A DNA stretch of 64,000 bases from a virus: positions 61,430 through 125,429 of IMG/VR virus record IMGVR_UViG_3300012271_000005; one strand, written 5' to 3'. The notes beneath the pieces are model-generated. The model was not told the DNA's origin. It searched no databases and saw only the letters and a list, made by a program, of their open reading frames with translations. Position numbers and translations under genes: made by a program. Below are positions 1-64,000 of this stretch, in pieces (the stretch's first letter is position 1; each line of letters opens with the position of its first letter).

Positions 1-194
1 GTCTCTCGGTTCTGGGTCACCTCAAGCAGGGTCTCCCACTCGCCGCCCAGCTCTTCGTGTTCCCACCAGATGCAGCAGAAGATGGGGTCGTGACAGCGAC
101 GCATGGCTTGCACCGACCCATGCGTCGCTTCGTACACGTGGCAGTCCTTTGGGAGCAGCTCCTTGAGGCGTGCGACTTGTTCATCCAGGGTCAT
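1..194 (-). CDS. Hypothetical protein, 3' end outside the window
   Basis: The reading frame opens at an ATG (192-194) and runs off the left edge without a stop, giving 64 visible residues. The start overlaps the stop of the upstream gene in an ATGA junction, so the two are translationally coupled. The visible part is acidic and rich in Cys and Trp (a CHDPIFCCIWWEHEE stretch) with no family I recognise. Codon third positions are GC-rich, as in neighbouring real genes. Confidence 0.7.
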   Translation of the reverse strand, partial: MTLDEQVARLKELLPKDCHVYEATHGSVQAMRRCHDPIFCCIWWEHEELGGEWETLLEVTQNRE

Positions 195-700
195 CGTACC
201 ACCACCTCGCTGTAGGCCTTCTTTTCTTTGGGCGCAGGCATGACCGGCACTCCGATTGTGTACTCTTCGGGAGGGTCTTCGGGAGGGTCTTCGGGAGGGT
301 CTTCGCGGCGTGTCGAAGTCTCAACATGTGGGGGAGAGGGAGGGTTCTCTATTATGGTGAGGGTACGTGTGACCGGCATGAGGCGGTCGTAAGGTCTCGT
401 AAGCGCGAAGAAGGTGAAGACCGTGAGAAGTGCCTCCATATCCCCCTGATAAACCAGGAGAATCACCATCAGGACCTCCGCCACGAACAGCGTAGGCTCC
501 TTGAAAGGCGCCAGGAGAGGCCGCGCTTCCCCCCCTGTCCACCATCCCCACGCATCATACAGGGTGAAACAGACGAGGCTGAGTATGACCAGAGGGGGTC
601 CAGATAGTCGGCGTAGTAGAAGGCGACCGCATACACAGGGCGCAGTAAGAGCGAACACAGTACGCGGGGGGAAGGGAGGGTATAGGTTTTCACAGGACAC
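191..700 (-). CDS. Predicted membrane protein with proline-rich tail
   Basis: A 169-aa protein starting at a GTG (698-700). Two hydrophobic stretches are visible, around residues 36-53 (LVILSLVCFTLYDAWGWW) and 72-100 (LFVAEVLMVILLVYQGDM and onward), which suggests a small integral membrane protein. The C-terminal third contains three PPED/PPEE tandem repeats, encoded by a nearly exact 15-bp DNA repeat around 266-305. It is the first gene of a two-gene minus-strand unit. No homology is recognised. The start is uncertain because the Shine-Dalgarno is weak. Confidence 0.6.
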   Translation of the reverse strand: MSCENLYPPFPPRTVFALTAPCVCGRLLLRRLSGPPLVILSLVCFTLYDAWGWWTGGEARPLLAPFKEPTLFVAEVLMVILLVYQGDMEALLTVFTFFALTRPYDRLMPVTRTLTIIENPPSPPHVETSTRREDPPEDPPEDPPEEYTIGVPVMPAPKEKKAYSEVVVR

Positions 701-776
701 CTCGTGTGTGGGTCAGGCCTTCTTGATACTGCAAACGGCTCGCGCCCGTCAAGTCAGATCTTCGTGTGAAATAGTT

Positions 777-839
777 TTTACGACCCACCCCCCTTGTGGT
801 ATATGATGTATGTAAGACAACACAGCGCCCCAACGGCGC
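777..839 (+). promoter_or_regulatory. Class B early-type promoter plus 5'-UTR hairpin (copy 1)
   Basis: TTTACG (777-782) and TATATG (800-805) are separated by 17 nt that end in the conserved CTTGTGG. A GCGCC-CCAAC-GGCGC hairpin follows at 825-839. The unit recurs eight more times in the window, always directly upstream of a small gene. It is the only plus-strand copy. Confidence 0.75.
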
Positions 840-860
840 ACCACGACACAGGAGCTTCTC

Positions 861-1136
861 ACGTCTGATCTCAACTACATCGCTCTCGGCCCCAAAAAAC
901 AGATCCTCAACAAGGGTCGCATCACCGACATCAATGAGTTCATGAAGCGCAAATGGCACCGCGAATGTGAGATCGTGGGTGTCGATGAGGACGGCATCAT
1001 CATGGGCCACGTCCACGTCAACAGCAAGAGGGCGGGCTTGACCAACCTCACCAAGGTGAAGGGTACGCCCCTCAAGGTCTACCTCGCCCAGAACGGCTAC
1101 CCGGAGGCGCCCGAGGCGTTCCTCAAGGGCGACTGA
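861..1136 (+). CDS. Small hypothetical protein, probable ACG start
   Basis: The frame is open with coding-like codons from the stop at 813-815 onward, but there is no ATG, GTG or TTG before residue 28 (ATG at 942, which has no Shine-Dalgarno). An ACG at 861 is followed by TCTGATCTC (Ser-Asp-Leu, the N terminus typical of MSDL proteins) and lies 6 nt after a GGAG. The 5'-UTR hairpin ends 21 nt before this ACG, the same distance seen before the ATGs of three other genes with the same leader. The 91-aa product has no recognised family: mixed charge, with a VDEDGIIMGHVHV strand-like stretch. A minimal reading would start at 942 (64 aa). Confidence 0.65.
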   Translation, partial: TSDLNYIALGPKKQILNKGRITDINEFMKRKWHRECEIVGVDEDGIIMGHVHVNSKRAGLTNLTKVKGTPLKVYLAQNGYPEAPEAFLKGD

Positions 1137-1152
1137 CCCCACCGGCCCTCCA

Positions 1153-1188
1153 CGTAAGCCTTGACAGCTTCGGCCGTCAAGGCTTACG
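1153..1188. terminator. Strong inverted repeat between genes
   Basis: A perfect 13-bp stem (CGTAAGCCTTGAC pairing with GTCAAGGCTTACG) encloses an AGC-TTCG-GCC loop, 17 nt after the upstream stop. There is no T-tract, so it may be a weak terminator, a transcript-stabilising hairpin or a regulatory site. A TTGACA/TTACGT pair 17 nt apart lies inside it. The palindrome CGTGTACACG follows at 1191-1200. Confidence 0.5.
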
Positions 1189-1220
1189 TACGTGTACACG
1201 CTTTGACGACGAGGTATAAA

Positions 1221-1529
1221 ATGAGCGATGAGAAACAGTTTTTCTGGTGCGGTTGGAACGTACCGTTTGCCGCAGCCGAACACGGAGGGGGGGTCTTCCC
1301 TTCCAACATGACGGGTTGGTGTACGGGCGAGGGAGGAGATTACGAGACCTGGGTAGGGGCGGTATGGGCTACGGACGCGGGGGCGGCCATGCAAACCGTG
1401 TATTCGTACTACGGAGAGGCTGCCAACCTCCTCAGCCCCCGTTGGGATGCAGACCCGAGAGGGACAGTGTTGAAGTTGAGTGACCGCTTCGGTACCACCC
1501 CGGAAGAGTTTGAGTGTCTCAAGGGGTGA
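1221..1529 (+). CDS. Hypothetical protein
   Basis: A 102-aa protein. The ATG at 1221 is preceded by GACGAGG, which makes it better than the upstream in-frame alternative at 1161 inside the hairpin. It is rich in aromatic residues and Gly (FFWCGWNV, GWCTGEGGDYETW) and could be a small compact domain or virion accessory protein, but I recognise no family. It lies between two strong hairpins, just ahead of the baseplate operon. Confidence 0.6.
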   Translation: MSDEKQFFWCGWNVPFAAAEHGGGVFPSNMTGWCTGEGGDYETWVGAVWATDAGAAMQTVYSYYGEAANLLSPRWDADPRGTVLKLSDRFGTTPEEFECLKG

Positions 1530-1545
1530 TGGCGGTTATGTCCCT

Positions 1546-1587
1546 ATGCCGAGGGTGCGTAACGCTCTAGCCCCTCACCCTCGGCAT
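1546..1587 (+). terminator. Hairpin directly before the baseplate wedge gene
   Basis: A 12-bp perfect stem (ATGCCGAGGGTG with CACCCTCGGCAT) and an 18-nt loop. It ends 4 nt before the start codon at 1592, where no Shine-Dalgarno is visible. It could terminate upstream transcription or occlude translation initiation. Confidence 0.45.
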
Positions 1588-1591
1588 TCCC

Positions 1592-2665
1592 ATGACACAA
1601 GACCTACGACTCAGGAACATCTGTCCACACCGCGTCGCATGTGAGGCGCTGGCATTGGATGAAGACCGTCGCACGCTGCGTACGGTCATTCCACCCAGCT
1701 CCACCTCCGTGGAAGTGTGCGTGAACGGAAAGGCCGTCCCACCTGGAGGCATCCTGACCGCCGTGCAGATCTCAGGCCTCCAGCCGGGACCTTTCACCAT
1801 CGAAGCCGACGACAACGCTGAGGTCCTCATCTCGGTCAACGGAGGGGCGACACAGAGCGTGACGCTCCCGACCGGAGTAGCCGTGTCTGCGGCTCTTGTG
1901 GCGAGCGCGATCAACGATGGTGTGGAGGGGATCTCGGTTGAGTCCGAGCGTGGTCGGATCGTGATCACTCAGGACCTCAAGGGGGAGTCGGCTACGGTCC
2001 TTCTTGATGGAGGCAACGCGCACGCGACCCTTGGCTTCCCAGAAACGCGTCTCTATCGTGGCCGCGTGGGCTTTCCAGGATGGCGGCTGGTCCGTGATCC
2101 CCTCTCCCCCGTATCCTCGGATCGTGTGGTGTACTTCGACCGCGCGCTCCCCGCCTCGGACGACAGGTTCGAGCTGAGCTACCTCACGCAGCGCTCGCTG
2201 TGTCGTCGCTGTGGAGGCCTGGGGATCGAGAACGACTTCCGCTACGGCACTCAGGGTGACGTGATCTTGATCCAGAACGAGAGCTTGCTGCTCCAGGAGG
2301 TCGAGAAGATCGTGTTCACCATCCAGGGCTCCAACGTCTTCCACCAGTGGTACGGCACCAGCCTCATCAACCTGATTGGAACCAAGATCTCGGGGCCCAA
2401 CGGCGGGCAGTTCCTGGAGACACGTCTCGTCTCCGAGATCCAAACAGCCCTTGACAGATACATCAGCATCAAGGCTCGTCAGGCTACCGAGCAGCCGGTC
2501 ACCACCCGTGAGCAGCTCTCACGTATCGTGTCGATCGAGGTCATACAGGATCGCGTGGACCCTACCATCTTCCGGGTCAAGGTGGCGCTGGAGAACCGGG
2601 CCAACCAGCTCGTACGCTTCGAGGACACCCTGTTCGTGCTCGACGCACCGCTGCGCATCAACTGA
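1592..2665 (+). CDS. Baseplate wedge protein, gp25-like
   Basis: A 357-aa virion protein, likely part of the baseplate wedge. The C-terminal ~110 residues (FLETRLVSEIQTALDRY, then IEVIQDRVDPTIFRVKVAL) have the layout of the T4 gp25/GpW-like lysozyme-fold baseplate domain. A CRRCGGLG zinc-knuckle-like motif sits before it, near residue 208. The N-terminal region holds a module ending in GNAHATLGFPE, which is also found in the spike protein at 41826-46184. It is the first gene of the plus-strand baseplate run and is followed by baseplate J and a wedge/tail-I-like gene, the order seen in contractile-tailed phages. The start has no visible Shine-Dalgarno. Confidence 0.7.
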   Translation: MTQDLRLRNICPHRVACEALALDEDRRTLRTVIPPSSTSVEVCVNGKAVPPGGILTAVQISGLQPGPFTIEADDNAEVLISVNGGATQSVTLPTGVAVSAALVASAINDGVEGISVESERGRIVITQDLKGESATVLLDGGNAHATLGFPETRLYRGRVGFPGWRLVRDPLSPVSSDRVVYFDRALPASDDRFELSYLTQRSLCRRCGGLGIENDFRYGTQGDVILIQNESLLLQEVEKIVFTIQGSNVFHQWYGTSLINLIGTKISGPNGGQFLETRLVSEIQTALDRYISIKARQATEQPVTTREQLSRIVSIEVIQDRVDPTIFRVKVALENRANQLVRFEDTLFVLDAPLRIN

Positions 2666-2750
2666 CGCGCTTGAGGAACTCCCCCAAGGGCTCTCCCACG
2701 ATCCGCTCCCACGCCCGTGCAGCCTGCGTCATGTCGGCAGTATGGCTTTA

Positions 2751-2764
2751 GAATGTGCTTATAG
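2751..2764 (+). promoter_or_regulatory. Candidate late promoter motif GAATGTGCTTATAG
   Basis: It lies in the 152-bp gap before the baseplate J gene, 54 nt upstream of the ATG. It matches the AATnnnCTTrTA pattern also found at 7930 (+), 51494 (-) and 62600 (-). The rest of the gap contains only GACGTACCCGTACACG and a CAGGAG ribosome site. Confidence 0.35.
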
Positions 2765-2817
2765 ACTGCGATCTGTGAAAGCCGACGTACCCGTACACGT
2801 TTCAGGAGATCACAGTC

Positions 2818-5800
2818 ATGGCCTTGACCCCCACCATTGCTCTAGAGGGCGCCTCGACGTTTGCGGAGCGGCTCGCCGTGGTGACCTCGATACGAGACCA
2901 GACGATCGTAGGAGAGCTGGCGGAGGCCGTGGTAGACATTCAGGTTCGGGTCAACGGAGGGGCGTTTCGCTCGGACGCCTCTCTGGTAGCGTTTGATCAG
3001 ACGGGGTTCACGGTCCCGAATCCATCAGCGCTGCCGGAAGGGTTGAGGCTGGCGTTCGGGCCCAACACGATTGAGATCCGCACGGTCGACGTCACGGGAG
3101 CGGTTAGCACTCCCGCCACCGCTCAGATTGAAGTGACGCGCGCCCAAGACCTTGACCTCCTGGTCTCGGCTCCCACCGGTCTGCGTGTCCGCCGTCGCTC
3201 CAGCGCTGTGGAGGTCGTATGGGCGGAGAACCTCGAAACGTCCGTGATCGGGTACAACGTCTGGGCCTCGACGGAGGCCGGTGGAGGTTCAGCGGGATAC
3301 TTCCGACTCAACCCCAACCTCATCACCACGCCCGCCTTCTCCGAGGATGAGCTGGTGGACGTGGAGTCGGCTACGCTGACCTACACCTCCACGGCCGGCT
3401 CGCTTCGGATCGCCTTGACCGAGGAGGACTTTGAAGACGTCACCGTGGCGACGGTTGGAAACTTCACCCTGGATACGTCGCTGGCCAGTGACCCCTTGCA
3501 GGTGACTACGAACGTCCAGTCGATCCAGACCATCATCTACCTCAACTTCGTGCACGACCGGGAAGACAGCGCCACGCTCAACAACGAGCAGTTCGTGGCG
3601 ATCCCCAACGATGAGCCTCTCTACTACGTGATCACAGCCCTTGCGCTGGACCCCGTGACCAACCAGCAGGTGGAGAGCGTCTACAGCTCCGAGCTGGTAG
3701 GCCTCCCGCTCGTGCTGGATACCTCGTTGACTGAGGTGCGACCCAGGACGCGTGAGGAGATCATCCGTGACTACCTCACGACCCTGGTGACCGAGAACAA
3801 TCAGATCAGCGGCATCCCCGGCTCGGTCACTCGCGACATCCACATCGAGCCCCCGGCATCCGAGGCCGAGCGTCTGCACTTCGTGGCAGACTTCGTACGT
3901 CGCTCAAGGTCCTTTGCGACCCTGGTAGCCATTGACGATCTTGATGGAGATGGCATCACCGACGTGACCAACTCCTACAAGGTAGCTCTCCAGGCTTCCT
4001 TGGGTCTGACCGACCTTGCGGATGTCCAGACGCTCATTGACGACTCCTTCGACGCGCTCGCGTCAAACGTGCAGGTGACCCGTGGCGGCCAGACGCAGGC
4101 CGTTGGACAGGCCGTGTTCTTCACCCGCAGCGAGCCTACCACAGATCGAGTGGTTGAGGCGGGCACGGTCATTTCGACCCAGGGGACACCTGCCATCACG
4201 TTCGAGACGACCGCGCGCGTGGTGCTGCCCTTTGCGGACCGGGAGAGCTACTTCAACCTCTCGACGAACCGCTGGGAGATCGTCTCACCCATCCGTGCCA
4301 TCAACGCCGGCCTCGCTGGGAACGTCACCTCAGGACAGATTGATACGGTGATCGGCTCAGGTACCAGCCTCCAGGTCGTCAACACGGAGGTCACTCGCTT
4401 TGGCCGAGACGAGGAGTCGAACCTGGACCTCGCAGAGCGTGGCATCCTCGCCTTCTCTTCGGTGGACTCGGGTACCGCAGGGGGCTATCTGGCGACCGCG
4501 CTCAAGCAGATCGGAGTCTTCCGGGCCCTGGTGGTCAAGTCTGGCGACGACTCCATGGTTCGCGATTGGGACCCCGTGAGGATGAAGCAGATCGGAGGCA
4601 AGGTCGACGTGTGGGTTCAGGGGAGCGACCTCAACACAGTCACGGAGCCCTTCGCGCTGACGTTTAGCGTCGCGCGTGGCATTCAGTTCGTGCTCGACTC
4701 CAACCCCGCCGACCTCACCTTCATCACCAACGATCCCCGGATCACCCCGACGAGCCCGATCACTGAGGTGCTGGGAAGCACCGCGTCTCAGATCGCACAG
4801 GGCTTCGCCTTCCGTAACGCGACCACGGCGCAAGACTTCAACCTCACCGGCGTGGTCATTCTGGACTACAACCGCGTCCGGCTCGACTCAGGGCTCGCCC
4901 AACCCGTCCTGGCAGTCAACGACGTGGTGCTCGGGGATGTCCGCTTCCAGTCTGGTGCCTCCTACGAGCCGCGCCGTCAGCCTATCTTCGACGTGGACAG
5001 CCTACGCTCGACCACCGACAACGTGGCCTTGACCGAGGACAGCAACTTCCGCTTCATTCAGGACGATGACCCTTTGCTCACGGGGCGCTCTCCTCGCGCA
5101 CAGGACCGCATCCTGATCACGCCCGTGGGCGGCGTGCCTTCAGGTGCTCAGGTGCAGGTCAACGACGAGAGGCGAGTCCTGGTAGGCCAGAACCCCGTCG
5201 CGTTGGCCAACCTGGGAACCAACAGCCTCACGGTACGAGTCTTCGACCTCACACGCACCGTGGAGTACGCCGGGCCGTCTGCGGCCAGCCCCGACTTCTT
5301 GCTCGTTGAGGGAGACGAGAGGACCCCTGTGAGGCTCCAACGCGTAGCCAGTGGGCTCATCGGCAACGGTGAAGAGGTCTCGGTCGACTACCTCCATGAC
5401 GAGAACTTCGAGCTGGTCTATTCGGTCAATGATCTCCCGGCGCGCGTTCAGAGTGCGGTGGACATCCAGTCGCACGTCACCGCTGACGTACTGGTCAAGA
5501 GCGCTATCCCTCTTGAGGTCGACCTCGAAATGACCGTACGTCTCCAGGACTCAGCCTCTCAGGCGGTCGTGGACGCAGCCCTGAAGACCCAGATCTCCCA
5601 GCTCCTCAACTCCAAGGGGATCGGAGAGGGCATCTACCAGTCCGACGTGGTGCGTGTGGTCGAGAATACGGCTGGCGTGATCTTCGTGGTGGTGCCCTTC
5701 GCGCGCATGGCGGCCGCTGACGACGCTCTAATCGTTCGCGAGACCCTGAACACGGCCTCGACCTTCCTGGAGCAGAGAGGGGCAGTGAAGGCGTACCTGC

Positions 5801-6216
5801 TCACGGACGCGCTGGACTACCCGACCACGGACGGCGGGGGACCGGTAGACAGCGCGCGCGGGATCTTCGTGGACACGCAGGCCCGTACCCTCGTGGACAC
5901 ATACGATGAGCTGTTTGTGAGCGGGACGCGCGCGCTTATCCTCGGCAACCTGGGACGCGCCATTCCAGGGTACTCGGACGACGTGACCTTGACAGCTCAG
6001 GGCTTCACGACACCTGAAGAGCGAGACCAGGAGCGATCACGCTTGACCGCCAACAAGGTCCTCGTGAGCTTGCCCGATGGCAGCGTGCCGGATCTCTTCT
6101 CGTGGGCGGCGACGTACGTAGTATCTGGCGACTCGGGAGCCACGTCTATCGTCCCCAGCCCGATCAGCTACGTTGAGCTTGGCGACCTCTCCATCACCTA
6201 CACCAAGTCCACGTAA
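2818..6216 (+). CDS. Baseplate J-like protein
   Basis: A 1132-aa structural protein expected to form the baseplate ring or wedge that triggers sheath contraction. Features typical of the J/gp47 family are present: a TREEIIRDYLTTL segment (about residues 313-325), a central VVEAGTVISTQ...ITFETTA block, an INAGLAGNVTSGQIDTV segment matching the G-x-x-GN-V-x-x-G-x-I hallmark (about 495-510), and the following DLAERGILAF...GTAGGYLATALKQI region. A DDLDGDGITDV stretch (about 373-383) resembles an EF-hand-like calcium loop. The N-terminal 300 residues contain Ig/FN3-like strands. It is much longer than a typical J protein, so it carries extra domains. The ATG follows CAGGAG. Confidence 0.85.
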   Translation: MALTPTIALEGASTFAERLAVVTSIRDQTIVGELAEAVVDIQVRVNGGAFRSDASLVAFDQTGFTVPNPSALPEGLRLAFGPNTIEIRTVDVTGAVSTPATAQIEVTRAQDLDLLVSAPTGLRVRRRSSAVEVVWAENLETSVIGYNVWASTEAGGGSAGYFRLNPNLITTPAFSEDELVDVESATLTYTSTAGSLRIALTEEDFEDVTVATVGNFTLDTSLASDPLQVTTNVQSIQTIIYLNFVHDREDSATLNNEQFVAIPNDEPLYYVITALALDPVTNQQVESVYSSELVGLPLVLDTSLTEVRPRTREEIIRDYLTTLVTENNQISGIPGSVTRDIHIEPPASEAERLHFVADFVRRSRSFATLVAIDDLDGDGITDVTNSYKVALQASLGLTDLADVQTLIDDSFDALASNVQVTRGGQTQAVGQAVFFTRSEPTTDRVVEAGTVISTQGTPAITFETTARVVLPFADRESYFNLSTNRWEIVSPIRAINAGLAGNVTSGQIDTVIGSGTSLQVVNTEVTRFGRDEESNLDLAERGILAFSSVDSGTAGGYLATALKQIGVFRALVVKSGDDSMVRDWDPVRMKQIGGKVDVWVQGSDLNTVTEPFALTFSVARGIQFVLDSNPADLTFITNDPRITPTSPITEVLGSTASQIAQGFAFRNATTAQDFNLTGVVILDYNRVRLDSGLAQPVLAVNDVVLGDVRFQSGASYEPRRQPIFDVDSLRSTTDNVALTEDSNFRFIQDDDPLLTGRSPRAQDRILITPVGGVPSGAQVQVNDERRVLVGQNPVALANLGTNSLTVRVFDLTRTVEYAGPSAASPDFLLVEGDERTPVRLQRVASGLIGNGEEVSVDYLHDENFELVYSVNDLPARVQSAVDIQSHVTADVLVKSAIPLEVDLEMTVRLQDSASQAVVDAALKTQISQLLNSKGIGEGIYQSDVVRVVENTAGVIFVVVPFARMAAADDALIVRETLNTASTFLEQRGAVKAYLLTDALDYPTTDGGGPVDSARGIFVDTQARTLVDTYDELFVSGTRALILGNLGRAIPGYSDDVTLTAQGFTTPEERDQERSRLTANKVLVSLPDGSVPDLFSWAATYVVSGDSGATSIVPSPISYVELGDLSITYTKST

Positions 6217-6227
6217 GGGAGGCCTTC

Positions 6228-7511
6228 ATGGCCAACAGCTTCCAGGGAGGCCGTCAGACACCAACCCCTCTCGTCGAGAGTGGTAAGGGATACGACCGCG
6301 CGCTCGCCGCCCGTGGGCGCGCGATCACCAGCGCGCTCATGAACCTCCTCCCTTCAAACTACGAATCGACCGTCATAGGGCCCAACTACACGCTCTTCCT
6401 CAAGGCGTTCGGAGTGGAGCTGGCGAGGGTCACCCTCGTGCTGGAGCGGGTAGCCGAGGGGATGAGCTTTGAGCGGGTCCCTTCGGAGTTCCTTTGGGAG
6501 ACGCTGGGCTACCTCGTCTTCCTGAACGGGCAGATCCCCGACCTGGGATTTGACGATGAGAGCTTCCGCGCGTTCCTGCTCGCGGTCGTCAGGATCTACT
6601 TCCAGGGCTCGACCCCTGAGGCCATCGCGGAGGGTATCGCGTTGTTTACAGACGCGACGTTCACGATCCGAGAGCTGTACGAAGAGGCTCAGGACCCCGG
6701 TTCCATCTACGACATCTCCGACCAGTTCGGCTTCCTCGTGGACTTCGAGGTCCAGGGGCAGTTCCCCACCAACCCCTTCGAGCTGGATGCAAACACGAGG
6801 CTCCTGCTCGAAATCATCCGGCCGGCGCACACGCTCTACCGCCTACGCTTCGTCTTTGGTGAGGACGTGGGGGAGATCATCCGGAACATCACCGACGACC
6901 TCTCCTGGGAACTACGCGTCTACCACTACGAGGAGGTTCGCAAATACTGCGAGGGTCTTCTGGGGTTCACCTCTTCCACCGGTGCCGTTGCCTCGCCCAA
7001 CCTCAACCTGATCACCGACCTCAACCACCTCCTGGAGTCCGTCCACGCTGGAGCCCGGCTTACGGTGTTCTCCGGGCCCAACACGGGCATCTACGAGGTC
7101 GTCAGTGTGGTAGGTTCTGCGCTAGACGTCTACCCTCCCTTGCGGGTGCCGCAGACCGACATCGCCTACAAGGTCGAGAGGGATCGTCTGGGGCACAAGA
7201 AAGAGATCTCGGTGGTGGGAGAGGTGGGCCGAACGTCCATAGCCCCCTCCAGGCTCGTGGCTGATGCGGGAGGTCCGTACTCCGTCGCGTCTTCAGGCTC
7301 AGTGGTCTTGGCACCTGTGATCACAGGCGCAGCCGGGGCGTTGACCTATGCGTGGGACCTGACGGGCGACAACGTGTACGACGACGCCCTCATCGAAACG
7401 CCTACCTTCACGGCAGGGGTCGGCCCAGACTCTCAGGTGGTGTCTCTACGCGTCGTGGACGATCTTGGGAGAGAGACCAAGGCCTTCGCTACCATCACCA
7501 TCCTCCCCTGA
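6228..7511 (+). CDS. Tail/baseplate wedge protein with C-terminal PKD-like domain
   Basis: A 427-aa protein, 11 nt after baseplate J with a GGGAGG ribosome site, so it is co-transcribed and co-translated. The N-terminal ~220 residues (LMNLLPSNYESTVIGPNY, FRAFLLAVVRIYFQGSTPEAIAEG, IIRPAHTLYRLRFVF) resemble phage tail protein I / gp53-type wedge proteins that sit next to J. Residues ~340-427 form a PKD/Ig-like domain (ADAGGPYSV, TYAWDLTGDNVYDDA, RVVDDLGRETKAFATITI) of the kind used for surface adhesion. The last 17 nt overlap the convergent gene at 7495. Confidence 0.7.
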   Translation: MANSFQGGRQTPTPLVESGKGYDRALAARGRAITSALMNLLPSNYESTVIGPNYTLFLKAFGVELARVTLVLERVAEGMSFERVPSEFLWETLGYLVFLNGQIPDLGFDDESFRAFLLAVVRIYFQGSTPEAIAEGIALFTDATFTIRELYEEAQDPGSIYDISDQFGFLVDFEVQGQFPTNPFELDANTRLLLEIIRPAHTLYRLRFVFGEDVGEIIRNITDDLSWELRVYHYEEVRKYCEGLLGFTSSTGAVASPNLNLITDLNHLLESVHAGARLTVFSGPNTGIYEVVSVVGSALDVYPPLRVPQTDIAYKVERDRLGHKKEISVVGEVGRTSIAPSRLVADAGGPYSVASSGSVVLAPVITGAAGALTYAWDLTGDNVYDDALIETPTFTAGVGPDSQVVSLRVVDDLGRETKAFATITILP

Positions 7512-7926
7512 TGCTCTTGAGGGCGTGGTAGGTCATGTGCCATTTCCAGTCTTCAAACCAGAACTCACGCTCCTTCATCTCCCGGTAGTTGGGGTCGGAG
7601 CTGTGGGCGGAGACAGGGCAGAACTCGGAGGTTGGGCAGACAGCGGAGACCGCAGAGCGAACAATTCCGAAGATCTCATGCCAAGCACGGTTTGGGTCGT
7701 CCTCACGGGGTAGGTGGGAGGCCCGCCAGCAGGTAGACACGACGTAGTACGTCTTCTCAGCCGGAGGTAAAACCCCACCGGTGTGCCTAGTTATAAGTCG
7801 CAGGTCTCCAGGCGATGCCTCTCTTCGGAAGTAGGCTCCAATCGCTTCAAGTCTCCGGATCAGATTTTCCTGATCCGCTTTTTCCAGGCCTCGGACCCAG
7901 GGGTCAGACTCCCAGAGGTCGAGCAC
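7495..7926 (-). CDS. Hypothetical protein
   Basis: A 143-aa protein starting at a GTG (7924-7926) after AAGAAGA. It is Trp-rich and charged; its C terminus contains REFWFEDWKWHMTYHALK. It overlaps the end of the convergent baseplate gene by 17 nt. No family is recognised. It is a lone minus-strand gene between two plus-strand genes, which suggests an accessory insertion. Confidence 0.55.
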   Translation of the reverse strand: MLDLWESDPWVRGLEKADQENLIRRLEAIGAYFRREASPGDLRLITRHTGGVLPPAEKTYYVVSTCWRASHLPREDDPNRAWHEIFGIVRSAVSAVCPTSEFCPVSAHSSDPNYREMKEREFWFEDWKWHMTYHALKSIRGGW

Positions 7927-7929
7927 AAT

Positions 7930-7943
7930 AATCTTCTTGTAAG
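7930..7943 (+). promoter_or_regulatory. Candidate late promoter motif AATCTTCTTGTAAG
   Basis: It fits the AATnnnCTTrTA pattern, 48 nt upstream of the ATG at 7991, in the divergent gap between 7926 (-) and 7991 (+). Confidence 0.3.
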
Positions 7944-7990
7944 AGCGGGTGAGTGTTGACTACCAAGACCCCCCTTCGGAGAATCCCCAC

Positions 7991-9031
7991 ATGTCCCACG
8001 TCAAGCTGGCTCAGCGTGTCGCGTACCTCTACTCCCACCGCCACGCCGCGCAGTTCAAGTATGCGGGGCCTCTCACCGACGTGAGCAAGCTCCGGTACCA
8101 AGCGGTGTTCCTGATGGGGCCTGCGGGGTCGGGCAAGTCGTACCTCGTGGACGGCATGTATATGAAGTACATGCCCGGAGCCCCTCCGGAGGGCGTCAAG
8201 AGAGAGAACCTGTCCAAATACTTTGAGCGTGATCTTAGCGAGGCCGAGCGAGGCCTCACCAACGTCACCTTTGACAAGGCCGTGGAGTCGCTCCGTTCTC
8301 GGGGATTCGAGATTGAGTTGGCCCAAGGAGGAGGAAGCGCGCGTATCCCCTTCCGCCTCTACACCTACGACGAGACGGGAGGTGAGGCCCTGATCGACCC
8401 TTCGGACTATGGTAACGCCCTCCCCAAAGACATTTACCAGGAGGTCAAGGAGCTGGAGTCTGTGATCTATCGCGCTCCCAAGCGTGAGCTGCCCTCATAC
8501 TGGCGTCAGGTGAACCCGGACCTCTACAAGGAGGAGCTTATAGGTTACCGAGAGGGTCAGCCGGGCTTTGTCCATGAGATGTCTTCTCAGATGTCGAAGG
8601 GCTACTTCGCGGCCGCTCTTGAGTCCGGAGATCCGATGGTCGTGGACGGTACGGGCACGAACCTGCGCAAGATGACCCGGCAGATCGCGGAGGCGAAGGC
8701 CGAGGGATATCAGACCAGCGTGGTCTACGTCTACGTACCTTTGACCATCTCCCTTCTGCGCAACGCAGCCAGGGCGCGCAAGGTAGACCCCTTCGTCGTC
8801 TTGAACCAGTGGAAGGCTGTACACAAGAACTACCCCAAGCTCCGTGGCTTCGCAGACAAGGCCAAGCTCATCGACAACTCCAACCCTTCCTACGATGCCA
8901 AGCTGTACCAGACCAAGGGGGAGGGTGTAGACCAGTTCATGCGTCAGAAGACCAACATGTCCCTCGCGGAGTTCGTCATGGCCGAGGCGCCACAGGAGCG
9001 CTCGGTGCTCAAGAAGTTGGGCGCTCTCTGA
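7991..9031 (+). CDS. P-loop ATPase/kinase-like protein
   Basis: A 346-aa protein. GPAGSGKS (about residues 39-46) is a clear Walker A, and a central VVDGTGTNLRKMTRQIAEAK segment resembles the substrate loop of zeta-toxin or shikimate/polynucleotide-kinase-like proteins. It may therefore phosphorylate a small molecule, nucleic acid or protein, but no specific substrate is visible. The ATG at 7991 (after CGGAGA) is preferred over a GTG at 7949. The N terminus MSHVKLAQRVAYLY shares a K-(L/I)-AQRVA-x-L tag with the unrelated protein at 11722-12114. A bidirectional terminator follows. Confidence 0.7.
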   Translation: MSHVKLAQRVAYLYSHRHAAQFKYAGPLTDVSKLRYQAVFLMGPAGSGKSYLVDGMYMKYMPGAPPEGVKRENLSKYFERDLSEAERGLTNVTFDKAVESLRSRGFEIELAQGGGSARIPFRLYTYDETGGEALIDPSDYGNALPKDIYQEVKELESVIYRAPKRELPSYWRQVNPDLYKEELIGYREGQPGFVHEMSSQMSKGYFAAALESGDPMVVDGTGTNLRKMTRQIAEAKAEGYQTSVVYVYVPLTISLLRNAARARKVDPFVVLNQWKAVHKNYPKLRGFADKAKLIDNSNPSYDAKLYQTKGEGVDQFMRQKTNMSLAEFVMAEAPQERSVLKKLGAL

Positions 9032-9053
9032 GACCTTGACCCGACTACGCAAG

Positions 9054-9089
9054 AAGAGGCCCTCCTGAATCAAATCAGGAGGGCCTCTT
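9054..9089. terminator. Bidirectional intrinsic terminator
   Basis: A perfect 15-bp stem (AAGAGGCCCTCCTGA and its complement) with an ATCAAA loop and a following TTGTTTTT. It separates the convergent genes 7991 (+) and 9095 (-). Confidence 0.9.
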
Positions 9090-9094
9090 GTTTT

Positions 9095-9376
9095 TCACGC
9101 CCACAGCGGCCGTTTCTTCTCACACATGAAGTCCACGGACAGCCCCTCTCGGACCCTGACCAGCTCCTCCCGGTCAAACACATCATCGACGAAGACGGCC
9201 TCCTTCATCTTCTCTTGCAGGGCTTTATCAGCGGACACGAAGGCTCTTACGGCCTCCTCCAGCTCTGCCAGAACGTCGACTCCTCTCTTAACCCGGTCAC
9301 GTCGGGCTTCCACCTCAACATGACCGGCCAGCTCTTCGACCATACAGGCCACGACCAGCTCGAACATTTTTTCCAT
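9095..9376 (-). CDS. Small acidic helical protein
   Basis: A 93-aa protein. The ATG at 9374-9376 follows GGAGAGG. The sequence is almost entirely charged and helical (ELVVACMVEELAGHVEVEARRD, VLAELEEAVRAFVSADKALQEK), consistent with a small coiled-coil or host-protein-binding factor. A class B promoter lies about 80 nt upstream, so it is expected to be expressed early with the other small genes under that promoter. No family is recognised. Confidence 0.65.
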   Translation of the reverse strand: MEKMFELVVACMVEELAGHVEVEARRDRVKRGVDVLAELEEAVRAFVSADKALQEKMKEAVFVDDVFDREELVRVREGLSVDFMCEKKRPLWA

Positions 9377-9451
9377 TCGGACACCTCTCCGGCAGTCTCT
9401 CTGGCCCCCAGGAGTACCTGAGAGGGCGGTCAAGAACTCTCCGCCACCACT

Positions 9452-9480
9452 CCTATACCACAAGGAGAGTTTGTCGTAAA
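9452..9480 (-). promoter_or_regulatory. Class B promoter (copy 2)
   Basis: On the minus strand TTTACG (9475-9480), 17 nt ending in CCTTGTGG, then TATAGG (9452-9457). It drives the gene at 9376. Confidence 0.75.
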
Positions 9481-9487
9481 AACTTAC

Positions 9488-9916
9488 TCAGGTAGACCAA
9501 ACGACGTCGTACCCCATCACGTAGTAGGAGTAGAACCGAAACACCTCCTTTCTCTTCCCCTGTCGGTAGTGGTCCCCGGCCCACGCATCCGCAGATCGGT
9601 CCTGTGGAAAACTCGAATGCTCCAGCAGCTTCGTGCACATCTCAAGCGTCATAAGGTATCCGCGTCCGTTGCTCCAGCCCTTCTCGCAGTCTCTCCAGTA
9701 GGTGTGGTCAAACACACCCTCTTCACCCTTGTCCAGCTCTGCCAGGACCTCCCTCAGGATCTGGATGCACTGTTCATGGTCACAGTCCTCCAACAGCGGG
9801 TAGCCCAGCGCCTTGCCCATCGAGAGCGCCGAACCTCTATGCACGCTCATACTGCTGATAGGCTCCCTCGCGTCTACAAGGCTGCCCGTCGTCTCAACGT
9901 CTACTGATCTCGCCAT
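9488..9916 (-). CDS. Hypothetical protein
   Basis: A 142-aa protein with its ATG at 9914-9916 after AGGTGAGG. The mid region (EQCIQILREVLAELDKGEEGVFDHTYW) is helical and acidic, and the C terminus is Tyr/Phe-rich (EVFRFYSYYVMGYDVVW). It sits immediately downstream of a class B promoter and its 3' end abuts the next class B promoter, so it is probably an early monocistronic gene. No family is recognised. Confidence 0.6.
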   Translation of the reverse strand: MARSVDVETTGSLVDAREPISSMSVHRGSALSMGKALGYPLLEDCDHEQCIQILREVLAELDKGEEGVFDHTYWRDCEKGWSNGRGYLMTLEMCTKLLEHSSFPQDRSADAWAGDHYRQGKRKEVFRFYSYYVMGYDVVWST

Positions 9917-9947
9917 GTCCTCACCTCTTGAAGTGGTTGTTGCCTTC

Positions 9948-9977
9948 CTTATACCACAAGAGAGAGAGGCGAGTAAA
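9948..9977 (-). promoter_or_regulatory. Class B promoter (copy 3)
   Basis: TTTACT (9972-9977), an 18-nt spacer ending in CTTGTGG, and TATAAG (9948-9953). It is the most divergent copy (T for G at the end of the -35, one extra spacer base). Confidence 0.65.
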
Positions 9978-9982
9978 GAGAC

Positions 9983-10549
9983 TCAGTTCACGATACCGTC
10001 GTGCGCGTGATCCATGACCGAAACGCTCCAGAACATGAGCAGCGTGTGGAAGTCCGGGAAGACGGTGACGAACACCGGCTCGGCCTGAGCGTGGACGCTC
10101 TGGAGGATACGCGCGCCTGACTTGAAGGGGAGAGGGTCGCTGGGGAGGAGACGAAGCGTGAGCCGGGTGAAGACCTCACGCACTTCAACCTTTTGAAGGG
10201 GAACCGTGGTCTCCTCATACAGGACGGTCATGTGGTTGTCCTGGTGGCGCAGCATTGGGACGTGTGGGGTCCCGGCATCTTCGCACGGCTTGAGCAGCAT
10301 GGAGCGCATGTTCATGTCCGAGACCGCGCTGTTGAGCAGGTTGAGCTTGTTGAGGTACAAGAAGGCCTGCTGGTAACGGTGCACGTGTTGATCAAAGATC
10401 TCCATGAAGTCTTCGCTGGAAGCCTCCTGGAAGTTTGGCAGCGTGTGTAGAGGGATCTCCTGGAGCTTGTCCACCTGCTGCGAGTAGTTCTCTCGCCACC
10501 GCTCCAGGGTCTGTCTCATCACCGGGTTCTCGTACAGCATCTTCGTCAT
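9983..10549 (-). CDS. Hypothetical protein
   Basis: A 188-aa protein starting at an ATG after GGAG. The N-terminal half is predicted helical (TLERWRENYSQQVDKLQ), and the second half is strand-rich and hydrophobic (AEPVFVTVFPDFHTLLMFWSV). It is downstream of 10604 in a minus-strand run that starts at the phosphatase. A short GTCAGG/CCTGAC hairpin lies 13 nt upstream of the start. No family is recognised. Confidence 0.6.
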   Translation of the reverse strand: MTKMLYENPVMRQTLERWRENYSQQVDKLQEIPLHTLPNFQEASSEDFMEIFDQHVHRYQQAFLYLNKLNLLNSAVSDMNMRSMLLKPCEDAGTPHVPMLRHQDNHMTVLYEETTVPLQKVEVREVFTRLTLRLLPSDPLPFKSGARILQSVHAQAEPVFVTVFPDFHTLLMFWSVSVMDHAHDGIVN

Positions 10550-10603
10550 GGGGGACTCCAGGTCAGGGGGTTACCTGACACAGACCACCAAAACATCACC
10601 GTC

Positions 10604-10894
10604 TTACGCCAGCGCTCGCTTGACAGACGCTCGGACTGCCTTCGCGAACTTCAAGCAGGTCGACTTATCGGGCTGTGTGTACGTCTCGTAAGCCCCGGTC
10701 CGGTGAATCCGGATGCTCCACATGAGCATGTTTACGTCGTACGACACGTCAATGGCGTTGAACGTCCTTACATGCCAGGACGTCTCGATCCTGCCGTTGG
10801 CGGGGTTGGCCATCGGGCCCGAGATGACCACGAGAGGTCCCTCAGTCATGATGAGGTTCTCGCCTATCGTTGTTGCTTTTCCGTCCATGTTCAT
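10604..10894 (-). CDS. Hypothetical protein
   Basis: A 96-aa protein with an ATG after GGAGAT. Its pattern looks like a small beta-rich domain (PLVVISGPMANPANGRIETSW, MLMWSIRIHRTGAYE) ending in a basic helix (CLKFAKAVRASVKRALA). It lies 31 nt downstream of the phosphatase gene and is probably in the same transcript. No family is recognised. Confidence 0.6.
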   Translation of the reverse strand: MNMDGKATTIGENLIMTEGPLVVISGPMANPANGRIETSWHVRTFNAIDVSYDVNMLMWSIRIHRTGAYETYTQPDKSTCLKFAKAVRASVKRALA

Positions 10895-10925
10895 ATCTCC
10901 GTGTCAGTAAAGGGGTTTATTGAAG

Positions 10926-11642
10926 TCATGGCGCCAAGAAGGAGGTCTCGGGTTGGGGCTCTCCCGTCTCCGAAGGCACGCTCACCAATACTCTGGACGG
11001 CCATCGCAGCGCTGTCAAAGCTCCCCCTCGCACGCATGAGGTGTCCAGGCATGCCCAGAACGTGTGAGCCTTGGTCTCATTGAGCCAGTAGTGCCCAAAG
11101 GCCACGAACTCGGGCCCTTCCCACGCCTCCCACCACCGGACGCGCTCGCGCTCAGCATTGACGAGACCGTAGATGCACTCTCGCGTCTCCCCCGGATAGG
11201 CGTGGACACACAACAGGCTGCCCCCATCCACCTCCAGGACGTGCGGGAGGTCCTTGAGCATACAGACGCCAAAGGCTTCCAGCTCTTCGGGAGTATAGCG
11301 CTCCCGGAGCTGTGTGATGGTGCCCTGGAGGCCGTGAGCTATCGTGACCGGGTTGCCCATCATCCAGCGCGCGAGCATGTTGTCGTGGTTGCCCATGACC
11401 CACTCGACACGACCCGCCCTCCAGTTGGTGTATACCAAGTCGAAGACGTCCGCGTTGCTCGGGCCTCGGTCACACAGGTCTCCCAGGAAGACGACCTTGC
11501 GACCTTTTGGATGACTGATCACGCCCTCTTCCAACACGTACCCCAGCTTCTCCAGGAGCTTGAGCAGCTCCACGTAGCAGCCGTGGACGTCCCCTATGAC
11601 ATCACATTCGACCAGTTCGTGCCTGTTTACTCGCCTCGTCAT
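10926..11642 (-). CDS. Serine/threonine- or PrpE-type metallophosphoesterase
   Basis: A 238-aa calcineurin-like phosphoesterase. The diagnostic blocks are all present: GDVHG (17-21), GDLCDRGP (54-61), GNHDN (84-88) and VHAYPGE (146-152). These coordinate the dinuclear metal centre. The size and spacing match bis(5'-nucleosyl)-tetraphosphatase PrpE and lambda-type protein phosphatases. Likely substrates are phosphoproteins, ApppppA-type dinucleotides or RNA 5' caps; the sequence does not decide which. A sigma70-like promoter (11680-11709) sits directly upstream. Confidence 0.88.
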   Translation of the reverse strand: MTRRVNRHELVECDVIGDVHGCYVELLKLLEKLGYVLEEGVISHPKGRKVVFLGDLCDRGPSNADVFDLVYTNWRAGRVEWVMGNHDNMLARWMMGNPVTIAHGLQGTITQLRERYTPEELEAFGVCMLKDLPHVLEVDGGSLLCVHAYPGETRECIYGLVNAERERVRWWEAWEGPEFVAFGHYWLNETKAHTFWACLDTSCVRGGALTALRWPSRVLVSVPSETGEPQPETSFLAP

Positions 11643-11679
11643 TCGTATTGTCCTTATACTCGATGCTCTACGTAAGGTT

Positions 11680-11709
11680 CGTATACCTCAACTTACGTCA
11701 ACCTGTCAA
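11680..11709 (-). promoter_or_regulatory. Class A (sigma70-like) promoter for the phosphatase unit
   Basis: On the minus strand TTGACA (11704-11709), an 18-nt spacer and TATACG (11680-11685), in the divergent gap. Confidence 0.55.
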
Positions 11710-11721
11710 GGATTCTTCCTC

Positions 11722-12114
11722 ATGTCCAACCAACGTAAGATTGCCCAGCGCGTCGCCCGCCTCGCCGGAGCCCCCCAGGTCCGAACCGCATCCATGGATG
11801 CCATCATGGATGGCATCAAGATCGTGCGTCAAGGGCGTGATCGAACCCAGAAGGAGCTGAACAAGCTCTCCGAGAAGGTCCGCCGAGAGATGGAGAAGCT
11901 TGGCTTCGAGGTCAAGTCGGTCGCCATCTTCCCGTATAATTCGGGGAGCGATGGTATCCACATCGAAGGGGAGGTGAAGTTCGACTTCGGGCGTGATCAG
12001 GAGTTCATGGAGCGTCACGTCCTCAAAGACCTCCTCTACGACCACATCGGCTCAATGAGCGTGGACATGAACCGCAGCGGAAGCGGTTACGTCCTCACCC
12101 TCGACTCGAAGTGA
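11722..12114 (+). CDS. Hypothetical protein with K-I-AQRVA N-terminal tag
   Basis: A 130-aa protein. The ATG at 11722 follows AAGGA and is preferred over the longer frame that overlaps the divergent phosphatase. The N terminus is MSNQRKIAQRVARLAG, sharing an AQRVA tag with the ATPase at 7991. The middle is a charged helix (RTQKELNKLSEKVRREMEKLG), and the C-terminal half alternates strands (SVAIFPYNSG, EGEVKFDFG). The function is unknown. The last 60 nt overlap antisense to a start-less minus-strand frame. Confidence 0.6.
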   Translation: MSNQRKIAQRVARLAGAPQVRTASMDAIMDGIKIVRQGRDRTQKELNKLSEKVRREMEKLGFEVKSVAIFPYNSGSDGIHIEGEVKFDFGRDQEFMERHVLKDLLYDHIGSMSVDMNRSGSGYVLTLDSK

Positions 12115-12292
12115 GAGCTTCTGACACAGGGGGCACGAGGTCGAGCACTCCTTACCGGGCTGATGATGCGTCAACGCAGGCTTGAGTTCTTTGCGTGGGG
12201 TGACCCACAGTTCGAGGTCGATGCTGTTCTCGGACCAGGGCCTCGCATCCAGTATGCGTACCCTCCCGAACGCATACTGCTCCTCCCATAGA
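12052..12292 (-). pseudogene. Start-less continuation of the upstream membrane ORF (+1 frame)
   Basis: Directly after the TGA of the gene at 12293-12451, the +1 frame is open for about 79 codons with coding-like codons. It encodes DLWEEQYAFGRVRILDARPW, a run of about 25 residues, then a CSTSCPLC cluster. It contains no ATG, GTG or TTG. Skipping the T of GGG-TGA joins the two frames exactly. This could be a +1 programmed frameshift, a one-base insertion (GG to GGG) or a sequence error. The last ~60 nt overlap the convergent gene 11722, so the true end may be earlier. Confidence 0.5.
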
Positions 12293-12451
12293 TCACCCGA
12301 CAGCCAATGTCCCCACCATCCGATAGTTGGCCCCGCAGGTCGTGACCACAGGGCGGCCTATGTCGCGTGCCGTGATGAACACCATCAATGGCAGCGCCAC
12401 GAAGACGAGGAGACCGGCCACCAGCTTTTCTATTCGATCGCTTCCGTTCAT
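12293..12451 (-). CDS. Small single-pass membrane protein (52 aa)
   Basis: The ATG (12449-12451) follows AAGGAGAG with good spacing. One transmembrane segment is visible at about residues 10-28 (LVAGLLVFVALPLMVFITA), preceded by a charged N terminus and followed by a 24-residue tail with one Cys. It lies 25 nt downstream of the gene ending at 12477, in the same transcript. Coding signal continues past its stop in the +1 frame, so the real product may be a membrane-anchored protein of about 130 aa. Confidence 0.6.
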   Translation of the reverse strand: MNGSDRIEKLVAGLLVFVALPLMVFITARDIGRPVVTTCGANYRMVGTLAVG

Positions 12452-12476
12452 ACCACTCTCCTTGAGTGTTGGTGCC

Positions 12477-12833
12477 TCAACCCAGGCTGAATCCCAGCTC
12501 TTGGGCCTTGGCGTGTTTTTCTACGTTGGCAGCGAAGGAGCGCAAGAAGACAACCTCTCCGTTAAGGCGGAGCTGGTACCGATGGTAACCTCCCGCCCCA
12601 TACAGGACCGCGACCACCTCATGTTCCATTTCAGGAGGCATCTCATCCTCCTCCCGGAGGAGCGTCTTCCAGGTGCTCGCGACGTCTCGTAACGTCGCTA
12701 CCTGCATGGTCTCAGGGATAGAGTGGTCGTCAAGGGCCTCCTGGAACCCCAAAGACTGGAGAGACCGCCAACGCGGCCCCTCCAGCTCTTCGAGCTTGTC
12801 CAGGAGTTTTGGGTCGTCGATAAAGACGCTCAT
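12477..12833 (-). CDS. Hypothetical protein
   Basis: A 118-aa protein. The ATG at 12831-12833 (GGAG 7 nt upstream) replaces a longer frame that would overlap the upstream gene. It is acidic and helical in the first half (DDPKLLDKLEELEGPRW), and the C-terminal half (HEVVAVLYGAGGYHRYQLRLNGE) resembles a small beta sheet. It is the second gene of the minus-strand unit driven by the class B promoter at 13553. No family is recognised. Confidence 0.6.
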   Translation of the reverse strand: MSVFIDDPKLLDKLEELEGPRWRSLQSLGFQEALDDHSIPETMQVATLRDVASTWKTLLREEDEMPPEMEHEVVAVLYGAGGYHRYQLRLNGEVVFLRSFAANVEKHAKAQELGFSLG

Positions 12834-12873
12834 CAAGGCTCCGTGGGGGCCCCCGTCAAGGGGCCCGGTGAGG

Positions 12874-13488
12874 TCAGCGGGCGGGGACCGTGAAGACCCC
12901 CTGAGGTCCGAGGCCCAGCGTTCCGGGGTAGGCCGCCTGGATGGCCTCCCACGCCGCCCTCTTCTCGGTCTTCGGGACGCTCCAGCGCTTGGAGTCGCCA
13001 TCGAACTTGCGGCCCTTCACCTTGCGAATGGCGTCTACGAATCCCTCATCGTAGGTCGTGTCGAGGAAGAGACGGTCGCCCTCGACCTCGATTCGGACGT
13101 CGGCCAGCTTGCTACCGACCTTGGTGGCCAGCACCGTGTAGCCCATCTGGGTGAGGGCCTTGAGGCACACGATGGCGTCGTCCTGGTGGGTCTTGGCCTT
13201 GCGCCACACGGCGAGCGCAATGTTGAGGGCCTTGGCTGCCGACCTGGAGTCGTTGTCCAGGACCGCCTTCATCGTGCGGTCTGCGAGGCCGTCGACCGTG
13301 AGGTCCTGGAGGGTCTTGGACACCTCCTTCGCGGTGCGGTCGTCGATGTCGTGGGCATCCTCGTACCCGTACTTGCCCCTGCAAATCGGGCCGATGCCGA
13401 ACTCGATCGAGGTGGGGTCCGTGAGGGCCCGGCCGCAGCACGAGCAGTGTGTGGGTATGACGTTGTAGATGCGGTAGTCAATGGCCAT
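12874..13488 (-). CDS. Zinc-ribbon protein with HARP-like C-terminal segment
   Basis: A 204-aa protein. The N-terminal CSCCGRALTDPTSIEFGIGPICRG (written here as its Cys pattern, C15, C17/18 and C36) is the zinc ribbon often annotated DUF6011 in phage and actinobacterial proteins. Residues ~160-185 (GFVDAIRKVKGRKFDGDSKRW) resemble the HARP/SMARCAL1 DNA-annealing motif, in which a DGDxKxW core follows a short helix. A role in DNA binding during early infection is plausible. The start lies 21 nt after the conserved leader hairpin under a class B promoter. Confidence 0.65.
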   Translation of the reverse strand: MAIDYRIYNVIPTHCSCCGRALTDPTSIEFGIGPICRGKYGYEDAHDIDDRTAKEVSKTLQDLTVDGLADRTMKAVLDNDSRSAAKALNIALAVWRKAKTHQDDAIVCLKALTQMGYTVLATKVGSKLADVRIEVEGDRLFLDTTYDEGFVDAIRKVKGRKFDGDSKRWSVPKTEKRAAWEAIQAAYPGTLGLGPQGVFTVPAR

Positions 13489-13509
13489 GGTATTCTCTCC
13501 CGTCGTGTT

Positions 13510-13581
13510 GCGCCGTTGGGGCGCGGTGTGTCTCGCTTCGTCTTACACACTCTATATACCACAAGGGTGGGGGACCGTAAA
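13510..13581 (-). promoter_or_regulatory. Class B promoter plus 5'-UTR hairpin (copy 4)
   Basis: TTTACG (13576-13581), 17 nt ending in CTTGTGG, and TATATA (13553-13558). The GCGCC-CCAAC-GGCGC hairpin (13510-13524) ends 21 nt before the start codon. Its stem and loop are identical to copy 1 on the other strand, 12.7 kb away. Confidence 0.8.
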
Positions 13582-13593
13582 AACAAATGCACA

Positions 13594-13627
13594 AATCCCC
13601 CATACGATTGGCGTCGCATGGGGGATT
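13594..13627 (-). terminator. Terminator upstream of the class B promoter
   Basis: A 10-bp stem (AATCCCCCAT with ATGGGGGATT) followed on the minus strand by TTTGTGCATTTGTTTTT. The last T-run merges with the -35 of the class B promoter. The remaining gap up to 13789 shows only a palindrome, ACCGAATTCGGT (13731-13742), and no gene. Confidence 0.65.
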
Positions 13628-13788
13628 CCGGCTAGCCGGACGTGCGCCGTGTGGATTGCAGGATACTACGGCTCTTCCTGGCAAGATCACCCGACCCCGT
13701 GAGGGGAGGAAGGTTTCCGGCATACTAATACCGAATTCGGTCTCTTGCTGCGGGCGATACTGGCGCCTCCACCCGCTGGGCTGCTATC

Positions 13789-14258
13789 TCAAATCGAATA
13801 GGTGTAGCTCTCGCTGTCCCATGTGGTGTTAAAGCTGACGACCATTGGGGAGTCTCTTTTGGTACATCCCCAGGGGAGGATCTCCCAACCGTTACCCGAG
13901 TAGCCTCCATATCCTCGAAAATCATGGTCTATGATGTACCCCGCTCTCGTTGGGTCCTGGAGGATGGCCCACGCACATCCGGCGCGAAACCACGCACCGG
14001 GTGTGAGGGTCTCACCCTTGCGGGTGGGATGTGTACCTTCGGCACACATCCATGTCACGAGGTCACCCAAGGCCACGCTCTTGTGTGTGTGTACCCCTCC
14101 AGACTCTCTACTACATAGGCCACCATGTGGTCCCACTCGTCGGTTGGCCGTTTATATTCGGCCAACAGCCAGACCACTCGTGAAATGTTCTCCGGCACGC
14201 TACGAGTGTCCTGGAGCGCCTGTCGTAGCGCGCCCCATACGAGCTTCATGTCTTCCAT
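13789..14258 (-). pseudogene. Hypothetical gene split at an (AC)n repeat
   Basis: An ATG at 14256-14258, overlapping the upstream stop by one base (TGATG), opens a frame encoding MEDMKLVWGALRQAL and onward, which stops at 14055. The downstream frame (SVALGDLVTWMCAEG to SESYTYSI) is open to 13789 with no start of its own. The frames cross in a run of AC dinucleotides at about 14084-14096, and removing one AC unit restores a single 150-residue frame. The joined protein is Trp-rich with a Gly/Tyr stretch (HDFRGYGGYSGNGWEILPWG). This is a possible slippage-controlled gene, a decayed gene or a sequencing artefact. Confidence 0.6.
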
Positions 14259-14650
14259 CAGGAAGCCTGCTGTGTGGTCTTGGAGGGGGTGTAGGACTTC
14301 TGGAGGACCTTCCACAGCTCCCGGCCCCTCTCCAGGGTCACGATGGTGGAGCCGCGCACTTGACCTCGCGTGTCGAACTTGCGCATCTGCACCAGCTCAC
14401 CACGCGCCTCGAACTCGACGCGGGGGTACTGCACGTTCACGCCGAGCTTGGCCTTGAACGTGTGGACCGTTCCGCCCTCCGAGTTGAGGTACCCCTCACG
14501 TGCGTTCAGCCTCTCCCGCTGCGCCCTGAGGATTTCCCGGCTCTCGTCGAGGGCCTTGTCCACTTCGGGAACCTTCTCCACCGCGTTCGCAATGGCGGCG
14601 CCGATTCCGATCATCATCCCTACGTCCTTGCTCCAGCTCTTCGTATCCAT
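14258..14650 (-). CDS. Hypothetical protein
   Basis: A 130-aa protein. The ATG at 14648-14650 lies about 43 nt after the -10 of a class B promoter. A short hydrophobic segment (GMMIGIGAAIANAV, about residues 11-24) is followed by a long charged coiled-coil-like helix (VDKALDESREILRAQRERLNARE) and a strand-rich tail. It could be a membrane-associated small protein. It is the first gene of a unit with the split gene downstream. Confidence 0.6.
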   Translation of the reverse strand: MDTKSWSKDVGMMIGIGAAIANAVEKVPEVDKALDESREILRAQRERLNAREGYLNSEGGTVHTFKAKLGVNVQYPRVEFEARGELVQMRKFDTRGQVRGSTIVTLERGRELWKVLQKSYTPSKTTQQAS

Positions 14651-14692
14651 CTTATGCTCCCTTGTCGTGGTGTGTCGTTCTATCTTACCTCC

Positions 14693-14721
14693 TATATACC
14701 ACAAGGACGTGAGGTCGTAAA
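14693..14721 (-). promoter_or_regulatory. Class B promoter (copy 5)
   Basis: TTTACG (14716-14721), 17 nt ending in CCTTGTGG, and TATATA (14693-14698). The leader lacks the GCGCC hairpin. Confidence 0.75.
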
Positions 14722-14729
14722 AAGAATCT

Positions 14730-15005
14730 TCAAAGGAGGCGTGCGCGAAGCTCCTCAAGACAGAAGAGACGTCTTTGGGTCACCACTTCGGTCTGCGTAG
14801 CGTAGAAGGCCTTCTCCTGGGGCGGCACCTTGAGTACCAGCCGGGACGCGAACGCGTCGTCTGTGTAGCCTTGGGCGTCGAAGCGGATACCGCTGGAGTT
14901 GAACGTACCGTCTTCGCGTTGAGTGACGACGCGAAAGCATCCTGCGCCGTCGGCGTAGGTGGCTCCGTCTTCGAGCCGGAAGGATTCATCAGGGTAGAAC
15001 TGCAT
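14730..15005 (-). CDS. Hypothetical protein
   Basis: A 91-aa protein with its ATG at 15003-15005. Its sequence reads like a small sandwich or PAS-like domain (SFRLEDGATYADGAGCFRVVTQ, SGIRFDAQGYTDDAF) with a charged helical C terminus. The start follows six bases after the stop of the broken frame upstream. The 3' end abuts the class B promoter of the next gene. No family is recognised. Confidence 0.55.
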   Translation of the reverse strand: MQFYPDESFRLEDGATYADGAGCFRVVTQREDGTFNSSGIRFDAQGYTDDAFASRLVLKVPPQEKAFYATQTEVVTQRRLFCLEELRARLL

Positions 15006-15010
15006 GGGGG

Positions 15011-15182
15011 TTACTCCGTAGAGGCTCTTGAGCGGAGAAGGTAAAGCGCTCTCACGGCCTCTTCATGGGTAGGGTAAGAAACAGGGTCTACGGACGATCC
15101 AACATATGTGCGAACCTTCGGCTGCGTGGCAGTTGCAAGGGTAGCATTGAATCCACCCGGACGGGTGGTAGGCCTCGTCCAT
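15011..15182 (-). pseudogene. Frame-shifted small gene
   Basis: From the ATG at 15180-15182 the frame reads MDEAYHPSG; continuation with coding character is in the +1 frame (GFNATLATATQPKVRTYVG, then SSVDPVSYPTHEEAVRALY) up to a TAA at 15011. The frames meet at GGG-T, as in the lesion at 12295, and deleting one G makes a single frame. Coding signal in the first frame extends upstream of the ATG (LNGGVDAPHYDVT), so the true start may be farther up. The downstream half has no start codon of its own. Confidence 0.5.
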
Positions 15183-15205
15183 CGTGACGTCGTAGTGAGG
15201 CGCGT

Positions 15206-15710
15206 CTACGCCCCCGTTAAGGTCCTGGGTCCTCGGTGGGAAACCGGCGAGCTACCAAGGTCCCACATGGCCACGAGCCCTTCCAGAAGGCTTGCGCTTT
15301 TACCGGCTGTGTGTTGGAGGATGCCCTCTGGTTCAATCACAGGTACCACGCGGATAGAATGCACATGCGTGCCCAGGAGATCGGTGAGCTTGTCGTGAGT
15401 CTCCTCCACTCGGTTGATGTCCCTCACCACGCAGTTGAGACGGCCCTCCTGGCCGCTCACAAAGAGGACACCTCGGAACAGTTTGGGATACGTGACGTAG
15501 AACATTTCCATATAGCGCACGCAAGCGTTACGCGAGTCGAACGCGATGAACGTATGTGCTCGGAGATGCTCGGAGATGCTCGTCAGCGCCGGGATACACA
15601 GCCTGGAGGACCTTGTAGGCTGGGATGTTGCGTTGGGCGGGCGGCTGAAGTATTCCATGCTCCAAGGGCTTGTGGTCCACATATGCGATTTGGTGGAAGA
15701 TGTTTGACAT
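15206..15710 (-). pseudogene. Hypothetical gene disrupted by a 10-bp tandem duplication
   Basis: The ATG at 15708-15710 follows AGGAG. The frame reads MSNIFHQIAYVDHKPLEHG up to VYPGADEHLRA, then loses coding character. The frame open to 15206 (HTFIAFDSRNACVRYMEMFY and onward) takes over. The sequence CTCGGAGATG is duplicated in tandem at about 15559-15578, and removing one 10-bp copy fuses the frames exactly at EHLRA-HTFIA. The rebuilt protein is about 165 aa, of unknown function, and includes a helix-rich DINRVEETHDKLTDLLG segment. Confidence 0.65.
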
Positions 15711-15741
15711 GTAAACGCTCCTACTCAAGAAAGGGTGTGGG

Positions 15742-15960
15742 TTACTTGGAGCGGTACGTGATGCGGCCCCTCGTGAGGTCGTACGGAGACAGCTCGACGG
15801 TCACCATATCCCCTGGGAGGATCTTGATGTTGAACTTGCGGATCTTCCCGGACACGTGGCCGATCACCGTATGCCCGTTCTCGATCTCAATGGAGAACTT
15901 CGCGTTCCCCAGGGCCTCGATCACCTTGCCCTCTACCTCTACTGCCTCTTCTTTGGCCAT
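15742..15960 (-). CDS. infA: Translation initiation factor IF-1
   Basis: A 72-aa protein, exactly the usual length of bacterial IF-1. It spans the whole S1/OB fold: MAKEE start, the [16 protein letters not shown] block, the [16 protein letters not shown] block and a GRITYRSK end, all in register with Escherichia coli IF-1. IF-1 binds the 30S A site with IF-2 and IF-3 during initiation. The ATG (15958-15960) has a GAGGAG ribosome site, and a sigma70-like promoter lies upstream. The gene is embedded among phage genes and is intact, so it looks like a captured and maintained factor. Confidence 0.95.
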
Positions 15961-16017
15961 GACGCTACGCTCCTCAGTTGGTCGCCGTGAGGAAGTCTCA
16001 CGGCGGATTGAGAGGGA

Positions 16018-16046
16018 ACTTAGCACAAGAGGTTAGAGGTCGTCAA
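16018..16046 (-). promoter_or_regulatory. Class A promoter upstream of infA
   Basis: TTGACG (16041-16046), a 17-nt spacer and a weak -10 CTAAGT (16018-16023) preceded by an extended TGTG. Confidence 0.45.
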
Positions 16047-16082
16047 GAGGTCGGTTAATCTATTGTTCGGGCCTGTGGGTGG

Positions 16083-16808
16083 TCACGGGCAAGGTACCGG
16101 GACGTAGTGAAGGTCAGGCCAAGTCTTTGCGAGGTGAGGCAAGGCCGACGTGGGAAGCCGCTTGATGGCGAGCATATAGTCCCCCACCTCGGAGACGGAT
16201 TCAGCGCTGTACGTCGAAGCCCATTTGAGAACGTCCCCCAAGAGTCGTGAGTCGCATTGCAAAAGCACATCACAATGTGTGATCTCTCCCGAGAGCAGGA
16301 CGTCCGCGTCTGCTACGCCCTCCCACAGGTGGGTCTCATCACCGACCTCTCCCCACACCAGATCAACCTCCCAGTCCGGCCAGAAGCGGTTGGTCCAGCC
16401 GCGTACAGCGCGCACGACCTCATCGGGGTCGACGGGATCAGGCCACCTCACGAGCGGGTTGCTGAAGGGGTCCTCGACGTGGCTGAATTGGACCCCGCTG
16501 TCCAGCTCCTCCTCTCCGAAGTCCCTGGCGATCTCCTCCTGGGAGCGTACGAACTCGTCGGTGATCAGGCTCATCAGGTAGACCTGCCTGGACCCGTAGC
16601 GCGTGGAGACCTCGACCTGCACGTCGCAGTAGTGGCGCTCCCCCATGCTGGCGTCCTCACTCCACACGAGGACTCGGCTTGGGCCTGGAGACTTCAGCCA
16701 CCGCTCCATGCCGGTAGCGAGCACACAGGGCTCATCTCCAGCCCATTTGCGCCACGTGTGCATCGCCCGAAAGGGCACCCTCTTCAATTCACCCATCTCA
16801 CCCGCCAA
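16083..16808 (-). CDS. Hypothetical protein
   Basis: A 241-aa acidic, Trp-rich protein (HTWRKWAGDEPC, WTNRFWPDWEVDLVWGE). The start is either a TTG at 16808 or the ATG at 16796; neither has an ideal ribosome site. No motif of a known family is visible. It is a single gene between infA and phoH. Confidence 0.55.
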   Translation of the reverse strand: MAGEMGELKRVPFRAMHTWRKWAGDEPCVLATGMERWLKSPGPSRVLVWSEDASMGERHYCDVQVEVSTRYGSRQVYLMSLITDEFVRSQEEIARDFGEEELDSGVQFSHVEDPFSNPLVRWPDPVDPDEVVRAVRGWTNRFWPDWEVDLVWGEVGDETHLWEGVADADVLLSGEITHCDVLLQCDSRLLGDVLKWASTYSAESVSEVGDYMLAIKRLPTSALPHLAKTWPDLHYVPVPCP

Positions 16809-16906
16809 CGCTCAAGATCACAGGAGGTCCGAGCCGCCTACTTATGATGGTGTGAGTATCAATACCGTATTGACCAGAACCCTCTACCCTCCCCCTGGAG
16901 CCTACC

Positions 16907-17809
16907 GTGATTTTGCAAGATGTGACCGTTGATCCGACCCCTGGAAAGAGCCTGCGCACCCTGGAGGTCGATTCGAGGATGATCCTTCAGCTCTTTGACA
17001 CGGGAAAGGTCGCCATCCCCGAGGAGCTTCCGGAGGGCCTGGAGCTTTGGCCCAACCAGCCGGTGGTCTTGCGCAGCGGCCAGACGTCGGCTGTTGGTCT
17101 GGTGGATTCAAGAGGTCAAAACATCATCCGGGTCAACGAAGAGCTGGAGTTCTTCGGCATCCGGGGGCGAAACAAGGAGCAGCAGGGACTGCTTCACCTC
17201 CTGCGTAGCCAGGGCGTACGCGTCATGGTGATCACGGGCCCGGCCGGAACGGGCAAGAGCCTCCTGGTCAGCGCGTGGGCGCTTCACATGCTCTTGAACG
17301 AAAAGAAGTGGAGCAAGCTCATGCTCTCCAAGCCGTTGGAGATCACCACGGGCACGAGGTACTGGGGGACGGTCCCAGGCGACGCAGACGACAAGTTCGC
17401 CCCCTTCCTGCGCTCGTACATGATGACCTTCGAGAGCCTTGTGGGAGAGAAGGGCATGGAGTACATCCACACGGCCCGTGACAAGGGTGCGATTGAGTTC
17501 TTCCCCCTGGAGCTTATGCGTGGCGTGTCCATCCGTAAGGCGCTCGTATGGTACGATGAGGTCCAGAACCTGAACGCCCATGAGATGCAGACGCTGGGAT
17601 CACGTATCGACGACGTGGGCGGGACCAACCTCATCATCTCCGGCGACATCAAGCAGCGAGACAAGGACATCGACATCCGACAGACCGGCTTGAGCAAGAT
17701 GGTCAGCTCCAAGGCCTTCCTGAAGTCGCCATTGACTGCACACGTCCACCTCTCTCGAATCGAGCGCGGCGCGGTTGCGCAGCTCTTCCACGACGTCTTC
17801 GACCGCTGA
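16907..17809 (+). CDS. phoH: PhoH-family ATPase
   Basis: A 300-aa PhoH-like P-loop ATPase, a superfamily 1 helicase-related fold thought to act on RNA. Walker A is GPAGTGKS (111-118), Walker B ALVWYDE (212-218), and SGDIKQRD (245-252) is the sensor block. A 90-residue N-terminal extension precedes the ATPase core. The GTG start at 16907 has TGGAG 7 nt upstream. PhoH proteins are common in large phages and are often expressed early. A strong bidirectional terminator follows. Confidence 0.9.
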   Translation: MILQDVTVDPTPGKSLRTLEVDSRMILQLFDTGKVAIPEELPEGLELWPNQPVVLRSGQTSAVGLVDSRGQNIIRVNEELEFFGIRGRNKEQQGLLHLLRSQGVRVMVITGPAGTGKSLLVSAWALHMLLNEKKWSKLMLSKPLEITTGTRYWGTVPGDADDKFAPFLRSYMMTFESLVGEKGMEYIHTARDKGAIEFFPLELMRGVSIRKALVWYDEVQNLNAHEMQTLGSRIDDVGGTNLIISGDIKQRDKDIDIRQTGLSKMVSSKAFLKSPLTAHVHLSRIERGAVAQLFHDVFDR

Positions 17810-17825
17810 ATCCTCCCAATACGAG

Positions 17826-17863
17826 AGAGGCCCCCGATGAGTCAAATCTCATCGGGGGCCTCT
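17826..17863. terminator. Bidirectional intrinsic terminator
   Basis: A 16-bp perfect stem (AGAGGCCCCCGATGAG and its complement) with a TCAAAT loop and flanking TTTGCTT, between the convergent genes phoH and 17881. Confidence 0.9.
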
Positions 17864-17880
17864 TTGCTTCGGGTCGAGCG

Positions 17881-19599
17881 TCAGTTGACTTGATTGAGGT
17901 CGGTTCCTGCCAGGAGCGAAGCCATGCGGTCGCGGTTCTCGGCCGGCACGAAGTCGCCTTCCAGCTCCACGATGCGAGCCGAAGACGCGTACTTCGCGCG
18001 GACACCCTCACGACGAACCGGATCGTAGCCGACCCATCCGAGGATGGTGCGGATCTCCTCTTCCATCGTCTGAATGAGCGGCGGCTTGGTCCGCACCACC
18101 TCCTCCAGGATCTCGGTCGTGAGCACCTTCTCCTCGGTCATGTAGGCCTTGCGCATGCCGTCACACACCACCTGCTCAATCTCACGGCCCGTCAGGTTGG
18201 ACGAGGACGCAGCCAGGAGGTTCGTATCCACCGCATCCTTCTTGCCCATGCCATCCCTCCAGTATTTGGAGAGCTGGATGTCGAAGCAGATCTTGCGCGC
18301 CTCGACGTCCGGGAGCCCGACGAAATACTTCTCCTCGAAGCGAGAGACCAGCTCGGGCGGAAGAGACGTGATGCCGTTGGCGGTCGCGATGACGAAGATG
18401 TCCTCAGCGTGGTCCTGGAACCAGCTCAGGAACGTACCGATGACGCGCGCCGTCGTGCCCGAGTCCGAGAACGACGAGGACTGACTCCCCGCGAGACCCT
18501 TCTCAATCTCATCCACGAAGACCACGGCAGGGGCCACCGCTTCGATGTCCTGAAGCGCGCGCCTCATGTTGGCCTCGGAGTCACCCACGCGCGCCGAGAA
18601 GAGCGCCGACGGGTCGAAACGTACGAACGAGACGCCCATCTCCTTGGCCAGCGCCTTGGCCATCAGGGACTTGCCGCAGCCGGGGACGCCGATCATCAGG
18701 AGGCCACGGGAGTTGGGGACTCCCCACGCACGCCCCTCCGGGGTCCACGCCTCGCGCACTTCCATCAGGCGACCCTTGAGCGCGTCCAGACCGGCTACGT
18801 CGTCAAACGTGAGCATCGGGTCGACCAGCTCCAGCAGGTCGGACTTCTCGATGATGGCCCGCCTCTCTTGAACCATGCTGTCGAGGGTGACCTTGTAGTC
18901 CGGGGAGGAGATCGTCAGCCGCGTGACGATCTCACGCACTTGGTGTAGCGTCAGACCCCGACACGCCTTCACGAAGTCTTCGCCCACCTCTTCCTCGGCG
19001 TCTCGGCCGGCCGGGAGCGTGTAGTCCGGCATGTAGGCCTGGAAGTGACTCTCCAGGCTCGTCAGGTAGCTCTTGAGGTGGGGGTCGCTCGGGTTGCCGT
19101 AGTCCAACACCGAGACGTACGGCTCCAGCTTGGGAGGGAGCTTACCCGTGGGACTCACCAGGATCAGCATGCGCCTCATGCTCGTGTTGCGGCCCGAAGA
19201 GCACGCGATGTTGAGGATGCGCCGCTGCACCTGCGCATCGTTGAGGTACACGTCCGCGTCCAGCATCAGGTAGAAGAGGTCCGCGCCCTTGTTACCCTGG
19301 CGCGTCTCATACACCGTCTGTAGCATTTGCAGCGGGTTGCGCGATGCGGCATCGTCCACCGTGCTCGCGAGCGTGTTCATCTCGTCGAGGTAGCCTCCGG
19401 CCGCGCGCGTGCCGAACGAAGGGTTCCAGACCTGTAGCTCATACGGCGGTGAGACGTCCTTACCCTCCCTCTCACGCGCCGCCTCCGCCGCCTTGAGGAA
19501 CTTGCCATGAAGCTCCTCAACCAGCCTCACCTCATCATTGGTCTTAACCATGAGGACGGGTGTGAGTGAGCGGAGATAATCGAGAAGCGGTGCGGCCAT
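17881..19599 (-). CDS. AAA+ ATPase, Ycf46-like
   Basis: A 572-aa protein. The N-terminal ~260 residues (SLTPVLMVKTNDEVRLVEEL, LFYLMLDADVYLND) match the degenerate leading domain of Ycf46-type ATPases. The AAA+ core has Walker A GVPGCGKS (304-311), Walker B VVFVDEIE (359-366), a TANG sensor and PELVSRFEEKYF with a likely Arg finger at R420. AAA+ proteins of this type remodel protein or nucleic-acid complexes. The genes downstream on the same strand include DUF1257-like and DUF2997-like proteins, a gene set that often accompanies this ATPase. The ATG follows AAAGGG, and a class A promoter is upstream. Confidence 0.88.
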   Translation of the reverse strand: MAAPLLDYLRSLTPVLMVKTNDEVRLVEELHGKFLKAAEAAREREGKDVSPPYELQVWNPSFGTRAAGGYLDEMNTLASTVDDAASRNPLQMLQTVYETRQGNKGADLFYLMLDADVYLNDAQVQRRILNIACSSGRNTSMRRMLILVSPTGKLPPKLEPYVSVLDYGNPSDPHLKSYLTSLESHFQAYMPDYTLPAGRDAEEEVGEDFVKACRGLTLHQVREIVTRLTISSPDYKVTLDSMVQERRAIIEKSDLLELVDPMLTFDDVAGLDALKGRLMEVREAWTPEGRAWGVPNSRGLLMIGVPGCGKSLMAKALAKEMGVSFVRFDPSALFSARVGDSEANMRRALQDIEAVAPAVVFVDEIEKGLAGSQSSSFSDSGTTARVIGTFLSWFQDHAEDIFVIATANGITSLPPELVSRFEEKYFVGLPDVEARKICFDIQLSKYWRDGMGKKDAVDTNLLAASSSNLTGREIEQVVCDGMRKAYMTEEKVLTTEILEEVVRTKPPLIQTMEEEIRTILGWVGYDPVRREGVRAKYASSARIVELEGDFVPAENRDRMASLLAGTDLNQVN

Positions 19600-19646
19600 G
19601 TTCTTACCCTTTGATTGACTTCTGTACTGGAAACGAATGGTCAGCG

Positions 19647-19675
19647 ACGATACCGTACTACAGCGGAGCGGTCAA
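19647..19675 (-). promoter_or_regulatory. Class A promoter for the AAA+ gene
   Basis: TTGACC (19670-19675), 17 nt, TATCGT (19647-19652). Confidence 0.55.
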
Positions 19676-19677
19676 CG

Positions 19678-20214
19678 TCAAGTAGTAGACTCAACGGTCT
19701 TCCAAGTGTCCATCGGATGCTGGATGAAGTACACCCGGTTGATGGGGACAGGGGTGTTGATGAGGTCGCCTCGGTCGGGGTCGTGCTCGTAGTCTCCAGC
19801 AATCACGCTCTTCTCATCCTTGGCGAGCGCGACGTCGTTCACCATTCCGCAGCTCGGGCACGTGCACCGGAGCACCTTGTCACCTGCCAGGGAGAAGTTG
19901 CTCCAGATCGGGGCCTTACCCTCCACCACCTCGCAGGAGGCCGCCGTGAACGTCAGCTCCTTGGGGATGCCCATGTCAATGCCCACCGGGAGGTTGTAGT
20001 CCGGGTTGATGAAGTAGAAGAGCGGCTCCGTACATGAGCTACTACAGCAGCGCTGCACGTAACACGAGTAGGACTCCTGAGAGTACGAAACCGTGCTCTC
20101 GTAGTAGGAGAGGGAGGCGTCCCCCGAATCGAGCCCACGACCCACATACGTGGAGGTCTCCGTATCCTCCGACAACAGGTCATGGTTCTTGAACATCTGG
20201 TCAAGTCGTGACAT
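19678..20214 (-). CDS. Cys-rich hypothetical protein
   Basis: A 178-aa protein with its ATG at 20214. Two Cys groups are visible: CYVQRCCSSSC (about residues 51-61) and CTCPSC (about 118-123), suggesting zinc binding. A Tyr/Ser-rich stretch (SLSYYESTVSYSQESY) comes before the first. It sits between the AAA+ gene and the DUF1257-like gene, with its own promoter and the next gene's terminator. No family is recognised. Confidence 0.65.
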   Translation of the reverse strand: MSRLDQMFKNHDLLSEDTETSTYVGRGLDSGDASLSYYESTVSYSQESYSCYVQRCCSSSCTEPLFYFINPDYNLPVGIDMGIPKELTFTAASCEVVEGKAPIWSNFSLAGDKVLRCTCPSCGMVNDVALAKDEKSVIAGDYEHDPDRGDLINTPVPINRVYFIQHPMDTWKTVESTT

Positions 20215-20260
20215 GGCTTCCTTCCTTCAATCTCTCTGTTATTCTAGACCCCGGTGAGGG

Positions 20261-20290
20261 ACTATACCCTAGCCGGCAGGGTAGCGTCAA
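20261..20290 (-). promoter_or_regulatory. Class A promoter with overlapping palindrome
   Basis: TTGACG (20285-20290), 18 nt, TATAGT (20261-20266). The spacer holds an inverted repeat (TACCCT-GCCGGCT-AGGGTA, about 20264-20283) overlapping the -10, well placed to be an operator. Confidence 0.65.
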
Positions 20291-20331
20291 CTCTTTTTGC
20301 GACCGGGCAGCTTAAAAGACCCCTCAAACGA

Positions 20332-20371
20332 AGAGAGGAGGCTCAACCCGTCTCCGGGGGGCCTCCTCTCT
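20332..20371 (-). terminator. Intrinsic terminator after the DUF1257-like gene
   Basis: An 11-bp stem (AGAGAGGAGGC with its complement) and an 18-nt loop, followed on the minus strand by a T-containing tract (GGGGTCTTTTAAG). Confidence 0.7.
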
Positions 20372-20395
20372 CACTCGCTCCTGATTCGGAGACGC

Positions 20396-20821
20396 TCAGC
20401 CGTACATGGGCTTGGTGCTGACATACACGATGTCACCCTGGCTCAGCTTGCCGCCGTAGCCCTCGATGTAGGGGATCTCGTCACCCACGGTGTACGAGTT
20501 CTCGATGATGTCGCCGTCCTCGCTGGCGTTCAGGAGGAACGTGTGGTTGGAGTACGCCTGCTTGAGGGGACCCTCGACGAACGCCTTGGCCGAGGTGCAG
20601 TCCTCGTCGAAGGAGCACGACTCCGCGTTGGTGTCGATGGTGACGCCCGTGTAGCGGAAGCGCTCCACCTCGGCCCCGTCCATCTTGTAGTCGAGCTGGC
20701 CGTTGGTGACCTTGAAGTAGTGGTCCTTGGTGCGCGTGTAGGCGCACTTAAGCTCCTTGAGCGCAGCCTCGACGGCCTCGGGGTTGTTGTACTTGGTCTG
20801 GATCGTGATTTTGCGGGACAT
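20396..20821 (-). CDS. DUF1257/Ycf35-like protein
   Basis: A 141-aa protein. The ATG at 20819-20821 follows GAGGAG. The N terminus (KITIQTKYNNPEAVEAALKEL) matches the opening strand-helix of DUF1257 proteins, which typically start with a strand ending in T-x-K/Q followed by an alanine-rich helix. The location beside a Ycf46-like AAA+ gene supports this. The biochemical role of the family is unknown. Cysteines at CSFDEDC could bind metal. Confidence 0.55.
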   Translation of the reverse strand: MSRKITIQTKYNNPEAVEAALKELKCAYTRTKDHYFKVTNGQLDYKMDGAEVERFRYTGVTIDTNAESCSFDEDCTSAKAFVEGPLKQAYSNHTFLLNASEDGDIIENSYTVGDEIPYIEGYGGKLSQGDIVYVSTKPMYG

Positions 20822-20953
20822 GTCCTGCTCCTCTATGGATGGATGGATGCACATGCAGCCCGGCTACATGCTCTTGTTCTGTGACTCGCGGTAGACACAC
20901 CAAGGAGTCAACTATGGTGCCAGGAGGTTTGCTTCCCTGGCAAGGCGTAGAAC

Positions 20954-21163
20954 TCAGCTATCCGAGCCCTGGACGAACGCGGTATCGTGCACCGGAGCAC
21001 AGTCGCCGTCAGGGATGTCCTCGTCAGACGTGATGGTACCCATGCGATTGGCCGCCACGTAGATCTCTCCGCAAAGGTGCTGGCCTCGTGCGACCACCTG
21101 CTGAGTGACCTCTCCGTCCTTGTGAATGACCGTGATGTACTTCATCCCTTGCTTCGTGCTCAT
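20954..21163 (-). CDS. DUF2997-like small protein
   Basis: A 69-aa protein; the ATG at 21161-21163 follows GGGAG. The pattern (a strand K-Y-I-T-V-I, then a conserved G-x-x-L-C before a helix) resembles DUF2997, a small protein that co-occurs with DUF1257 and Ycf46-like ATPases. The match is short. The 131-bp gap downstream holds an imperfect hairpin (TGCCAGG/CCTGGCA, 20918-20942) and ATGG repeats but no gene. Confidence 0.45.
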   Translation of the reverse strand: MSTKQGMKYITVIHKDGEVTQQVVARGQHLCGEIYVAANRMGTITSDEDIPDGDCAPVHDTAFVQGSDS

Positions 21164-21244
21164 AATGTACTCCCGTGATATGTTTTGGCTACAACCCTGC
21201 AACCGAGGAAGACCTTACCGCAACCCAATGCAGAAGGTCAAGAG

Positions 21245-22054
21245 CTATTTGTCGTCAGCCTTCCCCGATTTTCCCAGACGAACGCGGAGCTTTGATCCCC
21301 CTCTCTTCGACTTGGAGTCGTCAGCGGGGTCTGTCACCGCCCACGGGTTCGGTTGAATCACCTGGACGTTACCGGCAGGCTGGGGGGACTTGGCGTGTGT
21401 CCCCGGTGCCCCTGGGAGAATGATACCGCTCTTTGGAGCTGGGGTGTTGTAGGTCGACGCCGCGCCGAGTCTCTTGGACGCATCCCCTTCTAGTACAGGC
21501 GCGCTCGCGGGCGCGGGCTCGTGTGCGCGCTCGCGGGCGGGTGCAGGCTCACGGGCGGGCTCGTGCGCGGGTGTGGGCTCGTGCGCAGGCTCGTGCGCAG
21601 GCTCGGGCGCGTGTGCGGGCGAGTCTCCCTTGAGCAGCGACACCGCGCGCTCTAGCTTTTCGGGGGACTCAGTACGCGTGTCCAGCATTCCGTGGTGTAC
21701 CCGACGGTCCGCAGCAGGTGTGGAGGTGTCGAGTACCGCTGCATCCCCCTCGACCGTGATCGGGGAGAGCGACCAGTCGGACACTTGCGCGACGCTCTGC
21801 TTGAAAGACTTGAAATCCTGAGAGGAGAGCGTCGCGAACAGCGGATCATCAGATGCCAGGAAGGTCGGACTGTTGAGGCCCTCAAGCTGGCGCTTCATCC
21901 TCCGTGTCCACGAGAGGCCGTGGTACGACGACCGGTGACACTCCGGGTTGAGGCATCGGTTGCAAAAGGCCTGCTCGAATTGTTCGATCGTCGCCTGCAC
22001 GCCCGTGTCCTGAAGACACTCGCGTACGAAATCACCCTTGGTGTCACTCGACAT
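21245..22054 (-). CDS. Hypothetical protein with AHEP repeat linker
   Basis: A 269-aa protein; an alternative ATG lies five codons upstream at 22069 with its own GAGG. The N-terminal ~65 residues contain CNRCLNPECHRSSYHG-like Cys/His residues, which suggests a zinc site next to a helical segment. Residues ~150-195 are a low-complexity linker of AHEP, APEP and AREP tetrapeptides encoded by a 12-bp-type DNA repeat (about 21496-21622). The basic C terminus (KSKRGGSKLRVRLGKSGK) may bind nucleic acid. It is immediately downstream of the DNA polymerase gene, so a replication accessory role is possible but unproven. Confidence 0.6.
   Translation of the reverse strand: MSSDTKGDFVRECLQDTGVQATIEQFEQAFCNRCLNPECHRSSYHGLSWTRRMKRQLEGLNSPTFLASDDPLFATLSSQDFKSFKQSVAQVSDWSLSPITVEGDAAVLDTSTPAADRRVHHGMLDTRTESPEKLERAVSLLKGDSPAHAPEPAHEPAHEPTPAHEPAREPAPARERAHEPAPASAPVLEGDASKRLGAASTYNTPAPKSGIILPGAPGTHAKSPQPAGNVQVIQPNPWAVTDPADDSKSKRGGSKLRVRLGKSGKADDK
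21496..21622. repeat. GC-rich tetrapeptide-coding repeat
   Basis: Tandem imperfect units of the type GCTCGTGCGCGGGTGTGG encode AHEP/AREP repeats in the gene at 21245-22054. The repeat is a likely hotspot for length change. Confidence 0.7.
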
Positions 22055-22096
22055 ACCCACACCTCGCATAGTCCTCTTACCCCTCCTACAAGAGGA

Positions 22097-25000
22097 TTAG
22101 GGCGTTCGGATCTCGCCTCGGAGCCCCAGGAAGTCTGCGAGCAGTCGGACCGCCTCCGTCTCGACACCCCACCCCACGTCCTCCGAGACGAGCACCTCGC
22201 CGTCCCAGCTCTCCAGTCTCAGGGTCTGGTTGGCGATCTCTCGGGTGGCACAGAAGTCCCGGATCTGTCGGAAGACCATGACCGAGTGCATCGAACCTCG
22301 CTCGTCCAGGGGGGCCAGCGGATTGCCGTGGAGTCGGTACGTCAAGATGGGACCCCCAAGGTACTTGCTCGTCTTGTTCTGGTAGCTCATGTATGCGTCT
22401 CCAAAGTCGCAGATGTCGTCCTTAACGAGGACCTCGGCGCCCGTCTCCTCATCTACCGCGAGGAGACCCCTCGGCAGGACCTCCTCTCCTTGCTCGTTGA
22501 TATACCACATCCCCGGCTCGAACTCGATGTGGCGCCAGAGGGACTCGGGCACCGGCTCCGGCGCGCGTACGGACGGGTTGTAGGGGTGGAACTCGGACCA
22601 GTTATAGCACACGTCAAAAGTCGGCCCAAGCTCAATATCACAGCGCAAGGGCACCGGCCACTTGAGCGCTCGCCCGAGGTCGGTCATCTTCTCGACGATC
22701 ACCGGCACCAGCTCGTCGAGCTTGTCCTTGCGCATCTCGAAGACAAGCTCATCGTGAATGCAGATCATGAGGCGGCAGTCGTCGAGCTTGTCGTTCGCTT
22801 TGAGCCAGTCAAAGATCCTCCACATGCCGTACTTGGTCAGGTCTCCCGTCGCGCTGCCCTGGATGATGCCGTTGACCGCGTTACGCTGCGCCTTGGCCGA
22901 GATCCAGGAGTCGTGGTTGTCAATGTCTGGCAGGCGGATGCGACGCCCGACCGCCGTTTTGACTTGCTTGTTTTGTGCGCACTCCTTGTGAATGTCGCTG
23001 ATCCAGGCTCGCAACTTCGGGAGCCCACTGAGCATCTTCTCCTTGATCTCTGCGCCTTCATCACGGGACACGCCCGTCGCGCGCGCCACCGCTGACCCGC
23101 CGCCTCCGTAGAGGACCGAGAAGTTGGCGCCCTTGGAGTTCTGGCGGTACTTCTTGAAGTCAGGCTTGCGCAGGACCTCATCCCCATACACGATCTGGGT
23201 CGTGAGCGTGTGCAGGTCACCGATCTTGTCGCTGCCGCACTTGGGACACAGCGCCGGGGGAGTCCCCACCGGCGTGCTGTAGCGCTCATCGTTGAACTCG
23301 TGCTTACACGTCGAGCAGCGGAAGAACTCGTTGATCCAACGCGGCTCCCCGGACAGGTTCGCCGCGAGACGAAGCTCGACGCCGCTCTGGTCGATTGCGA
23401 CGATCACAAACCCAGGGCGCGCCTTGATGGCGGGACGCACTGAGGAGTCCAGGCTCAACATCTTCGTGTTCGGCTTGGCGATGCCCTCCTCGTTCACGAA
23501 GGGCTCATCCTCGTACGTACAGGACTCCTGGAAGGGGCAACCCTCACACGACTTGGCGACGCATCGCTCTTCGTTCTTGTACGTATCGAGCACGAAGTGG
23601 TTGTCGTAGACGCGCGCCAGGAAGTCCACCCCTCGGAGCTTGTCAAAGCTCTCGTACCAGACGGCATCCGGATTGCCCGGCCCCTTGGGGCGAGAGATGA
23701 TGAGCTTGGATGCGAACTTGCCCCGGTTGTAGCACGCAGGCGCCGACTGCACGTTGATCCCCGAGTACCCGTGATCCCACTTGCCCTTGGACGCGGCGAA
23801 ACGTCCCGTATCCACTCGGTGCGGGTTGAAGGAGAAGTGGGTGGATTCATCCTGGAGAACGTGCGACGGGTTGCGCGGCAGCGCGTCATTGCGGTAGCCG
23901 TCCGTGTTGGTCTGGAGCGGCCCAAGGTAGGTCGAGTCAACCTTCTGGAGACCGCGATAGGTCCGAATGAGCTTCAAGAAGGGGAAGGTGTCTCCGACCT
24001 TCTCGCACAAGGCCTCGATCACATCGTCTGAGGTTTTTACCTGACCGGACTTCTCCGTCCGAACCAGTTCGGCCTTGATGAGCCCCTTGCCGTGGAGGTA
24101 GTCCATACCCGCTCCCAGCGTGGCGGGCTTGCTCACGTCGTTCACCGTCATGGGGAACCCAAAGCCGGAGAACCCCTGGGCGATCTGCTCGCACACCTCC
24201 TGAGTGTACTCCTGCACCTCGTAACGCACTCGGGAGAGGTAGTCCAGATCAATGTGAGGCCGGTTACGTTCCATCCACCGCGTCGCCGCGACGTTACCCC
24301 TCTCCAGACTGTAGACCCCCTTCTGCTCGGCGCGCACGCTCGGAGGCGACCCCTTCTCACAAGGCTCCAGGTCCACGACTCGGAGCTGTTTGGCCCCCTT
24401 TACGACCTTGCCGTGCTCATCTCGGGGATACTCCAGCCGAGGCACCGCGTAGTGGGTATCAAACAGCACGTAGAGCTTGTAGGTGCAGATGGCGTCCGCG
24501 CCCGCGTACCACAGCGTAGCCATGTCAGACGGGTCCAGCGTGGAGAAGTTGTAGTCCTTCAGGCTCTCGTCGAACAGCTCCGGCAGCTCGATCATCTCCA
24601 GGCCGAGGTGGCGGGAGGACAGACTCTTGAGGCCATGTCGCTTGCTGGACGAGTCGTGGAGGTAGCTCAGGATCAACGTGTCCTCGAAATCCTCGATGCC
24701 TCCCACCTCGTAACCGGCGCCTTCGAGGATCTCATGGTCAAAGAGCGTGTTGTGGAAGATGCACACGCAGACGTCGAGCAGGCGTTGGATGTGTGGGAAG
24801 ACGACATCGGGCTCCAGGTTGTGCGACGCTCCTCCCTGGCGATGCCGCACAGGCACGTACACACCTTCGTGGCCATCGTAGCTCATGCAATACCCGACGA
24901 TCTGGTCGACCGTCTCTCCGGAGGGCCTCCGGCGCGTATCGAGGCCCGTCGTCTCAATGTCCAACGCACACAGCTTCGAGGCGCACGCCCGGTCCACGTA

Positions 25001-25123
25001 GGCCTTGAGGGCTTCCTCCGTGTCGAGCAGCGTGAACTCGTGATCGTGCATCCACTCCTTGGGCTTGACCTCGACGACTTCGCGTAGCCCGAAGAACTCG
25101 TCCAGGCCCATCTGATCACTCAT
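22097..25123 (-). CDS. polA: DNA polymerase I (family A) with 3'-5' exonuclease and zinc-cluster insertions
   Basis: A 1008-aa replicative-type PolA. Exonuclease motifs are intact: DIETTGLD (55-62), FHNTLFDHE (123-131) and YAGAD (206-210). Polymerase motif A is AIDQSGVELR (576-585, D578), the O helix is R660, K664, F668, Y672-G673, and motif C is HDE (790-792). F668 at the nucleotide-selectivity position is as in Escherichia coli PolI. Two Cys clusters are unusual: C521/C526/C529/C535 before motif A, and C603/C606/C626/C629 between motif A and the HTLTTQIVYG fingers segment. A 165-residue C-terminal extension follows the catalytic core. There is no 5' nuclease domain. It heads the replication block. 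Confidence 0.95.
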   Translation of the reverse strand: MSDQMGLDEFFGLREVVEVKPKEWMHDHEFTLLDTEEALKAYVDRACASKLCALDIETTGLDTRRRPSGETVDQIVGYCMSYDGHEGVYVPVRHRQGGASHNLEPDVVFPHIQRLLDVCVCIFHNTLFDHEILEGAGYEVGGIEDFEDTLILSYLHDSSSKRHGLKSLSSRHLGLEMIELPELFDESLKDYNFSTLDPSDMATLWYAGADAICTYKLYVLFDTHYAVPRLEYPRDEHGKVVKGAKQLRVVDLEPCEKGSPPSVRAEQKGVYSLERGNVAATRWMERNRPHIDLDYLSRVRYEVQEYTQEVCEQIAQGFSGFGFPMTVNDVSKPATLGAGMDYLHGKGLIKAELVRTEKSGQVKTSDDVIEALCEKVGDTFPFLKLIRTYRGLQKVDSTYLGPLQTNTDGYRNDALPRNPSHVLQDESTHFSFNPHRVDTGRFAASKGKWDHGYSGINVQSAPACYNRGKFASKLIISRPKGPGNPDAVWYESFDKLRGVDFLARVYDNHFVLDTYKNEERCVAKSCEGCPFQESCTYEDEPFVNEEGIAKPNTKMLSLDSSVRPAIKARPGFVIVAIDQSGVELRLAANLSGEPRWINEFFRCSTCKHEFNDERYSTPVGTPPALCPKCGSDKIGDLHTLTTQIVYGDEVLRKPDFKKYRQNSKGANFSVLYGGGGSAVARATGVSRDEGAEIKEKMLSGLPKLRAWISDIHKECAQNKQVKTAVGRRIRLPDIDNHDSWISAKAQRNAVNGIIQGSATGDLTKYGMWRIFDWLKANDKLDDCRLMICIHDELVFEMRKDKLDELVPVIVEKMTDLGRALKWPVPLRCDIELGPTFDVCYNWSEFHPYNPSVRAPEPVPESLWRHIEFEPGMWYINEQGEEVLPRGLLAVDEETGAEVLVKDDICDFGDAYMSYQNKTSKYLGGPILTYRLHGNPLAPLDERGSMHSVMVFRQIRDFCATREIANQTLRLESWDGEVLVSEDVGWGVETEAVRLLADFLGLRGEIRTP

Positions 25124-25141
25124 CGCATCTCTCCTTCGTAT

Positions 25142-25609
25142 TTACGTAAGCCAGCGGAACACCCAGATGTCTGAGCGCCACAGCTCCACGATTCGGTTCA
25201 AACATACCAACGCATCCTGAGCGCATTCGACCCCCACGTCGTAGCACGGAGGCTGATTCTTATGGTCCGCCACGCACTTGCGCGAGTCCCACGTTGGACA
25301 CGTCGCGCGGTGTTGGCAGGGGTGGTACGCCTTGGGCAGTCGTCTCAAGCAGTTCTGAGGCGCAAGGGCTCCCGCGTCAATCAGGGGCCGCGCGTAGTTC
25401 TGTCTCAAGCTGAGGTAGTCATGATGCCCCAGTTCCGGAATCAGGTCTACCATCTCTTCCAGGCCTCCGGGATCTTTCGCGCTCCGAGCCTCAAGCTCCA
25501 GGCGCAACGGCTCCCACTCAGGCTCCCACGTCCCGTCTTCCATCGTCTGAATGCCGTAGACCTTGATGGAGCCCCATCCCGGATGCGCGGCGGTAAATTG
25601 TGTCGGCAT
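25142..25609 (-). CDS. Cys-rich hypothetical protein
   Basis: A 155-aa protein, 18 nt upstream of polA in the same operon. C-terminal cysteines (CQHRATCPTW, RKCVADHKNQPPCYD) could bind zinc or an iron-sulfur cluster. The N-terminal half is strand-rich (GWGSIKVYGIQTMEDGTW). The position between the primase zinc-domain gene and polA suggests a replication accessory factor. No family is recognised. Confidence 0.6.
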   Translation of the reverse strand: MPTQFTAAHPGWGSIKVYGIQTMEDGTWEPEWEPLRLELEARSAKDPGGLEEMVDLIPELGHHDYLSLRQNYARPLIDAGALAPQNCLRRLPKAYHPCQHRATCPTWDSRKCVADHKNQPPCYDVGVECAQDALVCLNRIVELWRSDIWVFRWLT

Positions 25610-25618
25610 GTCGAGGTC

Positions 25619-26281
25619 CTACAGGTTGCGCACGACTTCCCAGACGCGCCCTACGAGCATCTTGGCCTTGTCGGGCGGGAGGGTGTCATGTTCAAGCGCG
25701 AAACGCGCCGTGTCGAGGGCATAGTACAGACGATTTGCCCTCTCCATCCCCACAGCCTCGGGCCGGACCTTGACGATGCGCGTCAGAACGCTCTCTACGG
25801 TCTCCACAGCCGTCTCAACCGACGCCTTGAGGTTGGACCCGCCCTGAAGCCCTTGAGCGCCTCCAGCGGCCTGTGAGCCCCCAAGGGTCGGTGCCTTCTC
25901 TCCCTTGGACGGATCAAAGGAGAAGTCGGCTCTTGGGATGTTCTTGATGTGGAAGGATCGCTCGATGTGTGAGAGCCCCTTTCCAAAAGAGAGGCCTTCT
26001 TTGTCCTGGACCCACCTCACGCAGTCTCGGGACTTGTGGCAAGCGAAGCAATAGGTGCCCCCAGAGCCGTTGTCGTTGTCCGGATACATGCGCGCCGAGT
26101 AGGAGTTGTCCTGTCCGTCTCCGTGCAGCGGGCACGGGAACTGGAACTCCCGGTCCACCGCTCGAACGTCGATGCCGTAGTGCGCCAGGACGCTGGCCAC
26201 GGTCAACTGCCGCTTGATGTTGTCCACCCGGAGTCGCATGTACTCCTTGATGGCCGGATCGACTTCTCGGTTGATGGACAC
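25619..26281 (-). CDS. CHC2 zinc-finger protein (DnaG-type primase N-terminal domain)
   Basis: A 220-aa protein starting at a GTG with GAGGAGG upstream, 3 nt after dnaB. The first 95 residues are a DnaG-type zinc domain: VLAHYGID, then C50-x2-H53 and C78-x2-C81 in FPCPLHG ... TYCFACH. This domain recognises primase start sites on template DNA. No TOPRIM catalytic domain follows in this protein, and none was seen elsewhere in the window. The C-terminal half is helical (a SVETAVETVESVLTRIVK region). It must work with a separate catalytic subunit or have another role. Confidence 0.8.
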   Translation of the reverse strand: MSINREVDPAIKEYMRLRVDNIKRQLTVASVLAHYGIDVRAVDREFQFPCPLHGDGQDNSYSARMYPDNDNGSGGTYCFACHKSRDCVRWVQDKEGLSFGKGLSHIERSFHIKNIPRADFSFDPSKGEKAPTLGGSQAAGGAQGLQGGSNLKASVETAVETVESVLTRIVKVRPEAVGMERANRLYYALDTARFALEHDTLPPDKAKMLVGRVWEVVRNL

Positions 26282-26284
26282 CTA

Positions 26285-29227
26285 TCACGCCTCCTCAGAC
26301 TCGTCGGAAGCGTCCGGCACGTCTTCGAGGCTCATGCGAGACGGCCTGGACGTACGGGCGTGGGTGCGACGCTCGGCCTGCGCCTCTTCTCGCTCGCGTT
26401 GAGTGGTCTCCACGCGCGCCGTATCAGCGGCCATGATGTTCTCGATCTCATCGTCGGTGGCCGCGTTGAGCAAGGACGCGTGGTTGCCAAAGTCAACCTC
26501 GTTGGCCATGTACCGCGTGTCCCAGTCAATCAGCGCCGTGAACGGCAGGAAGTGAGGGTTGTCTCGATTCTTCAGACAGCCAAACTTCGTACGCCCGCGC
26601 GCGCGCAGCTCCGCGTTGAGGTAGGTCGTCGTGATCACGTCCGAGGACCTCTCCGCCTCGTTTGCGTCGGCCAGCGCCTGCGTGCGGTACACGCCATCGC
26701 TCTTGTCTGCGTCGAGCTTACCCTGGCGGTTGATCTGGAGCAGCCCCAGGACGCCCACGCGCTCTCCCTGGTTGAACGTCAGGGCCAGCCTCTTGGCATC
26801 CCTCAGGATGGAGTTGAGGTCGGTGTAGTAGTTGCCCGAGAACTCGGCCGGCTTCAGGAGCGCGAAGTGGTCGATCACGCACATGTGAATGGGCGTCTGT
26901 GCGTGTCGCATCTCCATGGCCTGCTTGAGCTTGGGGATCGTCATGTCCTCGTCCGGGGAGTGCACGTAGACTGACCCGTAGCTGTGGCCCCGGTTCGCTT
27001 CGATGTCGTCGATGATGTGGTCGTAGAATGCGATCTGCTCCGCCGTGATCGGATTGCCCGCCTCGTCCTCGCCATCACGGATCACCCGGTACGTGAGCTT
27101 GGGCCACCCCTGACCCTGAAACTTCGGGTGGTTGGAGTGCATCACGTACATGATGCGCTGGAGGTGCTCGACCGACATCTCCATTGACAGGTAATAGACG
27201 TTGTACTGGAGGAGGAAGGCGGCGCGGTAAATCCAGTTGAGCGCGAACGACGTGTTGTGGGTGATGATGTCGTTGACCACGAAGCTGTGGTGCTCGGGCA
27301 CGCTCAGATCATAGGTCATTTCCACGCCCTTGGGGGTGATGGACTCGATCTGCTCCCAGGCTACCTCACCCCCCAGATGGCGCTCCAACTCCGGCTTGAG
27401 TGTCGTAAATAACGCCAAGGAATCCGCAGTCAAGCCCGCCCTTTTGCGTGCCTGACCGACATAACGCCAGGAACCTGTATCAGTGGCGACTCTATGGTTG
27501 TCTTCCAACCCCGCAAGTAGCTCACTGGGGAACACCCGGTCATCCCCACAAGGCAAACGATTCGCCAGTACCTCGAAACGCTCACGCTTCCCCGGCACGA
27601 CCACCTGAGCACAGAACTGCTGCTTACCCGGCCGGGTAATCACTCGCACGGTGTAGAAAAGGTACGGCTCGTCTTTATAGGTAGTCGCAACAGGGCGCAC
27701 CGTAGACGGAATGCCCAGACGCAACAGCAAACCCTGGACTCCCACGGCCAACTTCCGGCTCACCGATGTGTAAGTGATGTCGTTGCGACGGCTATCGGAG
27801 GTTCGGTCAGGGCGTTCATGATCACCGGTGTGGCAGGACCCGTCAGTAGCCCAGAGAGCGCCCAACAGGAGCGCAATCTGCGTATCGGGGAGACCAAACA
27901 GTTCCCCAGGGATGAACTTTTCATGTGAGCCTACCTGCCACAACCCAAGAGACCGCAAACGCGCCGCAAGAGGCGACACCATCTCCGAATTCCCGAGCCC
28001 CAAGCTCCGGCTCACTCGCAGGAATGGCGCCCGGTCCGAGGTCTCCTCCCGACACCAATTGAGGGTCTCATAAGTGGCAGGACCCTCCTGGTAACCCAGC
28101 ACCTCCAAACAAGCGATGAACACGTCTTGCACTTCTGTACAGGTCGCAGTCAAGCCAAACGTTGACTTGCCCAGAGTCCCATCCCCCAGGAGCAAACCGA
28201 TTGCCTGCACTTCCGCGTCGGAGAAGTCCGTGCGGGGCTGAGGCACTTTCATCACAGACGGTACACCTACCCAAGTACCTTCGGACAGCTCTCCAACTTC
28301 ACGCCACGAGCCGCCACCCTCCGCAGTCCACAGAGGGTGATTTGCAGTAAGCGTAACGGTACGCCCCGAGGAGGTTCGCACCTCAAAAACCTCGCGCTCC
28401 CCATTCTCTACGAGATGCGAGGCCTGCGCCTGTACCAACAACGGCTCGGCGCCTTCGTGTTTGAGGGCCGTGACTACAGGGAGTGCGTTGTGGTTATAGA
28501 GGTCTCGCACGCTCTCCAGCTTTTTGGTGTCGTGGTTGAAGACTAACGTATCCCCTGCCATGCACTTCAGCTCTCCGGTTGAGGCGGCGTGGGTCCACAT
28601 CTCACCCGGCTTGAGTCCTCGGCACACCACGTCAATGTCTTCGAGTCCACACAGACATCCCCAGGTCAGCTTCTCGGCTGCCAGGACTCGGTTCATCTCG
28701 TCTCGCGCGAAGTCCGTATCCTCCACGATGTCGGCCTTCGTCCTGGAGCCCGAGCTGTGGCTCATGAGGCGGTCGGAATGCTTCATGAGGTAGAGCATCG
28801 CGTCCCGGTATCCCTTCAGGTGCAAGGTCTTGCGTCCCTCCTTCATTGACATCCCGTTGAAGAGGATGTCGTTGGCCGTCTTGAGGGCGATGTGGAGGTC
28901 CTGATCACGCTGCCCCTCCACGACGTCATGGACAAGGGCCTCGAAGTCCGCGCCGGTGTACGTGGTAAAGGTGGCCTGGACCTCCTTGAGCCTCTCCGAG
29001 GTGACCGCCTCACCCTCACGCTCGTAGTAGTCGTGCAGACTCTGGGGCTTTGGCAGCTCTCCAAACTGCGTGGCGAACCCCTGGATGAAGTCCCAGATGT
29101 CCTGGTCTTCTGCGTCTGGGAGGCGGAGGTCTGAACCTGAGAGGGCCGCGTAGTTACGCTTGAGGTCGTCCTGTGGGATCTTACCATCCACGTCGAGGAC
29201 ACTGCGAAGGATCTTGGTGAGGCTCAT
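26285..29227 (-). CDS. dnaB: Replicative DNA helicase DnaB-like, split by an intein
   Basis: A 980-aa precursor. Residues 1-221 and 659-980 are the helicase; the spliced form would be 543 aa. The RecA-like core shows a P-loop ASTGELK-T (215-221 plus T659), a LSMEMS segment, Walker B HMCVIDHFALL, and GLLQINRQG (motif H3). The P-loop is degenerate (A and L replace the usual glycines) but keeps Lys-Thr. The intein interrupts the P-loop between Lys and Thr, a known insertion point for DnaB inteins. The C terminus is a charged, probably disordered tail. A loader-like gene lies upstream and the primase zinc-domain gene downstream. Confidence 0.9.
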   Translation of the reverse strand: MSLTKILRSVLDVDGKIPQDDLKRNYAALSGSDLRLPDAEDQDIWDFIQGFATQFGELPKPQSLHDYYEREGEAVTSERLKEVQATFTTYTGADFEALVHDVVEGQRDQDLHIALKTANDILFNGMSMKEGRKTLHLKGYRDAMLYLMKHSDRLMSHSSGSRTKADIVEDTDFARDEMNRVLAAEKLTWGCLCGLEDIDVVCRGLKPGEMWTHAASTGELKCMAGDTLVFNHDTKKLESVRDLYNHNALPVVTALKHEGAEPLLVQAQASHLVENGEREVFEVRTSSGRTVTLTANHPLWTAEGGGSWREVGELSEGTWVGVPSVMKVPQPRTDFSDAEVQAIGLLLGDGTLGKSTFGLTATCTEVQDVFIACLEVLGYQEGPATYETLNWCREETSDRAPFLRVSRSLGLGNSEMVSPLAARLRSLGLWQVGSHEKFIPGELFGLPDTQIALLLGALWATDGSCHTGDHERPDRTSDSRRNDITYTSVSRKLAVGVQGLLLRLGIPSTVRPVATTYKDEPYLFYTVRVITRPGKQQFCAQVVVPGKRERFEVLANRLPCGDDRVFPSELLAGLEDNHRVATDTGSWRYVGQARKRAGLTADSLALFTTLKPELERHLGGEVAWEQIESITPKGVEMTYDLSVPEHHSFVVNDIITHNTSFALNWIYRAAFLLQYNVYYLSMEMSVEHLQRIMYVMHSNHPKFQGQGWPKLTYRVIRDGEDEAGNPITAEQIAFYDHIIDDIEANRGHSYGSVYVHSPDEDMTIPKLKQAMEMRHAQTPIHMCVIDHFALLKPAEFSGNYYTDLNSILRDAKRLALTFNQGERVGVLGLLQINRQGKLDADKSDGVYRTQALADANEAERSSDVITTTYLNAELRARGRTKFGCLKNRDNPHFLPFTALIDWDTRYMANEVDFGNHASLLNAATDDEIENIMAADTARVETTQREREEAQAERRTHARTSRPSRMSLEDVPDASDESEEA
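27254..28564 (-). mobile_element. DnaB intein with LAGLIDADG homing endonuclease
   Basis: A 437-residue intein occupies residues 222-658. It begins with Cys (CMAGDTLVF) and ends in THN followed by extein Thr659, which are the required splice-site residues. The N-terminal block B is present as VTLTANHPLWT (about 291-301) and block F/G as YDLSVPEHHSFVVNDIITHN. Two dodecapeptide endonuclease motifs, AIGLLLGDGTLG (342-353) and ALLLGALWATDG (452-463), are intact, so the element is probably active or recently active. Confidence 0.93.
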
Positions 29228-29267
29228 ACTTGACTCGTATTTAACGTATCGTCGGGAAGGAAAGCGT

Positions 29268-30074
29268 TCAAAGGATGTTCATCGAGAGCTTCTTGCGGCG
29301 CGCCTTGGCCGCTGCTCGGGCTTCCTTTGGCGTCTTGGGCTCGTCACTGGTGCCCTTGACGATCGGCGCCACGCCCTTGTAGAGCGAGCGCGCGGGCTGA
29401 GTCGCCTCAATGCTCAAGGTCTCGAAATTCTCCGTGAGGTAGTCCGAGGCCTCCGGGCTCCACGCGAAGTGCCCCTCCACGTAGGGCTTGTTGTGTGCCG
29501 TCACCACCCAGGTGGGAGCCCCCGCGAACCGGCGAATGCGCAGCGACTCCAGGAGCACCCCCGGCAACGCACGGTTGGAGTAGCTCGTCACTCCCAGGAA
29601 GACCACAACCAGCGAGGGGTCCTCTACCAAGTCCCTCAGGCTTGTGAAGGTCACCTGCGTCGACCCGCTGTCCTTGGAGGTCTCCTTGTCCTTGGAGAGC
29701 CACGCGTCGAGCATCTGGGAGTCGTTGGTCACGCGGTGGAAGAAGTTTGTCCCCTGGCAGATCAACGCGTGTCGCAGATGCGGCAGGAAGTCCCTGCGGT
29801 TGGCCTTGATGAAGAGCGATTGATCCGTTCGGTCCTCAAAGGGCGAGCTTTTGAGAGGCTTCGCGTTGTAGATCTCATCTCCCAGGGAGTGCCTGTAGAG
29901 GTAGCGCAGCGTACACACGCACGGACGCTTGAAGTCCTTGGTGGTCCCCATTGAGATGTAGCCCGTCCCCGAGCAGACCTTGCAGTCATTCTCAGAGGCC
30001 GTCGGCGTCGCGAAATCCTGAACGCTCTTGCGCTCTTTGCTTGGCTTGTCGCCCTTGGTCGTCTTCGTCGTCAT
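29268..30074 (-). CDS. Putative helicase-loader-like protein
   Basis: A 268-aa protein; the ATG at 30072-30074 is chosen over a longer frame overlapping the upstream gene. A DnaJ-type zinc pattern (CKVCSGTGYI ... CVC, about residues 29-52) resembles the N terminus of phage DnaC-like helicase loaders. The C-terminal part has the strand order of an AAA+ core (SLVVVFLGVTSY, APTWVVTAHNK), but I see no Walker A. It sits directly upstream of dnaB, which supports a loader role. A catalytically dead or divergent loader is the best guess. Confidence 0.45.
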   Translation of the reverse strand: MTTKTTKGDKPSKERKSVQDFATPTASENDCKVCSGTGYISMGTTKDFKRPCVCTLRYLYRHSLGDEIYNAKPLKSSPFEDRTDQSLFIKANRRDFLPHLRHALICQGTNFFHRVTNDSQMLDAWLSKDKETSKDSGSTQVTFTSLRDLVEDPSLVVVFLGVTSYSNRALPGVLLESLRIRRFAGAPTWVVTAHNKPYVEGHFAWSPEASDYLTENFETLSIEATQPARSLYKGVAPIVKGTSDEPKTPKEARAAAKARRKKLSMNIL

Positions 30075-30105
30075 AGGTTGGGCTCGTTCGTGTCGTATGC
30101 GGTGA

Positions 30106-31821
30106 TCAGGTGTCGTCGAGTGAGGAGACCATGGCGTCATAGAGCGCCTTGGTCTCCGAGGGGCCAAACACGAAGTCGTCTTCAGCCTCCTCATCGTTGC
30201 CAAGGAGGCGCGCCCCCAGCGCTCCCTCGATGTAACCCATCTTCTTGCTCAAGGTGTCGGATACGTGCTTGTCGATCGTCGCTTCGCCAAAGGGGCCCTC
30301 CGCGATAAGGTTCACAGCGTACACGGATTGATGAGGGGAGCCAATCCGAATCATCCGACCCACGAGCTGGAGAAGGTCCCCCGCGCTCCAGGGCAGATCA
30401 AAGAACACCATGACCCGTGCCTGCTGTAGGTTTATACCCTCAGCCCCGGCCATCGTCAAGAAGATAACCCTGGTGTCGTCAGTCTCCGTAAAGGCGCGTC
30501 GGGCTGCGTCGCGCTGGTAGGTGTTCTCTGAGCCGGTGACCCGAACCATCCCTTTCCCATCTTTGCACGCGCGAGGCTCCCAGGCGCGACCCTCCCCAGG
30601 CTCAATGCCCAGCTCGTAATCACGCGCCACGAGGAGGTCCTGTAGACGGTCCACCATCTTGCGGAAGCGAGTGAAGACGATCACCTTCTCCTCCGCCAGC
30701 TCACCGTCGAGAAGCTCCAACAGGAGGTCCACCTTCGGGCTCGCCCCTTCGTTGCCGATCAAGTAGAGGTCGTCCACGATCTCCTGACAGTAGATCAGCT
30801 TGGTGAGGTGGCTGGTCTCCACGGCTGCGTCGTCGGCGTCTGGATCGAACAGGCTCGCCTCGGCCACCATCTCGTGACTCTCGTTGACTGCCAGGAGACC
30901 CGCCACTGCGTCCTGGTAGTGTCGCCATTGATCACGACTCATCGAGACCTTGATCTCCTTGGTCGTCAAGACCGGCAGCTCCTTGGCGACCGTGTGCTTG
31001 GCTCGGCCAAGGTAGAAGGGGTCGATGCGCCCGCGAAACAGCTTGATGTGATCTCGCGTGTGTCCCACGATCATGGGCACCTTGCGTCCGCCCCCGATAG
31101 GTTGCATGCGAGTCACGCAGTAATTGCGCATGAACCCCTTCTCGGAGCTGAAGGTACCGGGCCGAACGACCGAGTAGATGCCGAACCCCTCCATGAGGTT
31201 GTTCTTGATCAGCGTCGCCGTGGCTCCGTAGACCCTCCAGGCGTTGTCCGCCAGACGTTTGGTCATGACGTGGGTGTTCGACTTGGGCGACTTCACCGCC
31301 GCAACCTCATCGAGCCAAAGGACGTACTGGCGACCTCCCAGGTGTGCCTTGAGCTTTCGGTAGTCGATTCTCAGCCGGGGGTAGTTCGTGATCAGGACGC
31401 TTGGGTTGTCGGGGTCCCACGTCGAGAAGAACTCTTCGTAGACCTTCTCTCGCTGCTTGGCCGTACCGTCTACCATGAAGCAGCGAATGCCCGTGGTGAA
31501 CTTGTCGAACTCCCCAGCCCACTGTCGAATCGCGCTCGTCGTCGTCACGAAGATCGGCACGAGGTTCGGCTCGCGTCCCCACAGGAGACACTGAGCCGCG
31601 ATGGTCATGAGGCTCTTGCCCAAGCCCGTATCATCCCCGACCACGAAGCGCTTGCGCATGAGCAGGTGGAGGACCATCTGCTTCTGGTAGTGGCGCAGCT
31701 CGAAGGGCACGACGCTCCCATCCTTGAGCGTCAAGGTTTCTCTCAAGAACGGTGTGTGGGGTAGCGTGATCTGCTCACACTCGCGGACGCGCTGGAGCTT
31801 CTCATAGGTCGAATCTGCCAT
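30106..31821 (-). CDS. SNF2-family helicase/ATPase
   Basis: A 571-aa superfamily 2 ATPase. Motif I is GDDTGLGKS (62-70), motif II DEVA in VLWLDEVAAVKSP (171-174), motif III GATATL, and motif VI QLVGRMIRIGS near the C terminus. This is the compact two-lobe SNF2 core without accessory domains, as found in many large phages. It may translocate on double-stranded DNA in recombination, replication restart or anti-defence. It is the upstream part of the replication operon. Confidence 0.9.
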   Translation of the reverse strand: MADSTYEKLQRVRECEQITLPHTPFLRETLTLKDGSVVPFELRHYQKQMVLHLLMRKRFVVGDDTGLGKSLMTIAAQCLLWGREPNLVPIFVTTTSAIRQWAGEFDKFTTGIRCFMVDGTAKQREKVYEEFFSTWDPDNPSVLITNYPRLRIDYRKLKAHLGGRQYVLWLDEVAAVKSPKSNTHVMTKRLADNAWRVYGATATLIKNNLMEGFGIYSVVRPGTFSSEKGFMRNYCVTRMQPIGGGRKVPMIVGHTRDHIKLFRGRIDPFYLGRAKHTVAKELPVLTTKEIKVSMSRDQWRHYQDAVAGLLAVNESHEMVAEASLFDPDADDAAVETSHLTKLIYCQEIVDDLYLIGNEGASPKVDLLLELLDGELAEEKVIVFTRFRKMVDRLQDLLVARDYELGIEPGEGRAWEPRACKDGKGMVRVTGSENTYQRDAARRAFTETDDTRVIFLTMAGAEGINLQQARVMVFFDLPWSAGDLLQLVGRMIRIGSPHQSVYAVNLIAEGPFGEATIDKHVSDTLSKKMGYIEGALGARLLGNDEEAEDDFVFGPSETKALYDAMVSSLDDT

Positions 31822-31850
31822 AACTTCAATCTCACGTATCGGAGGAGGCT

Positions 31851-32171
31851 TCAGCCCATTACCAGCTCATAGACGTAGTTCAAGAGCGCGCGGCGAGCCT
31901 CTCCTGCCGGGGGGTTCTGCATTGCATGCAAAATCTCCCCCTCGGTGACTCCGTGAGCCCGTGCCACGTCTCGCAGCTTCTTGTCGCACAGACGCGTGAA
32001 CGCAGGCTCCATCTCTCGCGTCAACCACAGGCGGTAGGCCTCAAACGCTTCACGCTTGGGCCCCTCCTGATTCAAAGTACGCCGGCGCTTGATGGCTTCT
32101 ATGGGACGCTGCTCCGCGCGCACCTTTCGTACGAGCTGGAGCATGTAGTCGTGATCGGGTGCAGTCGTCAT
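31851..32171 (-). CDS. Small basic helical protein
   Basis: A 106-aa protein, strongly basic and helical (LQLVRKVRAEQRPIEAIKRRR, LCDKKLRDVARAHGVTEGEIL). The second half resembles a helix-turn-helix (DVARAHGVTEGEILHAM). It may be a small nucleic-acid-binding or replication protein. It is 29 nt upstream of the SNF2 gene and in the same operon. Confidence 0.6.
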   Translation of the reverse strand: MTTAPDHDYMLQLVRKVRAEQRPIEAIKRRRTLNQEGPKREAFEAYRLWLTREMEPAFTRLCDKKLRDVARAHGVTEGEILHAMQNPPAGEARRALLNYVYELVMG

Positions 32172-32250
32172 GGGGCCAGCTCACGTAGAGAGGGTGGCGG
32201 CCTTCGAGCTTGGAAGGCCGGGATGTGCATCTACAGGAGCCACAACGAGA

Positions 32251-32832
32251 TTACCGGGAGTTGCGCCTCACGTGACGCCACACCTCGATCACCGACTCCC
32301 CGAACATCTCACTGGGGGCGGGCACCTCCAGTCGAGTCTCATGGAGAATCCCATCCGAAATGTTGGAGCGGGCTTGCACCTGATGAGAGATGAGCCCGCC
32401 CACCTCCTCAACCGTGAGCTGATGCTTGCGCCCATCGTTGTAATAGAACCCCGCCGAGATGAAGTCCTCGACGCACTCATGACTCAAACACTCTCGGATG
32501 ACGTTGGAGGCGCCGAGGGTAGGCATCACGACGTCCAGCGCGAAGAGCGAGATGATGCGAACCGGCTTCAGGAGGTGGATGACCTCGTGGACCTTCTTCA
32601 TATCGGTGAAGTCCAGACAGACGGCATCTCCCTTGGGGTGTTGGTCCGTCGGCTTGTAGACACTCTGCTCGCTGACGAGGCTCCGCCCGATCTCACACTG
32701 GCCGGCTCCCAGATCCAACACGCACCCACATGCAGGAGGTCCGAGTTGGCGAAAGGCTCGCTGATGACGTGGCTGCGACGCCTTCGCCCACGTGGCATAA
32801 TCGCTCCAGAACTTGTCGCTCGCATGGGACAT
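32251..32832 (-). CDS. Probable SAM-dependent methyltransferase
   Basis: A 193-aa protein. VLDLGAGQCEIG (about residues 39-50) is a class I methyltransferase motif I, and a following acidic DQHPKGDAVCLDF segment fits motifs II/III. No DNA-methylase catalytic motif (DPPY/PC) is visible, so the substrate may be a small molecule, RNA or protein. The ATG at 32830-32832 (GGGAG upstream) is preferred over the overlapping GTG. It is the first gene of the replication-direction unit, and a weak class A promoter lies upstream. Confidence 0.65.
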   Translation of the reverse strand: MSHASDKFWSDYATWAKASQPRHQRAFRQLGPPACGCVLDLGAGQCEIGRSLVSEQSVYKPTDQHPKGDAVCLDFTDMKKVHEVIHLLKPVRIISLFALDVVMPTLGASNVIRECLSHECVEDFISAGFYYNDGRKHQLTVEEVGGLISHQVQARSNISDGILHETRLEVPAPSEMFGESVIEVWRHVRRNSR

Positions 32833-32874
32833 CACGGACTCCCTTCGTTACCACCTCTGAAGTTCTATCCGTAA

Positions 32875-32904
32875 AGGGTAGTCCCTCCCGTACGGGGGCG
32901 TCAA
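32875..32904 (-). promoter_or_regulatory. Weak class A promoter candidate
   Basis: TTGACG (32899-32904), 18 nt containing CCCGTACGGG, and TACCCT (32875-32880), upstream of the methyltransferase gene. Confidence 0.35.
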
Positions 32905-32905
32905 G

Positions 32906-33562
32906 TCAGTTGAAGGAGAGGCTGACTCCGAACACGGAGATGAGGTCTCCAGTGCCGTACTCCACTGCCGCACCTCCCAGGAGGCCGAGATTCTTGGTGA
33001 GGTCTACCCCCAGGCTCAGGCCTCCTTGCTTGAGTCCCGAGTGCGCCTGTACGTGAAGCATGCGCCAGTAGAAGGGCTCGAAGGCCAGCACCGGGTCGAA
33101 CATCTCTCCAAGCTCTCCGCCGAGGTTGCTTGGGAGCCACACGAAGCCTAGCTTGACGCGAAGGCGAAAGCCCCACTCCGGGGCCACCGGGGGCTTCTGT
33201 TTGGTGACCGCCACGTTGTTGTCCACGCTGAACTTGAGCTTCCAGCGGCACCACCTCAGCTCCCCCTCCAGCTTGTCGTCGGTCAAGACTTGGCCATCTC
33301 GCGTGATCACGACCCGCTGGTCCTTGAACTCCATGTCCAGGTCCCCGGACTGGGCCGAGTCGATCATGCAGTTGTGGTTCTCGGCCACTTCGGACAGCTC
33401 GGCCGCCTGCGCGTTCGTCAGACACTTGTACCCAATAGGACACTCCGCAGGCGGCCGCTCCAGGGTGCGCAGCTCTCGCTCCTGAGCGTATACATCCTCC
33501 GCGACCAGGACGGTGTTGAGAAGGACCAGGAGGGCGGTCAGGAGGACGTACGAGCGTTGCAT
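32906..33562 (-). CDS. Exported protein with outer-membrane-like C terminus
   Basis: A 218-aa protein. Residues 1-26 are a Sec signal peptide (MQRSYVLLTALLVLLNTVLV) with probable cleavage at VYA-QERE. The mature part has four Cys in its first half and a strand-rich C-terminal half (FRLRVKLGFVWLP, GGLSLGVDLTKNLGLLGGAAVEYG) ending SVFGVSLSFN, like the terminal strand of outer-membrane beta-barrels. It could act in lysis, superinfection exclusion or envelope remodelling. It is the last gene of the membrane cassette. Confidence 0.6.
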   Translation of the reverse strand: MQRSYVLLTALLVLLNTVLVAEDVYAQERELRTLERPPAECPIGYKCLTNAQAAELSEVAENHNCMIDSAQSGDLDMEFKDQRVVITRDGQVLTDDKLEGELRWCRWKLKFSVDNNVAVTKQKPPVAPEWGFRLRVKLGFVWLPSNLGGELGEMFDPVLAFEPFYWRMLHVQAHSGLKQGGLSLGVDLTKNLGLLGGAAVEYGTGDLISVFGVSLSFN

Positions 33563-33570
33563 GGGCTACC

Positions 33571-34110
33571 TCACTTGAGCGCGTCCAGAATGTCCTTGGA
33601 TACGCGTTTGGGACCTTCGACCACGGTGATCTCGACCTTGCCGGGCTTGGTCAGGATCACCGTGTCAACGTCCGTGTCTTTGACTCCAGTTGGAAGGCGC
33701 AGCTTCTTGGTGGAAGCCTCCCCTTCTTCGGTCTCGGGGACCGCGACCTCCAGGACGTTACGGTCCCGGAAGGGGTTGCGTCTGCGGTCGACTACGGTAA
33801 CCTCTCGCTGTACGAATCCTTCGTCGTCAGGCTCGCCCACTTCGATCGGCTCGCCGTCTTTCTGCCGACCCTCAGGCACACGGTTCACCTGCACCTCAAG
33901 GCTGGGCACGTCTTCTGCCTCGTCCCGGCCAAAGAGCCACCCCAGTACGCCGCCCACGTTGAACGCATCACCCACCCCGAAGAGGAGGAGGACTACCGCC
34001 ACGACCACGACCACGAGAGCAATCACGAGTGCCAGAGGGTAGCGCAGCGTATAGTTCCAGACCGTGAGGCCCCACCGCTTGATGCGGCTCCATGCGGTCT
34101 CATCACTCAT
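33571..34110 (-). CDS. Single-pass membrane protein
   Basis: A 179-aa protein. One long hydrophobic helix is visible at about residues 26-46 (LALVIALVVVVVAVVLLLFGV), followed by a second short hydrophobic patch (VGGVLGWLFG) and a ~130-residue acidic soluble domain of predicted strands (VDTVILTKPGKVEITVVEGP). Its start overlaps the stop of the preceding gene by 8 nt. A role in lysis control or envelope anchoring is plausible from context only. Confidence 0.65.
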   Translation of the reverse strand: MSDETAWSRIKRWGLTVWNYTLRYPLALVIALVVVVVAVVLLLFGVGDAFNVGGVLGWLFGRDEAEDVPSLEVQVNRVPEGRQKDGEPIEVGEPDDEGFVQREVTVVDRRRNPFRDRNVLEVAVPETEEGEASTKKLRLPTGVKDTDVDTVILTKPGKVEITVVEGPKRVSKDILDALK

Positions 34111-34567
34111 GGTAGTCGTCCGTACGGTCGTCCACGAAGGGAGAGTCCACGAAGGTCACCTTGGGCGGCGAAGGACGGAGGACGTCCTCAGCGCGTGCGA
34201 GGCTAAAGGGCATCGTGGAGGCTGAGTCCGCCTGTGGAAGCGAGATCTGAGGTACCAGCGCAGCAGTGGGCGCAGCAGTGGGCGCCGCAGCGGGAGCTGC
34301 TGGACCAAAGATGGGCGTGGCCTGTGATCCACGGGCTCCCAGTCGACCTCGCATGATCTCGGCAAGAGGGCCCGAGAGCTTCTTGCCGAAGTTGTAGGCG
34401 AAGAGGACGAGCAGGATGTCGAACATCGTGTTCGGCACCGCCTTGGTGGCGGCCCAGAACCAGATGTGGGCTCCAAACACGACCCAGCACATGAGGCGGC
34501 CCATGCTCAACTCGTTATTCTCAATGAGGACGGCGCCCCACTTGACGGCTTTGATACGGTCCCACAT
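34103..34567 (-). CDS. Holin-like membrane protein
   Basis: A 154-aa protein. The ATG at 34565-34567 follows AGGAGAG. Two hydrophobic segments lie near residues 25-43 (LMCWVVFGAHIWFWAATKA) and 47-62 (TMFDILLVLFAYNFGK), followed by a Pro/Ala-rich linker (AAPTAAPTAA). The two-helix, short-loop design with a charged tail is typical of phage holins, but no specific family is recognised. It lies directly downstream of the histidine kinase gene. Confidence 0.5.
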   Translation of the reverse strand: MWDRIKAVKWGAVLIENNELSMGRLMCWVVFGAHIWFWAATKAVPNTMFDILLVLFAYNFGKKLSGPLAEIMRGRLGARGSQATPIFGPAAPAAAPTAAPTAALVPQISLPQADSASTMPFSLARAEDVLRPSPPKVTFVDSPFVDDRTDDYHE

Positions 34568-34569
34568 GG

Positions 34570-35739
34570 TCAACTCTCCTCAGTATGATAGGGTAAGTGC
34601 AGGTGCAAGGTCGTACCCTCTCCAACGGTGCTCTCCGCGTCGATAGTACCACCTGCACTGCGCACAAAGTGATAAACGAAGTACAACCCCAGACCCGAGC
34701 CTGTATCCACGTCTCGCGTGGTGAAATACGGAGTGAAGACTTGCTTGAGCGTGTTGGCGTCCATGCCACACCCGTTGTCCGTAAAGCTCAGGACGATGCA
34801 GTTCGGGTGGTGGGGCTTGTTACACATGTGCGTAAGGATGCGTATGGACGCCTCCTCTTCCAGGCCCTTGGTGGCACGCATGGCGTTGTCGAACAGGTTG
34901 GTCAAGACTTGGGAGAATCGGGGCCCGGACATCTCAATGAGCTTGTCTTGAGCGAGGTCATTCTCCATCGAGAACACCCCCACATAGCGCTTGGTGGGCT
35001 CCACGAAGCTCATTGTCTGCACGTAGTTGTTGAGCGCATGTCCCAGATCAAGGAAAGCCCCCTGGGGAGCCGTCAGCTCACGCATGGGAGCGGTCATGTC
35101 GTTGAGGATCTGTGACATTCGCAGGAGCGCCGTCCGGGTGCCCTCAAGAGAGGTAGAGAGGTCGACGTCTTCGGACTCCGAGGAGATCTCCAGGAGGTCA
35201 AGGTATCCGCGAGCGGTAGCCAGAGGCGTCTTTAGCTCGTGGTTGAGACCGAAGAGCATGATCTGAAGCCTCTCCGCCCACTTGTGCTCCTCCTCTGCCA
35301 GGATCACGGCGTGTGTCGCCGCTACCTCGATGAATATGATCAGTGTCGCCCCAAACGCATCATGCCGATAGAAGCGTACGAGATGCTCATCGGAGCGTCC
35401 CTTGAGGTAGAGACCTTTAATGAGCATCGGCTGGCGGAACTCCCCCAGGGCAAAGAGGGTGTCCAGGAGGGTATGGCAATCCTCCCGCACAAAGTCGTAC
35501 AGGGAGCAGTACCCAAGCTCGTCCAGGGTGAGACCTACGTACTCCAGGGCCGGGGGGTTGGCGTGGAGGAGGTCTGCGTTGAAGTCGGTCTGGAAAATGA
35601 CGGAGACGTTCTCATAGTAGCTGGCGAGACTTGCAACCACCTCCACGCCCTCGGAGAGATGACGATCCTCAGGCGGCCTTCGCCACATGCCTCGCCACTT
35701 CTTCCAGAAACGACCGAGCTGCGAAATGGTCTTTCTCAT
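34570..35739 (-). CDS. Soluble PAS-containing histidine kinase
   Basis: A 389-aa sensor kinase. Residues ~45-140 form a PAS-like sensor (VIFQTDFNADLLHANPPA, LDELGYCSLYDFV). The HisKA box is NHELKTPLA with phospho-acceptor H167. The ATPase domain is complete: N box NLFDNA (281-286), G1 DNGCG (321-325), F box VFTPYFTT (334-341) and G2 GSGLGLYF (347-354). No transmembrane segment is present, so it senses a cytoplasmic cue or binds a membrane partner. The frame overlaps the regulator gene upstream by 71 nt; a second ATG at 35688 would reduce that to about 20 nt. Either way the two are coupled. Confidence 0.93.
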   Translation of the reverse strand: MRKTISQLGRFWKKWRGMWRRPPEDRHLSEGVEVVASLASYYENVSVIFQTDFNADLLHANPPALEYVGLTLDELGYCSLYDFVREDCHTLLDTLFALGEFRQPMLIKGLYLKGRSDEHLVRFYRHDAFGATLIIFIEVAATHAVILAEEEHKWAERLQIMLFGLNHELKTPLATARGYLDLLEISSESEDVDLSTSLEGTRTALLRMSQILNDMTAPMRELTAPQGAFLDLGHALNNYVQTMSFVEPTKRYVGVFSMENDLAQDKLIEMSGPRFSQVLTNLFDNAMRATKGLEEEASIRILTHMCNKPHHPNCIVLSFTDNGCGMDANTLKQVFTPYFTTRDVDTGSGLGLYFVYHFVRSAGGTIDAESTVGEGTTLHLHLPYHTEES

Positions 35740-36049
35740 AGATCCGCTCTCCCGTGGCCGAGGCGGCCCGATACTCAGGGCTTTGGGGGTGACACCCGGT
35801 CAAGAATATGACCGGGCACGTATGGCCCTCTTCCCGTAGCCAATGGTAAAACTCCACTCCTCCAGTGCCGTTGATGATCAGATCAATGACCACGCAGTCC
35901 GGGTCGTTCCCCGCTTCGGAGAGGCTCTCCTTGGCCAGTCTGATGGCGTGCGCCTTCTCAGTGCACACCTCCACGTCGTAACGCAGGGAGAGGATGGACT
36001 TGAGCATGCTCGCCATCTCGGTATCGTCTTCGATTACCAGGACCTTCAT
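35669..36049 (-). CDS. Receiver-only response regulator
   Basis: A 126-aa CheY-like receiver. The acidic pocket is E7-D8-D9, the phospho-acceptor D56 (VVIDLI), the switch Thr T84 (IFLTG) and the conserved Lys K106 (YEKDH). No output domain is present, so it must act by protein-protein contact or as a phosphate relay. The gene overlaps the histidine kinase gene, forming a cognate pair inside a cassette of membrane proteins. Confidence 0.93.
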   Translation of the reverse strand: MKVLVIEDDTEMASMLKSILSLRYDVEVCTEKAHAIRLAKESLSEAGNDPDCVVIDLIINGTGGVEFYHWLREEGHTCPVIFLTGCHPQSPEYRAASATGERIYEKDHFAARSFLEEVARHVAKAA

Positions 36050-36053
36050 AAGA

Positions 36054-36494
36054 TCACTTCTCTCTCTGGGGACCCTGCACAGGAAGTGCAGGCTCTTGGT
36101 CGTTAGTCTTGCTCTCCACCTTCTGAGTCGCAGCGGCCGTCTGGAGGTCCACCGTCTTCATGAAGTAGGTCGTAAGGCTGCCGACCAGGAGCAGGATGAT
36201 GGGCCATAACCACTTCATGGTCTTGATGGAGCCGTTGATCTGCTGCAAGGTCGCCGTGTTTGCCATGACGAGCTTGGTGATCTCCTTGCGGTCCTCAATG
36301 TCTTGCTCCAGGGTCTGCTCGACCGACTGGAGCTTGAGCGTCATCTGAGACTGGTTCTCGGAGACCTCCTCAAGACCGGACCCGAACGACTCAAAGCGCT
36401 TGAAGATCTGATCGTCACGTGTCTTACGGACGGACCTCTCCGCCGTAAGGCGCTCTTCGAGACGTGTGAGCCTCTCCCTTCCCTCTTCATTCAT
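36054..36494 (-). CDS. Coiled-coil membrane protein, XhlA-like
   Basis: A 146-aa protein. A long coiled coil (about residues 5-88, LTRLEERLTAERSVRKTRDD and onward) is followed by one transmembrane helix at about 93-112 (MKWLWPIILLLVGSLTTYFM) and a polar tail. This arrangement matches haemolysin XhlA-type proteins that accompany holins. The ATG overlaps the upstream stop (ATGA), so translation is coupled. Its position starts the membrane cassette. Confidence 0.6.
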   Translation of the reverse strand: MNEEGRERLTRLEERLTAERSVRKTRDDQIFKRFESFGSGLEEVSENQSQMTLKLQSVEQTLEQDIEDRKEITKLVMANTATLQQINGSIKTMKWLWPIILLLVGSLTTYFMKTVDLQTAAATQKVESKTNDQEPALPVQGPQREK

Positions 36495-36664
36495 TTGGGG
36501 CCCCCTTCGCGTCGCAACAGGGTGCGAGCTTGGTCGGTTTGGTGTCGGATCTCATCCGTCATACCTTCCTTGACTGCCCTCGTCTTCAAGTATACCAAAC
36601 GACCTTTGGCCCATTCTACTGCGCGAGTACCTCTCAAATCAGTGGCACGGAGCTTCCTTGACAT
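36491..36664 (-). CDS. Small basic protein (57 aa)
   Basis: The ATG (36662-36664) follows a consensus AAAGGAGG ribosome site. The product is 57 aa, basic and helical (RKLRATDLRGTRAVEWAKGR, TDQARTLLRREGG). It overlaps the next gene in an ATGA junction. The function is unknown; it may be a small regulatory or lysis-accessory protein. The frame is below 60 codons. Confidence 0.65.
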   Translation of the reverse strand: MSRKLRATDLRGTRAVEWAKGRLVYLKTRAVKEGMTDEIRHQTDQARTLLRREGGPK

Positions 36665-36694
36665 GGGGCCCTCCTTTACGGTACCCCCAAGATG

Positions 36695-39600
36695 TCAGGG
36701 GCAATCCGGGTCGATTCCCGGCGTCAGAGGATCACGAGTATCCGCGACCTCAATATCATCAGGCCGGGGGAGACGTCGCCCTCCCTGAACCAAGGGTCGA
36801 CCCTCGATTCGGTACCGGTCGACGGCGTTGCTGCCCTCTCCCAGACCTGTCGGGTGGGTCTGTAGTACCAAATCCATAAACTCATTAGTGAGGGCCCCGG
36901 ACGTGTCAAGCTCCTTGCCCAAACGCAGGCCCGTAGCGATCACGAGCTGAAGCTCGTCACCATAGCTGACCTGCCTCTCACTGGTCGTGACGCTCTGCTT
37001 CTGAACACGCACGAGCAGCGCAACCCCCAGGAGGGCTCCGCCGTGCATTGAGAGGTCCTCAGGGCGAGGCGAAGCGAGGTATCCAAGGTCCTTGGAGACG
37101 CGTGGGCCCGAGAGCGTCATTGCGCCTCCAGGGTTACGACCACTGGCTACCGTCGCCGTGCCGCCACGGTAGGTGCGGTAGAGCAGGAAGTTCGGGTCGT
37201 ACCCAGTAAGGGCTGCCGAGCCCGCCGCCGTACCATCCGAGAGCAGCAACGCTCCGTCAAGCCACGTCTTCGAGAGCGCGCGGTCGTAGCGGTAATCACC
37301 CGGCACGTCCAGAGATACGCCAGGAGTGAAGAAGCGCTCGGCAGATCGCCCGAGACCCTCTCCGAGGAAGTGTGCGTCCGAAGCGAGGATACCCAGGGGC
37401 AACCGCTCGGTAGCTCCCAGCATCTGCGCTCCCACGTAGCGGGCGATGGTCACTCCTCCAGCCGGAGCCGGGTGAGCACGAACCTTGGACGGGATCGGGG
37501 CGTCCGCAGCAGACGTGTAGGGGTAGGCGGCCAGCGAAAGGTAGCCCACGTCCGTGTAGCTTCCCGAGACCACCGGGCCCGAGAGCGCCCCGGTTCCCAG
37601 CGTCGTGACGAAGGGGAAAGAGGCTACGATCTCCACAACCCCAGGGTTCTCCACGCGCGCTTGAGATGGGTCCTCAAAGGGCTGCCCAAGCTGCGTGATC
37701 TGCGTGGGGTTCTCCGAGGTACGCTTGGGCACGTAGTCAAGCAGCTCCACGCTGCCCGTGTCCGTGGTCGAGATGGGCATGGTGCCGTAGATAGCTCCCT
37801 GGTAGGGGATACGCGTGGAGACGACCGAGATCTGGTCTCCCGCCTCGGCAGGTCCCGGTACGAAGAGCTGGTAGCTCCTGTCCGCTGTGCCTGCACCTGC
37901 CAAGCGATGCACGCGCGTGTAGTCCTGCGTCCAGTCGTCGAAGAAGAAGGCCGCGAACTCGAAGACGAGCGGGCTGTCCACCAGCTCTCCTCCCAGGTAG
38001 GACATGTCCAGGACGTCCTCCGGGATCACGAAGGTGTTGTTCTGCGTGATGATGAAGCTGCGGCGCTCTCCGTCCTCGCGCAAGAGGTTGTCACGCCCCA
38101 CGCCCGAGTCCGTACGGAACGGCGCTGCGGCCGTGTCCGAGAAGTTGGAGACGCCGGGGCTGTCCGTGTAGAAGTCCTCCTGCCTGTAGACGGCGAAGAG
38201 GCGCGCGATGCCGTAGTTGGCCGGGATCTCAATACCCCGCACTCCACCCGCATTGTAGTAGCGACACGCGAGCGCGTTGACACCACCAGGGCCTCCGCCC
38301 ACGCCGGAGAGGTCGGGGTAGGTCCCGAAGTCTCCCAGGGTCAGGTTGAGCGGATCATAGACCGCCACGACCCGCTGCTGAATGAACGGGGCGTTGACCG
38401 ACTGCGAGCCGGAGAGGAACAGGTGGTTGATGCCGTACGCAGGAGCGGTCGATGTGGCCGTTCCTGCGGCGCGTGAGCGTACGAAGGGCACATCATGGCG
38501 TCCCAGTGCCCCTCGAAGCTCGCGAGGCACCAGAAGCGAATCTGAGCCCGGTGTGAGATTGAACAGGCCGGTCACGTCCGAGTAGCTGCGCGCCGAGGGG
38601 ACCGGCTGTGGGTCCATGCGTGCCGAGATGTTACGCATCGGCTGGTAGATCAGCGTCTTCGAGCCGGGATCAACATAGGCCTCTCCCCATACCGTCTCGG
38701 GCGTCTCAGGCTCACGAAGCGAACGCACAGGAGTTTGAGCGTTGCGCAGGTGCGGGTACGACTCGCCGGGGAGCACGTTGGAGCGTCGAATGTTCGCGGT
38801 CGGGCTCGCTGCTTGGTTCGCGAACGTGTTCTCGCGCACGAAGAGTGACGGGGTGGCCGCGTCAAGGTCAACGTAGAGGCTGACCTCCGGAGAACGCGCC
38901 AGACCCTGGACCGGATGGTAGAGCAGGTCATGCGAGAGGTAGAGGGCCGAGTCGGTCGCGGCCGTACGGCCCGACGCCAGCGCGATGAACAGGCTGTCGT
39001 CAGTCTCCGAGCACTGCTCCAGGTAGAGACCCCAGGTACGGTTGGTCGTGCCGCCCGTATCAAAGCCGGGTGCTCCGCCGTCCGGGGTCTGAACCACAAG
39101 AGCACCTCCCGCCACGTGCCCTACGACCCGGAACGCGCCGTGGTTGAGGGGACGCGTCGAGGTAGGGTCAGTGCCGGGAGTGAGCAGCAAGAAGGCCCCC
39201 GCCTCCAGGATGGCGTCAATGTCTGCGCTAAAGTCCAGGCTCACGTCTACCGTGCCCCCTGCCGGACCTTGAATCGACGTGGCCGAGTTGGCGAACGTGA
39301 TCGCGGTCGTACCCGAAGACGCGACCGAGAGGCCGTCAAGAGGCGTACCCAGGACCACGAAGTCTGGATCAACGTCGCCGCTGCTGGTCGAGTACGCGTC
39401 CCGACGATCAGGGTCCGCGCTATCCGGGTCCGTGTCCCCGTACCATACGCGCACGGGCGCGTGCGTGGTCCCGTCGTACTCGTAGGGATGGACGAATCGG
39501 ACCTTCTGGTCGTTGACCGACGCGAACGTGTTGCGGTACTGGTCCAGTGCGATGGCGACCACATCACGAGGGTTCCAGTTCTCGGCCGCCGCCGAATCCT

Positions 39601-41119
39601 GACGGAAGATGTCCACCGTCGGGTTGAAGGGGAGGTCCGAAGAGTTCTGAGTCGACCCGTTCGATCCCAGGACGACCAAGTTGTCCGGCTGGAGCACGCA
39701 CGCATCCGAGAACACGCGACGGAACCCGTCAGGAGCGTCCCCCTTGATCTGGAAATCAGGAGCGACGGCAGAGCCTCCGAGGTAGTCCACCTGGAAATGG
39801 CGCGTCCCCTTCACGCCTGCTGAGGAGCGCTTCCAGGTCGTCTGCATCTCTCCCTTGAGAACGCGGCCGAGGTTGTGCTTGAGGAGCCCGTCAAAGTCGA
39901 CCGGGCCCATGCCCACGACGTGTCGGAGATCGTGGATGTCGTCGGCCACGACCTGATCGCTGAACAGGCCCAGAGGGTGTCCAGTGACGTGGAGAATCTG
40001 TGCTCCGATGGCATGGTTCGTAGCCACGGTCCCACGGTCACCGCGCGTCGCCAGGGTCAGCGTGTTGCCTACATAAGACGTGTAGGCCATGACCTCGCCA
40101 TCAACCTTGATCAGACCTCCGCCCGAGTTGAACGTCGTAGAGGACGCCACGGTGTCCACGCTCAAGGAGAGGTCAGTGGGTCCAACAGCTCCCGTCAGCG
40201 TGATCGTGGGGAGCACGCGCGCCTGAGTACGGTCACTGGCAGAGGGATTACGGTTGACCGCACCCGCCTGTGCCAGGGCTGACCAGTTCGCCGTCGAGCG
40301 GCGGAAGACGAAACACAGGGGGATGGCGTAGACGTAGCCGTCCACGGTGCCAAGGAGCCCGTTGCTTCCATCGCCATCACCCGCGCGCCAGAGGCCTGCA
40401 TCGCCCAGCGTGTCACACTGGTTGGTGAACGTGTAGAGAGCGTTGGCCGAAGCCGTGGGCACGTCCAGCGTGCCTTGAGCTTTGATCTGCGCGTTGAAAC
40501 CGAAGGGGTTGAGCGTCGGGTTCACGGCAGAGACAACACGCAAGCGGTACTGGATCTGTACGCGCTCCGTGGTCTCAATCCCGATGGCCGGGTCGAGGAA
40601 GTCCTGTACGGGGTTGGTGCCTCCGTACTCGACGTTGCCGTAACGCCAGACCGTATCCACGCCGGGCTTTGAGGCCGTGCCTGAGGGAGCGATCTGCGCC
40701 TTCCACACCTCCAGGAATACGAAGTTGACGTCTGCGTCGGTGGTCGTGGCCTGAGGAGGCGGGAGCGTGATCGCGTTACGCGTGCCGACGTTCCCTGTCC
40801 CGATCACGGGAATCATCCAGCCGTTGACGTGGGCCCAGATGATGTCTCCGTCGTCCCCGGAGGTCTCCTTGCCCAGCCAGAACAGGTTCGAGGCCTGCGT
40901 GGACGTCTCGAAGTCGTCTGCGGCTCGGATAGGGTCCCCGATGAACCCGGAGGGGATGTTGGCCTTGATGAGCGCGCGGCGAGCCTCTTCGCTGATCTGA
41001 GAGAGCAGGTTCAGCTCCGAATCCAGCGGCGGCCGGTTCTTCTGAAAGACCGGCGAGAGGAAGTTGCGAGCCTGCGCGGTCAACGTGCGGGAGACGCCTT
41101 CTCCAAGAAAATCGGTCAT
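36695..41119 (-). CDS. Giant tail-fibre/virion protein
   Basis: A 1474-aa protein. The N-terminal ~330 residues share an ordered set of motifs with the protein at 48174-50750: SGF-(I/L)-(G/T)-G, FLEVWKAQ versus YLEVWRAV, ETTERVQIQYRL versus ETTRRVQIQYRI, GDAGLWRAGDGD, and GT(V/T)DGYVYAIP versus YSIP. This is probably a virion-attachment domain, with different C-terminal parts for receptor or structural roles. The rest is low in Cys and Lys and rich in Thr, Gly and Asp strands, as in fibre shafts. It is the last gene of the tail operon. Confidence 0.75.
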   Translation of the reverse strand: MTDFLGEGVSRTLTAQARNFLSPVFQKNRPPLDSELNLLSQISEEARRALIKANIPSGFIGDPIRAADDFETSTQASNLFWLGKETSGDDGDIIWAHVNGWMIPVIGTGNVGTRNAITLPPPQATTTDADVNFVFLEVWKAQIAPSGTASKPGVDTVWRYGNVEYGGTNPVQDFLDPAIGIETTERVQIQYRLRVVSAVNPTLNPFGFNAQIKAQGTLDVPTASANALYTFTNQCDTLGDAGLWRAGDGDGSNGLLGTVDGYVYAIPLCFVFRRSTANWSALAQAGAVNRNPSASDRTQARVLPTITLTGAVGPTDLSLSVDTVASSTTFNSGGGLIKVDGEVMAYTSYVGNTLTLATRGDRGTVATNHAIGAQILHVTGHPLGLFSDQVVADDIHDLRHVVGMGPVDFDGLLKHNLGRVLKGEMQTTWKRSSAGVKGTRHFQVDYLGGSAVAPDFQIKGDAPDGFRRVFSDACVLQPDNLVVLGSNGSTQNSSDLPFNPTVDIFRQDSAAAENWNPRDVVAIALDQYRNTFASVNDQKVRFVHPYEYDGTTHAPVRVWYGDTDPDSADPDRRDAYSTSSGDVDPDFVVLGTPLDGLSVASSGTTAITFANSATSIQGPAGGTVDVSLDFSADIDAILEAGAFLLLTPGTDPTSTRPLNHGAFRVVGHVAGGALVVQTPDGGAPGFDTGGTTNRTWGLYLEQCSETDDSLFIALASGRTAATDSALYLSHDLLYHPVQGLARSPEVSLYVDLDAATPSLFVRENTFANQAASPTANIRRSNVLPGESYPHLRNAQTPVRSLREPETPETVWGEAYVDPGSKTLIYQPMRNISARMDPQPVPSARSYSDVTGLFNLTPGSDSLLVPRELRGALGRHDVPFVRSRAAGTATSTAPAYGINHLFLSGSQSVNAPFIQQRVVAVYDPLNLTLGDFGTYPDLSGVGGGPGGVNALACRYYNAGGVRGIEIPANYGIARLFAVYRQEDFYTDSPGVSNFSDTAAAPFRTDSGVGRDNLLREDGERRSFIITQNNTFVIPEDVLDMSYLGGELVDSPLVFEFAAFFFDDWTQDYTRVHRLAGAGTADRSYQLFVPGPAEAGDQISVVSTRIPYQGAIYGTMPISTTDTGSVELLDYVPKRTSENPTQITQLGQPFEDPSQARVENPGVVEIVASFPFVTTLGTGALSGPVVSGSYTDVGYLSLAAYPYTSAADAPIPSKVRAHPAPAGGVTIARYVGAQMLGATERLPLGILASDAHFLGEGLGRSAERFFTPGVSLDVPGDYRYDRALSKTWLDGALLLSDGTAAGSAALTGYDPNFLLYRTYRGGTATVASGRNPGGAMTLSGPRVSKDLGYLASPRPEDLSMHGGALLGVALLVRVQKQSVTTSERQVSYGDELQLVIATGLRLGKELDTSGALTNEFMDLVLQTHPTGLGEGSNAVDRYRIEGRPLVQGGRRLPRPDDIEVADTRDPLTPGIDPDCP

Positions 41120-41162
41120 GATCGGGTGCTCACTCTAGTGTGTAAGGGCCGTCGCCCCTACC

Positions 41163-41789
41163 TCAGTAGAGGAGGGCGAGCGACCCGATGTAATAGCGCT
41201 GGCCGGGCGTGCTGTTCTCAAAGCGTACTCGGAGCTGATTGCCGGACCCCGCGAGTAGCTCAGGGGTCAGGTGTGTCACCTGAGTATACGTCGCGCCATC
41301 ATCATTGGATACAAAAACATCAACAAGGTCTGGCTCGACTCGCTGATAGACCACCTCGGAGGTGCGCGTGCCCGTTCGCGTGAGCGTGTACAGATCCCAG
41401 TACACCGCGAAGTCCTCGAAGAGGCCGTCCGCCGAGACGTCAATCGTATCCGTCTGCAAGCGTCCGTTCTGCGCCCCTACTGGATCATAAGCCGCCAGGA
41501 ATGCCCTGTAGACACCAACACCTCCCATGATGTCCGGGTCCGTGAGGTCCCAGACGCCGGCCGTATCCAGCTCATCGAAGAAGATGTTGGTGTAGCGAGG
41601 CGCGAGCGCCAGCAACGCCGCGAACTTCTGATCTCTCAGCTCATCGGAGTCAAAAGGGACCACCGACTCGTCGATAGAGAGGTCGTCCGGGACGTCAACC
41701 ACACGAAAGCCCTGGACAGATACGCCCGTGAGGCGGGAGTAGCTGGCCTTGATTTGAGAGGTCGCGCGGTCAAGCAGGTAGAACGGCAT
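41163..41789 (-). CDS. Structural protein of the tail-fibre operon
   Basis: A 208-aa protein starting at the ATG at 41787-41789 (an alternative GTG lies three codons upstream). It is strand-rich with a C-terminal RVRFENSTPGQRYYIGSLALLY that resembles a beta-sandwich tip domain. It lies between two giant fibre genes and is probably a connector or chaperone-like virion component. Confidence 0.6.
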   Translation of the reverse strand: MPFYLLDRATSQIKASYSRLTGVSVQGFRVVDVPDDLSIDESVVPFDSDELRDQKFAALLALAPRYTNIFFDELDTAGVWDLTDPDIMGGVGVYRAFLAAYDPVGAQNGRLQTDTIDVSADGLFEDFAVYWDLYTLTRTGTRTSEVVYQRVEPDLVDVFVSNDDGATYTQVTHLTPELLAGSGNQLRVRFENSTPGQRYYIGSLALLY

Positions 41790-41825
41790 GGCAATCACAC
41801 CCTGTAGAAAGAGGAGAAGGAACGA

Positions 41826-44800
41826 TCAGGTGATCCAGTGCACGCTGGTCTCGATGAAGATGTCACCGGTAGAAGCGCCCTCGTTGAACTGAGTACCTCC
41901 CGAAGCCGGACGCACGAGCACGTTGGCGACCTGGACGTTGTTCGTGAACGCCGCCAGGATCACCGCGTCACTGGTCGGAGAGCTGAAGGGGTACCCCTCC
42001 ATCTGTCCACCCGTAATGCTCAGGTTCGCGTTCGTCCCGACCCCGGTGTTGTTGGTCTCCACAGCGGCGGTGCCACCTCCAGCTCCACGGAAGTAGCAGC
42101 CGGTGATGTTCACGCCGTCCATGAGACCGTCAACGTAGATGCCAGCTCCCACCGTATGCACGATCTGACAGCCCGTGATCACTGCCTGAGGCTCGTCTGC
42201 GAATCCTCCGTCCGTAGACTCACGAATCCGGATGGTCGCCGTGGCTCCCGCTACCGCGTTGGTAAGCTGAGTACCCGTGATGCGTACGAACCCGCCCTCA
42301 ACGTCCACGACCTCTGCGAGACCCGTGGCCCCTCGAAGCTGGCAGTTGCTGATCTGGAGCTGCGAACCGTTGGAATCCTGGAACGCGCGGATACGGCCCT
42401 CAATCGTGGAGTTGTCCAGGAACATGCGGCCCGCGTCGAGCGTGATCCGGCAGGACTCGCCCACTCCCGCGATTACGCCTTGAGCGATCTGCTCCTCAGT
42501 CAAGCCCGCGACGAACTTGCAGTCCGAGATGCGAAGCACCGTCCGGCTTGACGTGGAGCCACCCGAGATGCTCAGGTTGTTACCCGTACATCCCTGGAGA
42601 GTAAGCTCGCAACGATCTCCCAGGAGGAACGCATTGAGCGCGCTGCCTGCAAGCTGGTCGTCAATGAACTCACAGTCCGTGAACGACATGATCGCACCGT
42701 CGAGCCCGAAATTGCCGTCCACGATGCTGTTGGAGACGTCGTAGGTGAACTTGCACCCTCGCGCGCGCACACGCAGGGGAGCGATGAGGGTCGAGATGCC
42801 CTGCACGATCGAAGATGTTCCTCCATCAATCGTGCAGTCGCTCATGTCCACGTTCATGTTCACGATGCTCGTACCCGCCGCGCCGTCTCCGACGAGCCGG
42901 GAGTTGAAGCTGATGAACACGCGCGTGTTGTTCATGGAGAAGCGTCCGTCCGCTCCCGAGAAATCGAACAGGTTGGTCGTGGGCCCCGTATCACTGCCAC
43001 CCTGGAGCAGCGAGTCACGGATCACCATGCGGTTGTCACCGCTGACCCCAAACGTTACGAGACTTTGAGAGAACACGGAGACGAAGCGCACACGCTCAAA
43101 AACAGCCCTCGTATCCACCGAGAGGAACGTCGCGACCTGCTCGGGGACACCCAAGCTTTGCGCGAAGACGTCCAGGTCCCTCAAGGTCACATCGTCACTG
43201 CCCGCACCGAAGCTGCGGAAGATGTCAGGTGCCGTAGAGAGCGCCTGCGTGCCGAAGTTGTTCAGGATGAAACGGCCGTTACAGATCTCAACGTTCTGCG
43301 CGCCCTCATCGTTTGCGTTCGGGAGGTCGACGCTGCGACCCAGGACGAAGGGCCCAGTGCCCGCACCCCCCGTGTAGTTGGTGATCGTGAGGTCGTGACC
43401 TGCGAGGTCGAGCTTGATGTTAGAGGGGATGAAGACCTCATCCTCGCTGGCTCCACTAAGCGTGACGTCTTCCAGGAGACGGATCGTGAAGGCACCCAGC
43501 GGGTCCGGGTTGTTGTCCACATCCTCCGGGTTGAGCAGCCCAACATAGGAGCACGCAGCGCGGAGGGTCTTGAACATCCCCTGAGCACCGACAGTCACTG
43601 CCGTGGTGTCGAGCACCGCAGACGAGAACCTGCGAAGGTCGTGCAGCTCCGAGACCGCAATAGACGCCCCGTCCCAGTCAACCTGAGCCAGGGGGATGCC
43701 CACGTTCGAGCCCCCCTCAAACGTCTCATCGAACGCGCCGTCAGTTGACACGATCGTCTCAACCTCCAAGGTGGTCACGTCAAAGTAGAAGAAGTACGTG
43801 CCGGCAGCCTCTCCCGTGAAGTCCAGGCTTGAGGCAACTCCGGTCGCAAACACGGACCCACCGCTGATCGCGAGGAGGGGATGCTTGACCACCACCTCGG
43901 TGACGTCTACCTGCGTCGCGGAAGCGAGCGAAGAGACTCCACCAGACACGACGAACTTCGGATACGCGAGGTTGCTCACCTGAGACGCGCCACGCAGGCT
44001 CGACTCATAAGGCACAGCGCGACCCGAGAGCGCACCTGAGATGCGCACGTCGGTCACGTCCGTCTCGATACCCTGGCTGGTCGTATCAAAGCTGAGCTGA
44101 CGCTGGGGTGTGTTGGCGTAGCCCCACTCCTGTACGACCTGGATGGCGTCCACGACCGCGTTTGACGGGAAGCCAAGCGCCACGTGAGCGTTACCAAGAC
44201 CAAAGTACAGCTCTCCAGTCGCCTGGATGCGTACACGATCTCCGGTCGCGTCTGTGATAGCCTCCGAATCGAAACGCTGAGGCGTCAACCCCAACGCGGT
44301 CTCGGCAGCGGTGTAGGCTGCCAGGAGGTCCCCGGCAAGATCTGCGGCCGAGGGCGCAGCTCCCGGTGCGATGGTGAACGAGAAGTCCACGCCGTTGGCC
44401 GTGATCTCGATGCCATCGTTGGTATCCAGGACCACGACGGGCCATATGCCATCGTTGGACGAGAGCGTCTGCTTGAGGCCCTCGCTCATACGCACGTCGT
44501 ACAGGTTCGTACCGGAGAGCGTCGGACGAATCACCGTACCAGCCCTACGAAGCTCCGTATCGGCCAGACCCAGGGCCACGTCCGTGCGAACCGCTCGCGC
44601 CGACGTACGGTCACGTGAGAGCGACTCAAGGCGGACTCCCTGACCTCCGGCGAACGTCGAACCTGACTCCACCAGGAGACGCTCCTGTGGGGGCGTGTCA
44701 TGGTAGATGTCGGCAGCCGACGTGGAGGGCAAAGAGGCCTCCAGACCTCGCTCACCGACCTCCAGACGTACCTTTCGGTGACCACGGAACGCGTTGAGGC

Positions 44801-46184
44801 TCGGGTCGGTAGAGAAACCCTCGACCCCCTGAGCGACCTTGGGGAGTGTCTGCCCATCAAGTGCGGCAAAGACCGCGAAGAGACGCGGCGCGCCGTCGGC
44901 ATCCACGTAGTTGTTGGGGTTGAGCTGCCCACCCGCTGCCGGGATCGGCGTAGAGAGACGCAACACGCCCTGAGGCCAGTCGACGAAGATCTGGTCGTCT
45001 CCCGCGCCGGCAGGGTCGATGGTCAGGCCTTCCAGATCCGTAATCGGGTTTGAGAGGTCCGCCAGACCTCCCGCCGTGGCGGGATAAAGCGTGAGCCCGT
45101 AGCCCGGCGTGCCGGAGGTACCTGAGAAGAGAGCCAGCGACGCAGCAACACCCTGTCCCACCATTTGAGGAGAGATCAGGCTCTTGACGCGGATCGTGTC
45201 CAGGATGTCTCCACCCTCGGCCTCGAACACGGAGTCTCCAAAGAACTCGGCGCGAGGGACAAAGGGGGCGCCTGCAAGCTCTCCCACCGTAAAGGCCTTC
45301 TGCACGGCGGAGGGCACTCCATCCTGTGCGCGCGGAAGCTCCACGCCAAAGAAGGGAGAGAGCACCACGTCCTCGACGTTGGTACCTCCCGGAGTGAAGG
45401 CCACGCTCTCCACGTAGTAGAACGCGCTGTTGTAGACGGCCCAATCACCCGCCGTGAAGGTCTGAGCGTCCGTATGCTCCGCGACCACGTTGAGACGACC
45501 CTCGGCCGTGATCGTGGCGGTTGCAGACGAGCTATCCATGGAGACCGAAGAGATCCTCACGGGCCACGAGTTCGGCTTACGTGCGAGGTACACCCGCGAA
45601 GCCGTCTCATCGCGGCCCGGCCACGGGAGCAGCTCGACGGGCTGAGCGATCACGACCTGCCAGTACACGTCATTGAGCGTACCCAGGACCGAGCTGTAGA
45701 TGCGGTCGAGCGTGAGGTCTCCGCCCACGACGTTGGTGATCTCATAGGTGCCGACAACGGCCGACGCACTTGAGATGTTGGCGACGTTGGAGACCACCAG
45801 ACGCAGGTTGGCCAGACCAAAGGTACCCGTAAGGTAGGTCATGTCTGCCAGATTCGTATTGAACAGGGACGAGCCGTTGTTGAGCGTACCCTCGGTACCC
45901 TCTGCGACCACGCGCGCGCCAAACACCTGCACCTGCTGGACCAGACGACGGTGACGCCTTGGTGCCGTGGCCGGTGCGGACTGAGCAAAGAGGGCGTAGT
46001 CGTCTACATCCCCCAGGAAGCGCACGTCGGCGCTCGCTCCCAGGAGGTCGCCAAGGTCATGAAGCGCGGGTGCGGGGATAGCTCCCGACATGAGCGGCTC
46101 ATCACGAACGCTCAATGCGTCGTCTGTGCTCGTCTTGCCTTCAAGGGCCTTGCGAATGATGTCGTCGTTGAGGCTGCTAGACAT
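41826..46184 (-). CDS. Giant tail-spike protein with right-handed beta-helix
   Basis: A 1452-aa protein. Residues ~950-1430 contain many short strands with N/D/S-rich turns (VEICNGRFILNNFG, MVIRDSLLQGG, FSMNNTRVFISFN, VNMNVDMSDCTIDGG), typical of the parallel beta-helix of phage tail spikes that bind or cut surface polysaccharides. A mid-protein module ending GNAHVALGFPS is shared with the gp25-like protein at 1592. No lyase active site can be assigned. The start abuts the next gene by one base. Confidence 0.75.
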   Translation of the reverse strand: MSSSLNDDIIRKALEGKTSTDDALSVRDEPLMSGAIPAPALHDLGDLLGASADVRFLGDVDDYALFAQSAPATAPRRHRRLVQQVQVFGARVVAEGTEGTLNNGSSLFNTNLADMTYLTGTFGLANLRLVVSNVANISSASAVVGTYEITNVVGGDLTLDRIYSSVLGTLNDVYWQVVIAQPVELLPWPGRDETASRVYLARKPNSWPVRISSVSMDSSSATATITAEGRLNVVAEHTDAQTFTAGDWAVYNSAFYYVESVAFTPGGTNVEDVVLSPFFGVELPRAQDGVPSAVQKAFTVGELAGAPFVPRAEFFGDSVFEAEGGDILDTIRVKSLISPQMVGQGVAASLALFSGTSGTPGYGLTLYPATAGGLADLSNPITDLEGLTIDPAGAGDDQIFVDWPQGVLRLSTPIPAAGGQLNPNNYVDADGAPRLFAVFAALDGQTLPKVAQGVEGFSTDPSLNAFRGHRKVRLEVGERGLEASLPSTSAADIYHDTPPQERLLVESGSTFAGGQGVRLESLSRDRTSARAVRTDVALGLADTELRRAGTVIRPTLSGTNLYDVRMSEGLKQTLSSNDGIWPVVVLDTNDGIEITANGVDFSFTIAPGAAPSAADLAGDLLAAYTAAETALGLTPQRFDSEAITDATGDRVRIQATGELYFGLGNAHVALGFPSNAVVDAIQVVQEWGYANTPQRQLSFDTTSQGIETDVTDVRISGALSGRAVPYESSLRGASQVSNLAYPKFVVSGGVSSLASATQVDVTEVVVKHPLLAISGGSVFATGVASSLDFTGEAAGTYFFYFDVTTLEVETIVSTDGAFDETFEGGSNVGIPLAQVDWDGASIAVSELHDLRRFSSAVLDTTAVTVGAQGMFKTLRAACSYVGLLNPEDVDNNPDPLGAFTIRLLEDVTLSGASEDEVFIPSNIKLDLAGHDLTITNYTGGAGTGPFVLGRSVDLPNANDEGAQNVEICNGRFILNNFGTQALSTAPDIFRSFGAGSDDVTLRDLDVFAQSLGVPEQVATFLSVDTRAVFERVRFVSVFSQSLVTFGVSGDNRMVIRDSLLQGGSDTGPTTNLFDFSGADGRFSMNNTRVFISFNSRLVGDGAAGTSIVNMNVDMSDCTIDGGTSSIVQGISTLIAPLRVRARGCKFTYDVSNSIVDGNFGLDGAIMSFTDCEFIDDQLAGSALNAFLLGDRCELTLQGCTGNNLSISGGSTSSRTVLRISDCKFVAGLTEEQIAQGVIAGVGESCRITLDAGRMFLDNSTIEGRIRAFQDSNGSQLQISNCQLRGATGLAEVVDVEGGFVRITGTQLTNAVAGATATIRIRESTDGGFADEPQAVITGCQIVHTVGAGIYVDGLMDGVNITGCYFRGAGGGTAAVETNNTGVGTNANLSITGGQMEGYPFSSPTSDAVILAAFTNNVQVANVLVRPASGGTQFNEGASTGDIFIETSVHWIT

Positions 46185-48161
46185 TTATCCCTCGATCAGT
46201 TCAATCTTGTAGAGCGCAAAGTCGCCACCTGTGGCGGCCGTCGAAGCATCTTCGATTCCAACCGCGAAGAAATACGAGTACAAGCCCGTCGCAGCGTTGA
46301 GCAGCGGGTACGAACCCATGCGGAGCGTAAAGAGCACCGAATTGGCCGACTCTACCACGTAGTCTACAAGGGCACCACCGAGTTCCACGGACTGACCCAC
46401 GTTTACGATGTTGGGCCCCGCGAAGAAAGACATCACCACACCAGAGGGTGAGTACGTCTCACGGCCCACGATCAGCAAGTCCTCACTCAAGTCCGCAGCG
46501 CCCGCCGTCGGGTTCCCGACCACTCGAAGCTGGAAGTCCCTGGAAGGGGTCAGCATGCCAAAGGCTCGCAGGTAGTTTCGGTTGCCCGAAGCACCTGAAT
46601 AGTTCGGCTGGGAGTTGCCACCTGGAAGGTTAGGGAGGTGGTTAGTCGTGTAATCCGTGTCCGGGTACGCCAGCTCGCCACCCAGGCCCGTGATCCCCGC
46701 AGGAACGGGATGGCCCGAGGAGATGCCTCGAACCTGTAGCTCGGTAGCTCCCAGCGCAGCGGTGGGGTCAAAGGTGGACGAGGTGCCGCGAGGGTCGGGC
46801 GCGGAGGCGTTAGCCAGATCAGCTCCCGAGTACCTCGTGACCTCATCCGCGAAGTTCTCCACCTGAGACCTACCCGCTGATGGAACATCTCCCGGCACTT
46901 GGTAGCCTGCCGCCGTGTGGACCAGCAACACGTTCGTGTCGGAGTTGGCTTGCGTGTCCTGACGACCAAAGGGGTCCGTCGCCTGGAGAGCTGGAGACCC
47001 TGCGAGCACCAGTCCCCCGGCGTCCGGGTTCAGGAACAGGCCCGCAGAAGCGTCGGAGCCCACCAGGATGGGGTTAGGCGAATAGTCGGTGTACGTCGGA
47101 GTCTGGACGGCGCCCTCGGTGTACTCAAGCGTGAGAGCCTCCTCAAGGAAGGAGTCCGCGTAGACACCCGTGACTTCGGCATCCCAGGCGAAGTCGTCCA
47201 CCGGCCCATAGTACGTGACGCCGCTGAGCACGCGCGGAGTCCCCTCTGCCGTGTCGAGTACGTTGTCCGGGGCCAGCGTGTGCGAGTTGATCACAACCGT
47301 GGTAGCCGTGTCCGCGTCACGATAGAGCGTCTCGGGGAAGAGCTGGAAGTCCGCGAAGGACTCATAGGGGGCCGCCACCTTGTCCGCGAAGTAATCTGCC
47401 GAGGAGCGGTAATGTACCAGCTCCAACGCGCCGAGATCCCCGGAGGAGAGACCGGTATCTACCGAGATCACCACGCGCGCGATCTGGTATCCCGCATAAG
47501 CGACCGCAGCCGCATCATACACCGGATCAGGTCCCGCGCCGAGGAAGGCGAAGCTTGCGCGCGTGTATGAGGTGAGCTGTGGGAGCCGGTCTGTCAAGGC
47601 GAAGCCAAGAGGGAGGCCGTCTACTGCCGCCTCGGCTCCGGGAATGAGCAGATCGTTTTGACCGACTACACGAGCCGGGACCGCAGAAGCCTCCGGTTCC
47701 CCCTCGGTGAAGACGTTTGAGAGGTTGATGGCCTGCACCACCACACCATCCAGCTTGACCGCGAGCACGCCTCGATCTGCCGGGTAGAGGATACCCGAGA
47801 TCTCAAGCGCGTCCACGTTGATCACGCGGGCAAGGGTCCCTGTGGCGGTACCATCCGGGAAACGCCCAAGGACCGGCTCGGGAGAGTAGGACAGGGTAGA
47901 CGGGTTGAGCGCGTTCAAGCTCTCATCAAGGCGATTAGGGCGAGGCTGGGGCGCCAGCTCGTTGATCACGTTGAGGTTGGTCTGGACATCTTGCCCCCCA
48001 AGGAGGGGAAGCTCGTCCGAACGTACGTTCTCCGCCAGGATGTCGGGCTGAAGGGCCGGGTCACCGGTGGCCGTGAAGTTGAGCGACGAAGCCGTGACCG
48101 ACCCCTGACCGGCACGACCGGACCCTACGACGATCTGAGTTGGGTCTGTATTACGAGGCAT
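46185..48161 (-). CDS. Tail structural protein
   Basis: A 658-aa protein in the tail-fibre operon. It is strand-rich and low in Cys, with a conserved-looking N terminus (DPTQIVVGSGRAGQGSVTAS). The C-terminal ~150 residues look like a compact sandwich (FFAGPNIVNVGQSVELGGALV). I do not recognise a family. Neighbours on both sides are fibre genes, so a fibre-base or connector role is likely. Confidence 0.65.
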   Translation of the reverse strand: MPRNTDPTQIVVGSGRAGQGSVTASSLNFTATGDPALQPDILAENVRSDELPLLGGQDVQTNLNVINELAPQPRPNRLDESLNALNPSTLSYSPEPVLGRFPDGTATGTLARVINVDALEISGILYPADRGVLAVKLDGVVVQAINLSNVFTEGEPEASAVPARVVGQNDLLIPGAEAAVDGLPLGFALTDRLPQLTSYTRASFAFLGAGPDPVYDAAAVAYAGYQIARVVISVDTGLSSGDLGALELVHYRSSADYFADKVAAPYESFADFQLFPETLYRDADTATTVVINSHTLAPDNVLDTAEGTPRVLSGVTYYGPVDDFAWDAEVTGVYADSFLEEALTLEYTEGAVQTPTYTDYSPNPILVGSDASAGLFLNPDAGGLVLAGSPALQATDPFGRQDTQANSDTNVLLVHTAAGYQVPGDVPSAGRSQVENFADEVTRYSGADLANASAPDPRGTSSTFDPTAALGATELQVRGISSGHPVPAGITGLGGELAYPDTDYTTNHLPNLPGGNSQPNYSGASGNRNYLRAFGMLTPSRDFQLRVVGNPTAGAADLSEDLLIVGRETYSPSGVVMSFFAGPNIVNVGQSVELGGALVDYVVESANSVLFTLRMGSYPLLNAATGLYSYFFAVGIEDASTAATGGDFALYKIELIEG

Positions 48162-48173
48162 GAGAGGCTCCTA

Positions 48174-50750
48174 TCAGGTCAGGGGGTTGCCCTTGAGGCG
48201 GTAGACTGCGGCACAGGTGGTGTTGCTCGTATCAGCAAAGCCTACGCGGTTCTGAGCGCTCGCCTGCACGTAGTCAGCGACCACCACGAGCACAAGAGAG
48301 CCTTGACGTGCGAAGTCCGTCTCCTGCTCAATACGGCCGATGAAGGCGATGAACATCTTGTGCTCACTGATCGCAGACAGCGACTGGGCGAGGGCTGCCG
48401 GGCGATAAGCCGTCAGGTCCACGCTCGTGTAATGGTCAAGGAACTCGGCGTTCTCGGTGGTGACGTTGATCGGATCTCGGAAGGTGAACGACTCGACCGG
48501 GACCAGAGGCACCAGCGTGTTCAGCTCCACAAAGCCCGTCGTCGCGTCGAAGTCATCAATCGAGATGGGCCCCGGCGCGCTAAGCTCGGCCTCCGAATCA
48601 TACGGAGCGTCCACGTGCACCGGGATCTGAGCCATCGGCGCTTCGTACGGGTAACTCGTCAAAGGAGACCCGGACCCCGTAGTCCCCACGCGCATGCGGG
48701 GCGAGATCGCGAGAGGCTTGACCACCAAGTCGTTGTTGGGCGTGACGTTCTGGAGGAACTCGAACTGAATCGTCTGCACCGAATGCGTCAAGTAGTAGAG
48801 CGTGATCGGTGTACCGTTGGTCGAGAACGCGCGCGCCGGGAAGAACGTGACATCCACCTCCTCATCCGGATTGGGCAGGACGCCACTAATACCTACCTGA
48901 CGTCCCGCCGTCCTCGACGCATCCACGACGTAGACCGGACCTCCGCCCGTACCCTGAACCGAGACCACACCATTGGTCGAACCTCCAGCCGCCTCATAGA
49001 GGAACTCAGGCAAGATCACCGTGGTCGTGTCGCTGGCGAACACCGTGAGGGTCACGGCGGCGTCCGTCGTATAGGTTGCCGAAACCTCTCGATGCGGGCC
49101 GTCCTCATAGTCGACCTGGAGGTAGGGACGAATCGCCGCCTGCCCCGCTGCGTTGTTCGTGAAGACGACCCCAATTGCACCGTTGAAGGCGGTGGGGTCG
49201 TGCACCGTAGCCACGAAGTTCGAGGGCACGCCGTCAACGTGTGCGTTAAGCCCAGCTCCCACGGGGTAGAGGACCTCGAAGGTTACCCAAAGGTCTGCCG
49301 TCGATGCCACGGTAGGAGGCGCCCCCAGGGTCACCTCGACCGTCTGTGTACCCAGGCCCGTGATCTGCTCGAAGACGTAAGGCTGCGTGCCCGTCGTGGG
49401 GCCCGCCTCATTGAGGGTGACCTCCAGGACATCTATGATCACCGTACCGGCCGGCTGCTCATCCGAGAGAGGCTGACCCAGGGTCGAGTTGGCGGTCAGG
49501 TCAAGGGCCACCGTATCTCCCGCCGTCCAGGTCCCGCCAGGAGGCGCAAAGACGACCACGTGCTGCTGCGCCACGGGTCGGTCCGAATAGATCGTACGGA
49601 TACCGTCCGGAGAGCCGAAGGTGTTACCCGAAGACGGGTCCGACGGGATCGCCGTTGAGGGGATGAGGTCGTCAGCCTTGAGAACTTGCGTACCTGCCAG
49701 CTCCGAGCCTCCCACGTAGAAGCCCGTGCTCGCAGTGTTCGTGGCCCACGTACGCAGGTTGTGGTCCATCAAGAGGCCCAGTGAGCGTTCTACCTCGTGC
49801 CCAAGGTCAAACCCCGTAAACGAGACGCGGTTTCGCATATCCTGGAGGTCACCAAAGACGACCTCATCAGAGTAGCGGCCATCCGGACGGTCTGGGGTCC
49901 CCGAGACGATCTGAGAGCCCCCGTTACCATTGCCCGTGAGGTCGAAGGGCTGCGTGTTGAGGCGGTAGACCAGGGTGATGGGGATCGAGTAAACGTAGCC
50001 ATCGGTCGTGCCGAGAGCGTTTGCCGGGTCACCGTCTCCAGCGCGCCACAGTCCCGCATCACCATCTACCCCGGTGTACGCGAAGGCGGACAGGGCGCCC
50101 AGAGGACCCTGTGCAAAGACGTTAGCGTCCGTGTAACCCAGCTTGTTTGCCGTGGAGGAGAGACGCTGTGAGGTGATCCTGTACTGAATCTGGACCCGAC
50201 GTGTCGTCTCGGTGTTGATCACGGGATCTGTATCAATCAGATCGTCTGTGAGCCACGTCGCAGCCAAGGCCTCAACGTTGCCGTTCGGGTAGACCTGAGT
50301 GGCGCTTGGCTTGTTGTCGGTCGAAGGATTGGGAGCGACCACCGCGCGCCATACCTCAAGATACACGAAGTCTACGGCAATGGTGCCCGCTGAAGCAGGA
50401 GGAGCTGCCAGCGTGATCACGTTCTCGGAGGCGGTGTCCGTGCCCGTGTACTCCAGGGGGAGGACCCAGCCGTTGACGTGCACCACGGGGCGGTTGATCA
50501 GGTGCAGGGTGTTCGACTCGGTGCGGAAGTCAAAGGACGCGTTCGTGTCAGACTCGAAGTCTCCGGTCAAGAACCCCGAGGGGGTCTGCTGGCGGAGTAC
50601 TTCGCGAGCCTTGTGCGACGCGATGTCCTGGTTGAGAATCAGCTCGCTGTCGAGCACCCCCTTTCCCTTCTGGAAGACCACCACGTCATACCCCGTCCCC
50701 TCAGGGTCGAGGAATCGGCTCACGCCTGTGCCATAATCGTTATCAGCCAT
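48174..50750 (-). CDS. Tail-fibre protein, paralogue of 36695 gene N terminus
   Basis: An 858-aa protein. Its first ~330 residues are paralogous to those of the 1474-aa fibre gene (FLDPEG start, PSGFLTGDF, VYLEVWRAVVAP, ETTRRVQIQYRI, GDAGLWRAGDGD, GTTDGYVYSIPI). The C-terminal ~500 residues are unrelated to it and strand-rich. The shared block is probably a common attachment domain for two different appendages. Confidence 0.75.
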   Translation of the reverse strand: MADNDYGTGVSRFLDPEGTGYDVVVFQKGKGVLDSELILNQDIASHKAREVLRQQTPSGFLTGDFESDTNASFDFRTESNTLHLINRPVVHVNGWVLPLEYTGTDTASENVITLAAPPASAGTIAVDFVYLEVWRAVVAPNPSTDNKPSATQVYPNGNVEALAATWLTDDLIDTDPVINTETTRRVQIQYRITSQRLSSTANKLGYTDANVFAQGPLGALSAFAYTGVDGDAGLWRAGDGDPANALGTTDGYVYSIPITLVYRLNTQPFDLTGNGNGGSQIVSGTPDRPDGRYSDEVVFGDLQDMRNRVSFTGFDLGHEVERSLGLLMDHNLRTWATNTASTGFYVGGSELAGTQVLKADDLIPSTAIPSDPSSGNTFGSPDGIRTIYSDRPVAQQHVVVFAPPGGTWTAGDTVALDLTANSTLGQPLSDEQPAGTVIIDVLEVTLNEAGPTTGTQPYVFEQITGLGTQTVEVTLGAPPTVASTADLWVTFEVLYPVGAGLNAHVDGVPSNFVATVHDPTAFNGAIGVVFTNNAAGQAAIRPYLQVDYEDGPHREVSATYTTDAAVTLTVFASDTTTVILPEFLYEAAGGSTNGVVSVQGTGGGPVYVVDASRTAGRQVGISGVLPNPDEEVDVTFFPARAFSTNGTPITLYYLTHSVQTIQFEFLQNVTPNNDLVVKPLAISPRMRVGTTGSGSPLTSYPYEAPMAQIPVHVDAPYDSEAELSAPGPISIDDFDATTGFVELNTLVPLVPVESFTFRDPINVTTENAEFLDHYTSVDLTAYRPAALAQSLSAISEHKMFIAFIGRIEQETDFARQGSLVLVVVADYVQASAQNRVGFADTSNTTCAAVYRLKGNPLT

Positions 50751-50789
50751 GTGTCGTCACCCGTGTATCAGGACCATCAGAGGAGGGAA

Positions 50790-51440
50790 TCAAAACGTCA
50801 GCCGCCACGTCAGCGTGAGCCGCGCCGTGGCCGGCTTGTTGATCACGGGGAACGTCAGATAGTTGCACAACATATCACTCCCCGTCACGTCGACGGCCGC
50901 ATCATACGCCCCGTTGGCCGGAAGGATCGGGTTGGTCACGGAGAGGTCCTCGTTTACGTCACCACCAATCAGCCCCATCTCCACGAGCGTACCGACCGCC
51001 TCACTTTGAGCGAACGTCGCCGTGAAGTCGATCACGTTGGTAGGGTAGAGAACCGGTGATCCGCCCGAATCTACAAAAGTCGTGGACGAGAAGGTCTTGC
51101 GTGACAGCTCCGAGTAGAGGGAGCGCTGCGTGTTCGTCTCGGCGGGAGGGTTCTGGAGATCCCAGCCCACATCTCCCGTGCCAATCGCCAGCGCGTAGAT
51201 GCCGTGGCGGGGCTCCAGGGGGTTGACCGCCAACCGCGCCAGAAGAAGGCTCAGGTCGAGCGTGACCACGTTGTGCACCTCGAAGGTCTCCACGCGGCCG
51301 TCGTCATGCTCCAGGCGAAAGAACACATTTCCACGGATACCCTGCTTACGCTTGCCGAGGTATCGGTCCTCATAAAGAGAGCCGAGCGCGGACCGCGCCG
51401 AAGCGACCAGGGCACGGAGCTTGTCTTGGTAGGTGGGCAT
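50790..51440 (-). CDS. Structural/tail-fibre protein
   Basis: A 216-aa protein. The start is the ATG at 51438-51440; the longer frame upstream runs through the CRISPR repeats and is spurious. N-terminal helix (YQDKLRALVASARSALGSLYED), then strand-rich sequence (NVFFRLEHDDGRVETFEVHNVV) ending in a NKPATARLTLTWRLTF strand. It is the first gene of the second tail run, downstream of the CRISPR array, with a late-type motif 54 nt upstream. Confidence 0.65.
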   Translation of the reverse strand: MPTYQDKLRALVASARSALGSLYEDRYLGKRKQGIRGNVFFRLEHDDGRVETFEVHNVVTLDLSLLLARLAVNPLEPRHGIYALAIGTGDVGWDLQNPPAETNTQRSLYSELSRKTFSSTTFVDSGGSPVLYPTNVIDFTATFAQSEAVGTLVEMGLIGGDVNEDLSVTNPILPANGAYDAAVDVTGSDMLCNYLTFPVINKPATARLTLTWRLTF

Positions 51441-51459
51441 GGCGACAATGACCTCAAAT

Positions 51460-51497
51460 GTAAGAGACTCGGGGCGGTTACACTCCGAGTCTCTTAC
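51460..51497 (-). terminator. Hairpin at the distal end of the CRISPR array
   Basis: A perfect 13-bp stem (GTAAGAGACTCGG with CCGAGTCTCTTAC) and a 12-nt loop, 93 nt past the last repeat in the predicted direction of crRNA transcription. There is no strong T-tract. It also lies in the leader of the gene at 51440. Confidence 0.6.
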
Positions 51498-51507
51498 AAG
51501 TGAATTA
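51494..51507 (-). promoter_or_regulatory. Candidate late promoter motif TAATTCACTTGTAA
   Basis: It matches 10 of 14 positions of the motif at 62600-62613, and is 54 nt upstream of the start at 51440. It partly overlaps the hairpin. Confidence 0.3.
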
Positions 51508-51589
51508 GAGAAGCCCCTACGCCGACGGCTCAAGCACCTCCGCGATACATTCGCAAAGGTCGTCACAGAAGACCGGCCCCCCGTCCTGC

Positions 51590-51983
51590 GGGAACATCCC
51601 CACGTGCGTGGGGAAGGGACCTGATGCCCGCGCGTCATGATCTCGGCCACGGGGACATCCCCGCGTGTGCGGGGAAGGGTCGTGTGCCCCCTTCGCGAAG
51701 GTCTTTCCGACGGGGACATCCCCGCGTACACGGGGAGGGGCTAGCGGCCTCACCCGCGCCCGTTGAATGGACGGGAACATCCCCGCGTGTGCGGGGAGGG
51801 GCTCTAGGATACTATGATACTTCTTTTCAAAGTGGGAACATCCCCGCGTGTGCGGGGAGGGGGTGCCTGCGGCTCCCGCGAGGCTGACGAAGCTGGGGAC
51901 ATCCCCGCGTACACGGGGAGGGGGACGGCTCGACCGGGACAGCCTCCGGGACCGGGGGACATCCCCGCGTACACGGGGAGGGG
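51590..51983 (-). CRISPR. Cas-less type I-E-like CRISPR array, 7 repeats and 6 spacers
   Basis: Seven 29-nt repeats start at 51590, 51651, 51712, 51773, 51834, 51895 and 51955. The spacers are 32 nt (five) and 31 nt (the one at 51924-51954). On the plus strand the repeats contain ACATCCCC-GCG(T)-GGGGA with a GGG end. They closely resemble the reverse complement of I-E repeats. The repeat farthest from the predicted leader (51590) is the most degenerate. Variants change both sides of the stem: the 51590 copy has an A-U pair in place of G-C, and the three CGTACACG variants give a U-G wobble only on the minus-strand RNA. No cas gene is present in the window, so host Cascade would be needed. Confidence 0.95.
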
Positions 51984-52093
51984 TCTGTGCCAAGAAGTCA
52001 CATGAGCGGAATCACGTAAGTATTCGGTTTTCAAAGACTTTCAGAGTCCAGTGCCAAACAAGGTCACCCTTGGGCGACACTCTCGACGTCCTT

Positions 52094-52123
52094 ATGGTAA
52101 CCTTGAGGGTGGAGGCGTGTCAA
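52094..52123 (-). promoter_or_regulatory. Promoter at the CRISPR leader
   Basis: TTGACA (52118-52123), 18 nt, TACCAT (52094-52099; TTACCA with 17 nt). It points into the array, leaving a leader of about 105 nt before the first repeat (51983). It lies downstream of the stop of the gene at 52138, so it serves only the array. The 51984-52137 leader contains no gene. Confidence 0.6.
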
Positions 52124-52137
52124 GAGAAATCCCAAGC

Positions 52138-52467
52138 TCACAGCTTCCGAAGAATCGTACGTGAGGTCGCGTCCCCCACGATGGTACAAAGATCAAGCCC
52201 GACCCTCCTGAACGACCTCTGGATCTCATCGTCTGTGATGTTTTCAGGGAGCTTCCAGTCCATCTGGTCCCACATCACCTTCGAGATTTGAGCGCCTAGA
52301 GGAGTCTCCAGATCCTCTTCGCTACGGATCAGGGCGAGGTCCCCCATGAGCAACTCCAGACCTTCCTTATCGGTCTGATCTCCTGATGCCGTGTACGCGT
52401 CGTAGATGCTGGCGGCGGCGCAGTAGATGGGGTCCGTATACGTGGCGTTGGCGTAAACGTAGGACAT
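52138..52467 (-). CDS. Small early-type protein beside the CRISPR array
   Basis: A 109-aa protein. The ATG at 52465-52467 follows GGAG and lies 39 nt from the -10 of a class B promoter. It is acidic and helical. A C-terminal motif (KLPENITDDEIQRSFRRVG) resembles LPPEASDADLERAYCRR in the next gene, so the two are probably divergent paralogues. The function is unknown. Being the gene nearest the array leader, it is a candidate defence modulator. Confidence 0.65.
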   Translation of the reverse strand: MSYVYANATYTDPIYCAAASIYDAYTASGDQTDKEGLELLMGDLALIRSEEDLETPLGAQISKVMWDQMDWKLPENITDDEIQRSFRRVGLDLCTIVGDATSRTILRKL

Positions 52468-52504
52468 GTCGTATCTCCTGTAGTGTCGGATTGTCTTGCA
52501 CACT

Positions 52505-52771
52505 CTATATACCACAAGCATGGTGGTTCGTAAAAGCCATCACGCGTTGGTAGGTCTTTTGAACCTCCTCCACAAGCCTTCGACAGTAGGCTCTCTCAAG
52601 GTCAGCGTCGCTAGCCTCTGGAGGAAGATCCAAGGTCTCGTCGGACCGCAAGGCGGCGAGGAGGAGCTGGCTCGAAGGATTCTGCCTAATGTAGTGCTGG
52701 TAGAAGTCTCCAGGGACGTCGTGACTCCTCAGAGCTGCCAAGGCCTTCTTGTAGTTTTCAGAATCGGCCAT
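52505..52771 (-). CDS. Small early-type protein, paralogue of 52138
   Basis: An 88-aa protein, acidic and helical (YKKALAALRSHDVPGDFYQ, LERAYCRRLVEEVQKTYQ). Its last codons overlap the class B promoter of the next gene. It shares the LPxxxSDxxLxRxxxRR motif with the 52138 product. It is probably transcribed from the class B promoter at 53147 with the 52796 gene. No family is recognised. Confidence 0.6.
   Translation of the reverse strand: MADSENYKKALAALRSHDVPGDFYQHYIRQNPSSQLLLAALRSDETLDLPPEASDADLERAYCRRLVEEVQKTYQRVMAFTNHHACGI
52506..52534 (-). promoter_or_regulatory. Class B promoter (copy 6)
   Basis: TTTACG (52529-52534), 17 nt ending in CTTGTGG, TATATA (52506-52511). It drives 52138. It overlaps the 3' end of the preceding gene. 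Confidence 0.75.
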
Positions 52772-52795
52772 CCTATACTCCCAGTCGCAAGGGGC

Positions 52796-53107
52796 TCAGT
52801 TACCGGCACGAGCGATGCGCCTATGGGCGAACTCCCAGGTGGGGCGGGTCACCCGAGGCATGAGGTCCTTTGCGGCGGCGAAAAACGCCTCGAAGGCCTC
52901 TTGCCCGGAACAGTTCAACTCTATGTCGTGGTCTTCCCACAGCTCTTCGATGATGCTCTCTCCGAACTCAGATTGGGACAGACCCTCGCCGGGGTCGAGT
53001 CGCCAGTCCGAGCACATGGCGCGGAGCCCAACGTTGGCACTCCGGTCGCTTCCTCGCACGCCGAATGCGTGCTGTATCTTCTGGATCAATTCGGCTTGGT
53101 GGTTCAT
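52796..53107 (-). CDS. Small early-type acidic protein
   Basis: A 103-aa protein with its ATG at 53105-53107, 39 nt after the -10 of a class B promoter. It is acidic and helical (ESIIEELWEDHDIELNC, EAFEAFFAAAKDLMPR). Two Cys residues are present. It is the first gene of the pair with 52505. Small acidic proteins of this type often mimic DNA or bind host proteins, but nothing specific is visible. Confidence 0.6.
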   Translation of the reverse strand: MNHQAELIQKIQHAFGVRGSDRSANVGLRAMCSDWRLDPGEGLSQSEFGESIIEELWEDHDIELNCSGQEAFEAFFAAAKDLMPRVTRPTWEFAHRRIARAGN

Positions 53108-53146
53108 GAGGTCTCCTCTCGGGTCGGTGTGTTGTCTTACACACTC

Positions 53147-53175
53147 TATATACCACAAGAGAGGTGGGAGGTAAA
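53147..53175 (-). promoter_or_regulatory. Class B promoter (copy 7)
   Basis: TTTACC (53170-53175), 17 nt ending in CTTGTGG, TATATA (53147-53152). Confidence 0.75.
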
Positions 53176-53195
53176 AAGAATCTCCCCCCGGACGT

Positions 53196-53591
53196 TCAGG
53201 CCTTGCGCCGCTCCATGGCCAGAACAGCCTCACGGTCGATGCGCTCGGACTGGCGGGCCTTGAGGTAGGCACGAGCGCGGGTCACCACTGCGAGGGTCGG
53301 GTGCTTCTTGCACGCGAAGAACAGGACCTCCACGATCACCGGGTCTTCGAGTCGCACGGTGTCGCACGCGTCGAGGACCGTCTTGGAGAGCATGAGCGTC
53401 ACCAGATCCTCATCCAGGACCTGAGGATCAAGGACCGCGCGAAGGCACAGCATCACCAGCTCACGGGGGTCTCCCAGGGCGAACTGTATCGTCGCCTCCG
53501 AGAAGTTCAAGGCGTCGGGCTTGACCATGCTCGACATGACGTCATGCAGGCTATCAGGAGAGAGGGATGCTTTGGCTCGGAGTAGTGCCAT
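53196..53591 (-). CDS. Helical protein, tandem paralogue pair member 1
   Basis: A 131-aa all-helical protein. FFACKKHPTLAVVTRARAYLKA near the C terminus aligns with FFAACRGRKGIKGVVGMRKLIRAA in the next gene, and both have a preceding (K/N)(T/E)VL(D/I)(A/E)AC helix, so the two arose by tandem duplication. The function is unknown. It shares an operon with 53621 under a class A promoter. Confidence 0.65.
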   Translation of the reverse strand: MALLRAKASLSPDSLHDVMSSMVKPDALNFSEATIQFALGDPRELVMLCLRAVLDPQVLDEDLVTLMLSKTVLDACDTVRLEDPVIVEVLFFACKKHPTLAVVTRARAYLKARQSERIDREAVLAMERRKA

Positions 53592-53620
53592 GGGTACTTC
53601 CTCTTACTTGATTTGGTAGG

Positions 53621-54022
53621 TCAGGAGTTCTTGACAGCGGCTCGAATCAGCTTGCGCATGCCGACGACGCCCTTGATGCCCTTGCGACCGCGACACGCTG
53701 CGAAGAATCGCTCGACATGTACGGACCGGTCCTTCCCCTGCAAGGACGCACAGGCCTCGATCAAGACCTCATTGGTGAAGAGCCCCATGAGCACGGCCTG
53801 ATCCGCATCCTCATCGCGCATCAAACGCGTCGCCGCCTCCACAAGCTCCAGGGACGTCAGCTCGGGCAACGGTTGAAAGAGGTCAACCGTGCTGGTCAGA
53901 GTCTGTAGAGCTGCATGCACCAGCGTGGCCGGAGACAGACCCGTCTTCTGCTGGAGCGAGGAGAGGAGTTGCTGCACCTCTGAGGGCAGCGTGAGAGAGA
54001 CGAGAGGTTCTTTGGCAGACAT
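53621..54022 (-). CDS. Helical protein, tandem paralogue pair member 2
   Basis: A 133-aa all-helical protein (start ATG 54020-54022). The N terminus (LVSLTLPSEVQQLLSSLQQKTGLSP) looks like a ribbon-helix-helix DNA-binding start. The C-terminal two thirds match the 53196 product. It may be a DNA-binding regulator of the island. The assignment to ribbon-helix-helix is tentative. Confidence 0.6.
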   Translation of the reverse strand: MSAKEPLVSLTLPSEVQQLLSSLQQKTGLSPATLVHAALQTLTSTVDLFQPLPELTSLELVEAATRLMRDEDADQAVLMGLFTNEVLIEACASLQGKDRSVHVERFFAACRGRKGIKGVVGMRKLIRAAVKNS

Positions 54023-54093
54023 GGGCAACTCACGGCTTGAGGGAGGTTCTCAAAGGGTATCTTGCTCGGGCGGTGACCCTGCAAGTGAGACTC

Positions 54094-54123
54094 CTTATAG
54101 AACGCTTTACTCAAGGCCGTCAA
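54094..54123 (-). promoter_or_regulatory. Class A promoter for the paralogue pair
   Basis: TTGACG (54118-54123), 18 nt, TATAAG (54094-54099). It separates the island from the tail-fibre run that ends at 54130. Confidence 0.6.
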
Positions 54124-54129
54124 GTGCTA

Positions 54130-57100
54130 TTAGGGGAAGTTGACAGGAGTGGTAAAGTCGATGTTGGTGTCCACGCTCGTGATGCTGTTGGCCGTGAAGA
54201 TCACGGAGTCGGGCTCTCCCACCTGCGCGACGGGAGCATTGAGCGTAGCCTTGAGGTTGTTCAGGAGACTCGATCCGTAGAAGTCCGAGTACACGCTCGC
54301 CCCTCCCGTGAGAGCTTCATCCGTCACCGCACCCAGCGCATCCTCTTCGACCACCTCACACTCGACGAGGACGGCCGCGCTCAGGCACAGGAGGTTGGCT
54401 CCTGGAGTGTTGAGCACGGTGTCCACGTCATTCAGGTGCAGGATCTGCCCACGATGGCGAAGGTAGTCGTCCTGCTCCGGGATCGTGTAGACGTCCTCGT
54501 AGGGGTCCAGGAGGGCGATGTCGCACAGGCTGTCACACGCTGCGGAGAGGAGCCCGGTAGTCCCGAGGACAGACTCGGAGCACAGATCAAGCGATGCCAG
54601 GAAGGCGTCCGCGTCCCGTCGAAAGACGACCGTAACGCCATCCTCCGTGATCGCATAATCACCGTTCCCCAGGAGACGGTCCAGCGGGTCGTTGAGCGTG
54701 TCGTCAAACTCCTCCGTCGCTGTGAACGTCGCTTGGTGGGTGAGCGCGAACGGAGGCGTCCCCTCTCCCAGGCGGATCACCGGGCGGTTGTTCTTGAGGT
54801 ACGCCTTGGTGTACGGCTTGCGATGAAAGAGAGTGACCTTGAGCGCGGTCTCCAGGTCCGTCAGCGGAGTCGCGAGCGTGATCTCGTTGGTGTCGCGGTC
54901 ATAGGTGAACGTATAGCTCGTGAGACCGTCCTGAGAGGTCACTGAGAGGATGCGGTCTGCAAACATGCCGACCTGACCCACCCGCAAGATCTGGGACGTG
55001 TAGGGCGTGATCTCGACGATCTCCGGGTCCAGGTCCTCGGTCGGCTCGGGGGAGGTGAGCGTGTTGGACTGGTTGAGGTACGCGTGGGGTAGCGTGCGCT
55101 GGTCTTCCCGCTGATTCACGATCTCGTAGCGTACGTAGTCCCACTGAGCCTCCGTGTAGGCCTGCGGGTCAAGCGTGCCGAACTGGATGTAGCCGAAGTC
55201 CGTGTCGACCCCCTCGCGGTCCGACCTCAGGGGCAAGTCGAGGTAGGGCACTGAGAGTGCCGGCGTTGCCGATCCTCCCAGGTACACGTCCACCGTCGAC
55301 GTCGTGTGGACGCGGAGACGGACCTCCAAGAATGAGCCAAAGAACTCCGCGTCCTCCACGTCGTACTGGCTGGCGTCGAGCAGCGAACCGGACCCGGTGA
55401 GCAGGCCTACCTGACGAGGCTCGTGTGCCGCCTGATGAGCCACGAAGTAGTCGACCTCAAAGGTGCCTTGGCCGTCCAGGACACCAAAGCGTGCCGAGAC
55501 GTCTGCCGACCCTGAAGCCGGAGCAACGAGCACGTCAATCAATCCCAGGTACACGCCGTCCACAAAGACCGTGAGGTTATCGCCTGTACGGACCATCTTG
55601 ACGTTCTGGAGGCCTTCAACCTGCCAGTCATAGGTGAGGCCCACAACAGACCCACCGTCCAGTACAAGCGATCCTGCGCCGTCTACGAGTACGAGCTGAG
55701 GTGTGCCGTCGTCGTACGGGGCGAGGTAGATCTCAAACTCACCATCGTCCACGCCGAATCGCAACGGACACAGGCCGTCCACATCGAGCGTGTAGTCCAG
55801 AACAGAGAACCTCGTTTGGCATACCCAGTCGGTGATTGAGCCCTTGCCCACCTCTACCGCAGACGCATCCGCGAGCACGCCGTCATGCGTGATCCGCAAG
55901 CGATGGTCTAGGTACGACAGCTCGTTGGGATCAAACGTCGAGGTGAAGCCCGCGTCCTCCGGGCTCGTCACTCCGCCGTAGCCGTACAGGAACGCGTCTC
56001 CGATGATAGGTGCGTTGTAGCCGTTGAGGTAGCCCCTGGTCGCCAGGGAGATCGGGTTGACCTGCGACCAGAAGCCTTGAGTGAGCTTGGAGAGCGTATC
56101 CGCTCCCTGGAACTGCGCTGGGGTGCCTCCGTCGAAGAGGCTCACAACGGCCTCTCGGGTCGCGTCTGCCAGCGTCACCGTGGCAGCCAAGCCGCTCGCC
56201 CACGCGCTCACGCGCACGCGGAAGCTCACCTCGTACAGGTTGGATTCCTGGATGAACGGCTCAATGCGTACCCAGTTGTAGCCTCCACCCACAAGAGGTT
56301 GCCCGGCAGACTGCGACTGCACCAGTCCTCCTGCCAGCGTCCCCGCCCACCCCTGATTCTGTGAGACATACCAGGGGGGATCGTCCGCCTCCGGAAGCAC
56401 CGTCATGTCTGTATCAACCGAGACCCGACGTGCGACCTCTCGCCCTTGAGCAGGCAGGACCGAGTATCGAACGAAGTCCCAGCCCGACTCATTGACCGCG
56501 CGGCGCGAGAGCGACCCGAAGAAGACTGAGTTCTGACGCAGGAGAGAGAAGATCTCCGGTGCCACGGCCGCGTCGACTTCAGCCACGCGAGCCAGGGCCG
56601 GTGCGAAGCCGAATCCAAAGACCTCCAGGTCTCCGGTCGGGCTCTTCGCGGCGCGGTAGGAGGTCAACTGCGTGAAATCCGCTTCCACGAAGAGGTTCAC
56701 AGGCCCAAGAGAAGGGAAGGCCACATCAACGGTCACGTCGTACCCGTCGACCCCTTCGTCGTCGACGTCGAGGACCGTATAGATCACGCCCTCGCTCCAG
56801 ATACGCGAGCCCACGATCAAGGGAGGCTCTCCCGTGAAGCGTAGGGACGTGTTGACTCCCAGGGGAGCCTCAACCGTTGCGGTCAAGCCGCTCCAGCTCT
56901 CCGCCAGGGTCTCATCCCCGGCTGACGTCAGCACTCCCACCGTACGGAAAGAGCCAGACAGCTCCAGGAAACCGGTCAGGTAGGCCCTCTCGGTGTCTGC
57001 CCAGCCCGCTCCGAGCCCCGTAAAGACTCCATCTGCCGTGTAGCTCAAGACACGCGTGCGCCAGTTGAGCGTTGAGGTCTGCTCAAAGGTCAGGTCGAGG

Positions 57101-57960
57101 ACGCGGCGAAAGAGAGAGGCGAGCCCCTGAGAGTTGTCCACTCCTGTAGACACGTCCTCGATGATGTAGAGGCTGTCTGGCGAGGTGAACGCAGGCGCGC
57201 CGAGCGTGGGGCCCGTATAGGTGAAACCCTCCGGGTGGTCGTCACCCTCAAAGAACACGGCCGTGGGGAGCGTGTTTCGCTGGAACGGAGGCAAGGAGCC
57301 ACGAAAAGACGGCTCGTTGAGCACGAGAGACGTGGGATCGTTCAGGACAGCGCTGTACTCATAGTCAAACGCCGTCCACTGGTGACCGATCACCTGCGGC
57401 TGGGGTGCTTCGTAGGGCGCCAGGACCGTCTGGAAGGGGAACGGGTGGCCTTGGGCGTTGGAGCCGTACTGGTTGAGCAGGTAGTTCGAGTTGTTGAGCG
57501 CTGCGAATGGGATGGTCGGGTTAGAGACGTAGCTGTAGTCGAGCAGGACCACATCCCCCGGATCAAGCAGGTCATCCAGGACGATGATACCGGCCACCGG
57601 GTCTACAGCGAAGACCACGACCTCCACGCCATTGACCTGGACAGTCACGTCCTCGATGTCTGCAAGCTCACCGGAGCCGTCCCCCGTCGTCAAGGGGCCA
57701 AACTCGGTATAGATCAGCGTCGTCTCGAACGGCGTGATCGGCCCTCGGGAGATCAAGTACCCCGAGGTCGCCACGCTCATGAGGTCAACGTTCGCCCAGA
57801 CACCACGTGTAGGCAGAGAGGACCCCAGGGGCCCCGCGTTGAAGACCTCAACCGGAATCAGGGCCGCGAGCCCGGAGTCGGTCGCGGAGATCTTGGCCGC
57901 CGCCCCTTGCGGATTTGGCCTACGGTGGACCGTAGGGAAACTAAACGTCAAATCACTCAC
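54130..57960 (-). CDS. Giant tail protein with LamG-like lectin region
   Basis: A 1276-aa structural protein. Residues ~670-900 contain two lectin-like (LamG/concanavalin-type) sandwiches, for example VLDGGSVVGLTYDWQVEGLQ followed by KMVRTGDNLTVFVDGVYLG. This suggests carbohydrate contact. The N-terminal part (about 1-250) is strand-rich and has repeated DPxDVVLLDYSY-type segments. Its start overlaps the upstream gene by 4 nt. It probably forms a long receptor-binding fibre or tail appendage. Confidence 0.7.
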   Translation of the reverse strand: MSDLTFSFPTVHRRPNPQGAAAKISATDSGLAALIPVEVFNAGPLGSSLPTRGVWANVDLMSVATSGYLISRGPITPFETTLIYTEFGPLTTGDGSGELADIEDVTVQVNGVEVVVFAVDPVAGIIVLDDLLDPGDVVLLDYSYVSNPTIPFAALNNSNYLLNQYGSNAQGHPFPFQTVLAPYEAPQPQVIGHQWTAFDYEYSAVLNDPTSLVLNEPSFRGSLPPFQRNTLPTAVFFEGDDHPEGFTYTGPTLGAPAFTSPDSLYIIEDVSTGVDNSQGLASLFRRVLDLTFEQTSTLNWRTRVLSYTADGVFTGLGAGWADTERAYLTGFLELSGSFRTVGVLTSAGDETLAESWSGLTATVEAPLGVNTSLRFTGEPPLIVGSRIWSEGVIYTVLDVDDEGVDGYDVTVDVAFPSLGPVNLFVEADFTQLTSYRAAKSPTGDLEVFGFGFAPALARVAEVDAAVAPEIFSLLRQNSVFFGSLSRRAVNESGWDFVRYSVLPAQGREVARRVSVDTDMTVLPEADDPPWYVSQNQGWAGTLAGGLVQSQSAGQPLVGGGYNWVRIEPFIQESNLYEVSFRVRVSAWASGLAATVTLADATREAVVSLFDGGTPAQFQGADTLSKLTQGFWSQVNPISLATRGYLNGYNAPIIGDAFLYGYGGVTSPEDAGFTSTFDPNELSYLDHRLRITHDGVLADASAVEVGKGSITDWVCQTRFSVLDYTLDVDGLCPLRFGVDDGEFEIYLAPYDDGTPQLVLVDGAGSLVLDGGSVVGLTYDWQVEGLQNVKMVRTGDNLTVFVDGVYLGLIDVLVAPASGSADVSARFGVLDGQGTFEVDYFVAHQAAHEPRQVGLLTGSGSLLDASQYDVEDAEFFGSFLEVRLRVHTTSTVDVYLGGSATPALSVPYLDLPLRSDREGVDTDFGYIQFGTLDPQAYTEAQWDYVRYEIVNQREDQRTLPHAYLNQSNTLTSPEPTEDLDPEIVEITPYTSQILRVGQVGMFADRILSVTSQDGLTSYTFTYDRDTNEITLATPLTDLETALKVTLFHRKPYTKAYLKNNRPVIRLGEGTPPFALTHQATFTATEEFDDTLNDPLDRLLGNGDYAITEDGVTVVFRRDADAFLASLDLCSESVLGTTGLLSAACDSLCDIALLDPYEDVYTIPEQDDYLRHRGQILHLNDVDTVLNTPGANLLCLSAAVLVECEVVEEDALGAVTDEALTGGASVYSDFYGSSLLNNLKATLNAPVAQVGEPDSVIFTANSITSVDTNIDFTTPVNFP

Positions 57961-59045
57961 GGCTCACGTACCATCGTGTAAGAGGTCAACTGGTTGTCGG
58001 GATTGTAGACCGCCACGATCGTGTAGGTCTCCGAGACGTTGGTATCCGCCAGCACGTCGGCCCTTGAGGGGTACAGTCTCACCGTCGCCCCCGTCAAGTT
58101 GTTGCTGCCGTCGTACGTCTGCCCCGTCAAGCTGAAGTTCTCATGGGTGAGTCCCAGGATGCGCGTCGTCGCCTCCGTGATCGCATCCACCTTCCCATCA
58201 AGGGCCGTGACGTCACCCTGAAGCGTCGTCACGTCCGTAGTCAGCGTCCCAACGTTCGTAGTCAGCGTGCTGACGTCTGTTGAGATCGCGGCTACGTCCG
58301 TTGAGAGCGTCCCCAGGTCCGTACCGGTGTTGGCACTCAAGACCTGCAAGGAGTCTGTGAGCGTATCAAAGCCCGCGCCTTGGATGTCCGTGACCTCCAG
58401 CGCGAGAGCATCGACCTTCCCATCGGTCGTGGCGATGTCCAGAAGAGCCGTGTCGACGTTGCCGTCCACGACTGCGAGATCTGAGGTCAGAGTGTCGACC
58501 TTGCCGTCCGTGGTCGCAAGGTTCGTGAGGACTGTATCGACCTTGCCGTCCGTAGTCGCAATGTCCGTGAGGACCGTAGCGATGTCCGTGAGGACCGTAT
58601 CGACCTTACCATCGGTAGTCGCGAGGTCAGTGAGGAGGGTATCAACGTTGGCATCCACGACCGCAAGATCGGTGAGGACCGTATCGACCTTACCATCCGT
58701 GGTCGCAACCTGAGCGCTCACGTCGTCCAGGACGTTGGCGGCGATGCTCGCGGAGAGGTTGTACTGGTCGAAGGTGCCCAGAGCCAGAGGGTCCTTGAAG
58801 GAGATCACCAGGAGGCCGAGCGTGTCGGTCTCCCCGGCTCCCAGATCCACGGCGTAAATCCCCGGCATGTTGGCCGCGCTCAGCTCCGTGAAGTTGAGAC
58901 CCGTCAAAGCAAACGCAGCCGGGACGCCTCCGTCCTTGGATACGTAGGCCTCCACGTCTGTGTCGGTGAGCCCCGTTACAGACGTGCCGCCTGCTGCCAG
59001 AATGATCACCACAGTCGCGGCGGTGGATTGCTTAAGCTGAAGCAT
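57957..59045 (-). CDS. Tail-fibre protein with trimeric coiled-coil shaft
   Basis: A 362-aa protein. Residues ~105-285 are repeats of the type LATTDGKVDTVLTD, an Ile/Val/Leu heptad-like shaft typical of trimeric fibres. The N-terminal ~100 residues resemble those of the 59063 product (NMPGIYAVDL and NMPGVYEVAF). The C-terminal 75 residues (ITRILGL-type segment, TYDGSNNLTGATVRLYP) are shared with the C terminus of the 59063 protein. It is therefore a short paralogue of the larger fibre. Confidence 0.8.
   Translation of the reverse strand: MLQLKQSTAATVVIILAAGGTSVTGLTDTDVEAYVSKDGGVPAAFALTGLNFTELSAANMPGIYAVDLGAGETDTLGLLVISFKDPLALGTFDQYNLSASIAANVLDDVSAQVATTDGKVDTVLTDLAVVDANVDTLLTDLATTDGKVDTVLTDIATVLTDIATTDGKVDTVLTNLATTDGKVDTLTSDLAVVDGNVDTALLDIATTDGKVDALALEVTDIQGAGFDTLTDSLQVLSANTGTDLGTLSTDVAAISTDVSTLTTNVGTLTTDVTTLQGDVTALDGKVDAITEATTRILGLTHENFSLTGQTYDGSNNLTGATVRLYPSRADVLADTNVSETYTIVAVYNPDNQLTSYTMVREP
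58430..58720. repeat. Coiled-coil coding repeats
   Basis: Tandem imperfect 30-45 bp units containing GTATCGACCTTACCATC encode the TDGKVDTVLTD repeats of the fibre shaft. They are prone to length change by recombination. Confidence 0.75.
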
Positions 59046-59062
59046 AGAGGCTCCTCAAGAGT

Positions 59063-62000
59063 TCAGGCGCGGCGGATAGAGTAATCATCGAGTCGGTTGG
59101 ACACGTCATACACAGCCTCAAGTACGTAGGAGGCGATCGCGTTCGTCTCGTTGGCCACGTCTACAGCGGTGGGATAGGTGCGGATCGTGGCACCGATGAG
59201 GTTACCTGAGCCATCATACGCGTGGTCCGTGATCCTAATGTTCTCCTGGCTGAGTCCCAGGATGCGAGTAATGAGGATCTGAATCTCCCCAAGGTCCGTC
59301 GAGATCGCCCCAACGTCCGTGGTCAGGGTCCCAACGTCCGTGGTCAGCGTTCCCACATCGGTTGAGATCGTTCCTACCTCCGTGGTCAGCGTCCCCACAT
59401 CCGTGGAGAGCGTCCCCACGTCTGTTGAGATCGCCGTCACATCACCCTGAACGGCGGTGAGGTCCGTCTGAACCGTCCCCACATCCGTGGAGAGCGTCGA
59501 GATCGCCGTGGACTGCGTGTCCGCGCCGTCACTCAGGATCTTGAGCGAGTCTGTCGCCGTGTTGAAGCCCGCACCCTGTATGTCCGTCAAGGCGTCCGTA
59601 ACGGGGGAAAGATCCACCGCAGCACCTGACGTGACCCGATAGCGCAGGGTCACGGGATCTATCGCCGCCGAGAGTGCGTCAATGCGCAGGATGTAGACGT
59701 CACCATCGGACTGTCCCGTGGCCCATAGCACTCCGTTGGCGCCATCAATCGAGTCCAGATCCGCGACGGGAGGTCCTGCCGTGATCGCATCCACTACGCC
59801 CGAAGACTGCCACGTCGTGCCGCCATCCTGCGTATACAAGACCACCCCCGCAGCTCCCACGACCCACGCCTGCGTGGTCGACACCGCGATCACCCCGTTG
59901 AGGGTAGTCGCCACTCCGGAGGTTTGAGCGCTGAAGCTCGCGCCTCCGTCCACCGTCTTGAAGATCTGCCCGTTCTGCCCCACGACCCAACCCGTCAAGG
60001 TACCAGACACGAAGTCCACGTCGGTAAGAATGTCTGTGGTTGGCATGGGGACTGTCGCCCACGACGCACCCGAGTCATCACTGCGAATCGCGAATCCGTC
60101 CGTGGTGCCATCGTTACCAACTGCCAGGATGGTCCCGGAGAGCTGAGCATCAATGCCCGTGAAGAACTGGCCGAAGGAACCCAAATCCCCTTCATTGTAG
60201 AGCACGACCTGGAGGTTCGCATTCACCGTTCGATCGACGACGACCACGTTACCTCCCGCGACTCCATAGAAGAGCTGCGTAGAGGGCGCGGCCATGTCTC
60301 GAATTGACGCGAAGACCGCAAACGAATCCTCCGTGGCGAGATCAAAGTTAGCTCCTGCGTCGTCTGAGAACGAAATGTAAGGCTGGCCCGAGTCCTCCCC
60401 GCCTACCAGGAGGAAGTCCGTACCAGGGACACCCTGAACACAACGGTCCGTGAAGTTGACCCCCCCAAGGCTTGTCCAGGCCGTACCGCCATTGATAGTC
60501 GAGATAACCTCTCCACCTCCAAAGCCGTTGCCCCTCGCGATGTACGCGACCGTATTGGAGACCGCGTACACGCCATTGCCTGAATCCTCCACGCCCCCAG
60601 GATCGGACTGCTGCTCCGCGTTCGTGATCGCCAGACCTCCAGCTCGAAGATCAAGCACGAGGTCTCCCGCGACGTTCGTATCCCCCACGCCCAAGGTGAC
60701 GGAGTACCAACCGGGAAGCGCCGCGTCGTCCAGCTCCGTCAACGTCGTGTTGACCGTGTTGACCGCCGAAGCCCCCGCCTTGAACAGAAGGCTCGTGAGG
60801 GCGGACCCGCTTACGCCCGTGTTCGGCTCCCCGTCTCGGGAGAGGTAGAGCGTAGACACGTGCTCAGTCTCAATATCCAGGACGTACCCAGGACGCTGAC
60901 GAGACAGCTCCGCTCGGAGCGTGCCGATCACCGTATCAAGGGCGCTTGCCGGCTCCAGCTCCACCCACAACCTCGCCGCGTCGAAGTCTGCCGCCTGCTT
61001 ACCCAGCTCCAGCCTGTCACCTGTGTTCGCTTGCGGCAAGAAGACCGCCGAGTCTGCCACGTACGTGTCCTGAATCGTCAGGCCAATCGCGGCCGCCTCA
61101 GGAGGTACGCTAAAGGTCGCGCCCGCGTCATTGGTGTAAATGAGCGTACCCGACTCGCCCACCACATACGCCTCAGTCGCGCTGACCATGTGCACGCCGG
61201 TCAAGGCCTGAACCGTGCCCGTGTTGGCCGTCACGTCCGTCCAGTTGTCTCCAGTATCGGTCGTGTAGATCACCGTTCCGTTGTCGCCCACCGCGAATCC
61301 CGAACCCGAACCCGGAAACAGATGCACGGCTCGAAGGCCGTCAACAGCCGGGAGGACTGAGGGTGCAACCAGAGCGAACCCTCCCGTAGCGCGCCGGACA
61401 TACGCTGCGCCGCCGCCCGTCTCCCCAACCAGCACGATCGAGTTGGAGGTAGGCACGTCCACGTCATAGACCTCAATACCCACGTGCGTCGAGCTGGCGG
61501 ACAAGATCGGGGAGAAGAACGCCCCCTGATAGAGAATCCCATCGCCCCCGGCAGTCTGGCCGATCACGAAGAAGGCCGTACCTCCCGGCTGAACCGCACA
61601 ACGCCGCGTCGTCGTGAGGGTCGCGGGAGCAAAGAAATCAACAGCCTCCGTCCAGGTCTCCCCGCCGTCTTCCGTGTAGTACGCAAATCCCAGGTCGCCG
61701 TTTGACTCCCACGCCGCGACCACGATGCGGTCCGGATCTTCTACGTCACCAGCTACACCAGAAGGCCTCTTCGTGAAGCCGCCACCCGATCGAAACTCGA
61801 TGTTGGTGAAGGTATCCCCACGGTCCGACGAGAAGGCCACCTGATCCGTATCAAAGAAGTCCGTCACCCAGACGTCCACGGCATTGCGCGTACGGGAAGC
61901 CGCCCACACCGACGTTGCCGAGGTCAACGAGTAGCCAAGGTCCACCAGATCACGTGGGATCGGGTTCAGTGGCCGCACCTGCGTCACGACCGTTCCCGGC

Positions 62001-62536
62001 TCCTGCGTGAAGGCATCCCCCAGGGTCACCGTGTAGAGACCCTGACCCACCTCAGTGAGCGAGTCGAACACCGTGTTGACCGCCGACGTGCCGTTGATTA
62101 CGACGTCCGTTGACACGGAGGCCCCCGTAAGGCCCGTCACAGCCGTCCCATCTCTTACCAGGGGTACGAGCAAGGTCAGCTCGCTGCCGACCGTCTCCGA
62201 GCGAGTATAGAGGCTCTCACCCCCTGCGACGGATGCCCCGATCTGAAGCGTTTGCGTGTACTGCGCCACACCGGAAGCGCCAACCTCCGTGATCACAAAG
62301 GTGAACTCCCCTCGCGTGTCGAACTCCAGAGCGGTAAACGCCACCTCATACACGCCGGGCATGTTGGTCGCGTCCAGCTCCGCGAAGTTGTCGGAGGTGA
62401 GCGTCTTTTCAACGGGCGAGCCCGCGTCTTTGCGGTAATAGAGGGCAACGTCTGCGGCCACCAATCCCGTCAAGGGGGCGCCCGCCGCGTCGACGAGTAG
62501 CATGGACACCGTGTCAGCGGAGTTGAGCGCGCGCAT
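59063..62536 (-). CDS. Giant tail-fibre protein with Asp-box beta-propeller-like repeats
   Basis: A 1157-aa protein. N-terminal attachment domain (about 1-110) paralogous to the next gene, then repeated Asp-box/Ycf48-like units: FAYYTEDGGETWTE, VIYTTDTGDNWTDV, LIYTNDAGATFS, IFKTVDGGASFS, VLYTQDGGTTWQS. These form a beta-propeller or bladed structure, seen in sialidases and photosystem-assembly factors. A coiled coil of STDVGTL repeats and the ITRILGLSQEN C-terminal domain follow. A host-receptor-binding role is likely. Confidence 0.8.
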   Translation of the reverse strand: MRALNSADTVSMLLVDAAGAPLTGLVAADVALYYRKDAGSPVEKTLTSDNFAELDATNMPGVYEVAFTALEFDTRGEFTFVITEVGASGVAQYTQTLQIGASVAGGESLYTRSETVGSELTLLVPLVRDGTAVTGLTGASVSTDVVINGTSAVNTVFDSLTEVGQGLYTVTLGDAFTQEPGTVVTQVRPLNPIPRDLVDLGYSLTSATSVWAASRTRNAVDVWVTDFFDTDQVAFSSDRGDTFTNIEFRSGGGFTKRPSGVAGDVEDPDRIVVAAWESNGDLGFAYYTEDGGETWTEAVDFFAPATLTTTRRCAVQPGGTAFFVIGQTAGGDGILYQGAFFSPILSASSTHVGIEVYDVDVPTSNSIVLVGETGGGAAYVRRATGGFALVAPSVLPAVDGLRAVHLFPGSGSGFAVGDNGTVIYTTDTGDNWTDVTANTGTVQALTGVHMVSATEAYVVGESGTLIYTNDAGATFSVPPEAAAIGLTIQDTYVADSAVFLPQANTGDRLELGKQAADFDAARLWVELEPASALDTVIGTLRAELSRQRPGYVLDIETEHVSTLYLSRDGEPNTGVSGSALTSLLFKAGASAVNTVNTTLTELDDAALPGWYSVTLGVGDTNVAGDLVLDLRAGGLAITNAEQQSDPGGVEDSGNGVYAVSNTVAYIARGNGFGGGEVISTINGGTAWTSLGGVNFTDRCVQGVPGTDFLLVGGEDSGQPYISFSDDAGANFDLATEDSFAVFASIRDMAAPSTQLFYGVAGGNVVVVDRTVNANLQVVLYNEGDLGSFGQFFTGIDAQLSGTILAVGNDGTTDGFAIRSDDSGASWATVPMPTTDILTDVDFVSGTLTGWVVGQNGQIFKTVDGGASFSAQTSGVATTLNGVIAVSTTQAWVVGAAGVVLYTQDGGTTWQSSGVVDAITAGPPVADLDSIDGANGVLWATGQSDGDVYILRIDALSAAIDPVTLRYRVTSGAAVDLSPVTDALTDIQGAGFNTATDSLKILSDGADTQSTAISTLSTDVGTVQTDLTAVQGDVTAISTDVGTLSTDVGTLTTEVGTISTDVGTLTTDVGTLTTDVGAISTDLGEIQILITRILGLSQENIRITDHAYDGSGNLIGATIRTYPTAVDVANETNAIASYVLEAVYDVSNRLDDYSIRRA

Positions 62537-62566
62537 AGATGCGTTCCTCGTGGGGGGTGCAGAAAG

Positions 62567-62582
62567 AGGACCCGGAGGTCCT
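62567..62582 (-). terminator. Short intrinsic terminator
   Basis: AGGACC-tccg-GGTCCT on the minus strand followed by CTTTCT, after the 62614 gene and before the tail-fibre unit. Confidence 0.6.
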
Positions 62583-62599
62583 CACTCGCTTTCCCCCCG

Positions 62600-62613
62600 C
62601 TATAAGTGGATTC
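62600..62613 (-). promoter_or_regulatory. Candidate late promoter motif GAATCCACTTATAG
   Basis: It fits AATnnnCTTrTA, 64 nt upstream of the tail-fibre start at 62536 and between two transcription units. Confidence 0.35.
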
Positions 62614-63072
62614 TCACCCCCAGCACACCGACTCCCAACCCTCCTTCTGGGCGCGGGCCACGTAATCTCGAATCTCGGAGACTCGACCGTGGAGGTAGCC
62701 CGCAGGCCGGAGCTGGCGAAGGACCGAAGCACCCCGCACGATCTCGCTCACGCCGTCCGAGCGGACCTCTACGCGGCGAGGACCCATCTCAACCGAACCC
62801 TGTATGGCCGGGTCCTGCTCACGGCTCAGAAACCGCATGCACGCTCTCCGGACGCGGGGGTAATCCTCCGGGCCCCAGGACCCGCCGTACTCGCTCGGCT
62901 CTCCGAGGCACTGGAGCAACTCCAGTGCGTTGGAGTTGGACATCTGGATGTCCTCCTGAAACTCGATGCGGTCGACGCCGCTGCCGTCGCAGTGGCGGCA
63001 GGAAGGCCTGTCGCAACACTCGAACTCCTCAATCTTAACCGGCGCATCGTTGGAAAAAAAGCTGATGGACAT
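62614..63072 (-). CDS. Zinc-knuckle early-type protein
   Basis: A 152-aa protein with its ATG at 63070-63072, 20 nt after the conserved leader hairpin and under a class B promoter. The N terminus has CCDRPSCRHCDGSG, a DnaJ-like zinc knuckle. The remainder is charged and Arg-rich (RVRRACMRFLSREQD). A role in binding host nucleic acid or protein is possible. No family is recognised. Confidence 0.65.
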   Translation of the reverse strand: MSISFFSNDAPVKIEEFECCDRPSCRHCDGSGVDRIEFQEDIQMSNSNALELLQCLGEPSEYGGSWGPEDYPRVRRACMRFLSREQDPAIQGSVEMGPRRVEVRSDGVSEIVRGASVLRQLRPAGYLHGRVSEIRDYVARAQKEGWESVCWG

Positions 63073-63092
63073 GAGGTGCCTCGTGATCTGGT

Positions 63093-63169
63093 GCGCCGTT
63101 TCGGCGCGGTGTGTCGTTGTCTGTCTCGTCTCTCACCTCTCATGTACCACAAGGGGTGGAGAGCGTAAA
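63093..63169 (-). promoter_or_regulatory. Class B promoter plus 5'-UTR hairpin (copy 8)
   Basis: TTTACG (63164-63169), 17 nt ending in CTTGTGG, and TACATG (63141-63146). The GCGCC-GAAAC-GGCGC hairpin (63093-63107) ends 20 nt before the start codon. The promoter region is about 60 bp nearly identical to copy 9. Confidence 0.8.
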
Positions 63170-63213
63170 AAGAATCTCAGAAAGGCCGCAAAAAAGATCA
63201 CGCAAGAACGAAG

Positions 63214-63245
63214 CGACCCCCTCCCCGCAATGGGTGAGGGGGTCG
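63214..63245 (-). terminator. Intrinsic terminator
   Basis: A 10-bp stem (CGACCCCCTC/GAGGGGGTCG) followed on the minus strand by GATCTTTTTTGCGG. It ends the 63267 transcript. Confidence 0.75.
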
Positions 63246-63266
63246 GTGAGTCAGCTCAAGAGAGGC

Positions 63267-63683
63267 TCAGGAGAAGTGGGTTCCGAGGACCTCAGGGTTG
63301 ATGCGGACCCCGTTCGAGCCCTTACCCTTCAGGCTCTCATCGGCTCGGCACTCGCGGCACCAGCTCTGGAGGTAGGTCTTGCCCCGAGCCTTGTAGAACC
63401 GGAGTCCGAAGGTCTCCTTGATCCCCTGGAGACCTTGAGCCTCCAGTCCACAGCAAGGGCAAGCGTGGACGATGTTCTCCCAGGGCTGGAGCCTTCCGAC
63501 GAGACCCCTGTGGTCTCCGCGCGTCACCTCCGGCCAGCGGCTCACCAGGAGGTCGTAGAGGCTGCTCACCGCCTCCTCAGGGATCTCAGGGTTGGCGTGG
63601 GTCCAGCAGGCGATGAAATCTTTGCGGAGGTTGAGGCTCTTGGCGTTCTTGAGGCTCTTGGCGGCGGCGTTCTGGACTTTCAT
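63267..63683 (-). CDS. Zinc-ribbon early-type protein
   Basis: A 138-aa protein. A four-Cys ribbon is visible (HACPCCGLEAQG ... WCRECRADE), which may bind DNA or a protein partner; it has some similarity to recombination endonuclease VII-type zinc sites. The N terminus is basic and helical (KSLKNAKSLNLRKDF). The start is 20 nt after the leader hairpin under a class B promoter. Confidence 0.65.
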   Translation of the reverse strand: MKVQNAAAKSLKNAKSLNLRKDFIACWTHANPEIPEEAVSSLYDLLVSRWPEVTRGDHRGLVGRLQPWENIVHACPCCGLEAQGLQGIKETFGLRFYKARGKTYLQSWCRECRADESLKGKGSNGVRINPEVLGTHFS

Positions 63684-63703
63684 GACTTCCTCTCTTTCGT
63701 GTT

Positions 63704-63774
63704 GCGCCGTGATCCGGCGCCGTGTCTCTCTTGTCTCTCACCTCTCATGTACCACAAGGAGTGGGGAGCGTAAA
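63704..63774 (-). promoter_or_regulatory. Class B promoter plus 5'-UTR hairpin (copy 9)
   Basis: TTTACG (63769-63774), 17 nt ending in CTTGTGG, and TACATG (63746-63751). The hairpin (GCGCC, 7-nt loop, GGCGC; 63704-63720) ends 20 nt before the start codon. Confidence 0.8.
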
Positions 63775-63801
63775 AAGAATCTCAGAAAGGCCGCCGAAAT
63801 C

Positions 63802-64000
63802 TCAAACGTGGGGGTCCTGCTTGATGACCGCGCCGCTGAAGCCCAGGCCCGAGTAACGGATAGCCTTGATGCTATCACCCTTGGTGGCCCATCCACGCTG
63901 GCCGTTGCCCCGCTTCTGACGTCGGGTCCAGCACTGAGCGGGGATGTCCTCAAGAGCGACGCCCTCCTCCAGGGCCTGACGCGCCGATCGGAGGTCCGCA
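63802..64000 (-). CDS. Hypothetical protein, 5' end outside the window
   Basis: A frame open from the right edge to a TGA at 63802-63804 encodes 65 residues (ADLRSARQALEEGVALEDI and onward, ending FSGAVIKQDPHV). It is basic with a Trp/Arg-rich middle (CWTRRQKRGNGQRGWATK). The start is beyond 64000. It lies upstream of the last class B promoter. Confidence 0.6.
   Translation of the reverse strand, partial: ADLRSARQALEEGVALEDIPAQCWTRRQKRGNGQRGWATKGDSIKAIRYSGLGFSGAVIKQDPHV

Follow-up and report, generated by a model that had tools for sequence, protein, structure and literature searches.

Overlapping Genes for a Histidine Kinase and a Receiver-Only Response Regulator in a Metagenomic Phage Record and in a Second, Larger Phage

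RESULTS

Gene content of the locus

The window (the whole stretch of DNA analyzed here, 64,000 nucleotides in length) covers bases 61430-125429 of a virus record that is 125,429 bases long; the record is a metagenomic fragment and lacks end repeats. Two adjacent genes on its minus strand encode a response regulator and a histidine kinase, with the following features:

35669-36049, minus strand: single-domain response regulator, 126 amino acids (aa), receiver only
35882-35884, minus strand: phospho-acceptor D56 of the regulator
35669-35739, minus strand: 71-nt overlap of the regulator end with the kinase start
34570-35739, minus strand: histidine kinase, 389 aa, with an N-terminal amphipathic stretch followed by PAS-like, DHp (HisKA), and HATPase_c parts
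35683-35736, minus strand: cationic amphipathic stretch, kinase residues 2-19 (from the hydrophobic moment and a model helix at 2-19)
35320-35613, minus strand: PAS-like sensor domain, kinase residues 43-140 (from AlphaFold2 element order and structural matches)
35239-35241, minus strand: phospho-acceptor H167 of the kinase, motif NHELKTPLA
34588-34920, minus strand: HATPase_c, kinase residues 274-384, with the N, G1, F, and G2 boxes (Pfam)

Genes with matches in PHROGs or Pfam place the pair among phage functions:

2818-6216: Baseplate J
16907-17809: PhoH
22097-25123: DNA polymerase A (PolA)
26285-29227: DnaB-like helicase
30106-31821: SNF2 helicase, 571 aa

Tail or baseplate matches of lower strength occur at other places in the window. 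These searches (PHROGs and/or Pfam) covered 48 of the 87 called open reading frames (ORFs) plus the regulator, and within that scope no endolysin or holin was recognized. Nor was a terminase recognized: a weak match (E 4.3e-4) to phrog_2, the terminase large subunit family, falls on the PhoH gene. In a Pfam profile search of the full record, HisKA and Response_reg matched once each. Elsewhere in the window, the plus strand at 7949-9031 encodes a protein with a zeta-toxin/AAA_33 kinase-like domain at its C terminus.

The genes immediately around the pair include several of a putative membrane type:

36695-41119, minus strand: tail-type protein, 1474 aa, with weak PHROG tail matches over part of its length; conserved in most related loci and upstream of the cassette
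36491-36664, minus strand: short ORF of 57 aa that separates the tail-type gene from g73; short ORFs also occupy this position in several relatives
36054-36494, minus strand: g73, 146 aa, charged, apparently helical (by eye, a coiled coil), and hydrophobic in a single segment at the C terminus
34103-34567, minus strand: g71, 154 aa, with two hydrophobic segments and a Pro/Ala-rich tail; starts 2 nt after the kinase stop
33571-34110, minus strand: g70, 179 aa, with a strong N-terminal transmembrane (TM) segment; homologues in several relatives that lack the pair
32906-33562, minus strand: g69, 218 aa, with an N-terminal hydrophobic, signal-like segment and a strand-rich C-terminal half; homologues in several relatives that lack the pair

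Domain make-up of the kinase

The kinase scores 74.4 bits against HATPase_c and 34.6 bits against HisKA, both in excess of the curated cut-offs, and possesses the active-site residues H167, N281/N285, D321-G323-G325, F335/P337/F339, and G347-G349-G351, the motifs among which correspond to the N, G1, F, and G2 boxes. All catalytic residues are unchanged in the homologue (55-56% identity) from a 437-kb contig described below. The protein thus satisfies the definition of a HisKA-type histidine kinase (HisKA with a conserved histidine, then HATPase_c with N, G1, F, and G2 boxes), bearing out a preliminary description of this DNA, in which a full kinase with H167 and intact boxes had been read from the sequence. 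The PAS domain claimed in the same description, an input domain that such kinases often but need not have, stands less firmly: residues 47-139 of an AlphaFold2 model (32 sequences; mean pLDDT 77.7, pTM 0.53) follow a PAS-like order of secondary-structure elements, and the best Foldseek matches in the PDB include PAS/LOV-histidine kinases across ~370-420 columns, nearly the whole length, but the Pfam search returned no PAS match and the whole-chain TM-scores of the Foldseek matches are low (0.34-0.47), with large rmsd, as would be expected if the domains sit differently. The remaining model parts are a helix at residues 2-19 (pLDDT ~63), a long DHp hairpin (140-221), and then the catalytic domain.

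By the Kyte-Doolittle scale (threshold 1.6), the only stretch flagged in the kinase of the window is residues 129-147, and none is flagged in its relative; because this stretch lies in and after the last PAS strand of the model and its counterpart is unflagged, we count it as no TM helix. In both phages, the N terminus is the region of highest hydrophobic moment (Eisenberg moment up to 0.765 and 0.725), and the two N termini share the pattern ISxLxxFWxKW. Residues 2-19 are predicted, by inference, to form a peripheral membrane anchor, a prediction weakened by the low model confidence for this helix, by its position inside the gene overlap, and by the weak constraint on the kinase frame there.

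The regulator and the gene overlap

Response_reg (48.4 bits) is the only Pfam match of the regulator above cut-off, and neither an output domain nor a DNA-binding domain was found by Pfam. The active-site residues D8, D9, D56, T84, and K106 are present and are unchanged in the homologue of the 437-kb contig (65-66% identity), such that the definition of a single-domain response regulator (acidic pair, phospho-Asp, Thr/Ser, and Lys, with no output domain) is met. The preliminary reading of a receiver-only protein with every catalytic residue therefore holds, as does its statement that the two genes are adjacent and overlap; altered active sites, named there as a possible cause of failed phosphotransfer, are not seen in the sequence of either protein in either phage. 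Its further assertion that signaling must end in protein contact is too strong: action through contact is likely in the absence of an output domain, but the regulator could also be a member of a relay or a phosphate sink.

In both phages, the kinase ATG is preceded, within the regulator gene, by a purine-rich stretch resembling a Shine-Dalgarno sequence (by eye). Within the overlap, 9 of 23 residues of the kinase frame are identical between the phages, a value reached by 4.9% of random synonymous versions; judged from the sequence, constraint on the kinase frame in this region is weak. A programmed frameshift fusing regulator and kinase was considered and set aside, as regulator and kinase start separately in the two phages alike and the Shine-Dalgarno-like stretch precedes the kinase start.

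A collinear block in a second phage

The best of 22 loci obtained by scanning IMG/VR with the SNF2 helicase (locus L007) lies on a 437,490-base contig (G001), in which the block has the same order as in the window: tail-type gene-g73-regulator-kinase-g71-g70-g69-g67-SNF2-helicase-PolA. The g68 gene of the window has no match in this block. Identity between the two phages is 55% for the kinase, 66% for the regulator, and 68% for PolA, and the overlap of the regulator and kinase genes is 71 nt in the larger phage too. Throughout the run g73-regulator-kinase-g71-g70, genes are separated by gaps of at most 4 nt or overlap, in both phages. Adjacent genes that stay together are one criterion for a cognate pair, and the shared overlap fulfills it, albeit in two phages only and with co-transcription inferred.

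Substitution patterns (NG86, window versus larger contig) give a dN/dS of 0.361/1.438 (~0.25) for the kinase and 0.266/2.885 (~0.09) for the regulator; seven neighboring genes range from 0.12 to 0.22, placing the kinase slightly higher and the regulator lower. All of these values are rough, with synonymous sites near saturation and g71 without a computable dS. Three observations rule out chance ORFs: the scores in Pfam, the existence of a collinear homologue, and the way in which substitutions are distributed over codon positions.

The larger contig contains one HisKA and one Response_reg match, plus an additional HATPase_c match without HisKA. Its phrog_2 match (E 4.6e-22) offers only mild support for its phage identity, because cellular genomes also match: E <= 0.001 was reached in 8 of 14 clade records searched and in 11 of 14 cellular control genomes. 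The SNF2 helicase gene of this contig (L007:7043-11221) is a single frame of 1392 aa that, compared with the 571-aa protein of the window, contains two insertions, one of ~450 and one of ~350 aa, and SNF2 matches in L026 and L028 likewise fall into three separated pieces; the insertions in the 437-kb phage are possibly inteins.

An accessory cassette at a conserved site

In the other 21 loci (L008-L028, each with at most 10 kb on either flank of SNF2), no tblastn match to the kinase or regulator was found at E <= 1e-4. ORFs between the tail-type gene and SNF2 were examined in 11 of these loci; the ten unexamined include L015, L018, L019, L022, and L027, which, from their match coordinates, are copies or near-copies of examined loci. 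In six of the 11 (L011, L012, L014, L017, L021, and L025), the tail-type gene is followed by a small ORF and next by a second ORF that carries a flagged hydrophobic stretch and is 124-167 aa long or, in L025, read through to 577. A similar but unflagged ORF occurs in L013 (142 aa), L020 has an unflagged ORF of 140 aa, there is no flagged ORF at the site in L008 or L009, and in L016 the g70 ORF begins 48 nt past the end of the tail match. The g70 gene directly follows the insertion-site ORF in L013, L020, L021, and L025 and lies one ORF further on in L011. From the ORF content of these relatives, the gene order is conserved apart from g73-regulator-kinase-g71, which behaves like an accessory cassette.

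Within the cassette, g71 and g73 each match 2 of the 23 clade records, the same two that carry the pair, a co-occurrence that could be plain common descent in a sample of two phages. Hydrophobicity peaks in the two phages (Kyte-Doolittle, threshold 1.6) are 1.53 and 2.04 for g73, 1.1-1.3 for g71, and 3.64 and 3.45 for g70. The g71 product, a putative hairpin membrane protein whose segments remain below the TM threshold in both phages, has no Pfam or PHROG match, and the best PHROG match of g73, a "hemolysin" family, is not significant (E 0.054). The model of g69 is strand rich (pTM 0.41) and yielded no PDB match at E <= 0.001. Considered as a lysis cassette, which would combine endolysin, holin, and spanins, g73, g71, g70, and g69 are of membrane type, and none of the four matches a holin or endolysin in Pfam. 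In the interval from the tail-type gene to SNF2, two relatives encode, respectively, a GH46 enzyme that also has a below-cut-off peptidoglycan-binding stretch (L021:8480-9406) and a papain-type protease (L014:4904-5782); on this thin basis, we call the block lysis or envelope related.

Distribution among phage records

Among the 22 records in which a related SNF2 gene occurs, two contain HisKA (G001 and G014) and three contain Response_reg (G001, G014, and G018), and HATPase_c exceeds its cut-off in 3 of 23 records when that of the window is counted (the window's own, G001, and G014). Queried with the kinase, the 22 records gave two matches: G001 at 55% and, for the ATPase part alone, G014 at 40%. 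Separate, adjacent kinase and regulator genes occur only in G001. In G014 (358 kb), kinase and receiver share one frame at 93.5-94.6 kb, with two PAS-like stretches (by eye), and the SNF2 gene lies at ~309 kb. The record G018, another large phage of the clade, has no HisKA match; it has a separate receiver, probably single-domain (L120:4609-5148; G018:C1:142629-142955).

Exact-motif scans of IMG/VR with LNHELKTPLA and DLIINGTGG returned G001 as the sole match, and scans built from alignments of the two kinase or regulator homologues likewise returned only G001. Distant members would escape such scans, and the records nearest that of the window may be excluded from them. Exact peptide patterns of the kinase or regulator alone missed even G001, and PolA patterns recovered no relative, though the PolA of G001 is 68% identical, which shows how much pattern scans can miss.

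Across 50,697 deposited phage records, 47 match the kinase (all at <60% identity) and one matches the regulator. Thirty-six of the 47 are named for Listeria, Enterococcus, Staphylococcus, Salmonella, or Escherichia, many of them being short and sharing one strain name; names and sizes (for 40 of the 47), the only grounds for this inference, suggest that most of them are bacterial contigs. With the fused kinase of G014 as the query, 58 deposited phage records match. Among four records examined further, LR756501.1 (735 kb) encodes a fused kinase-receiver at 36712-38277 and, far off, a separate receiver at 350299-350628; the Microcystis phage MaAM05 has a kinase match and a receiver match below cut-off; MW462191, possibly a bacterial contig, contains two receivers along with four HisKA matches, of which three exceed the cut-off; and in LR745208 (485 kb), neither a kinase nor a receiver domain was found.

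The preliminary description had held complete two-component systems to be very unusual in phages and had proposed a search for the same pair in other phage genomes. That search located the pair in G001, with no further instance in the IMG/VR motif scans. The rarity largely stands, given that phage kinases in the cited literature come without a reported partner regulator, at least in the accessible portions of those papers, and that a single related record has separate adjacent genes; the pair is not unique in kind, however, in view of the fused kinase-receivers of G014 and LR756501, the latter with a separate receiver as well.

Origin of the kinase

A genome scan with the kinase core, based on two patterns only, gave at least 593 candidates and 446 confirmed cellular loci. 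Among the best 80 of the 446, the 57 loci that match over a long stretch are 25-34% identical to the kinase, and short segments reach 49%, compared with a core identity of 63% between the two phage kinases. A maximum-likelihood tree of 87 rows unites the two phage kinases (support 100/100), with a stem branch of 4.89 changes per site leading to them, and places other phage kinases, including the fused proteins of G014 and LR756501, elsewhere. Deep placement is unsure, as branches are long and the bootstrap has not settled. As far as these sequences go, the pair represents a lineage that is either old or rapidly evolving and to which none of the sampled cellular sequences is close. A single origin of phage kinases was also considered and is not supported: the phage label needs four changes, the starred branches force at least two, and the phage kinases fall together in 0% of 200 bootstrap trees.

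DISCUSSION

A resident signaling pair and its possible targets

Our best explanation as a whole is a phage-resident two-component system, competent by sequence, whose regulator acts by contact on a membrane target from its own cassette; we regard the full proposal as an even call. Comparison of the two phages can establish its groundwork, namely the domain make-up, the complete active sites, the overlapping and collinear genes, the low dN/dS, and the co-occurrence of g73 and g71, and the pair gives the impression of being functional in these two viruses, of which the first is related to giant phages and the second is itself giant. What follows from there is inference. With no TM helix, the kinase would sit on the inner face of the host membrane by way of its N-terminal amphipathic stretch, and its PAS-like domain would answer a cytoplasmic or membrane cue. 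The kinase would then autophosphorylate H167, a step for which there are no biochemical data, and the phosphate would pass to D56 of the regulator, for which there are no phosphotransfer data. Phosphatase activity is also predicted for the kinase from its HExxT motif. Once phosphorylated, the regulator would bind its target directly, in the manner of CheY-type single-domain regulators. The most likely target is g71 or g73, the nearest candidate partners, given that both accompany the pair and belong with it to one closely packed series of genes. As the record is a fragment, other targets of the regulator may be missing from it.

The least certain step is the last, in which the contact would determine when a late event at the envelope takes place, for instance the triggering of a holin or of lysis. 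A phage-owned switch in an envelope/lysis block, with a membrane-surface PAS kinase and an output-less regulator that contacts g71 or g73, depending on phosphorylation, to time the last step of a huge phage, is unlikely enough, in our estimate, to be offered as conjecture only; its link to lysis is inferred from position and from the enzyme of one relative (L021).

That the pair is stray host DNA, through a chimeric or mis-binned contig, is scarcely conceivable. The record is a metagenomic fragment without end repeats, and numerous kinase matches under phage names resemble bacterial contigs, as inferred from names and sizes; but phage genes surround the pair, the block from the tail-type gene to PolA is continuous both here and in the 437-kb contig, its flanking genes are syntenic in additional IMG/VR contigs, and no join to a host chromosome was seen. 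Host contamination is rejected on the strength of that second collinear block, which also disposes of the circumstance that the preliminary description had named as fatal to a phage-encoded pair, its occurrence solely in a host chromosomal segment. Nor do we give much weight to the notion that the genes are passengers, or cargo in decay, and do nothing for the phage. A patchy distribution (2 of 23 records) would fit this reading, which we consider highly improbable and already largely refuted by the intact frames, the complete catalytic residues, dN/dS ratios that stay low across a long divergence, and the same position in two phages.

The remaining alternatives grant the pair a function and move its target. 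In a take-over of the host, the kinase would phosphorylate a host regulator, or the receiver would drain phosphate from a host kinase or mimic a CheY/DivK-like regulator, with host physiology altered during infection. This is possible, if on the whole unlikely: authors have so interpreted phage kinases without partners, as in AgrC of phiCDHM1 and the phoR of soil phages (acting with host PhoB), to the extent that the accessible text of those studies indicates, and G018 and LR756501 carry receivers without an adjoining kinase gene, yet each of the two phages encodes both partners next to each other, the 437-kb record gave no further HisKA or Response_reg match, and the distance of the kinase core from sampled cellular kinases (25-34% identity over long matches, with the long stem in the tree) disfavors mimicry of any one host kinase. 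Control of the CRISPR-Cas system of the phage, or of another counter-defense, in place of an envelope event, is improbable. The idea draws on the type I-E-like locus and arrays in this record and on a PF09344 (Cas7e-type) gene found in 2 of the 23 records, exactly the two with the pair; against it, the cas genes lie ~39 kb from the pair, common descent also leaves two phages sharing two traits, and Pfam found no DNA-binding domain in the regulator.

The CRISPR-Cas locus itself lies outside the window, on the minus strand of the same record (G000:C1:48658-56614; L004:8658-16614), and comprises Cse1, Cas5, PF08798, CT1975, and a Cas3 with HD and helicase domains; PF08798 and CT1975 are of Cas6e and Cas7e type, respectively, and Cse2 was not identified at this locus. 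CRISPR arrays with a period of ~61 nt occur at ~48066-48547, 57278-57837, 59758-60359, and 23131-23391 of G000:C1, the last supported by a repeat-pattern match alone. Their spacers could identify the host or rival phages.

A separate pair with complete active sites, at the same place in two phages, suggests that some phages may run phosphosignaling of their own. Should the phage-resident system act on its own cassette as proposed, timing under the control of a sensor would replace or supplement a passive holin clock; with two putative membrane partners, the pair offers a concrete case in which to test if phages read the intracellular state of the host when timing late infection.

Comparison with known systems

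Two-component signaling is central to bacteria, and the literature, in its accessible parts, presents lone or hybrid phage kinases without naming a partner regulator. AgrC of the Clostridioides phage phiCDHM1 is a kinase-type ATPase, like the present kinase, and differs in being part of an agr quorum-sensing set, with no response regulator reported in the phage in the sections available (PMC3901668; also reviewed in PMC7790227). Histidine kinases are likewise borne by pelagiphages, in which they adjoin curli genes (PMC9599517), by hot-spring phages, as hybrid kinases (PMC6302217), and by soil phages, as phoR tied to host PhoB (PMC10987575), with no partner regulator mentioned in what is accessible of these three sources. 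Streptomyces phages have a 150-aa ORF for a histidine-kinase-like ATPase (PMC5336643, from partial text), and PMC10132094, as far as its available text extends, concerns host genes. The main text of the huge-phage paper (PMC7162821) does not contain the terms "histidine kinase," "two-component," or "response regulator," and in the open-licence literature searched, we recognized no phage-encoded kinase with a separate regulator.

Large phages also combine kinase and receiver in G014 and LR756501, where the two are fused in one frame and belong to other branches of the kinase tree; the fused gene of G014 sits at a place unrelated to the block of the window. The cRec domains of jumbo phages are receiver-like, as is the regulator described here, and are stated by the authors of two papers, in the accessible text, never to be found with a histidine kinase and to be tied to NAD+/ADP-ribose or RNA-repair enzymes (PMC7824862 and PMC9503650); the present regulator, whose gene overlaps that of a histidine kinase, falls outside this description.

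Among cellular systems, PAS-HisKA-HATPase kinases that have separate regulators (PDB 4i5s, VicK-like; 9jfj, ZraS; and 3d36, sporulation kinase B) have the same domain order, H-box, N/G1/F/G2 boxes, and predicted fold as the phage kinase, which differs in its lack of a TM helix, its amphipathic N terminus, and its 25-34% identity to long-match cellular homologues, and in a partner regulator without an output domain. The single-domain regulator EpsW acts directly on the membrane enzyme EpsZ (PMC12802240, seen in part), and direct action of a regulator on a membrane protein thus has a precedent. Along with CheY, DivK, and Thermotoga maritima RR468, EpsW resembles the phage regulator in consisting of a receiver only, with the five active-site residues; what sets the phage protein apart from all four is a gene that overlaps that of its kinase and resides in a block of phage tail- and envelope-type genes.
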